27,680 bases of DNA from a virus. The position numbers and the translations under genes were made by a program. The notes beneath the pieces are model-generated. The model worked only from the letters and a program-made list of their open reading frames with translations. It was not told the origin of the DNA and searched no databases. This document shows, piece by piece, positions 1 through 27,680 of this stretch (position 1 is the first letter of the stretch; each line of letters starts with the position of its first letter). The DNA lies in the IMG/VR virus record IMGVR_UViG_3300042429_000674, positions 1 to 27,680 of that record. One strand, 5' to 3'.

Positions 1-676
1 CGCCAATTGTTCCACCGCGCTGCTGACCTATGGTCTGTCCTTGAAGTTGCTTTTCTTCTACTGATTCAGAATCATCTTTTTTCTTTGTGTTCTGGTATCT
101 CTCAAGAAGTCTCTTGCCCTTAGCGGCGAGCTTCGCTGCATCTTCTGCATTCTTTGGAACTCTTTCACCCCAAGCTGCAGCAGAAAGAGCCAAACGTGTT
201 GCTCTACCTTTTTCATCGACCATTGGGCCTGATGGATTCGTAAAAAATCTTGTTAGGAATGAACCCTTGCGACGCATCTTCTCTGGCGTATCAGCAGCAC
301 CCTTCACTCCAGGCTTTAGGTTTGAGCCTTCTGTTCTGTTGAAGTGCGCTCTCCCAGCTGCTGTCAAACCACCCTTTGGGTCTTTTAGTTTTTGCTTTGC
401 TGATTTCTCATCTACCGGAACGCAGTTTGGAACCATCTTTCCGGCCTTGCTTCTCTTCATCCCGATTTGCTTATAACCGTCCCAGCACGGACTGTCTGAT
501 GCTTTTGTTTCGTTGTCCTCGAAAGAGTCAAAATCATCCGAGTAATTATCAAACACTTTTGACGAGAAGTACTCGTCGTATATAGGCATTAATTCTTCGT
601 CATCTACTTCTGATACCACTTCAACCTTGAGATTGAGCAATTCTTCGAAAAGTTGGTCGTCATCTATTTCGTTCAT
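1..676 (-). CDS. Conserved phage protein with DUF6321-like module (3'-partial at window edge)
   Basis: Open from ATG at 676 to the left edge (225 codons, no stop), so the C-terminus is outside the window. A GGGAG ribosome binding site lies just upstream of the ATG. The first ~60 residues are acidic. A short module then reads CW-x-GY-x2-IGMK ... VPNCVP, followed by a conserved-looking block with GGLTAAGRAHF, NLKPGVKG, MRRKGSFLTRFF and LALSAAAWGE. From memory this resembles DUF6321-type proteins of aquatic phages; no function is known to me. Residues near 43-46 read FSSK, a loose relative of the L-S-S-G motif of the giant proteins. The gene follows the hydroxylase after 51 bases. The coding assignment is firm, the family name tentative. 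Confidence 0.8.
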   Translation of the reverse strand, partial: MNEIDDDQLFEELLNLKVEVVSEVDDEELMPIYDEYFSSKVFDNYSDDFDSFEDNETKASDSPCWDGYKQIGMKRSKAGKMVPNCVPVDEKSAKQKLKDPKGGLTAAGRAHFNRTEGSNLKPGVKGAADTPEKMRRKGSFLTRFFTNPSGPMVDEKGRATRLALSAAAWGERVPKNAEDAAKLAAKGKRLLERYQNTKKKDDSESVEEKQLQGQTIGQQRGGTIG

Positions 677-727
677 TTCACAATTCTCCCATATTTTTAT
701 TGGTTTGAAGGACAATAAATGATAACA

Positions 728-1261
728 CTAGCCAGCGTCAACAATCATGTGAATCCTATGAGTGGAGCCATTGTTGTCGACTCTGTGAACCCTGTTGGTG
801 TTGTCTATCACCCAAATCTCCCCTGGTTTTAAATTCTTAGAAATACCACCAACCGTGAATGTGCAGGAGCTATTTGTGACAATAGGTATGTGTATTCTGT
901 GAGTGTTTCTGGTGACCACCCCCTGGTCTTTATGCGGCTTAATAATCCCTCCAGGGTTCATCCTTGTCAACATCGAGGACGTTTCTGAAACTTGACCAAT
1001 GGATTCTCCTGCAATTTTGCATATTTCCATTATGTCCGAACTGAATTGTTCGTAATGTTGGTGCTTTTCTGGACTGTACTCATTGGACTTTGGAGAATAC
1101 TTCAACGGGATTGTCTCGGTGTGATAACTGGCTATCCCCCCTGTGTTTTTTCTACCCTTATATTCACTCCAATCTAGGTCATTGAAGGATAAAACCTTAT
1201 TCAGTAGATTCTGAAAGTCTGGGAAAATTCCCACATATCTAAATGCTTCATTTTCTTTCAT
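728..1261 (-). CDS. Fe(II)/2-oxoglutarate oxygenase, aspartyl/asparaginyl beta-hydroxylase-like
   Basis: A 177-aa protein with the signature of the Asp/Asn (Asp_Arg_Hydrox) hydroxylase family: H110-x-D112 in IIKPHKDQG, a second histidine near 159 in NRVHRVD, and an Arg at about 169 in HRIHMIVD that would bind 2-oxoglutarate. The intervening LKPGEIWVIDN strand fits the double-stranded beta-helix core. The family hydroxylates Asp, Asn or Arg side chains of proteins; the substrate here is unknown. The ATG has an AGGA site 9 bases upstream. The gene begins about 16 bases after the terminator hairpin that ends the capsid gene, leaving no room for its own promoter in between, so it probably depends on read-through. 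Such oxygenases are common in aquatic phages. A capsid, ribosomal or host protein target are all possible. Confidence 0.85.
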   Translation of the reverse strand: MKENEAFRYVGIFPDFQNLLNKVLSFNDLDWSEYKGRKNTGGIASYHTETIPLKYSPKSNEYSPEKHQHYEQFSSDIMEICKIAGESIGQVSETSSMLTRMNPGGIIKPHKDQGVVTRNTHRIHIPIVTNSSCTFTVGGISKNLKPGEIWVIDNTNRVHRVDNNGSTHRIHMIVDAG

Positions 1262-1277
1262 GAAATCATCCTATATA

Positions 1278-1323
1278 AAGCAAAAACCTCACGCCCCCAT
1301 TGCTGGAAACGTGAGGTTTGCTT
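1278..1323 (-). terminator. Intrinsic terminator after the major capsid gene
   Basis: Read on the minus strand, AAACCTCACG (1319-1310) pairs with CGTGAGGTTT (1293-1284) around a 16-base loop, followed directly by a T-rich tail (TTGCTTT). It starts about 15 bases after the capsid stop codon. The complementary strand also has a short T tract, so weak bidirectional action is possible. Only the stem and tail are observed; activity is inferred. Confidence 0.8.
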
Positions 1324-1337
1324 TTACTTGGTTTGAA

Positions 1338-2714
1338 TTACGCTTCTGGAGCTCCGTCGAAGTCAATCGAAACGAACGCTTCTGGACGCTTAACAGCGAG
1401 AGCAAGTCTCTGTTCTGCAAGAATCACGATTGCGTTGCGCACGAAGAAGTCTGAGTGCTGTTCCGAAATTCGGATTGAAGCCTGCTCGCGGTCGTACAGC
1501 TGTGCAGCAGTACCGAAGGCGCCGACGAGGCCGGTTCCTTCTGTCATTGCTGGAGTGTCGATAACTGGCATTCTCCAAACGCGTGGCTCGCCACCCATTG
1601 CAACCGAAACTGCGATGAGGTATTGACCCTGCTCGTCCTTCGTCAACTCGATGTCTTCCCAGTCGTTCGGGTGCAATACAACGCCCGATGGCTCGTAGTA
1701 AGCCAAGAACGAGAGTGTTGCGGCACGACGGATTGCATCAGCCTTGGTGTCTGCTACTGGAAGTGTTGCACCATCTGACCAGGCGTATGTCTGGATGTTT
1801 GGTGTGTTCAAAACGCCCAAGAGGTTCTCGCCAGCGCCGTCGCCATTGAGGATTTGGTTGTCTTCCAACAAACGAAGGCCGTACATCAATTCGTTGTCGA
1901 TGATTGAACGCAGCTGTGGCTCATCGGCAAGGACGTTGCGGTGTGCAGCTTCCCAGTGTGCCAATGTGCGAACAGGAGCCTGCTCACCAACGAATGAGAA
2001 TGATGACTGTGGCTTCAACGCGAATGCGTTGTTTCCACCGTTACGCTCTGCGATTGTTGATGCCGAGTTAACACCAGCAGCGTAGCCGTAACCCTCCTGG
2101 ATAGGAGTGGTGAAACCGAGCTGACGGAAGTACTCAATAACAGCAGCAGTTGTTGTGCGAACTGGGAACAAGTCACGAACACGCTTTGTGCGCATTGGCT
2201 GTGTAATCATCGCATCGCGCTGTACTGAACCAAACGAGCCAAGACGGCTGTTTGTTACGTCAGTGCCAGGAAGTGCTGAGTAAACGTCCTTCACATTGTA
2301 TGAACCAGATGTGAACGAAGCCTTTACCTGCCATGGTGCAACCATGTTTGCGCCGTTACGGCCGTTTGCGAGTGTCTTGAATTCAGCTGAGTCCAAGAAC
2401 ATTTCGCCGATTGACTTGATTTCACGGCTTGAAAGCTGTGCAACTTCTGCACTTGCTGCAGCGAATGAACCTGCAACACTTTCTGCTGGCTGTGAAGCCC
2501 AAGAATCAACGCTGTTCATTGTCTGCATACCGTCAATGAGGCTCTTGATTTCCTTGATGTCTGACATGTTCTTGTCGAACGCTGTCTTCTGCTCAGGGGT
2601 GACGACAACTGTGCCGTCTTCTACACGGAATGAATCCGCAATGGCCTTATTATCGGCCATCTTTCCACGAAGTGCACCTTGCAGTTCGTTTAATCTTGCA
2701 TTGTCTTGCGACAT
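1338..2714 (-). CDS. Major capsid protein, HK97 fold
   Basis: A 458-aa protein with the HK97 gp5 layout. It has an N-terminal Gln/Lys/Asp-rich helical delta-like region (residues 1 to about 96), then a mature shell domain with the family signature of a 'LADEPQLRSIIDNEL' helix, 'EDNQILNGDGAGENLLGVLN' in the A/P domain region, and a C-terminal strand set ending EQRLALAVKRPEAFV. It builds the icosahedral shell. The ATG at 2714 is preceded by AGGAG at a 6-base spacing. Residues 94-97 read LSSR, followed by EIKSIGEMF, where HK97 gp5 loses its delta domain after residue 103. The same motif recurs in the two giant proteins of this cluster. An intrinsic terminator follows the gene and a hairpin precedes it, so it may form its own transcript. 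Confidence 0.95.
   Translation of the reverse strand: MSQDNARLNELQGALRGKMADNKAIADSFRVEDGTVVVTPEQKTAFDKNMSDIKEIKSLIDGMQTMNSVDSWASQPAESVAGSFAAASAEVAQLSSREIKSIGEMFLDSAEFKTLANGRNGANMVAPWQVKASFTSGSYNVKDVYSALPGTDVTNSRLGSFGSVQRDAMITQPMRTKRVRDLFPVRTTTAAVIEYFRQLGFTTPIQEGYGYAAGVNSASTIAERNGGNNAFALKPQSSFSFVGEQAPVRTLAHWEAAHRNVLADEPQLRSIIDNELMYGLRLLEDNQILNGDGAGENLLGVLNTPNIQTYAWSDGATLPVADTKADAIRRAATLSFLAYYEPSGVVLHPNDWEDIELTKDEQGQYLIAVSVAMGGEPRVWRMPVIDTPAMTEGTGLVGAFGTAAQLYDREQASIRISEQHSDFFVRNAIVILAEQRLALAVKRPEAFVSIDFDGAPEA
2420..2435 (-). other. Predicted delta-domain cleavage site in the capsid protein (LSSR)
   Basis: The region includes the codons for capsid residues 94-97, Leu-Ser-Ser-Arg. It lies between a helical, delta-like N-terminal region and the start of the shell domain. 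It matches the Leu-Ser-Ser-Arg copy at residues 1297-1300 of the protease-headed giant protein. Cleavage is inferred from this match and from the known position of HK97 gp5 processing. Confidence 0.6.
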
Positions 2715-2866
2715 GTTTTGCTCCTATTGGAATTGATTGAGGGTTGGGTTGTTAACTTTTATTGTGGCTTAGGTAAGCACCCAGCCCTAGTTATATAAAG
2801 TAACAGAGATTTACACCTTTTAGTGGAACTACTTTATTTGCAAACAAAAGTGTGTAAATGATTAAA
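2715..2866. promoter_or_regulatory. Capsid gene leader with inverted repeat and strong RBS
   Basis: This 152-base gap separates the 239-aa gene from the capsid gene. An imperfect inverted repeat, TTTACACCTTTT (2810-2821) and AAAAGTGTGTAAA (2846-2858), lies just after the upstream stop codon. On the minus strand no long T-run follows, so it is not a classical terminator; an operator, RNA processing site or weak terminator would fit. A TATATAAC stretch occurs on the minus strand near 2790, but I find no matching -35 box. AGGAG at the capsid start is clear. Confidence 0.45.
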
Positions 2867-3586
2867 TTAATCTTCTGTTAGTTCTTCTTGGATTGATTTT
2901 TTTCTTTTTAGTTTTCCTAGCTCTTCTCGTAAAACTGTTCTGATTACATTTCTTTCTTGCGCAGCTCTTCCTCTTCGCCCAAGCGAAGTTGTGCCGGCTA
3001 AACGGGCGTAATCACTCATGTTTGTGCATGGCATCCAAACTGCCCTGCCAGTTTTGGATATTCTTCTGCTTATCCCAATACACCCCATTTGACGCGAACG
3101 AGCACGAGCTGATTCTGGGTCAGTAAAAACATCTGGGTCGTTGTCTCTAACGTATTGAGGTCCAGTCATTGCCGCTTTTGCCATGCTCGCACCAAACATG
3201 TTCATTGTTGGGCCGCCAGAAACAGTTGAGCCGCTTGATACGGATGAGCCAACGGCTTGGGGTGGGGCGAACTGATTTGGGCCAGAAGTTATTCCTGGAG
3301 CAGAGCCGTTAATCCCCTGTATTGGCCGTTCATTAAGTTTTTCCCAACCATCTCTTTTTTTCTTGCGTTTCTTACGACCTACTTCTTCTCTTTCTAAACG
3401 CCCTTCGAACGATGACTTCTCTTTCCATTTAGAAGTTTCGGCTCTATTGGAAATTCGCTCCAAGGAATCCATTGAAGCACAAGGCATCCAATTCCCGTCT
3501 TCGTCTTTGTGTGCTCCTCTGCATCCAATCATTTCTGCAACACGAAGAGCTTCCATCTTCTTGACTAATTCTTTTTGCTTAGCCAT
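2867..3586 (-). CDS. Unknown phage protein with two GC-x-G...WMPC modules
   Basis: A 239-aa protein I cannot assign to a named family. Two related Cys modules are visible: MIGCRGAHKDEDGNWMPC near residues 19-36 and QMGCIGI...AVWMPC near residues 165-185, each followed by a short polar helix. Between them lie a very basic stretch (GRKKRKKKRDG) and a Gly/Ser/Pro/Thr-rich flexible linker that includes VSSGS. The C-terminus is a basic helix (LGKLKRKKS). Paired Cys modules with a basic linker suggest a small structural or nucleic-acid-binding head protein, but this is inference. The start codon lies one base after the stop of the 241-aa gene, so translation is probably coupled. It is the last gene before the capsid leader. 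Confidence 0.85.
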   Translation of the reverse strand: MAKQKELVKKMEALRVAEMIGCRGAHKDEDGNWMPCASMDSLERISNRAETSKWKEKSSFEGRLEREEVGRKKRKKKRDGWEKLNERPIQGINGSAPGITSGPNQFAPPQAVGSSVSSGSTVSGGPTMNMFGASMAKAAMTGPQYVRDNDPDVFTDPESARARSRQMGCIGISRRISKTGRAVWMPCTNMSDYARLAGTTSLGRRGRAAQERNVIRTVLREELGKLKRKKSIQEELTED

Positions 3587-3587
3587 C

Positions 3588-4313
3588 TTAGAATCGCTTC
3601 AGTCTTTGCTCTATAGCTTTGCTTATTCTTGTGCCATGGCTTAATTCTTGGTTTTCAGATATTGATTTAACTCTTCTCAGCGAGCGGTTGCTCGTGCAGC
3701 CAATTTCTGACTTCTCGTCAATAAATCGAGATATCTTTCTTGACATGCCAAATCCTGCTGTTTCTTGAATTTTCATAGATTCAAAGGATTGTTTGTATTC
3801 TGAGCGTTGGTCGATAAATTTTCCAGATTTAGTATCGATTGAGACTTTTTTACTTTTTGCCTCTTTTATCAAAGAAATCTTTTTAATTTTATTTTTGAAA
3901 GATTTTGCTCTGTAGTCGAACTTTGAGAATTCTGATGAATTTTTATCCACTTTCTCTGATTTAGTCTCAATTTCTGAATTCTTGTTAATTATGGTTCTAC
4001 CAACAAAAATAGTTTTTGAAGCAAAAGTCTTCTTAATTACCTTTTCGGCAAATTCATTCAATTCTATTTTCTTTGACAATGTTTTATCAATAATTGATTT
4101 TGCTGCATTATCGCTAACAGACTTGAATGTAGTTGATTCAGTCCATTCTGGAGCTTTTATATCAGCTTCTGAAGAAACTGTCTTTTGGGCGTGCTCAGCC
4201 CAATCCGAACCCATTTCATGGAAACCATAAAAAGACAAAGAATCATCACTTTTCACAACTAGTGCAAATGGAGTATCTCTGACTACATCTTTAATTACGA
4301 GTATTTCAGGCAT
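3588..4313 (-). CDS. Lys/Ser-rich basic protein of unknown function
   Basis: A 241-aa protein starting at ATG 4313 (MPEILVIKD). This start overlaps the stop of the 676-aa gene by 8 bases (ATGCCTGA) and has AAAGGTGGAA upstream; a longer TTG start at 4340 would lie deeper inside the upstream gene. The first ~60 residues look like a small beta domain (FALVVKSDDSLSFYGFHEMG ... WAEHAQKT). The remainder is a long, low-complexity Lys/Ser/Ile/Glu sequence with repeated 'KxxS-K-I' spacing and no visible catalytic motif. Its DNA is clearly more AT-rich than the flanking genes. A disordered, DNA-neutralising internal head protein is one option, but nothing proves it. I do not recognise a family. Confidence 0.8.
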   Translation of the reverse strand: MPEILVIKDVVRDTPFALVVKSDDSLSFYGFHEMGSDWAEHAQKTVSSEADIKAPEWTESTTFKSVSDNAAKSIIDKTLSKKIELNEFAEKVIKKTFASKTIFVGRTIINKNSEIETKSEKVDKNSSEFSKFDYRAKSFKNKIKKISLIKEAKSKKVSIDTKSGKFIDQRSEYKQSFESMKIQETAGFGMSRKISRFIDEKSEIGCTSNRSLRRVKSISENQELSHGTRISKAIEQRLKRF

Positions 4314-6336
4314 TTGTTCCACCTTTGAGTACTTCAACAATGCTTCTCTTGCTGTTAGAAAGTGTTTCTAGTCGGTTTTTGTATAAAGTTTCTACTATCG
4401 ACAAGTGTGTCTTTTCTCCGGCCGAGAGACCATCTTTTTCGAATCTTCTACGTAGCTCATTCATCTTAAAAGAGCGTGCCCTCTTGAGTAGGGCTTCAAT
4501 GTGTTTTCTATACGCAACCTGCTGGTCCTGTTTCAAGTTGTTGTAGTACTCGGAGTACCTGGCACCGTTTGAACCCTGGTAAAAACCAGCGATGGTCATT
4601 TTTGTTCTCTTGGATATTTGAATCTTGTCAAGGTCAACCAACCCAGAGGTCACGTTCTGTGCAAGCATCGGCACTGCGCCTTCAGGGGTTGTTAATGGGT
4701 AAATTGAAGAACTTGGTCTGTCTCTTTGGTCTGTCAAGAAATCAGAAATCATTATCGTAGCAACATCTTCTGGCTTGAGGTCCGAGAACTTTACGTCAGG
4801 GCTAAATTTTGCGCCCTTTAGCGCTGTTTCGACATCTTCTCGGATATATCTTCTCTTATCAGACGGCTTGTCAGCAAAGATTACGTCAGGGGATTGTAGG
4901 CCAAGATGTTGCTGAACATCTGACGCAAATCTTTCAGCCAAGTGCTGATACTTGTCTGGAGATGAGTAAAGAAAGTATTTATCTGCGCCAATCGTTAGAA
5001 GAGACTGGTTGTTTGCAAGTTTTCTTTCCTGTATAAGCTTGCTGTTCGACAATAGTTTTGGCATGATTTCCGCTGAAACCATAGATATCGAGCCACCAGC
5101 AGAGATGTGTTCAATTGCAGCTTCAAGTGAGGTTATTTTCTTCCCAGTTTGAGCATTTGATGACGACTGTCTCGCAACGGCTGCACTTTCTCCTGCAGGA
5201 GCTTTTGGCCTTCTTTTTCCGGAGAAAGCCTCTGTGGCCCAACGAAATTTACCTTTTACTATCTCGTTTGGATTCTTTAGTCCTATAAAGTTTTCCGAGT
5301 ATCTAATTCCATCACCCGTTTCGTCTGCAACCATCTTCAGCTTCGATGCAGGGTCGGATGTTGACTGCGACTCAATTGCCGTATTGACAGTGCGACCAAG
5401 TTTCCTTCTCTCACCAACTGAAAGCTTTCTTGCCTTCTCTAGCGTGATTGTGGAGCCACCAGGCAAAACATAGACAAGAGACTTAACGCCAGTATTCGAA
5501 AGAAGTCCAAGCTCGTCGTTGCCTATGTCATCTGGAGAAAGAGCTGAAAGGATGTATGTTGCGCCTTCCATGTCTCTGTTATCCGGGATTGCTCTCAAAA
5601 CCTTTGCAGGGACTACTGGCTCTAAAACAAAACCGTCTCTTCTAACCATTCTTGTAGCCTTGCCGTTATATCCACCAATTTCTGAAACCATTCCTTTTAC
5701 TTGTTCAGCAGCAGAACGTGGATTATCAAGAGATACTTTTGGAATCTGTGGCTTGCGTGATTCAATCAGATTTCCAGGCAGGTCGCCACCGGTAAGAGGT
5801 TTTCCTGTTACGGGCTCTGGTTTTGCTGGTCCGCGTCCTGCGCGTCGAAGAGCAGCAACGAGCATCCTTAGTGGTGACGGAATATCAAAAAGTTTTGCTC
5901 CGCAAGTTGATAGACGAGAGTCAGTAAATCTTCCACCGTACTGGTAGCCCTCTGGACATCTGTAGCCACGATTTTGTCCTGGCTTTGAACCACCGACACC
6001 ACCAGGCTTTCCAGGGGTAAGTGTTCTGTATATAGCAGAACGAACTGGAGAACGAATTGGGTCTGAGTCTCCGGGTATAGCAAGGCTTCTCAATGTTGAA
6101 CCAATGCGTGATGCTTTTGTCTGTATCTCTACAGAGTCAAATGCACTCTTTCTGAGTATTCTGTCCGTGCCATTACGCTTGGATAAAGCCTTGAATGACA
6201 CTACATTTTCAGAAAGCTTCATTCTTGAGCGCGCAATATTATGCAGATTCTTTGCATCAATATCTGCAATTACGATACGCGCGACAACTACGGCACGCTC
6301 AGGGCAGCATGGCAATGAGCCATCAATTTCACTCAT
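4306..6336 (-). CDS. 676-aa multi-module protein, possible degenerate kinase-like C-terminal region
   Basis: The ATG at 6336 overlaps the 219-aa gene stop by 8 bases (ATGAGTGA) and has GGTGGGG upstream. Near residue 125 is a Cys module (RCPEG ... GRFTDSRLSTCG) that resembles one in the 2632-aa protein. The middle region has predicted beta/alpha content (YVLPGGSTITLEKA) without a family I recognise. Residues 371-376 read FSGKRR in a Pro/Ala/Ser linker, one Ser short of the giant-protein motif. The C-terminal half has 'ADKYFLYSSPDK..HLAERFASDVQQHLGL', then ISDFLTDQRDRPSSS and GLVDLD, loosely like the N-x-DRH-x2-N and later Asp of HipA/PI4K-fold kinases. Key positions are not clearly kept, so kinase activity is speculative. 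It ends in charged helices. Confidence 0.85.
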   Translation of the reverse strand: MSEIDGSLPCCPERAVVVARIVIADIDAKNLHNIARSRMKLSENVVSFKALSKRNGTDRILRKSAFDSVEIQTKASRIGSTLRSLAIPGDSDPIRSPVRSAIYRTLTPGKPGGVGGSKPGQNRGYRCPEGYQYGGRFTDSRLSTCGAKLFDIPSPLRMLVAALRRAGRGPAKPEPVTGKPLTGGDLPGNLIESRKPQIPKVSLDNPRSAAEQVKGMVSEIGGYNGKATRMVRRDGFVLEPVVPAKVLRAIPDNRDMEGATYILSALSPDDIGNDELGLLSNTGVKSLVYVLPGGSTITLEKARKLSVGERRKLGRTVNTAIESQSTSDPASKLKMVADETGDGIRYSENFIGLKNPNEIVKGKFRWATEAFSGKRRPKAPAGESAAVARQSSSNAQTGKKITSLEAAIEHISAGGSISMVSAEIMPKLLSNSKLIQERKLANNQSLLTIGADKYFLYSSPDKYQHLAERFASDVQQHLGLQSPDVIFADKPSDKRRYIREDVETALKGAKFSPDVKFSDLKPEDVATIMISDFLTDQRDRPSSSIYPLTTPEGAVPMLAQNVTSGLVDLDKIQISKRTKMTIAGFYQGSNGARYSEYYNNLKQDQQVAYRKHIEALLKRARSFKMNELRRRFEKDGLSAGEKTHLSIVETLYKNRLETLSNSKRSIVEVLKGGTNA

Positions 6337-6988
6337 AATCCCCACCGCAGCATTCTGCAGACTTGCGACCAGAAGGGATTTCAAACTTTACGGTTTCGCC
6401 TTTTTCGTCTTCACCCTCCATTTCCCAGTTATTGTCATCCCTGAGCAATTCTGCAAACTTTGGTTCCATCTCAATGAAGTCACGCAAAACGCTAAAAGCG
6501 TGAAGAATGTCTGATTCGGTTACTACGTCATTTGGCTTTTTGTCATTAGCGCCTTTGAATTCATGGAAGAAAACATCATCTTCGTAGTACGAGTCATTTA
6601 ATGACTTCTTTGCAGTTCTCTTTGCGGCGCTGCGGAGATGGCTGGCAAACTCAGTGTTCGTCCAATTTCTCTTCTTGAGCTTTCCGCGGCAATTCTTCAT
6701 GCCCGGATGATGGCATCCCTCGTTTGGCCAAAGACCAGTTGTTTCATGATGTAACCATGCGCAAATATTGTTCAATGGGTATAGCTCTGGGTGGTTTGCA
6801 AGAATCACTCGGCAACGACGGAATCCGCCTGGTTTGCGCATGATTGGTCGCCAGTAGCGTAAAAGTCTTTCTAGGTTTCCACGACGAGGGCCGTATCCAC
6901 GGAGCAGGTCGCCAGTAACCAGCTCTTGAGGGATTATTCCGCCAAGAGGGTCGAGTTTCACTTCGTTATTTTCGAATTCAGAACTCAT
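6329..6988 (-). CDS. Conserved-looking small phage protein (His/Cys and Arg-rich)
   Basis: A 219-aa protein. The start at 6988 is preferred over ATG 6994 because GAGG sits 6 bases upstream of the former and directly abuts the latter. The core runs from GYGPRRGNLERLLRYWRP through GFRRCRVILANHPELYPLNNICAWLHHETTG to LWPNEGCHHPGMKNC. It is rich in Arg, Trp, His and Cys (C, HH, C-HH, C), so a metal- or nucleic-acid-binding core is possible, followed by a basic helix and an acidic tail. The C-terminus reads PSGRKSAECCGG. It looks like a widespread small phage head-cluster protein, but I know no function. It overlaps both neighbours, which indicates a translationally coupled operon. Confidence 0.85.
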   Translation of the reverse strand: MSSEFENNEVKLDPLGGIIPQELVTGDLLRGYGPRRGNLERLLRYWRPIMRKPGGFRRCRVILANHPELYPLNNICAWLHHETTGLWPNEGCHHPGMKNCRGKLKKRNWTNTEFASHLRSAAKRTAKKSLNDSYYEDDVFFHEFKGANDKKPNDVVTESDILHAFSVLRDFIEMEPKFAELLRDDNNWEMEGEDEKGETVKFEIPSGRKSAECCGGDYE

Positions 6989-7412
6989 TGCCATCCTCGT
7001 GTTTATTTGCGGAATTGTCTACCTTATAATCTACCATTTTAATGAGACTCTTATTATTTATAAAGTCAATTGCTCGTGCATTCTTCTTTTCGAGCTTCAC
7101 TTTTGTTTCACCAACTGTTGACAGTGTTGTTATGCCCTCAAGAACTTCTTTTTCTATTTCGACATCTTTCTTGATGAACGTCTCATACCACTTGCCCTTT
7201 GTTGGATTCTTGGGAGCATCCCATAGAGAACGATGAAACTTGGTGTTTCTAATCTTGTTTAATCCTTGCGCTTTTGAAGCCCATGAAAAGAAGTGAATCT
7301 TTACAGAAGAGCCATCTGGCCTAACGATTGCTCCGTCCTTTTCTCCAGCCTTTGCGTCCACGTCGTAGTAAACCTTATTGCCGTCGTATGTTCCAACAAG
7401 TACAGCTTTCAT
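6978..7412 (-). CDS. Small basic phage protein of unknown function
   Basis: A 144-aa protein starting at ATG 7412, two bases after the stop of the 2632-aa gene. The N-terminus looks like a small beta-strand domain (MKAVLVGTYDGNKVYYDVDAKAG), followed by a Trp/Lys-rich stretch (FHRSLWDAPKNPTKGKWYETF) and a Lys/Glu-rich C-terminal half. There is no Cys, no membrane segment and no motif I recognise. Its 3' end overlaps the next gene by 11 bases. The operon position suggests a head-associated or internal role; no more specific call is supported. Confidence 0.8.
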   Translation of the reverse strand: MKAVLVGTYDGNKVYYDVDAKAGEKDGAIVRPDGSSVKIHFFSWASKAQGLNKIRNTKFHRSLWDAPKNPTKGKWYETFIKKDVEIEKEVLEGITTLSTVGETKVKLEKKNARAIDFINNKSLIKMVDYKVDNSANKHEDGNEF

Positions 7413-7414
7413 GA

Positions 7415-10400
7415 TTAGTCGACCATCAAATCTAATTGTCCGCTTTTTCTGATGCTGTCAAGTGTTTTCTTTAGTTCTGCTTCAACTTCTGCATCGATGT
7501 TTCTTTTAATTATCTCATCAACCCTGGTTGTTGGACTGGCTGTTTTGTCGTAAGAGCGAGGGTTCTCGATGTTTATTCCCTGTGGGTGAGCGAACTTAAC
7601 ATAACCAACTCCCATGCCTTCATACTTCTCTTTAATCTTCTTGGCGGCGCGGTACTCCTTGAGCTTGACCATGCTTGCCGTATTCAGTGGTTTGCCCCCA
7701 GATATTGAATAGAAGTAGGCAACCTCTTCTGGCGTGAATCCAAGTTTCTCAAGTTTTGATGCAAGCGACCTGTCGTTCACCACATCTGAGATATCTTCTG
7801 ATTCAGCAATCTTGGCCACCTTTGAATACGGGTAGTGAATTCCCTCAACTTCATTCTTCTTGAATCCACCAAGAATCTGAGCCTCAAATGGCTCATGGGA
7901 ACGAGCCGATGAGTCAACTGACCCAACTGGTGCCATCTTTCCATTTTCATCCATTGACGCATTGACGGAAGAAAAGTTCTTATCCATCTTTGCTCCGAGT
8001 AGATGAAGCATTGCTTCAGTGTTCTGTTTCTTTGAAGAAATTCCGTCAGCATTCATGATTGCGTCGGCAATGTCGTCAGGGTCGTTGGAGTTCATCGCTA
8101 CTGGTCTGTGCGCCGACTGTAGAGCCTCTCCACGCCCATAGGCGGTGCGATTAGACACTTCAGGCTTAAGGATTACCTCTATTTCTCCGAGTGCAGTAAG
8201 ACCGTCGCCAACCACGTCATTATCGCCAATCTCAAAGATTGCATCACTTCCGATGTTCCCCTTGCCAGATGCGGCTATCTGCCTCTTCTTCTCTTCGTTG
8301 TGTGAACGATGCACAACATATCCGCTTACTGGTTTTGCAGAGTTTGGGGTTGATTTGCTAATACCAATTCTGCTGTTGTACTCATCTCTAAATGCATCAG
8401 ATGAGCGGCCAGCTCTTTTCCCAGAACTGAAAGCAGAATCCCCAAATGGGTCGTATTCTGTTTTTGCTGGTGTGTAATCGTTCTCATTGTAACCATCAAA
8501 TGGGTCATCATATTCACTTGATGCTGGTAGTGACTCGGAGCCAAAACGACTACGCAGCTCAGCGAGGTCTGGTCCATCACTAATACCATCTTCGCCAATA
8601 CCATCTTCGGTGTTTTTTTTCTTTTTTAGTTTTTTGAATTTCTTTCCAACTTTGTCTCTGGCTGAACCGACTATCTCGCCAGCATTTTCCAAAAGTTCAG
8701 CCCCCTCACCGCGTATGATGTCACCAAATTCATCAAGCCTCTGCTTGTTCTCATCTGTAACGACTCGCTCATCAATAAAATCTGAAGCAATAGTCCAAGC
8801 GTCTGCAAGCTTGTCCACCACTGGGTCCGGAAGGCCATTTGGTGCGACTCTGTCCACGGCGGACATTGCAACATCCATTTGGTTTTGAGTTATCTTCCCT
8901 CTTTGAACTGCTTCTTCTAGACCACGCTCGGCAACTTCTCTTCCAGCTCTTCTGGCAACGTCAACTGCAAGCGCGGTTGCAAAACCAACAGGACCACCAG
9001 CCGCAAGAGCGCCAGCCATATTCACGCCGTACTTAACGCGTTCACGAGTGTCTTCGTCTGCTCCAGAACGCTTCAGAACTGCGTCCAACACTCTTCCTGT
9101 TGCGCGACTGCCAGCAATTCCGGCAACTCTCTGTGTTTTACTTGGCTTGTTCGTGGTTCGACGGCCAGACGAAAATCTATCGCCTACCATGACCCCTGTT
9201 GTCCCAGTAAATTTGTCTGATATGCCAACGCTCTTTTGAGCATTTTTGCTCATTCGCGCTAGTTCTTGTGGCCACAGTTCAAGTGTTGACGGTCTGCCTA
9301 ACTGCTCTTCTGTTCCGGAAGCATTCATTTCAATATATGCATGTGGCATATTTGAATGCATTTGATAATTAAATCCCTCGCCTTTTGCAATTCTTCTCAC
9401 GGCCGATTCCGCTCCAGTAGATGAGCTGTATTCTCCGGGTTTAAAGAAATGTTTTGCACCAAGTTCTTTTAGTGCTGTTCTGACCATTTCATTTGAATCA
9501 CCGTCTTCTGTTGTTTTTACAACCTGAAAACTACCCTTTGGCATCTTTATTCCGCCACCTGGTTTAGGTGTTAAGACGGTGTCAACTGGGAAAAGAGAAT
9601 CTACGCTGTCTGGATTATTTTCCAATACATCTCTAAGTCGAACAACTATCACATTCGAACCTGGTTTTTGTTGGCGAGCAATATGACCACCAGCCATATG
9701 GTTGAGCGCAAAGTGTATAGTGTGTCTTTGGACGGTTACCTTTTCTCCTGAATCAGAGGTCAATTCATAGGCGCTAAGTGGTTTAAGTATTATGTTCCCG
9801 TCAGCGTCCAGTGGTGGGTCGTACTGAGTTTCGTGAACCAAGTACAAATCATCCACACCAATCTTGTCCAGACCCTCTTTCCGTTCTTGCAAAAGGTCGT
9901 CCTCAGAGAAAGATATTCCTTCAATAGATTTTTCTCTTTCTTCAGCAATAAGCTTCAAACCAATTTCAGAAAGCCTGTCGAACTCTTTTGCTGCGTCATC
10001 ATCACCACGAACAGACGCATAAAGCAATGCGTCAACATTTGTTGACCTTCCAGGACTTCCTCCTTCACTGAGGTGCGCGGCGCGGGCAGCTACCCACTTC
10101 TCAGCAAGTTCCTGTCCTTTATCACTTGTTCTATCCAGACCGGTTATGGCGTAAGGATTTATCGGCACATTTTTTATCTCAGTGTCTGACTCCATTTCAA
10201 AATCATTAGTCGGACCACCGAATACGACAGACTCCCCTCCAATGTCGTATACATCAAATGCCTTCCTTTCTTCTCCGAATCGTCCTTCCTTTTTTGCAAA
10301 TCCTTGAGTTGGAGATTTTTTAAGGTCTCCAGGTTTTAGCGTTCTCTCTATTGCCCCAGATGAAAGTTTTTCTGGTTTTTCAGAAATTTCTTTTCCTCTT

Positions 10401-13400
10401 TTTACTCCAAGCTCATCCTCGTCTTGAAAAGTTTCGGCTCGTTCAATTTTTCTGTATATATTTGCTCCAGACGACAGTTTTGGAGCTGTGCGCCTTGTTC
10501 TTGGGTTTAATCTTCTCTCAAGTCTGCGACCAATTGGGCCACTTTCAAGAACGATATCGTCTGTCTCAGTTGGCAAGAATTCGCCATCGTCAGCAAATTT
10601 TGTAAGTTGATTCTCTGTCATTCTTACGCGTGGACGCTTGTCTATCCCTGCGTGAAATTCGACCGCTGCATCTTCGATATCTTTAAGAATTGCTTCTACT
10701 GATTTTCTGGCAACAACATCAGCTACTGCCGGGTCTAATGATTCCCTCGACATGTCGTTCATTACTTCTTTTGGACTCTCGCCAGCCATGACGCGCTTGA
10801 TATCTTCAAACGTCATATTTGCCCTAGTGGCTCTTACGACTTTTCTTTCTTCGCGCGTCTGTGGGATGCCAAGAACCTCACTTCCCGTAGTTGGGTCTAA
10901 TGCTGCACCTGCTGAAGTCTTGTATGGTGCGCGCTTTTTAGTTCCAGGTACATGGTCAGGGTCGAATTCAGGTGGCTGTGGAAGATTTGCAATTATTTCT
11001 CCACGCTTTGCAAGTTCGTCGTCAATAGACTTGAGGGTTGCCCTATCTGTTCCCTGCCAACCTTTTCTATCATTTGCATAGTCTGGGTTAAGGAGCCGTC
11101 TGTAAACATCTGCTCTTCGATTAACCAGCTCATCAACGTCCATGCGGAATACTGTTGTCAGCCGCGGTCTTCCGGTTATTGGGTCGACCGGGTCTGGTTT
11201 GATGTCGGCTTCTGCTGGTTGGACGAGTGGGACCCTCGCGATAGACGTCTCGTATGGGGACCTTTCTAAAGTTCCAGGAATGTAGGGATAGTCTCGCGGT
11301 GGTGTCTTTGGAAGATTTGCGACTATCTCACCACGATAGGCTAATGTTTTATCCACTTCGGCAATTAGGCCATCATAGTCATATGGGTTGTCATCTCTAT
11401 TTCTAAAGTCCGGGTCAAGCATTGCTTTGTACAGCCGAGCTCTATAATTAAGCAGTTCTTCTACGTTCAAAAGATATATTGAACTTAAATCAAACTCTTT
11501 GCCAGTTCTAGCTTTATACATGTCTCTGGCATCTTTAATATCAGCTTCTGCTGGTTGAACCAGTGGGGTCTTACCAATTTCGGCTATGTAGTCTTCGGAC
11601 GGTGGCTCACCGAAAGAACCACCAGCGCTTATTACTTGACGTTTAACTTCTACGTTCTTATCTTCAATTTCAACTTCACGTTTTGGTCGTGATGGTGTAG
11701 AAGAAAGACCATTCTCTCTTCTTTGCGCAACGTACTTATTAGCAACTCTGTCAATTTTCTTTTTTGTCCCCTTTGCGTGCTGTCCAGCACCAGGACCCTC
11801 TTCGCCAATCGAGGAAGAGACTCTGTCCAAGACGTCGACGACATTGTCCTGTTCTTGGACACGCAGAACGATTGTCCCATCAGGCCTTACGTCGACAACT
11901 TTCATTTTTCCTGGAGGAAGAACAAGGGCTCCTTCTTCTCCAAGTTCAGTCTCGTTTGTCCTGAACAGTCCTTTATCACCTTTTGAAACCTGGACTATTA
12001 CGCGAGTCTTTTCCTTGCCAGCACGAGTAATTACATCTCCATCAGCATCACGTGCCTCACCTGGTTTGTGTGGTGATTCATCTGTAATGATTCGTCCGCT
12101 TACAAAACTCTGATTATCAAAGTATTCGCTTACATCCTTGAATCCGCTATCTGTTACACCAAAATAAATCTCTGCTTCAATTTCTAGGTCATCAGGGATT
12201 GAAGACTCGTCCATTGCCTCCATTGCTGGAATAAGAACTTTCTCGATTTGGTCTTCGAGTGATGCTGTTTCGCTTTCTGGAGATAGGTCGCCAGCGCTTC
12301 TTTGTGCTCTTCTGTAACGTCGATTTATATTCTTTACCGCAGAAACATTCCCGTCAGGGTCAACAAGGTTTCCGATGTCAGTGAGTTCTGGGTCGCCTAG
12401 TCGCTCTACTGCAATAGCCTGTTCTTCAGTCATTGCTAAAGATTCGTCTCTTTGAATCTTCTTCGCGTAACTAGCGCCAGCTTTATCTGTCTTGACTTTC
12501 TTGGTTTTCTTTAGCGCCTGTTGCCTTGGTGGGTTTACGATTTCATCTATTCTTGTATCAAGTTCACGTCTTTGCTTTGCCCAAACTTTTGCGTCATCAG
12601 AGCCTTCAAGTTTTGACTTAAATATTGCTCTCAACATCTTCTTGTCTTCAAGCAGGACTGATTTATCGTCGGCGGAGAGTCCTGGCTCCTTCAGGGATAT
12701 TTCGATATCAGCAAGCTTCTGTACAAACTCATCTTCCGTCATATCTTCGGCTTGCTGTTGCAGATTCTTTATCTCTTGCTGGCGAGAACGCGCAGCCATT
12801 TCTTTTGGTCTAAGGTTCCCTTCTGAGAACATCTTTTCGCGAACTGATTCGCGCATCTTTTTAACGTCGCTGCGCCGTCTGTCTTTGTCTTCGCTGCTAA
12901 ATCTTTCAGCCCATTTCTTTTCTATCAAAGCAATCTTTGCGTTGTTTTCTTTGATTTTTCTATTTAAATTCTTGAACGCAGGAGAATCCTTGCTTTCGCC
13001 AGTTGCCTCGAGATTGTCAAATGCATCGTTGTAGGCTTCCCTGTTATATTCGAGACCGGCAAGGGCGTCGATAAAATCGCCATTTGTTGTAGAAGAATCC
13101 TGTGACCATTCTTCAATTAGCGACAGCTCTTTCTTGTGTGCTACTTCAAGTCGCTCTCGCACTTCTGCAATACTGTTTCCAGATAGTTCTGGGTCTGGAC
13201 CAAGGTTCTCGTAGTAACGAGCCTCAATTTCTCGAAGACCATCTGCATCAGACCTTCTTCTAATGTCAATGTACCTGCCGTCAGATACGTCATCCATCCA
13301 CTCAAGCGCAGCGTCAATGTCGTCACCGTAGATGAGACCAAGGTCCCTGAGAGCCCAAAGTTCTGCAGCAGCCTCTAGAGCCCAATGCTCTGCTCCGTAC

Positions 13401-15313
13401 TCATCATTGAAATACATTTTTGGATACTCTCCAGCGAGAAATCCGACTACATCCGTTCTGGATAACGCATTTTTAAGCGACTCAAGGTCAATCCCATCGC
13501 CAGCCTTTGCCATAAGACTCATCACCATTCCGCTAGTGAGGTCTCTAATATTCTCCACCCTTACAGGCTCGCCCTTGTCGTTGAGGACAGTAATGAAACC
13601 GTTGGTTCTAATCTGTCGTTCTGCTTCTCGGTTGAAAGCCTGCATTTGAATAGTGTGGGCAATCTCGTGCTTCATAATATGTCGCGCAAATGCTCGTTCT
13701 TCAACCATTGCCGCAAGCTGCTTTGAATGCCCGTCAACGGTAACCAAGAAGTCAGTTAAAGCAGTTGCTCTTTCTGAATCGGTTTTACCACCAACAAAAT
13801 CAATCCTCATTCTTTCGCCTGGAGCAAGACTTGGTATTAATGCTTCCTGATTATTCATTATCTCGGGAATATCAACATATATAACGCTCATCACGCGTTT
13901 GCTGTCTGGCGATGTGTACCCACCAGTAGATGCTTCGTCCATGCGTGGGTCGTCAGGACTTTTAACTTGAAAATCTATACGTGCAATAGTTCTCATATGT
14001 TCTGGGTCAGCAATGAATGAGTCAAGAGCCGATTCAAGTAGAGCTCTTTCGGTTGTGTACCAGCGCTCTGTGTCTGCTGCAATCAAGCTCTTTTGACGCT
14101 CTGGAGTTAGGCCTGAAAAGCCCGGAACGTGCGCAAGTCTTGCTTTTACTATCTTGTCAATGTCCTCTGCGGATAGTCTTGTGCTTGTATCTATCGTCCA
14201 TGCACCGCTGTCTCTCAGCTTCTGGAAAACCTCAAATACGTCGTCGTTTGTTTTTATCTTTTCATCTGTTCTGATTACCCCAAGCGAGTCCATCAGGCTT
14301 GCGATGTTTATGTCCTGCTGAGCAAGCTTGTCTTGAGCGCGAATCATTCCATCAACAAATACCCTGCTATTTCTGTCGCTGAGGCTCGCTTCACGCCACT
14401 TTTTGATGTTCTTGATTCTTTTGCCGTTTTCATCACGCCATACGGTTCTACCGATTCCCGGTATTGCTCCGTTATCAAGCCATGATAGAAACTCAAAAAG
14501 TTTTTTTGTTGTGTGTTTTACACCAGTTTCTTTGCTGACATCAATCCCACTTGCCATCCTTTTAGCAAAGTCGAATATCTCTGATGCTGAAATTCCGAAA
14601 CAGTTTGTTCCTGCATTGTCGGTGAACTGGTTTGCCGCAGGTGTACCTGGTGGGCATCTAAACTTTCCATTTTCATCAACAATGATTCCAAATGCGCTGG
14701 CAGCCCTAGCAATTAGAGACCTTCCTCTTTGCCCAATCGTTCTGCCTGGAAGCCTTTTTTCACTGTAGCCAGAAGGGTTGACAGTCTTTTCTCCGTTAAG
14801 ACTAAATGGGTCAAGAGTTTGTTCTGATTCTTCGATTATCTCATCAGTTTTTTGGTTGACCTTATATTTTCTTATTCGTAGTTTTGGTTTTGCTGCGAGG
14901 ATTTTTGCATACTCGTCAGCTGAAACAGAACGTGGCTCATCGACCCATCCAAAGTTTGGTTTCTTTACTGCAGTATTCCGCAATTTAACTGATGGGAAAA
15001 GATTGAGGATTTTGCCTTCTTCCCACTTTTGACCTGGAAGATAGTTGTACCCGTTTAGACGTTCAACCATTCCAGGCGTTCCGCCTTTATTGGTCCTCTT
15101 TTTCCCGTCGGTGTCTTTGTATGTCTCGTTACCTGTTGCGCCATCAAGCGCCTTTACAGACAGCCCGGCGTTTAGCGTTGGCCTTGTTATTGATTCAGTT
15201 ACAGCCTTCTTGAACGCAATTGCTGCGTCGTTGAGGTCTCGTCTGCCAGCGAGCGGTGATACAAGCCTCTCGGATGTGATTGTACGTGTTTTATAGAACG
15301 GCTTACCCGTCAT
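7415..15313 (-). CDS. 2632-aa polyvalent-type giant protein with zincin motif and LSSG-type sites
   Basis: The start is set at ATG 15313 (MTGKPFYKT), 16 bases after the upstream stop; the in-frame TTG at 15373 lies inside the upstream gene. The first 1615 residues hold a Cys module near 219 (RCPPGT ... FTD ... NC), a zincin motif HEIAH at 549-553 with a downstream EAAAELWAL helix that could give the third zinc ligand, long charged helical stretches, and a 112-residue tandem duplication (1250-1361, 1362 to ~1470). The last 1020 residues carry LSSG at 1613 and 1650 and FSSG at 2047 and 2295, plus a divergent LSST at 1203, which split it into unrelated modules. This matches the polyvalent-protein architecture described in phages and conjugative elements, whose parts are thought to enter the host with the DNA. 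It is probably processed in trans by the neighbouring prohead protease. Confidence 0.9.
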   Translation of the reverse strand: MTGKPFYKTRTITSERLVSPLAGRRDLNDAAIAFKKAVTESITRPTLNAGLSVKALDGATGNETYKDTDGKKRTNKGGTPGMVERLNGYNYLPGQKWEEGKILNLFPSVKLRNTAVKKPNFGWVDEPRSVSADEYAKILAAKPKLRIRKYKVNQKTDEIIEESEQTLDPFSLNGEKTVNPSGYSEKRLPGRTIGQRGRSLIARAASAFGIIVDENGKFRCPPGTPAANQFTDNAGTNCFGISASEIFDFAKRMASGIDVSKETGVKHTTKKLFEFLSWLDNGAIPGIGRTVWRDENGKRIKNIKKWREASLSDRNSRVFVDGMIRAQDKLAQQDINIASLMDSLGVIRTDEKIKTNDDVFEVFQKLRDSGAWTIDTSTRLSAEDIDKIVKARLAHVPGFSGLTPERQKSLIAADTERWYTTERALLESALDSFIADPEHMRTIARIDFQVKSPDDPRMDEASTGGYTSPDSKRVMSVIYVDIPEIMNNQEALIPSLAPGERMRIDFVGGKTDSERATALTDFLVTVDGHSKQLAAMVEERAFARHIMKHEIAHTIQMQAFNREAERQIRTNGFITVLNDKGEPVRVENIRDLTSGMVMSLMAKAGDGIDLESLKNALSRTDVVGFLAGEYPKMYFNDEYGAEHWALEAAAELWALRDLGLIYGDDIDAALEWMDDVSDGRYIDIRRRSDADGLREIEARYYENLGPDPELSGNSIAEVRERLEVAHKKELSLIEEWSQDSSTTNGDFIDALAGLEYNREAYNDAFDNLEATGESKDSPAFKNLNRKIKENNAKIALIEKKWAERFSSEDKDRRRSDVKKMRESVREKMFSEGNLRPKEMAARSRQQEIKNLQQQAEDMTEDEFVQKLADIEISLKEPGLSADDKSVLLEDKKMLRAIFKSKLEGSDDAKVWAKQRRELDTRIDEIVNPPRQQALKKTKKVKTDKAGASYAKKIQRDESLAMTEEQAIAVERLGDPELTDIGNLVDPDGNVSAVKNINRRYRRAQRSAGDLSPESETASLEDQIEKVLIPAMEAMDESSIPDDLEIEAEIYFGVTDSGFKDVSEYFDNQSFVSGRIITDESPHKPGEARDADGDVITRAGKEKTRVIVQVSKGDKGLFRTNETELGEEGALVLPPGKMKVVDVRPDGTIVLRVQEQDNVVDVLDRVSSSIGEEGPGAGQHAKGTKKKIDRVANKYVAQRRENGLSSTPSRPKREVEIEDKNVEVKRQVISAGGSFGEPPSEDYIAEIGKTPLVQPAEADIKDARDMYKARTGKEFDLSSIYLLNVEELLNYRARLYKAMLDPDFRNRDDNPYDYDGLIAEVDKTLAYRGEIVANLPKTPPRDYPYIPGTLERSPYETSIARVPLVQPAEADIKPDPVDPITGRPRLTTVFRMDVDELVNRRADVYRRLLNPDYANDRKGWQGTDRATLKSIDDELAKRGEIIANLPQPPEFDPDHVPGTKKRAPYKTSAGAALDPTTGSEVLGIPQTREERKVVRATRANMTFEDIKRVMAGESPKEVMNDMSRESLDPAVADVVARKSVEAILKDIEDAAVEFHAGIDKRPRVRMTENQLTKFADDGEFLPTETDDIVLESGPIGRRLERRLNPRTRRTAPKLSSGANIYRKIERAETFQDEDELGVKRGKEISEKPEKLSSGAIERTLKPGDLKKSPTQGFAKKEGRFGEERKAFDVYDIGGESVVFGGPTNDFEMESDTEIKNVPINPYAITGLDRTSDKGQELAEKWVAARAAHLSEGGSPGRSTNVDALLYASVRGDDDAAKEFDRLSEIGLKLIAEEREKSIEGISFSEDDLLQERKEGLDKIGVDDLYLVHETQYDPPLDADGNIILKPLSAYELTSDSGEKVTVQRHTIHFALNHMAGGHIARQQKPGSNVIVVRLRDVLENNPDSVDSLFPVDTVLTPKPGGGIKMPKGSFQVVKTTEDGDSNEMVRTALKELGAKHFFKPGEYSSSTGAESAVRRIAKGEGFNYQMHSNMPHAYIEMNASGTEEQLGRPSTLELWPQELARMSKNAQKSVGISDKFTGTTGVMVGDRFSSGRRTTNKPSKTQRVAGIAGSRATGRVLDAVLKRSGADEDTRERVKYGVNMAGALAAGGPVGFATALAVDVARRAGREVAERGLEEAVQRGKITQNQMDVAMSAVDRVAPNGLPDPVVDKLADAWTIASDFIDERVVTDENKQRLDEFGDIIRGEGAELLENAGEIVGSARDKVGKKFKKLKKKKNTEDGIGEDGISDGPDLAELRSRFGSESLPASSEYDDPFDGYNENDYTPAKTEYDPFGDSAFSSGKRAGRSSDAFRDEYNSRIGISKSTPNSAKPVSGYVVHRSHNEEKKRQIAASGKGNIGSDAIFEIGDNDVVGDGLTALGEIEVILKPEVSNRTAYGRGEALQSAHRPVAMNSNDPDDIADAIMNADGISSKKQNTEAMLHLLGAKMDKNFSSVNASMDENGKMAPVGSVDSSARSHEPFEAQILGGFKKNEVEGIHYPYSKVAKIAESEDISDVVNDRSLASKLEKLGFTPEEVAYFYSISGGKPLNTASMVKLKEYRAAKKIKEKYEGMGVGYVKFAHPQGINIENPRSYDKTASPTTRVDEIIKRNIDAEVEAELKKTLDSIRKSGQLDLMVD
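7418..8422 (-). other. Predicted unit V5: C-terminal 335-residue domain
   Basis: Residues 2298-2632. A basic start (GKRAGRSSD) is followed by an alpha/beta region with VVHRSHNEEKK, EIEVILKPEVSNRTAYGRGEAL and HEPFEAQILGGF, then a helical, charged C-terminus. The order of an Arg/His strand, a Ser/Thr strand and an E-A-Q motif loosely recalls ADP-ribosyltransferase or DUF3626-like toxins. The similarity is by eye only and weak. Confidence 0.35.
8423..9166 (-). other. Predicted unit V4: hydrophobic/amphipathic segment plus poly-Lys helix
   Basis: Residues 2050-2297. Around 2092-2122 lies a Gly/Ala-rich hydrophobic stretch (NMAGALAAGGPVGFATALAV) that could insert in a membrane or pack as a helical hairpin. 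A charged helix, a basic KKFKKLKKKK run, a GPDLAELRSR motif shared with the other giant and an acidic Asp/Tyr-rich tail follow. A membrane-active role during genome entry is a guess. Confidence 0.4.
9167..10357 (-). other. Predicted unit V3: 397-residue domain with His-rich core
   Basis: Residues 1653-2049, from LSSG to FSSG. The centre (about 1820-1925) reads DLYLVHETQYDPPLD ... LKPLSAYELT ... RHTIHFALNHMAGGH ... NVIVVRLRDVL ... FPVDTVLTPKPGGG, a compact alpha/beta sequence with conserved-looking His, Glu and Asp. I do not recognise the family. An enzymatic effector, for example of the ADP-ribosyltransferase-like class common in polyvalent proteins, is possible but not shown. Confidence 0.4.
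10358..10468 (-). other. Predicted unit V2: 37-residue peptide
   Basis: Residues 1616-1652 lie between two LSSG-Ala motifs 37 residues apart. The sequence is short, charged (both Lys/Arg and Asp/Glu) and without a recognisable fold. Its release as a peptide is inferred from the motif spacing. Confidence 0.4.
10469..15313 (-). other. Predicted unit V1 of the 2632-aa protein: zincin-containing N-terminal 1615 residues
   Basis: If the motif is cut between Ser and Gly, residues 1-1615 form the largest product. HEIAH at 549-553 is followed about 100 residues later by an EAAAE helix, as in gluzincin-like metallopeptidases fused into phage polyvalent proteins. Long Glu/Lys/Arg helices follow. The LSST at 1203-1206 may be an extra, divergent site that would halve this unit. 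Confidence 0.5.
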
Positions 15314-15329
15314 GGCGGGCCGCCCTTTC

Positions 15330-16778
15330 TTAGATTGTGTCAGTTTCTGCTTCGAGCAGCTGGAATTCAACAAGGGACTTCATGAAATCTCCATCAAGAG
15401 TTTCATCTTCCTTCTTGCTCATTCCTTCGCCACCGGCAACCCAGCCTGCTGGGATTAAGTTTTCTTTGCCGAGTTCGCGAGCGCGCTTGAGAATGTGTCG
15501 CTTTGCAGCTTCTTTATCCTTTGCGCGACCAAATGCTTGGATTGCATTTCTGAGGTCAGACTCGTTCGAAATTGGGTATGAACCATCTGGAAGCGCGTTT
15601 CCTTCTTTGGCCATCGAATCACGCTGTTCTTCTGTGAATGCGCGCTTCAACGCAATTTCTGCTGCTTCAGCTTCAATCTCTTCTGCTTCTTCTGGTTCGT
15701 ACTTGTCGTAACCAAGAACTTCGCCATCAAGAGCAACGAATACATCGTATGACTTTCCGTCAAATCCTTCGATTTCAACAGCGTATGAGTCGATGCCTTC
15801 GAAGTTGTCTGGCTCAACAGCAACTACATGACCGTCAATTGACTTGACTGCGATTTCAGCTGCATCGGTGAAGCTAATCAAATTGAGTTCATCAATTGCT
15901 GTCTTCTGTTCAAACACGCTTTCATCGAGCTTGTGCCAGCCCATAACTTCTGCAGAAGTTCCGTCGATGAATACTTCGACTGCCTTGCCATCCTTGCCCT
16001 GAACATCAATGACGAACATGTCAGCATCTGGTGAGTAACCTGAATCGATTACTTTTCCGTCGAACATTTCTTCAGCCATCCCCTCAACACTCAAGAGGCC
16101 TGGCATTCCTTTTTCTGCGATACATCCGCCTGGGCAGTTGTCGCAAACAGAAGTTACAGCAGAGTAAGACTTACGCTCAATTGCGCAGATGTAATCATGT
16201 TCGCCAAGCTCATCTGACTTCATTCCCATTGTCGCCATGCGGCGCTTGCGGAATTTTTCCATCATGATATTTTGCTTCTCGGCTTCCGCCATGTCCTCTT
16301 CATCCTCGGAGTCCATGTCGTCCTCCATCGAGCCTTTTTCTTCTTCGGACATTTCTTCTTCGTCGTCCTCTTCGGACTCCATGTCCTCTTCTTCTTCGTC
16401 CACCATCTCTTCTTCATCGCCTTTTTTCTTAAACTTCTGCATGGCGGTATTGACTTTTTCCCCGCCATCCATCATGTCTTCTTCTTCCATGTCATCCTCT
16501 TCGGACTCCATGTCTTCTTCCATGCCCATACCCTTCATTGGCTTCTTCTTTGGCATCATGCCGTACATCTTTTGCATGTCCTCTTCGGTCATGTCTTCAT
16601 CAGCGATGTCAAGGTCTGTTGCCGGTACCATCTTCATCTCTACTGGCATAGCGCCACATTTGCCGCACACCTTTGCTCCTGGAGTGAAACCGCACGCAGA
16701 TGCATCAGCTCCTTTGGCGCACTTGAGCACAGCCCCTTCGCTGTCAATACTCACTGTTGCCTTGTCGTCGTAAGCCAT
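15330..16778 (-). CDS. Acidic Cys-rich head protein with PepSY-like repeats and DUF6582-like C-terminus
   Basis: A 482-aa protein, ATG at 16778 with AAGGAG upstream. Residues C20, C29, C38 and C41 form a possible zinc knuckle. About 56-175 is an extremely Glu/Asp/Met-rich low-complexity segment. A second Cys group (YICAIERKSY ... CDNCPGGC) lies near 200-225. Two PepSY-like units follow (about 240-285 and 300-360; 'DMFVIDVQGKDGKAVEVFIDG' and 'SYAVEIEGFDGKSYDVFVALDGEVLGY'). At 394-446 is a basic module (LPDGSYPISNESDLRNAIQAF ... KRHILKRARELG) of the DUF6582 type, frequent in phage head proteins. The position directly after the protease gene and the acidity suggest a scaffolding, internal core or cargo-adaptor role; this is inference. 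It carries no LSSG motif. Confidence 0.85.
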   Translation of the reverse strand: MAYDDKATVSIDSEGAVLKCAKGADASACGFTPGAKVCGKCGAMPVEMKMVPATDLDIADEDMTEEDMQKMYGMMPKKKPMKGMGMEEDMESEEDDMEEEDMMDGGEKVNTAMQKFKKKGDEEEMVDEEEEDMESEEDDEEEMSEEEKGSMEDDMDSEDEEDMAEAEKQNIMMEKFRKRRMATMGMKSDELGEHDYICAIERKSYSAVTSVCDNCPGGCIAEKGMPGLLSVEGMAEEMFDGKVIDSGYSPDADMFVIDVQGKDGKAVEVFIDGTSAEVMGWHKLDESVFEQKTAIDELNLISFTDAAEIAVKSIDGHVVAVEPDNFEGIDSYAVEIEGFDGKSYDVFVALDGEVLGYDKYEPEEAEEIEAEAAEIALKRAFTEEQRDSMAKEGNALPDGSYPISNESDLRNAIQAFGRAKDKEAAKRHILKRARELGKENLIPAGWVAGGEGMSKKEDETLDGDFMKSLVEFQLLEAETDTI

Positions 16779-16915
16779 AAAATAGAGCTCCTTGCGCCTA
16801 ATGGTATGCAGAAGGCTAAATAGCCAACTGTTTATTAAATTATTTGTTTGTAAAAGTATAACCTACCATAGCGCCGCTATGGGAAGTATTAATAAAACGC
16901 TTTTCTAATTATCTA
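16779..16915. promoter_or_regulatory. Leader of the 482-aa gene with a perfect hairpin
   Basis: A 137-base AT-rich gap between the protease-giant stop and the 482-aa gene. CCATAGC (16867-16873) and GCTATGG (16877-16883) form a 7-bp stem with a 3-base loop. No T-run follows, so it is more likely a processing or operator element than a terminator. I see no convincing sigma-70-type promoter. Confidence 0.45.
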
Positions 16916-19900
16916 TTAACGTCTTCTTTGTGAGTTGTCGTGAAGCTGAAGAAGTTTTGTCCATTGAGTTGGAGACAAGAATCCTTTGGCTTTGAATTGA
17001 GAAACAAGGCTTTGAGCAAATCCACTCCATTTGGCATTTTCTGCCCAGCCCATTATTTCTTTTTGCATTCTTGGGGTTATGTTTTCTGGGGCTCCGTTGT
17101 TTTCTCGCCCGGAAGAGAGTTTTGTAACTGCTTCCTGACCAGAATTGGTTATTCTGCGAGCGGCTCTTCTTCCACTGCTCATAGAACCTCCACCCTTGAC
17201 TGAGTCAACGGTTTCGCTTAAGTCGTACTTCTTGTTGAGTCTGTCAACTATTTCCTGAACTTCTTCATCAGAGTAACGAAGCGCTTTTCCAACACGAGGG
17301 CTGAATTTTGGCTGCTTGCCTTGTTCAAAGGTCTTTAGACGGCTGATTATCTTTGCCGCACCAAGCACCTCATCGATATCGTCCCACTTAACCTTTTTGC
17401 CACTTCTTTCAACGGCGTCAACAACGTTTCTCCAGAGCGAGAATTGGGGAATTGAGTTGTCAAACTTGGTGCCGTCTTCACCGAATACTTCGCCAGCGCT
17501 TGGGATTATGCCTTGATTAACAAGTTGTTCAACTATTCCTGTTGGGACGCCTTCTTGTTTCCATTTTTTGAGCTGTATTGGTGTCGGCGTGAACGTCACT
17601 CCGTCAACTTCAAACGTCAGGGCTTCAGATAGTTCTGCATCTGACTCGACGCCAAGTGAATCTGAAAGCGCGGAAACAGAGAATCCGCCCTTGGAAATTT
17701 CTTGTGCAACGGTTTGCTCAGTCTCAACCATGTCTGCAGGGGACATGAGTCCAGCCATGTAGATTCCCTCGTCAAGGAAGTCATCATATTGCTCACGAGT
17801 GAGCTGGTTTCCGTCCTTGTCGTACCAGTACGGCTTAGCACCAAAGCCCCAAATTCCATCAATTATGTCGCTTGTCTGGAAAGGGTTTGAACTGTCAGAG
17901 AATGCTCTGTCAATCAAGGCGTAAGCATCAGCTTCGGAAATGCCTGCTCCTTCTTTGAACATCTTCTCTGCTTCTATCTCGCTTATACCGAGGTAATCTG
18001 CAATTTGTTCTTTGCTCAATGGCTTGCCGTTTTCGTCTTTCAGAATTTGCTGCAGCTTCCTGGCGTCAAGCATCCACTTACCATCTGGAGACCTGTCGTT
18101 ATTTTCTGAAGTTTTTCCAAACTTTATTTTGACATCAGCTGCCAACTCTCGGCCAACCTTGTTTCTTTGCAATTCACCAGGCATCCTGAGTCTTCCGGAA
18201 CTGAATTTTTCAGTGCCGAATTCGTCTTTGCTTGGTCCAGGTCGCTTCTTGCCCGGAATTGTTGCTGCTCTCTGTCTTACGCCATCAGCAAACGCCTGTC
18301 TGTCGGCATCTGACATTGGTCGTCGTTTTGAACCCTGTGTTCTTCTGTTTCTTCCAGAGCTAAGTCCTGGAGCATCTCCTGGCTCCAGGAAGTCGGCTAC
18401 ATCGCCTTCAACCATGTCGAAGTTAGAGAGGTTGCTAGGTGAGAAAATGTCTTCAGGAAGACCGCCCTTGCTCTCTCTGTTTAGTGATACTCCGCTTTCC
18501 TCGAAAGACTCACCTATCCCAAAGAGGTCGCTTAGCTCTCTCTCTAGCCTGTTGATTGCACCGTAGTACATGTCGCTGAGTTTTGCAGCAAAATCTTCCG
18601 GCTTTGTTGTGTTGTTGATTGAGTCAACCAAGTCTTCAATTTCATTTATTTGACTCTGCAGTGAGGAGCGAATGAACGAATCGTCGATTGCCTCGATATC
18701 TTCAAGTACTCCTTGGATTTCCTGAGCATCAAATCTCATCGAATCAACGGCATCAGCGGCATCCCCGTCAGCATCGTCTATATGCTTTTGCATTGCTGAC
18801 TCGAAGTCAACCTTGCCGCCATCTCTCCAGCTGTTTCTGTACGAATTTTCTAGAAGGCCTATCTTTTCGCGCAAATCATCGGTTTGCTGATTCAGGAGTG
18901 CAAGATTCTCTACATGGTCTTCCAGCTGTGATTCGATGTCATATATTGCTGAATCAAGTCTGTCAATAAATTCCATATCATCATCTGAAATTTGTCCAGT
19001 CAAATCATCGATGCTTGGTGTACTTTGCTTTGTGATTTTCTTACCATCAAGAGCTGCGCGGATGTATTCATCCCTCGTAGCAACTAAGTCATCGATTGCG
19101 TCAATAGCTTTTTTATGGTCTTCTAGAGCAATCCTTCCACGTCCACCATTTGGAAGGAAGCCAATTTTCCCATCAAGAGCATCCTGTGTTACTGGATTGT
19201 TGAACTGCCCGCTCTTTTCAAACTCGGACTTGATGTCTTCTGGTGACCTTCCAGAACTCAGGCGTCCACCGCCAGGAATCCTGCTAGAAACCAAACTTCT
19301 CGTTCTTCTTCCAGAAGAGAAAGACGTTCCTTGAGGGACTCCAGGTTGTGTTGGATTGATTGGGGCAACTGCGCCGTCAATCAAGCCCTCAATCTTGTGG
19401 AGACTGAAACTTCTATACTGACCCGATTCCTCATCAAGTCCTATGAAGTATATTCCTCCGCCCTTCTTGGTCATCATTCCGGTTGGATAAACCATTCGTG
19501 GCTTGCCGTTGTAAGTAAATGAGATGACCTCACCGTTTCTGCGTATGGAATCAAAGTCATACTTTTCAACAGGAACCGCAGGCAAGTTTGCCGCGATGTG
19601 CCTTGAGTTTGAGCCAGCCTCATCCGTTCTCTTGAGAGCGTCTGTGACTAAGCCAATTTCCTCAGCAGGAGTTTCGTCGTATCTAGAGCGAACCCCGGAT
19701 GAAAGTCTGCTGTTTTCTTTCATCAATTCAGCCTGGATATCGCTAGCTTCGTCTGCCCAGTCTTCTGCGCTCCAGTCAAGGCGTGATTCATCTATCTGCG
19801 CCATCATCCGGACATATTCCTGTCTGTCTGCGCGCTCTCTTGAAGCTCTCTTGTAATTTTCGTACTCTGCGTCTCGGCGTGCTTCCTCTTCTTTGAGCAT

Positions 19901-22900
19901 TTCGGCAATTTTTTCAATGTCGGTTTCTGCTTTAAACTTGCGTTGCCATTCTATGCGGCTGTTTTCATAAGAGTCAGCCCATCGTGCTGCATCTTCTGGG
20001 GACTTAAAACCCTCCGAGCCAACTCCGGCAATGTCCCAGTCGATTTCGTCGTCTTCACCGACACCGTCCATGACCATCAATTCAGCAAACCACTCACCGG
20101 ATTCATCCTGGCTTACATTCCACTGACTCGGGCGCGAGCGTCCACCTAGGAAGGCGCTTGCCTCAAACCAACTTCTGTCGCCATCGCGATAGCCTCTGCG
20201 CATATCGAATTCAGTGAGAACCTCATCACCAAATGCGCCCATTTCATCAGCAAGAGTTCTTACTGTCCCCTCAGGATTTAGCACATACTTGCTACGTCTT
20301 CCAGACGAGAGAGCAGCAGGTGCTCCGTCATACGTAGCATCCCTGTTTCCAGGTATGACTCCAGCCTCAGCAACCTTTCTACCAAGCTTTTTGCTCATCG
20401 ATGGAGAGAGGGATATTGCGTAGTCGTGCGCTTTCTGCGCTTGCTCAAAAGCATTCTTAAGTGCATCTGGGTCAGACTTGAGTTTCTTGAGCCATGATGC
20501 AAGGTATTGAGCATGGTCTTCTCTTGGCTCAGGGGTCAAGCCGTGAGCAGTCATAAAGAATGCTGATGCTATTTCCGCAATAAGCTCTTCTTGTGCATAT
20601 TCAGGGCTTCCAAAGTCTCCCATGTGGTCTCTGTTCAGACGGCTCTTGCCACCCGTCCAGTGCATCAACTCATGAGCAAAGACTGCATAATAAGCTTCCT
20701 TGCTCTTAAATGACGAAAAAGGAGGAAGTGTTATTTCGTCTGTTGATGGTCTATAGAACGCTCTATCTCCACCGTGATTGACTACTGCACCGATTTCTGA
20801 AAGTGCTTGTTCAAGTTCTGCAGCACGCTCTTCTTCTGAGAGTTGAGGCATCTTGAATTGTTCTTTATCAATTCCGTCAATCTGGTCGAGGTTGAAAACA
20901 TATCCTGTTTTAAAGAAAATTGAACCAGGCTTTATTTCATTGCCATCAGCATCTTTCTTTGCAGGAATGATTGTTGGGATGATTATCATCGTCCCCTTTT
21001 CACCCTTACGAACAGTTCCGCCTTTTTCTTTCCACTGATTAAATCCAGCCCAAAGCCCTGTCTCGTAATTCATTGCATCCTTCTGGAACATCAACATCAA
21101 CGAGTTGATTCCAGAGTATGGGCGATTGTTGTTCATAGCATTACGTGGAAGAGAAGCATCTCTGTGCCAAGGGAACTCCCACTTGCCACCTTCTGTCTCT
21201 GCTTTTTGTATTTGCTCGATTAGCTTTTCTTGAACGCTTCTATAAACCTCGTCCAACTTCCCTGAAGACAAACGCTGTCCAGGTTCCATGCCCTCAAGCG
21301 GACTTACGTACTTTTTGCTACCCGAACCAAGCGTGTCTCCGCGTTGTTTTTCAACCCAGGACTTTGCTTCCTTGTCTCTATCACGCAAAAGTTTCATGTG
21401 CTTTTGCTCGCGTCTTCTCACAGTTTCACGGCTGAGGCCAAGAGCCTTGGCAGTCTGGTCAAGCGATTCTCCACCCATACGACGGTCGTAAATTGACTCG
21501 TTCAATGCAAGCTCTGATGCTTCCTCTGCTGCCATACGTGCTTGGTCTTCGCGGTAAGACTCAACCTCGTCAAAGTCTGGTCGTTGCAGTGTTCCACGTT
21601 CGCGAGCCATGTGGCGCATTTCTGCCTGTCGCACATCTTCGCGTGTCATTCCAAGAGCCGAAGCAGTGTCCATGAGCGATTCCCCACCCATGCGGCGCTC
21701 AAATATCTCCCTATCAGAGACACCCAGCTCCTCTTGGTTCTTTCTCTTTCCAGAGGACAGATTTCTTGCTTGACGATTGTCGTACTGTGTTTCTAGATAA
21801 TCCTGATACATCTGTGACGCAGCGTACGCAACGTCTTGAGCAAATCTTTCTCCACCGGCACCATACTCGTTAATGTATTCATCCCGTGTTTCGCCGTCGG
21901 TATCCATCCAGTGGTCAAGGATTCTCTCTGCCTCCATGCCGGTGTGGCCAATCTCTCCCAATTCCCAAAGCTGGTCTTTTCTCACTGCTTCCTCTGGGTC
22001 TTCGTATCTCTCGAACCCAGTTCTAGTACGTCTGCCGGAGCTGAGACCCTGACGATTTTTGTCTGCGAATTGTCTTTGTCGGATTTGACCTAGTTCTCGG
22101 CGTAGTTTTGACTTGTAGTTGTCGCTAAGACCAAGTTCAAGGCTGCGTAAGATTTTTTCTGCTCTGGCGGCATCTCGGATTGGCTGAAATGCTTTAAACT
22201 TTTCATCGGCCAAATCATAAACGACATCTTCGTCGACCTTGTTGTCGTCAATCTGTATAAGAGTAAATCCTTCATTTTCTTTGTTGTTAGGCTTGCTCCA
22301 GATGTCTTCGTCTGCGATTAAGAAACCAGTTCCATTATCGGTATCAAAATCTATCCCATAACCGTCGTTGATGTATTCTGGCGTGTCTAGCTGCTTACCA
22401 TTTTCGTCATGCGTAATCACGATGTCGATTGAGCCGGCGTATGGCCGTGGAGTGTCTCTTCTTGAGCTGTATTCTCCCTCGACTAGTTCGATTTCGAAAT
22501 CGGAACCATTAACGATTACACCCCTTCGCCCGTCATTGAGGGTGACTGTGTTCCCAATAAAATCCCTTCCGTTTGCTGAAGAAATAGTGTCAAGGTCAAC
22601 TACGAACTCATCCGCATACGGACCACTGTCGTCCCATCTACCGGTAGGGAAAGAAGCGTCCATATCCCCGCCGTATTCATCAAATAACGCAGGCTTTGAA
22701 TCTCTGGACATTGCTTCGTCAAGAACTTCTTTTCTCCTAGAAGAAAGACGAGAACCATCAGTGTCTTGATTTTTTTCTCCTGCAATGAATTTCTTTATGT
22801 CGTCAATCGAGATGTTCCCAGTCATGTCTTCGTAGTACTGGTCGATAACATCTTGCTCTGATGGCACGACGTCTGGCTCTGAGCCATACGGTCCAACTGG

Positions 22901-25900
22901 TTCAAGTCCCCAATCGGTTCCAAGTCTTACATCTTCCAGGTCGTCAGAAGTTGGCGCTCCATATATGGCGTCAACCACTTCTTCCTTGCCATAATCGTTG
23001 TATACATCAATTATTTCGTTGTGAGTTACGCCTGTATCAGGGTCAACATAGTCTGGGTGTATTTCAGGATTTTTCTCTAGTAAGTCGCTAAAAAACTCGT
23101 CGTTATCATTGAGTGTTAATTGGTTGTTTCTGTCTCTTTTTGCTTTTCCAGTATTCCAGTCGCTATCCCAGCCACGATTCCTCCACGCATAGGTGGCTTG
23201 AAGGATGCCCTTCTTTTCGTCATTGTCAAGATTTTCCCATGACCGCAATTCTGGAGTTTTATCGGAACGACCAGAAGAAAGGCGTGAAGAATCAGGCATA
23301 TACTCATCAGCACCACTCATGCTCTCAATTATCTTGTCGTAATCTTTTTCTGCCCATCTCTTCGCAGCTGAAGGACTGCTGAATGTTCTATCGACATCTT
23401 CATCAAGTGCGTTTTGTCCACCATTTCTGTAGATATCAGAGAAACGGGTTATTGAGTACTTACCCTTGCCCTCGCTATTGATTCGGTACATGCCGTCAAT
23501 ATCTGGCGCGTCCATCTCAAAACCGTCTTCTGTTTCTGTCCAGTTATTTGTTGGGGTTTTCCCATAAAACACGTAGTCGTCTATGACGTCTCTGGCACTC
23601 TTTGGCTTCTTTTTGCCAGAAGAAAAACCAGGTTTTTCTTTTAGAGTTCCATCAGCATTAGCGAGAAATGTTTCTTTACCTTTATTTCTCTTGACTCGGT
23701 CGAGACGCCTCTTCTCAATTCCCTCAGGCGAGAAAAGTCTTTCTCGTGCTGCTCTCGCTCTCTCGGTTCGTGCAGCCATTTCCTCATTGGAAACCCCTTG
23801 AATATCAGCTAATGCTCTTTGACGAGCCCGCTCTTCGGCTCTTTCGGCAGGAGTCAGACCTTCGTCTTCATCATCTTCTGCATCCTCGTCAATTACGTCA
23901 TCTTCAATAACGGGTCTTGGTTTATAGTTCCCGTTTTCATCCCACATTAGGAGGGATTCTTTTCCGTCACCCTTCGCTTTTGCTCTCTCGTAATTGGCAG
24001 CGCGACGCAGACGGCGCTCTTCTTCCCTCTCCTCCGGGGTTGGCTTCTTTTTGTCACCAGAAGAAAGCTTGCCTTCTGAATTGAGTTTGCGAAGTTCCTG
24101 AAGGTCTGGTCCTTTTTCTGTCCCTGAACCACCCTTCTTTTTTTTCTTCTTCAGCTTGTCAACATCCAAAAGACCAATGTCATTTAGGTACTCGTTGAGG
24201 GTGGCGATGTCTTCTTTTGCCCAGTCCTGCGTGTCTGGGTACTTGGACTTAACATCTGCTCTCAGGGCTGATTCAATTCCGTCCCAGTTATCTGAGTCAT
24301 CTCTGCTGTGTGCATCAAGATAGGCACTAACTGATTTTGCATAGCTCGAATACCAGTTACTGTATTCATTGGAAGCTTTTTGCTTCTCGTTAAACTTTTC
24401 AGGACGCTTTCTTACAGAGTCGCCATTCCACATAACACGTGCTTGGTTGACTCCGATTTCGCGACCACGGAGATAGTCAGAACTTAAATTGTTATCTGCG
24501 TTGTAGCGTGGAACTTCTTCCCAGCCAAGACCCTGCTCATCCCATGCTTTAGCGATTGCTTCGTGGTCTACGCGCTTCTGATTTTCTTCAGCATTTGGGA
24601 ATTGCTTTTCCATGTCGGCAGAACGGTCTGCATGGCGACGCTCATTACGCTTGCCAGAAGAGAGTTTTTCTGTATCAGCAAGTTCGGCTCGCTGACTCAT
24701 CTGCCTCTTTGATGGCTTCGGTGAATTGATGGAGCCAGGACCAGAAGGCGTTGGGTCGGGTTGTTCCCATGGCGTGCCGTCGCCGACCATGCTGTTTAGG
24801 TTTGCGTCTTCGACTGTTCTTGGGTCCCAGCCTGGAGGCGGATTTATACCGGAACCACGAGAGCGCCGACCCCTTTTACCGCCAAGATTTGGTCGGTCAA
24901 TTCCTCGGCTTGCAATCGCACGACCGATACGGCGGCCAAGTGCTTTTTCTTCTATTTGCTCAGAAGCTATTTTTTTTTTTAGAAATTCATAAGCAGAAGA
25001 TGCAGCTCTAGTTATAGCGTCCTTCGACTCTTCGCTGAGCGGTGAGTTAATCACGATTCCGTACTCGTTGACGGTTGTGTCAATTCTGTGGTAATCAAGA
25101 ACTGGGTCAATTACCGACTTGAACTCAAATGCGTCTTCAAGATTTACTGGGATGACGTATGACGAGTCTTGAGCCAAGAATGGGTCGAGACCCTTTTCCT
25201 CAAGCTCTTGCTCCTCTACGCCCCACTCCTCAAGAGTCTTATAAGAGCGACGCTTTCTACGGCGCTTCTTCACCGTGTTACGCAAAACCCCAAGAATGAA
25301 TTCTCCAGGGTACTTCGCTTCGATGTCCTCAACCATCTTGATTTCTTCGTCATCAAGAATGTCGTTGTATTCCTTCTTGCCAAATCCGACTACAACACCA
25401 TCTGGGATGATTGCGAATCTGCACTTGGCTTCATCTTCAACCTTGAAGTCAAGAATCTTGCACTTGCCTTCACCTTGGTAAAGAACACAGTTTGAGCACT
25501 TAACGCCAATGTCTTTTACTTTGTTTTCTGCCGGAGGATAGTATCCAGCCCAAATTCCGTCGCCGTCTTCGTCAAACTTTCCGTACTTGCGAGCGATACG
25601 AACAAGCGATTCGGCAAGCTCGCTCTCTTCTGCACCAAGCTCTGGCTTTTTGTTCTTGTCAGAACCTTCGTACTCAACAGGCGCCAATGGAACCATGACC
25701 ATTCCGCCATTAACTGGCTTCATTGCTACAGGCATTGCCATTGCAGGGTTATTTGTCGACGGCTTATTCGGTTTGCCCATAATCCCAGGCATTGGCGAAG
25801 GGCCAGACTGGACTGGCGGTTTTGCCTGTTCTGCGTGAATTAATTCTGGCTTACCAAACATGTACTCGCTTCCAGTGAAGTGGTAACCAATTCTGAATTT

Positions 25901-26635
25901 TCCTTTTCCTGGCTTCACAAAGACCACAGAGTTCTCAGTCGCTTCAACAACCATGACTGGTCCTGCGGCGCGGCGTGAAAGTTCGGCAACCACTCCTGCA
26001 AGCTGTGGTCCACTTATTCTTTGTGAAACACCTTCGTCAAACAGTCCGTCTCGTCGTGGCTCTGATGATGGAGCGCTTATTGACATAGGCATCATCCCGT
26101 GCGTCTTCTCTTCATCGCTCTTAACCGAAATTGTTCCGGTTAGCTGATTGGCTCCATGGAGAACGGGTGAAACTTCGTAGAGTTCAACTTCGTAAAGAAC
26201 GTTTGCCTGAAGGTTTTCATCGTATTGAGCTCTGAGAGTTTTGTAGCCGATTGACCACTCTTGTTCTTCACCAAAGAAGGCGACGTTTGCGAATGCTTCT
26301 CTGCCTTTTTCTGACTGAAGATTGAATTGAACTTTCGCGTAAAGACCGCCGATTCCAGCCATTTTCATCTTCATTGGAAGTCTTGGGTCTGATGCTGGAA
26401 CTTCGTAAATTTCCAGAACTTTACCAATTGGGTCATTCCAGTTGTGGCCCCATACAACACGCGGCTTGCGACGCTGAAGGCTCTTAGCAAATGCACCAGT
26501 AGCGCAGATATCTCCTACAGAGTCCTTGTTTCCAATCCCCGAAACGAAACATTCAACAATGCCCTCTAGTTCATCGAGCTTGATGAGACCATTGGAGGCC
26601 TTGTATTGAATATTTCCGAAGTTAGAGTTTGGCAT
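16916..26635 (-). CDS. Prohead protease-headed polyprotein, 3239 aa, with 16 predicted internal cleavage sites
   Basis: ATG at 26635 with AAGGAG upstream. Residues 1 to ~175 are an HK97/U35-type prohead protease: GHNWNDPIG gives catalytic His64 and EWSIGY gives Ser128. Typical proteases of this family have about 160-230 residues, so this is a fusion with some 3000 extra residues. Copies of [L/F/M]-S-S-[G/R] start at residues 658, 857, 1004, 1119, 1297, 1531, 1626, 1789, 2109, 2311, 2439, 2459, 2758, 2811, 3152 and 3173; the next residue is Arg or Lys in 14 of 16. They separate unrelated modules: tandem HTH, ArdC-like domain plus zincin, WYL, coiled coil and basic peptides. The codons differ at each copy. 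I infer that the protease matures the chain during head assembly and that the products stay inside the capsid. A stable uncleaved giant is the alternative. Confidence 0.9.
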   Translation of the reverse strand: MPNSNFGNIQYKASNGLIKLDELEGIVECFVSGIGNKDSVGDICATGAFAKSLQRRKPRVVWGHNWNDPIGKVLEIYEVPASDPRLPMKMKMAGIGGLYAKVQFNLQSEKGREAFANVAFFGEEQEWSIGYKTLRAQYDENLQANVLYEVELYEVSPVLHGANQLTGTISVKSDEEKTHGMMPMSISAPSSEPRRDGLFDEGVSQRISGPQLAGVVAELSRRAAGPVMVVEATENSVVFVKPGKGKFRIGYHFTGSEYMFGKPELIHAEQAKPPVQSGPSPMPGIMGKPNKPSTNNPAMAMPVAMKPVNGGMVMVPLAPVEYEGSDKNKKPELGAEESELAESLVRIARKYGKFDEDGDGIWAGYYPPAENKVKDIGVKCSNCVLYQGEGKCKILDFKVEDEAKCRFAIIPDGVVVGFGKKEYNDILDDEEIKMVEDIEAKYPGEFILGVLRNTVKKRRRKRRSYKTLEEWGVEEQELEEKGLDPFLAQDSSYVIPVNLEDAFEFKSVIDPVLDYHRIDTTVNEYGIVINSPLSEESKDAITRAASSAYEFLKKKIASEQIEEKALGRRIGRAIASRGIDRPNLGGKRGRRSRGSGINPPPGWDPRTVEDANLNSMVGDGTPWEQPDPTPSGPGSINSPKPSKRQMSQRAELADTEKLSSGKRNERRHADRSADMEKQFPNAEENQKRVDHEAIAKAWDEQGLGWEEVPRYNADNNLSSDYLRGREIGVNQARVMWNGDSVRKRPEKFNEKQKASNEYSNWYSSYAKSVSAYLDAHSRDDSDNWDGIESALRADVKSKYPDTQDWAKEDIATLNEYLNDIGLLDVDKLKKKKKKGGSGTEKGPDLQELRKLNSEGKLSSGDKKKPTPEEREEERRLRRAANYERAKAKGDGKESLLMWDENGNYKPRPVIEDDVIDEDAEDDEDEGLTPAERAEERARQRALADIQGVSNEEMAARTERARAARERLFSPEGIEKRRLDRVKRNKGKETFLANADGTLKEKPGFSSGKKKPKSARDVIDDYVFYGKTPTNNWTETEDGFEMDAPDIDGMYRINSEGKGKYSITRFSDIYRNGGQNALDEDVDRTFSSPSAAKRWAEKDYDKIIESMSGADEYMPDSSRLSSGRSDKTPELRSWENLDNDEKKGILQATYAWRNRGWDSDWNTGKAKRDRNNQLTLNDNDEFFSDLLEKNPEIHPDYVDPDTGVTHNEIIDVYNDYGKEEVVDAIYGAPTSDDLEDVRLGTDWGLEPVGPYGSEPDVVPSEQDVIDQYYEDMTGNISIDDIKKFIAGEKNQDTDGSRLSSRRKEVLDEAMSRDSKPALFDEYGGDMDASFPTGRWDDSGPYADEFVVDLDTISSANGRDFIGNTVTLNDGRRGVIVNGSDFEIELVEGEYSSRRDTPRPYAGSIDIVITHDENGKQLDTPEYINDGYGIDFDTDNGTGFLIADEDIWSKPNNKENEGFTLIQIDDNKVDEDVVYDLADEKFKAFQPIRDAARAEKILRSLELGLSDNYKSKLRRELGQIRQRQFADKNRQGLSSGRRTRTGFERYEDPEEAVRKDQLWELGEIGHTGMEAERILDHWMDTDGETRDEYINEYGAGGERFAQDVAYAASQMYQDYLETQYDNRQARNLSSGKRKNQEELGVSDREIFERRMGGESLMDTASALGMTREDVRQAEMRHMARERGTLQRPDFDEVESYREDQARMAAEEASELALNESIYDRRMGGESLDQTAKALGLSRETVRRREQKHMKLLRDRDKEAKSWVEKQRGDTLGSGSKKYVSPLEGMEPGQRLSSGKLDEVYRSVQEKLIEQIQKAETEGGKWEFPWHRDASLPRNAMNNNRPYSGINSLMLMFQKDAMNYETGLWAGFNQWKEKGGTVRKGEKGTMIIIPTIIPAKKDADGNEIKPGSIFFKTGYVFNLDQIDGIDKEQFKMPQLSEEERAAELEQALSEIGAVVNHGGDRAFYRPSTDEITLPPFSSFKSKEAYYAVFAHELMHWTGGKSRLNRDHMGDFGSPEYAQEELIAEIASAFFMTAHGLTPEPREDHAQYLASWLKKLKSDPDALKNAFEQAQKAHDYAISLSPSMSKKLGRKVAEAGVIPGNRDATYDGAPAALSSGRRSKYVLNPEGTVRTLADEMGAFGDEVLTEFDMRRGYRDGDRSWFEASAFLGGRSRPSQWNVSQDESGEWFAELMVMDGVGEDDEIDWDIAGVGSEGFKSPEDAARWADSYENSRIEWQRKFKAETDIEKIAEMLKEEEARRDAEYENYKRASRERADRQEYVRMMAQIDESRLDWSAEDWADEASDIQAELMKENSRLSSGVRSRYDETPAEEIGLVTDALKRTDEAGSNSRHIAANLPAVPVEKYDFDSIRRNGEVISFTYNGKPRMVYPTGMMTKKGGGIYFIGLDEESGQYRSFSLHKIEGLIDGAVAPINPTQPGVPQGTSFSSGRRTRSLVSSRIPGGGRLSSGRSPEDIKSEFEKSGQFNNPVTQDALDGKIGFLPNGGRGRIALEDHKKAIDAIDDLVATRDEYIRAALDGKKITKQSTPSIDDLTGQISDDDMEFIDRLDSAIYDIESQLEDHVENLALLNQQTDDLREKIGLLENSYRNSWRDGGKVDFESAMQKHIDDADGDAADAVDSMRFDAQEIQGVLEDIEAIDDSFIRSSLQSQINEIEDLVDSINNTTKPEDFAAKLSDMYYGAINRLERELSDLFGIGESFEESGVSLNRESKGGLPEDIFSPSNLSNFDMVEGDVADFLEPGDAPGLSSGRNRRTQGSKRRPMSDADRQAFADGVRQRAATIPGKKRPGPSKDEFGTEKFSSGRLRMPGELQRNKVGRELAADVKIKFGKTSENNDRSPDGKWMLDARKLQQILKDENGKPLSKEQIADYLGISEIEAEKMFKEGAGISEADAYALIDRAFSDSSNPFQTSDIIDGIWGFGAKPYWYDKDGNQLTREQYDDFLDEGIYMAGLMSPADMVETEQTVAQEISKGGFSVSALSDSLGVESDAELSEALTFEVDGVTFTPTPIQLKKWKQEGVPTGIVEQLVNQGIIPSAGEVFGEDGTKFDNSIPQFSLWRNVVDAVERSGKKVKWDDIDEVLGAAKIISRLKTFEQGKQPKFSPRVGKALRYSDEEVQEIVDRLNKKYDLSETVDSVKGGGSMSSGRRAARRITNSGQEAVTKLSSGRENNGAPENITPRMQKEIMGWAENAKWSGFAQSLVSQFKAKGFLSPTQWTKLLQLHDNSQRRR
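16919..17110 (-). other. Predicted unit U17: 64-residue C-terminal helical domain
   Basis: Residues 3176-3239. The core 'WAENAKWSGFAQSLVSQFKAKGFLSPTQW' has the pattern 'F-x2-S-[LI]-x2-Q-[FY]-x3-G-x-LS-x2-Q-W' that I associate with small helical domains in phage DNA-processing proteins. It could act as a terminal tag or binding domain. Confidence 0.45.
17111..17173 (-). other. Predicted unit U16: 21-residue basic peptide
   Basis: Residues 3155-3175, from MSSG at 3152 to LSSG at 3173. It has four Arg, one Lys and one Glu. It is similar in size and charge to the 20-residue U12. Confidence 0.4.
17174..18196 (-). other. Predicted unit U15: 341-residue protein with possible HTH
   Basis: Residues 2814-3154. 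After a basic start (LRMPGELQRNKVG), the stretch PLSKEQIADYLGISEIEAEKMF looks like a helix-turn-helix. Several repeat-like helical segments follow, including a second candidate (FSVSALSDSLGVESDAELSEAL) and 'YSDEEVQEIVDRLNKKYDL'. A DNA-binding or adaptor role is possible; family unknown. Confidence 0.45.
18197..18355 (-). other. Predicted unit U14: 53-residue basic peptide
   Basis: Residues 2761-2813. It has fourteen Arg/Lys against six Asp/Glu, with GKKRPGP and SKRRP runs and one short helix. It is a candidate DNA-condensing internal peptide. Confidence 0.4.
18356..19252 (-). other. Predicted unit U13: 299-residue acidic coiled-coil protein
   Basis: Residues 2462-2760. From about 2550 to 2690 heptad-like helices dominate (DRLDSAIYDIESQLEDHVEN and INEIEDLVDSINN), rich in Asp, Glu, Ile and Leu. 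It looks like a structural or scaffold-like internal protein. No enzymatic motif. Confidence 0.5.
19253..19312 (-). other. Predicted unit U12: 20-residue basic peptide
   Basis: Residues 2442-2461, between FSSG at 2439 and LSSG at 2459. It has five Arg and no acidic residue, with a Pro-Gly-Gly-Gly stretch. Possibly a DNA-neutralising peptide, or simply a spacer trimmed away. Confidence 0.4.
19313..19696 (-). other. Predicted unit U11: WYL domain (128 residues)
   Basis: Residues 2314-2441, with the core at about 2363-2420. GEVISFTYNGKPRMVYPTGM, then GGIYFIGLDEESG and YRSFSLHKIEG, follow the WYL order: a strand pair, '[IV]-x-[LY]-D-x2-[ST]-G' and 'R-[ST]-F-x-[LI]-x-[KR]-I'. WYL domains bind nucleic-acid-type ligands and regulate phage defence systems. 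I see no attached HTH, so it would be a free WYL protein. Confidence 0.65.
19697..20302 (-). other. Predicted unit U10: 202-residue beta domain plus charged helix
   Basis: Residues 2112-2313. A small strand domain (QWNVSQDESGEWFAELMV ... GFKSPEDAARWADSY) like that in U4, then a long Glu/Arg/Lys helix and an acidic Trp-rich tail. No enzymatic motif. Confidence 0.4.
20303..21262 (-). other. Predicted unit U9: ArdC-like N-domain plus zincin metallopeptidase (320 residues)
   Basis: Residues 1792-2111. The N-terminal ~120 residues match the ArdC/TraC-type ssDNA-binding domain (VYRSVQEKLIEQI, WEFPWHR, NNRPYSGINSLML, TGLWAGFNQWKEKGGTVRKG). The rest is a zincin with HELMH at 1988-1992 and a downstream EELIAEIASAF helix supplying the third ligand. 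This pairing is the classic antirestriction ArdC layout and a recurrent polyvalent-protein module. The length is close to that of free ArdC proteins, which supports its release as an independent product. Confidence 0.8.
21263..21751 (-). other. Predicted unit U8: tandem helix-turn-helix protein (163 residues)
   Basis: Residues 1629-1791. Two copies of one HTH: about 1643-1676 (RRMGGESLMDTASALGMT then REDVRQAEMRHM) and 1713-1747 (RRMGGESLDQTAKALGLS then RETVRRREQKHM). The 'S-L-x2-T-A-x-A-L-G-[ML]-[TS]-R-E-x-V-R' pattern resembles sigma region 4 or similar DNA-binding HTHs. A 36-residue acidic helix separates them. A sequence-specific DNA-binding protein carried in the virion is the inference. 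Confidence 0.65.
21752..22036 (-). other. Predicted unit U7: 95-residue helical product
   Basis: Residues 1534-1628. Basic start (GRRTRTGFERY), then acidic amphipathic helices (WELGEIGHTGMEAERILDHW and AQDVAYAASQMYQDYL). A small helical protein of unknown role, released only if both flanking sites are cut. Confidence 0.4.
22037..22738 (-). other. Predicted unit U6: 234-residue beta-rich product with possible extra site
   Basis: Residues 1300-1533. It contains a small barrel-like stretch (GNTVTLNDGRRGVIVNGSDFEIELVEG), followed by YSSRR at 1389-1393, a relaxed copy of the motif that could be a seventeenth site, then an acidic beta region and a basic helical tail. Function unknown. Confidence 0.4.
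22739..23272 (-). other. Predicted unit U5: acidic Trp/Tyr-rich 178-residue product
   Basis: Residues 1122-1299. It has a WENLDNDEKKGILQATYAW helix and several Asp/Tyr/Pro-rich loops (VDPDTGVTHNEIIDVY), and ends at the only LSSR-type site in this protein. No family recognised. Confidence 0.4.
23273..23617 (-). other. Predicted unit U4: 115-residue beta domain with RWAE helix
   Basis: Residues 1007-1121. A basic start, then a small strand-rich domain ending in FSSPSAAKRWAEKDY. A similar ending (FKSPEDAARWADSY) occurs in U10, suggesting the same small fold used twice. Function unknown. Confidence 0.45.
23618..24058 (-). other. Predicted unit U3: internally duplicated charged helical 147-residue product
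   Basis: Residues 860-1006. Two related halves, each with a P-E-x-[RI]-E-x2-R-L helix followed by K-G-[KD]-x-E-[ST]-[LF]-L and an N/D-G turn, flank a very acidic stretch (EDDVIDEDAEDDEDEG). The sequence is Arg/Glu-rich throughout. Function unknown. Confidence 0.45.
24059..24655 (-). other. Predicted unit U2: charged helical 199-residue product
   Basis: Residues 661-859. A His/Arg/Lys-rich start is followed by Trp/Tyr-containing helices (AYLDAHSRDDSDNWDGIESAL), a KLKKKKKK run and GPDLQELRKL. The last two elements recur in the same order in the 2632-aa protein. No known family. Confidence 0.45.
24656..26635 (-). other. Predicted unit U1: prohead protease plus Cys4 and basic regions (residues 1-660)
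   Basis: The protease domain (1 to ~175) is followed by a beta-rich region, a Pro/Met-rich linker, a Cys4 module at C380, C383, C392 and C405 (C-x2-C-x8-C-x12-C), a very basic run (KKRRRKRRS, about 455), an alpha/beta stretch ending near 565, and an Arg/Gly-rich segment. The Cys4 module could bind zinc or an Fe-S cluster. No motif copy lies within this unit, so the protease would be released with about 480 extra residues. Confidence 0.7.
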
Positions 26636-26754
26636 AGCGCTCCTTGGTTCTAAACGATATTAGAGGAACAATGAGCGCGCTCACAGCAAGTATTGATACA
26701 AAATCAAATAGTTTCAGTAAATGAATTGTAAATCTGTTGTTTTACTGAAAGTCC
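26636..26754. promoter_or_regulatory. Leader of the protease-polyprotein gene: inverted repeat and palindrome
   Basis: A 10-bp perfect inverted repeat, TTTCAGTAAA (26712-26721) and TTTACTGAAA (26741-26750), lies directly after the stop codon of the upstream gene; it could be a weak terminator or processing site. TGAGCGCGCTCA (26672-26683) is a perfect 12-base palindrome, a possible operator, 37 bases before the ATG. AAGGAG stands 4 bases before the start. No clear -35/-10 pair was found. Confidence 0.5.
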
Positions 26755-27680
26755 CTAAATGAACTGCCCGAACTTCCATGCTCTTCGCGATTCGTCCTCG
26801 GCAATTTCAAATCTTTGCTTAGCCATGAGATTTGCGTACATGCTTACAACAGCACCACGGAAGGAAGCAGCTCTTTCTTCCTCGCCCATCACGGATAGCG
26901 AGTTGAACATCATCGAAGATATTTGATTGAAGTTGTCAAGATTCATACTCTTGATGCGTGACATCTGTGAATCAATCTGGGCATTGAGGTCCGACTGATT
27001 TATGCTCTTTTCAGACTTCTGACCGTATCCATCATTGTACGTATTAAACGCATCCTGAATGATTGCCGATATAACAGGCCTTATGTCCTCGTCCATTTGC
27101 TTGTCCCAAACCTCGGGGGAGAGTATTGAGTCAATTTCTAGAGTTCCAGCAAACAGCGACTTCTTTGCCTTCGAACCGCTTGCCTTCTCAAGCACAACTC
27201 TTTGCTGTCTCTCGATAACTCGCTCAATGCTTCTGTTGAGAATCTCGTTCCATCTCGTTAGCGATTCTGCGCTTTTTGCCTGCAACTCGCTCTCGATTGA
27301 CTTGTACATCATTCCGCCTGTTGGAACAGATGCGGCTCCGCCTGGAACAGGCTCTGCGGTTGTCGCAACAGCAGCAAGTGCCTCTGGCGGAATCGTGCTT
27401 TGGGCTAGCTGGTCTGGAGCCGGAGCGACTGGTGCTTCAACTTGAGCCAATGCACCTTGCATTGTATTTGGGTCAAGTGGTGGCTGTCCTTCTGCGCCAG
27501 GGATTGGGGCTTCTGGCATTGGTGCTCCAGGGACTGGCGCGCCAGGGACGCCAGGTGCGCCACCCATCTCTGCTGACGGAGCGGTTTCCATCTTCTTTTT
27601 TGTGTTCGCGATTGGAATCAAGTTTGGATTCATCAATAACGAGTCGGCAAGGTCGGCTTCAACTTCTTTTCTTCCTGAGC
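26755..27680 (-). CDS. Head protein, probably the portal C-terminal region (5'-partial)
   Basis: The frame stays open to the right edge, upstream of the possible TTG at 27636 and ATG at 27633, so the 5' end is outside the window. The visible start reads SGRKEVEADLADSL then NPNLIPIANTKKK. A Pro/Ala/Gly-rich linker (GAPGVPGAPVPGAPMPEAP) and about 170 residues of charged helix follow. The gene order portal-protease-capsid and the 'NPNLIP-A' style segment suggest the C-terminus of a portal, but the core portal domain is not in view. Because a TTG or ATG start near 27636 cannot be excluded, a separate portal-adjacent protein is the alternative. The frame starts with S-G-R-K, possibly the end of an S-S-G-R motif. 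Confidence 0.65.
   Translation of the reverse strand, partial: SGRKEVEADLADSLLMNPNLIPIANTKKKMETAPSAEMGGAPGVPGAPVPGAPMPEAPIPGAEGQPPLDPNTMQGALAQVEAPVAPAPDQLAQSTIPPEALAAVATTAEPVPGGAASVPTGGMMYKSIESELQAKSAESLTRWNEILNRSIERVIERQQRVVLEKASGSKAKKSLFAGTLEIDSILSPEVWDKQMDEDIRPVISAIIQDAFNTYNDGYGQKSEKSINQSDLNAQIDSQMSRIKSMNLDNFNQISSMMFNSLSVMGEEERAASFRGAVVSMYANLMAKQRFEIAEDESRRAWKFGQFI

Follow-up and report, generated by a model that had tools for sequence, protein, structure and literature searches.

A predicted polyprotein of a tailed phage joins an S78 prohead protease domain to cargo modules bordered by a repeated, lineage-specific site

Background

The polyproteins of positive-strand RNA viruses are single chains with their own protease and repeated sites in the linkers. 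The locus described here differs from these in that it belongs to a dsDNA tailed phage and combines a capsid-maturation protease with unrelated domains. The protease domains of T4 gp21 and of the herpesviruses have a fold in common with the modelled S78 domain of this chain; those proteases are not known to be joined to numerous cargo proteins in a single chain.

Polyvalent proteins are giant multidomain phage proteins with ArdC-N, MPTase and GNAT domains that are thought to enter the host with the DNA, and their authors drew an analogy to RNA-virus polyproteins freed by embedded peptidases (PMC5512222). The assemblin-like peptidase of polyvalent proteins is reported to be always C-terminal, while the S78 protease here is N-terminal, and the available part of that account mentions neither a consensus site that recurs along the chain, nor a switch of site between lineages, nor substrates in trans (PMC5512222). 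DarA and DdrB of phage P1 are head antirestriction proteins that are processed by proteolysis as the head assembles and are co-ejected with the DNA; DarA is cut by Pro and loses one N-terminal part of about 9 kDa (PMC12810830, PMC5512222). According to the available parts of these sources, DarA, Pro and DdrB are encoded by separate genes, not by one many-site chain as here (PMC12810830, PMC5512222). In phage SPN3US a single prohead protease, gp245, acts on many head substrates with a common short motif, and some propeptides have several copies of it; for gp53 there is evidence of cutting at three copies or more (PMC10052503). Its 14 sites lie in nine separately encoded substrates, nearly all of them for removal of an N-terminal propeptide, and cargo fused to the protease, as found here, is not described in the available part of that report (PMC10052503).

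The polyvalent cargo content (PMC5512222), the protease class and the idea of a shared motif (PMC10052503, PMC12810830) were already known. A search of titles and abstracts in the open-access literature found no description of a phage polyprotein with repeated prohead-protease sites. As far as this literature was searched, the N-terminal fusion with a repeated border site, the shuffled cassettes, and a lineage-specific site held in common with the tape measure are new.

Results and discussion

An S78 protease domain heads a chain with 16 copies of one motif

The window, meaning the whole stretch of DNA that was analysed, is a virus contig of 27,680 bases. Its ORF at 16916-26635 on the minus strand begins with ATG and encodes 3,239 aa without an internal stop. 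An earlier note on this DNA had listed 16 copies of [L/F/M]-S-S-[G/R] in the ORF, and each was found to start exactly at the residue given there; the strand was absent from that note. The features are listed below, the sites being motif matches.

16916..26635, minus: polyprotein ORF, 3,239 aa, 16 sites, 17 predicted pieces
26117..26560, minus: Peptidase_S78 prohead protease domain, residues 26-173 (Pfam, PHROGs, alignment, fold)
24653..24664, minus: site 1, LSSG, residue 658
24056..24067, minus: site 2, LSSG, residue 857
23615..23626, minus: site 3, FSSG, residue 1004
23270..23281, minus: site 4, LSSG, residue 1119
22736..22747, minus: site 5, LSSR, residue 1297
22034..22045, minus: site 6, LSSG, residue 1531
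21749..21760, minus: site 7, LSSG, residue 1626, pLDDT <50
21260..21271, minus: site 8, LSSG, residue 1789, pLDDT ~70, in coil directly before a helix
20300..20311, minus: site 9, LSSG, residue 2109, pLDDT <50
19694..19705, minus: site 10, LSSG, residue 2311, pLDDT <50
19310..19321, minus: site 11, FSSG, residue 2439, pLDDT <50
19250..19261, minus: site 12, LSSG, residue 2459, pLDDT <50
18353..18364, minus: site 13, LSSG, residue 2758
18194..18205, minus: site 14, FSSG, residue 2811, at the end of cassette E, which is present in 8 genomes
17171..17182, minus: site 15, MSSG, residue 3152
17108..17119, minus: site 16, LSSG, residue 3173, preceding NNGAP cassette G

The claim that fewer than one copy would arise by chance agreed with the composition of the chain, which gave 0.377 expected copies, and with 300 shuffles (mean 0.377, maximum 3). 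Arg or Lys comes next after the motif in 14 of the 16 copies (10 R, 4 K), as had been noticed; the exceptions are D after 857 and V after 2311. The 16 Ser-Ser pairs are encoded by 11 codon combinations. This variation in codons between site copies indicates that the conservation is at the protein level, and a DNA-level repeat as the origin of the motif was ruled out. From the 16 sites, the chain of 3,239 aa is predicted to yield 17 pieces.

The leading domain does match a prohead protease. Residues 26-173 match Peptidase_S78 (PF04586; 37.5 bits, cut-off 21, E 3.4e-9), and phrog_80, head maturation protease, was matched at 2.9e-25. His64 and Ser128, which we take to be the catalytic pair as in the S78 family, were invariant in an alignment of 44 sequences. 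The structure model of residues 1-665 was poor overall (mean pLDDT 54.9) and gave no significant match with Foldseek, and a profile search of PDB sequences with query A2 gave no match. Residues 18-161 of the model aligned with T4 gp21 (5jbl) at Z 9.1 and rmsd 3.1 over 124 aligned residues (VIA-align), and herpesvirus proteases scored Z 5.6-6.8 against the modelled protease part. The S78 gene has portal directly upstream and a Phage_capsid gene 14 kb downstream.

The motif is conserved in relatives

Relatives were collected from viral contigs in IMG/VR by a search with the protease domain, of which the best 80 of 597 loci were used, and by a search with the capsid protein (best 80 of 421 loci). 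A lack of conservation in homologues had been named as evidence that would count against cleavage, and conservation was found: at least three sites were present in 54 of the 59 protease ORFs of 1,000 aa or more among the best 80 of 597 loci. These 59 ORFs, which remained after 21 of the 80 were dropped as shorter and which include several near-copies, held 547 sites against 16 expected. Together with the 16 copies against 0.38 expected in the window, this ruled out a chance origin of the motif. The protease stands at the head of the chain in these homologues by construction, as they were found via the protease.

The other five long protease ORFs had 0-1 copies of [LFM]SS[GR], and one of them (L068, in G032) has three GL[AS]SS instead. 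By the regexes used, the polyproteins of G013, G014, G020, G024 and G025 have just 4-5 sites. Chains among the relatives reach 4,902 aa (G011). Three GTDB matches were found in MAGs of unrelated phyla and are probably mis-binned phage contigs.

Among isolated phages, megablast found no near-identical nucleotide match. The nearest isolates by capsid protein were Gordonia and Brevibacterium phages, with 46-54% identity, and the repeated site is absent from the four closest by capsid protein and protease (GMA6, Chidiebere, Cantare and DalanDe). The protease genes of these isolates encode 417-484 aa, or 1,633 aa in DalanDe, where the extra part is mostly N-terminal.

Sites border modules, and the modules are shuffled

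The position of the sites was also compared with that of folded domains, since sites lying inside such domains had likewise been named as grounds for refutation. None of the 122 sites in 10 polyproteins fell within the compared Pfam stretches (one best stretch per family, so that one of the five KTSC stretches in G011 was used; some matches below the Pfam cut-off were taken in). Rotated sites fell inside them 13.8+-3.3 times on average, and none of 2,000 rotations was as low as 0. Homology blocks were compared among 23 polyproteins, with 432 of 481 used after rows shorter than 60 aa or with at least 60% identity were dropped. The ends of these blocks were within 20 aa of a site in 28.6% of cases, against 12.4+-1.8% under rotation (0 of 300 rotations), and the blocks straddled sites 275 times, against 675+-48. 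In a structure model of residues 1616-2475, five of the six sites were at pLDDT <50, which was equalled by 242 of 10,000 rotations. As expected of a polyprotein, the sites border modules and do not lie within the Pfam stretches compared.

Cutting in silico at the sites divided the chains into 212 segments; 31 cassette types recurred among them, in varied order. The ArdC cassette, for example, takes the ninth place in the window, the second in G020 and the last in both G023 and G029, and an RNase_T cassette that one phage has in polyprotein 1 is part of the second giant protein in two other phages. The cargo domains recognised in the window were as follows.

21383..21493, minus: Sigma70_r4-like HTH, residues 1715-1751, in cassette D (Pfam)
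20300..21259, minus: ArdC cassette, residues 1793-2112, with ArdcN at 1796-1914 and MPTase-PolyVal at 1940-2062
19385..19540, minus: WYL-like domain, residues 2366-2417 (20.0 bits, below the Pfam cut-off of 21.8)

S78, Sigma70_r4, ArdcN and MPTase-PolyVal are all above the Pfam cut-off in one chain. With at least two unrelated conflict-repertoire domains predicted in a single phage polypeptide, the chain reads as a polyvalent protein. Residues 5-281 of the ArdC cassette align with residues 9-284 (of 297) of ArdC from plasmid R388; judged by this alignment, one cassette is nearly all of a stand-alone protein, ArdC. The cargo in the relatives includes UvrD-like helicase, exonuclease, KTSC and GNAT domains.

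The site differs between lineages

The fixed form [L/F/M]-S-S-[G/R] given in the earlier note is exact in the window, and it is one of at least four lineage variants. In the clade of the window the site is [R/K][L/F]SSG[R/K]. In G021 and G022 it is [S]L[S/A]SG (the SLSSG lineage), and the residues after it are not basic, S, E and A being the commonest. The site is RGMAS[R] in G007 and GFAS in G009 and G011, and in L281, a relative in a MAG contig, it was read by eye as G[L/F]xSRR. Sites in cis were picked by lineage-specific regexes, so the fixed Ser and the hydrophobic letters in logos of these sites are there by definition. The switch of motif was seen at one and the same place: one cassette (NNGAP cassette G) is preceded in three phages by KLSSGR, GFASSGKR (GFASS in L190) or GMASR (L192), the junctions reading KLSSGRENNGAP, GFASSGKRANNGAP and GMASRNNGAP. 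The motif classes tracked the protease tree, with 6 changes where the least possible is 5. The classes therefore reflect few independent events, and relatedness weakens every count given here.

The sites were concentrated in few ORFs per genome. In G028 (172.5 kb, 217 ORFs), which carries the 2,652-aa protein of the window at 100% identity, [LFM]SSG[RK] occurred 20 times in four ORFs only: 10 and 6 times in polyprotein gene ends, some copies being counted twice as the contig ends appear to overlap, twice in the 2,652-aa protein and twice in the tape measure. With the looser [LFM]SSG the number of matches was 30, including six other ORFs with one copy each. In G007 (88 ORFs), G[FML][SA]S[RSGQ] matched 14 times: 10 in the polyprotein, one each in the tape measure and the 2,652-aa family, and one in each of two other ORFs. 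The 25 matches of [FLM]SSG in G022 were in the polyprotein (10), a second giant ORF (8), the 2,652-aa family (2) and five singles, and the 37 matches of G[FLM][SAT]S in G011 were in the polyprotein (20), a second giant ORF (6), the tape measure (3), the 2,652-aa family (2) and six singles. The census of G009 was less clean, with 19 matches over nine ORFs, 9 of them in the polyprotein and some not sites.

These counts bear on whether the motif has a function at all, as the sites lie in linkers of low model confidence and could be mere Ser/Gly-rich linker composition between the modules of a polyvalent protein. That origin is extremely improbable: the residues of the motif come in a set order (hydrophobic, small, Ser), copies are rare in the remaining ORFs of the genome, and the motif switches in step across separate genes, as the next section describes.

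The same site occurs in trans

It had been proposed that this phage encodes its whole internal load as one chain. This was not supported: the 2,652-aa neighbour and the tape measure also bear sites, and in relatives there is a further giant protein with sites.

7415..15373, minus: 2,652-aa ORF, four sites (0.24 expected, maximum 3 in 1,000 shuffles)
10466..10477, minus: LSSG, residue 1633 of the 2,652-aa protein (motif match)
10355..10366, minus: LSSG, residue 1670 (motif match)
9164..9175, minus: FSSG, residue 2067 (motif match)
8420..8431, minus: FSSG, residue 2315, directly before a conserved C-terminal domain

The site list in the earlier note was too short, with these four additional copies in the next giant ORF and one LSSR in the capsid protein. 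The tape measure was so named from gene order, its neighbours being a sheath-like gene (sub-threshold Pfam) on one side and a gene for baseplate J on the other, as in DalanDe; searches of Pfam (E 0.01) and PHROGs, and of phage records by tblastn, gave no match to it.

Matrices were built from the polyprotein sites of four lineages, the RK matrix from five of the twelve genomes labelled RK, and were applied to 18 proteins picked by homology alone, nine of them tape measures and the other nine from the 2,652-aa family, including that of the window. The matrix of the protein's own lineage scored best in 18 of 18. In the 2,652-aa family member of G009 it won narrowly (14.9 vs 13.9), and the tape measure of G007 scored 11.8, which does not set it apart from phages without sites, where scores reached 13.0. 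For site-bearing genomes outside the matrix groups, the best tape-measure matrix was RK for G031, G030, G024, G026 and G020, S-LSSG for G025, and GFAS for G013 and G032. The second giant proteins (P2) also scored best with their own matrix in 6 of 6, a result that is partly circular, these proteins having been found through the motif, and that was kept out of the 18.

Presence of the sites in the tape measure followed presence of the polyprotein. A match to [LFM][SA]S[GRS] at residues 30-85 (the N-site) was found in 14 of 17 polyprotein phages and in 0 of 7 comparison phages, which have a short protease gene without sites; a mid-site at residues 550-800 was found in 16 of 17 and 1 of 7, respectively. 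Fisher's test gave 0.00035 for each, uncorrected for relatedness, in a set where the tape measure of G013 is cut by the contig end and G030 and G031 are near-copies. Elsewhere in the tape measures, windows of the same size held a match in 12 of 443 (N-site size) and 5 of 41 (mid-site size). The absence of the N-site from all seven S78 phages without polyprotein sites indicates that the sites come and go with the polyprotein and are not a constant of phage tails. The own-lineage variant in trans, together with this co-occurrence, points to one trans-acting, lineage-specific activity, which would most simply be the leading protease.

A lone copy near the N-terminus of the tape measure resembles a targeting signal as much as a cut, and the motif could thus be a tag for recruitment or packaging, to which some component of the capsid, scaffold or tail binds, the chain staying whole or being cut elsewhere. 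The basic residue after 14 of the 16 window copies would suit such a tag, but in the SLSSG lineage the following residues are not basic. Copies at module borders, with none inside the compared domains, fit separation better, and the segments between neighbouring sites can be as short as 11-20 aa. A tag is quite unlikely on this evidence.

The proposed enzyme and the possible place of cutting

The tape measure also bears on where cutting would take place. That the sites act like recognition sites of one phage-specific activity separating whole modules stood up to the analysis; that they are cut only in the prohead was not supported, as the tape measure belongs to the tail. A protease confined to the prohead would not be expected to encounter it, which goes against a simple prohead story and raises the question of how a capsid protease meets a tail protein. 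With the tape measure assigned to the tail by gene position, the protease must act earlier than the prohead stage or outside it, or else its code is shared by another enzyme.

Such an enzyme could be a host protease or the ArdC-linked zincin MPTase, with S78 maturing the capsid only. The sites borne by the tape measure outside the head would fit this, as would a capsid site that does not track the lineage motif (below), and the site variants could track host proteases. An MPTase has been proposed to process the P1 polyvalent protein DdrB, in the part of that account available (Iyer et al. 2017, PMC5512222). The polyproteins of L192 and L190, however, carry sites although Pfam gave no MPTase match in them (E 0.01). 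An embedded peptidase is therefore not needed in cis, and the embedded zincin as sole cutter in cis is disfavoured, though an MPTase could sit elsewhere in the genome. The absence of the N-site from the tape measures of all seven S78 phages without polyprotein sites also argues against another enzyme, and we consider this explanation unlikely, while less so than a tag.

The reading that the sites are cleaved is well supported at the sequence level by the sites themselves, their position at module borders, the shuffling of cassettes, the concerted variation in trans and the co-occurrence. That the S78 domain does the cutting, giving about 17 proteins and acting in trans on the 2,652-aa protein and the tape measure, is given a probability of roughly 0.75. 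The N-terminal protease would recognise a hydrophobic residue, then Ser or Ala, then Ser, followed in the lineage of the window by Gly and Arg or Lys, within flexible linkers, so that this leading domain would divide its own chain into about 17 proteins. The scissile bond would most likely follow the third residue, Ser, which is a guess. In trans, the protease would cut the 2,652-aa protein, the tape measure near residue 36 and near its middle, and the second giant protein in some relatives. Protease specificity and sites would have drifted together between lineages.

The freed cargo, which includes ArdC, a sigma-like HTH and WYL-like regulators, would probably travel in the virion and reach the host together with the DNA. 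Packaging and delivery of the products at infection are somewhat probable, judging by the ArdC, transcription-factor and helicase content and by the analogy with polyvalent proteins and P1. We also lean towards the broader proposal of an RNA-virus-like polyprotein economy in dsDNA tailed phages, in which a capsid protease with a code drifting between lineages would free as many as about 20 interchangeable cargo proteins from each chain, the tape measure and a second giant chain would be cut as well, and the code would form a recombination grid that makes any correctly flanked protein deliverable cargo.

If this is true, tailed phages would have a polyprotein in the full sense, a strategy commonly associated with RNA viruses. 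The protease would have a code in which few residues predict the cut points, other virion substrates and each product, and unannotated giant phage ORFs could be turned into lists of discrete proteins. Some of these would likely act on the host at entry (ArdC, sigma-like and WYL-like factors, helicase, exonuclease). The lineage-specific codes may in addition supply orthogonal proteases for short sites.

Neighbouring genes and the capsid protein

Other features of the window are listed below. The minus strand also carries several smaller genes.

26755-27678, minus: end of a portal-region gene (the full gene in G028 matches Phage_portal)
15330..16778, minus: 482-aa acidic protein, residues 363-446 matching the C-terminus of the GMA6 protease (57% identity, 84 aa)
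1338..2714, minus: HK97-fold major capsid protein (Phage_capsid 167-451)
2424..2435, minus: capsid LSSR, residue 94, at the border of delta-domain and N-arm (a possible, unproven site)

Within the clade of the window, the form of the capsid site is L[ST]S[RHS]E. It was also found in G017 and G018, both without polyprotein sites, and is absent from the delta border in the GFAS and GMAS lineages. The capsid site therefore does not co-vary with the motif, and the delta border as a second proof of specificity was not upheld across lineages.

In GMA6 the domain matched by the 482-aa protein is the C-terminal part of the protease, while in the window it is within a separate protein. An ancestral protease-scaffold gene may have been split into two, with the cargo apparently placed between its two halves.

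Second giant proteins and isolated relatives

Two of the related phage contigs with site-bearing polyproteins, G011 and G022, each encoded a second giant protein a long way from the protease gene:

G011 93698-103153, second giant protein (L280)
G022 155108-162856, second giant protein (L237)

RNase_T was present in both proteins, with a GNAT match as well in that of G011, and in each case the variant of the repeated site was that of the same phage. Zincin-like motifs were seen by eye in the G011 protein.

Relatives were also found on MAG contigs labeled Phycisphaerae and Gammaproteobacteria (L281, L282, and L283), which are probably mis-binned phage contigs. L281 added one more variant of the site.

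Two isolated phages also have genes of note:

L005 14943-19844, capsid protease gene of Gordonia phage DalanDe
L002 7731-11734, late-region gene pair of Chidiebere

In the DalanDe fusion approximately 1,120 extra residues precede the capsid protease, the reverse of the order in the window polyprotein, and the repeated site was absent from this fusion. The Chidiebere pair, both in the same late region, consists of adjoining genes for an annotated VIP2-like ADP-ribosyltransferase and a 971-aa protein annotated as helix-turn-helix, inside which a zincin-like HELGH motif was seen by eye.

Other genes in the window

Three further genes were on the minus strand of the window:

2-715 (-), DUF6321, its own gene, separate from the protease gene
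728-1261 (-), aspartyl/asparaginyl beta-hydroxylase-like gene, directly downstream of the capsid gene
2867-3586 (-), DUF3721-like Cys-containing motif, two stretches in one gene

Sequence much like the window DUF6321, as judged by eye, lies within the protease gene itself at four loci (L191, L193, L195, and L196), all from relatives without polyprotein sites. The DUF3721-like motif was also seen, again by eye, at the N-terminus of site-bearing proteins in two related contigs:

G007 77445-79778, site-bearing protein headed by the motif
G009 12457-16305, site-bearing protein headed by the motif
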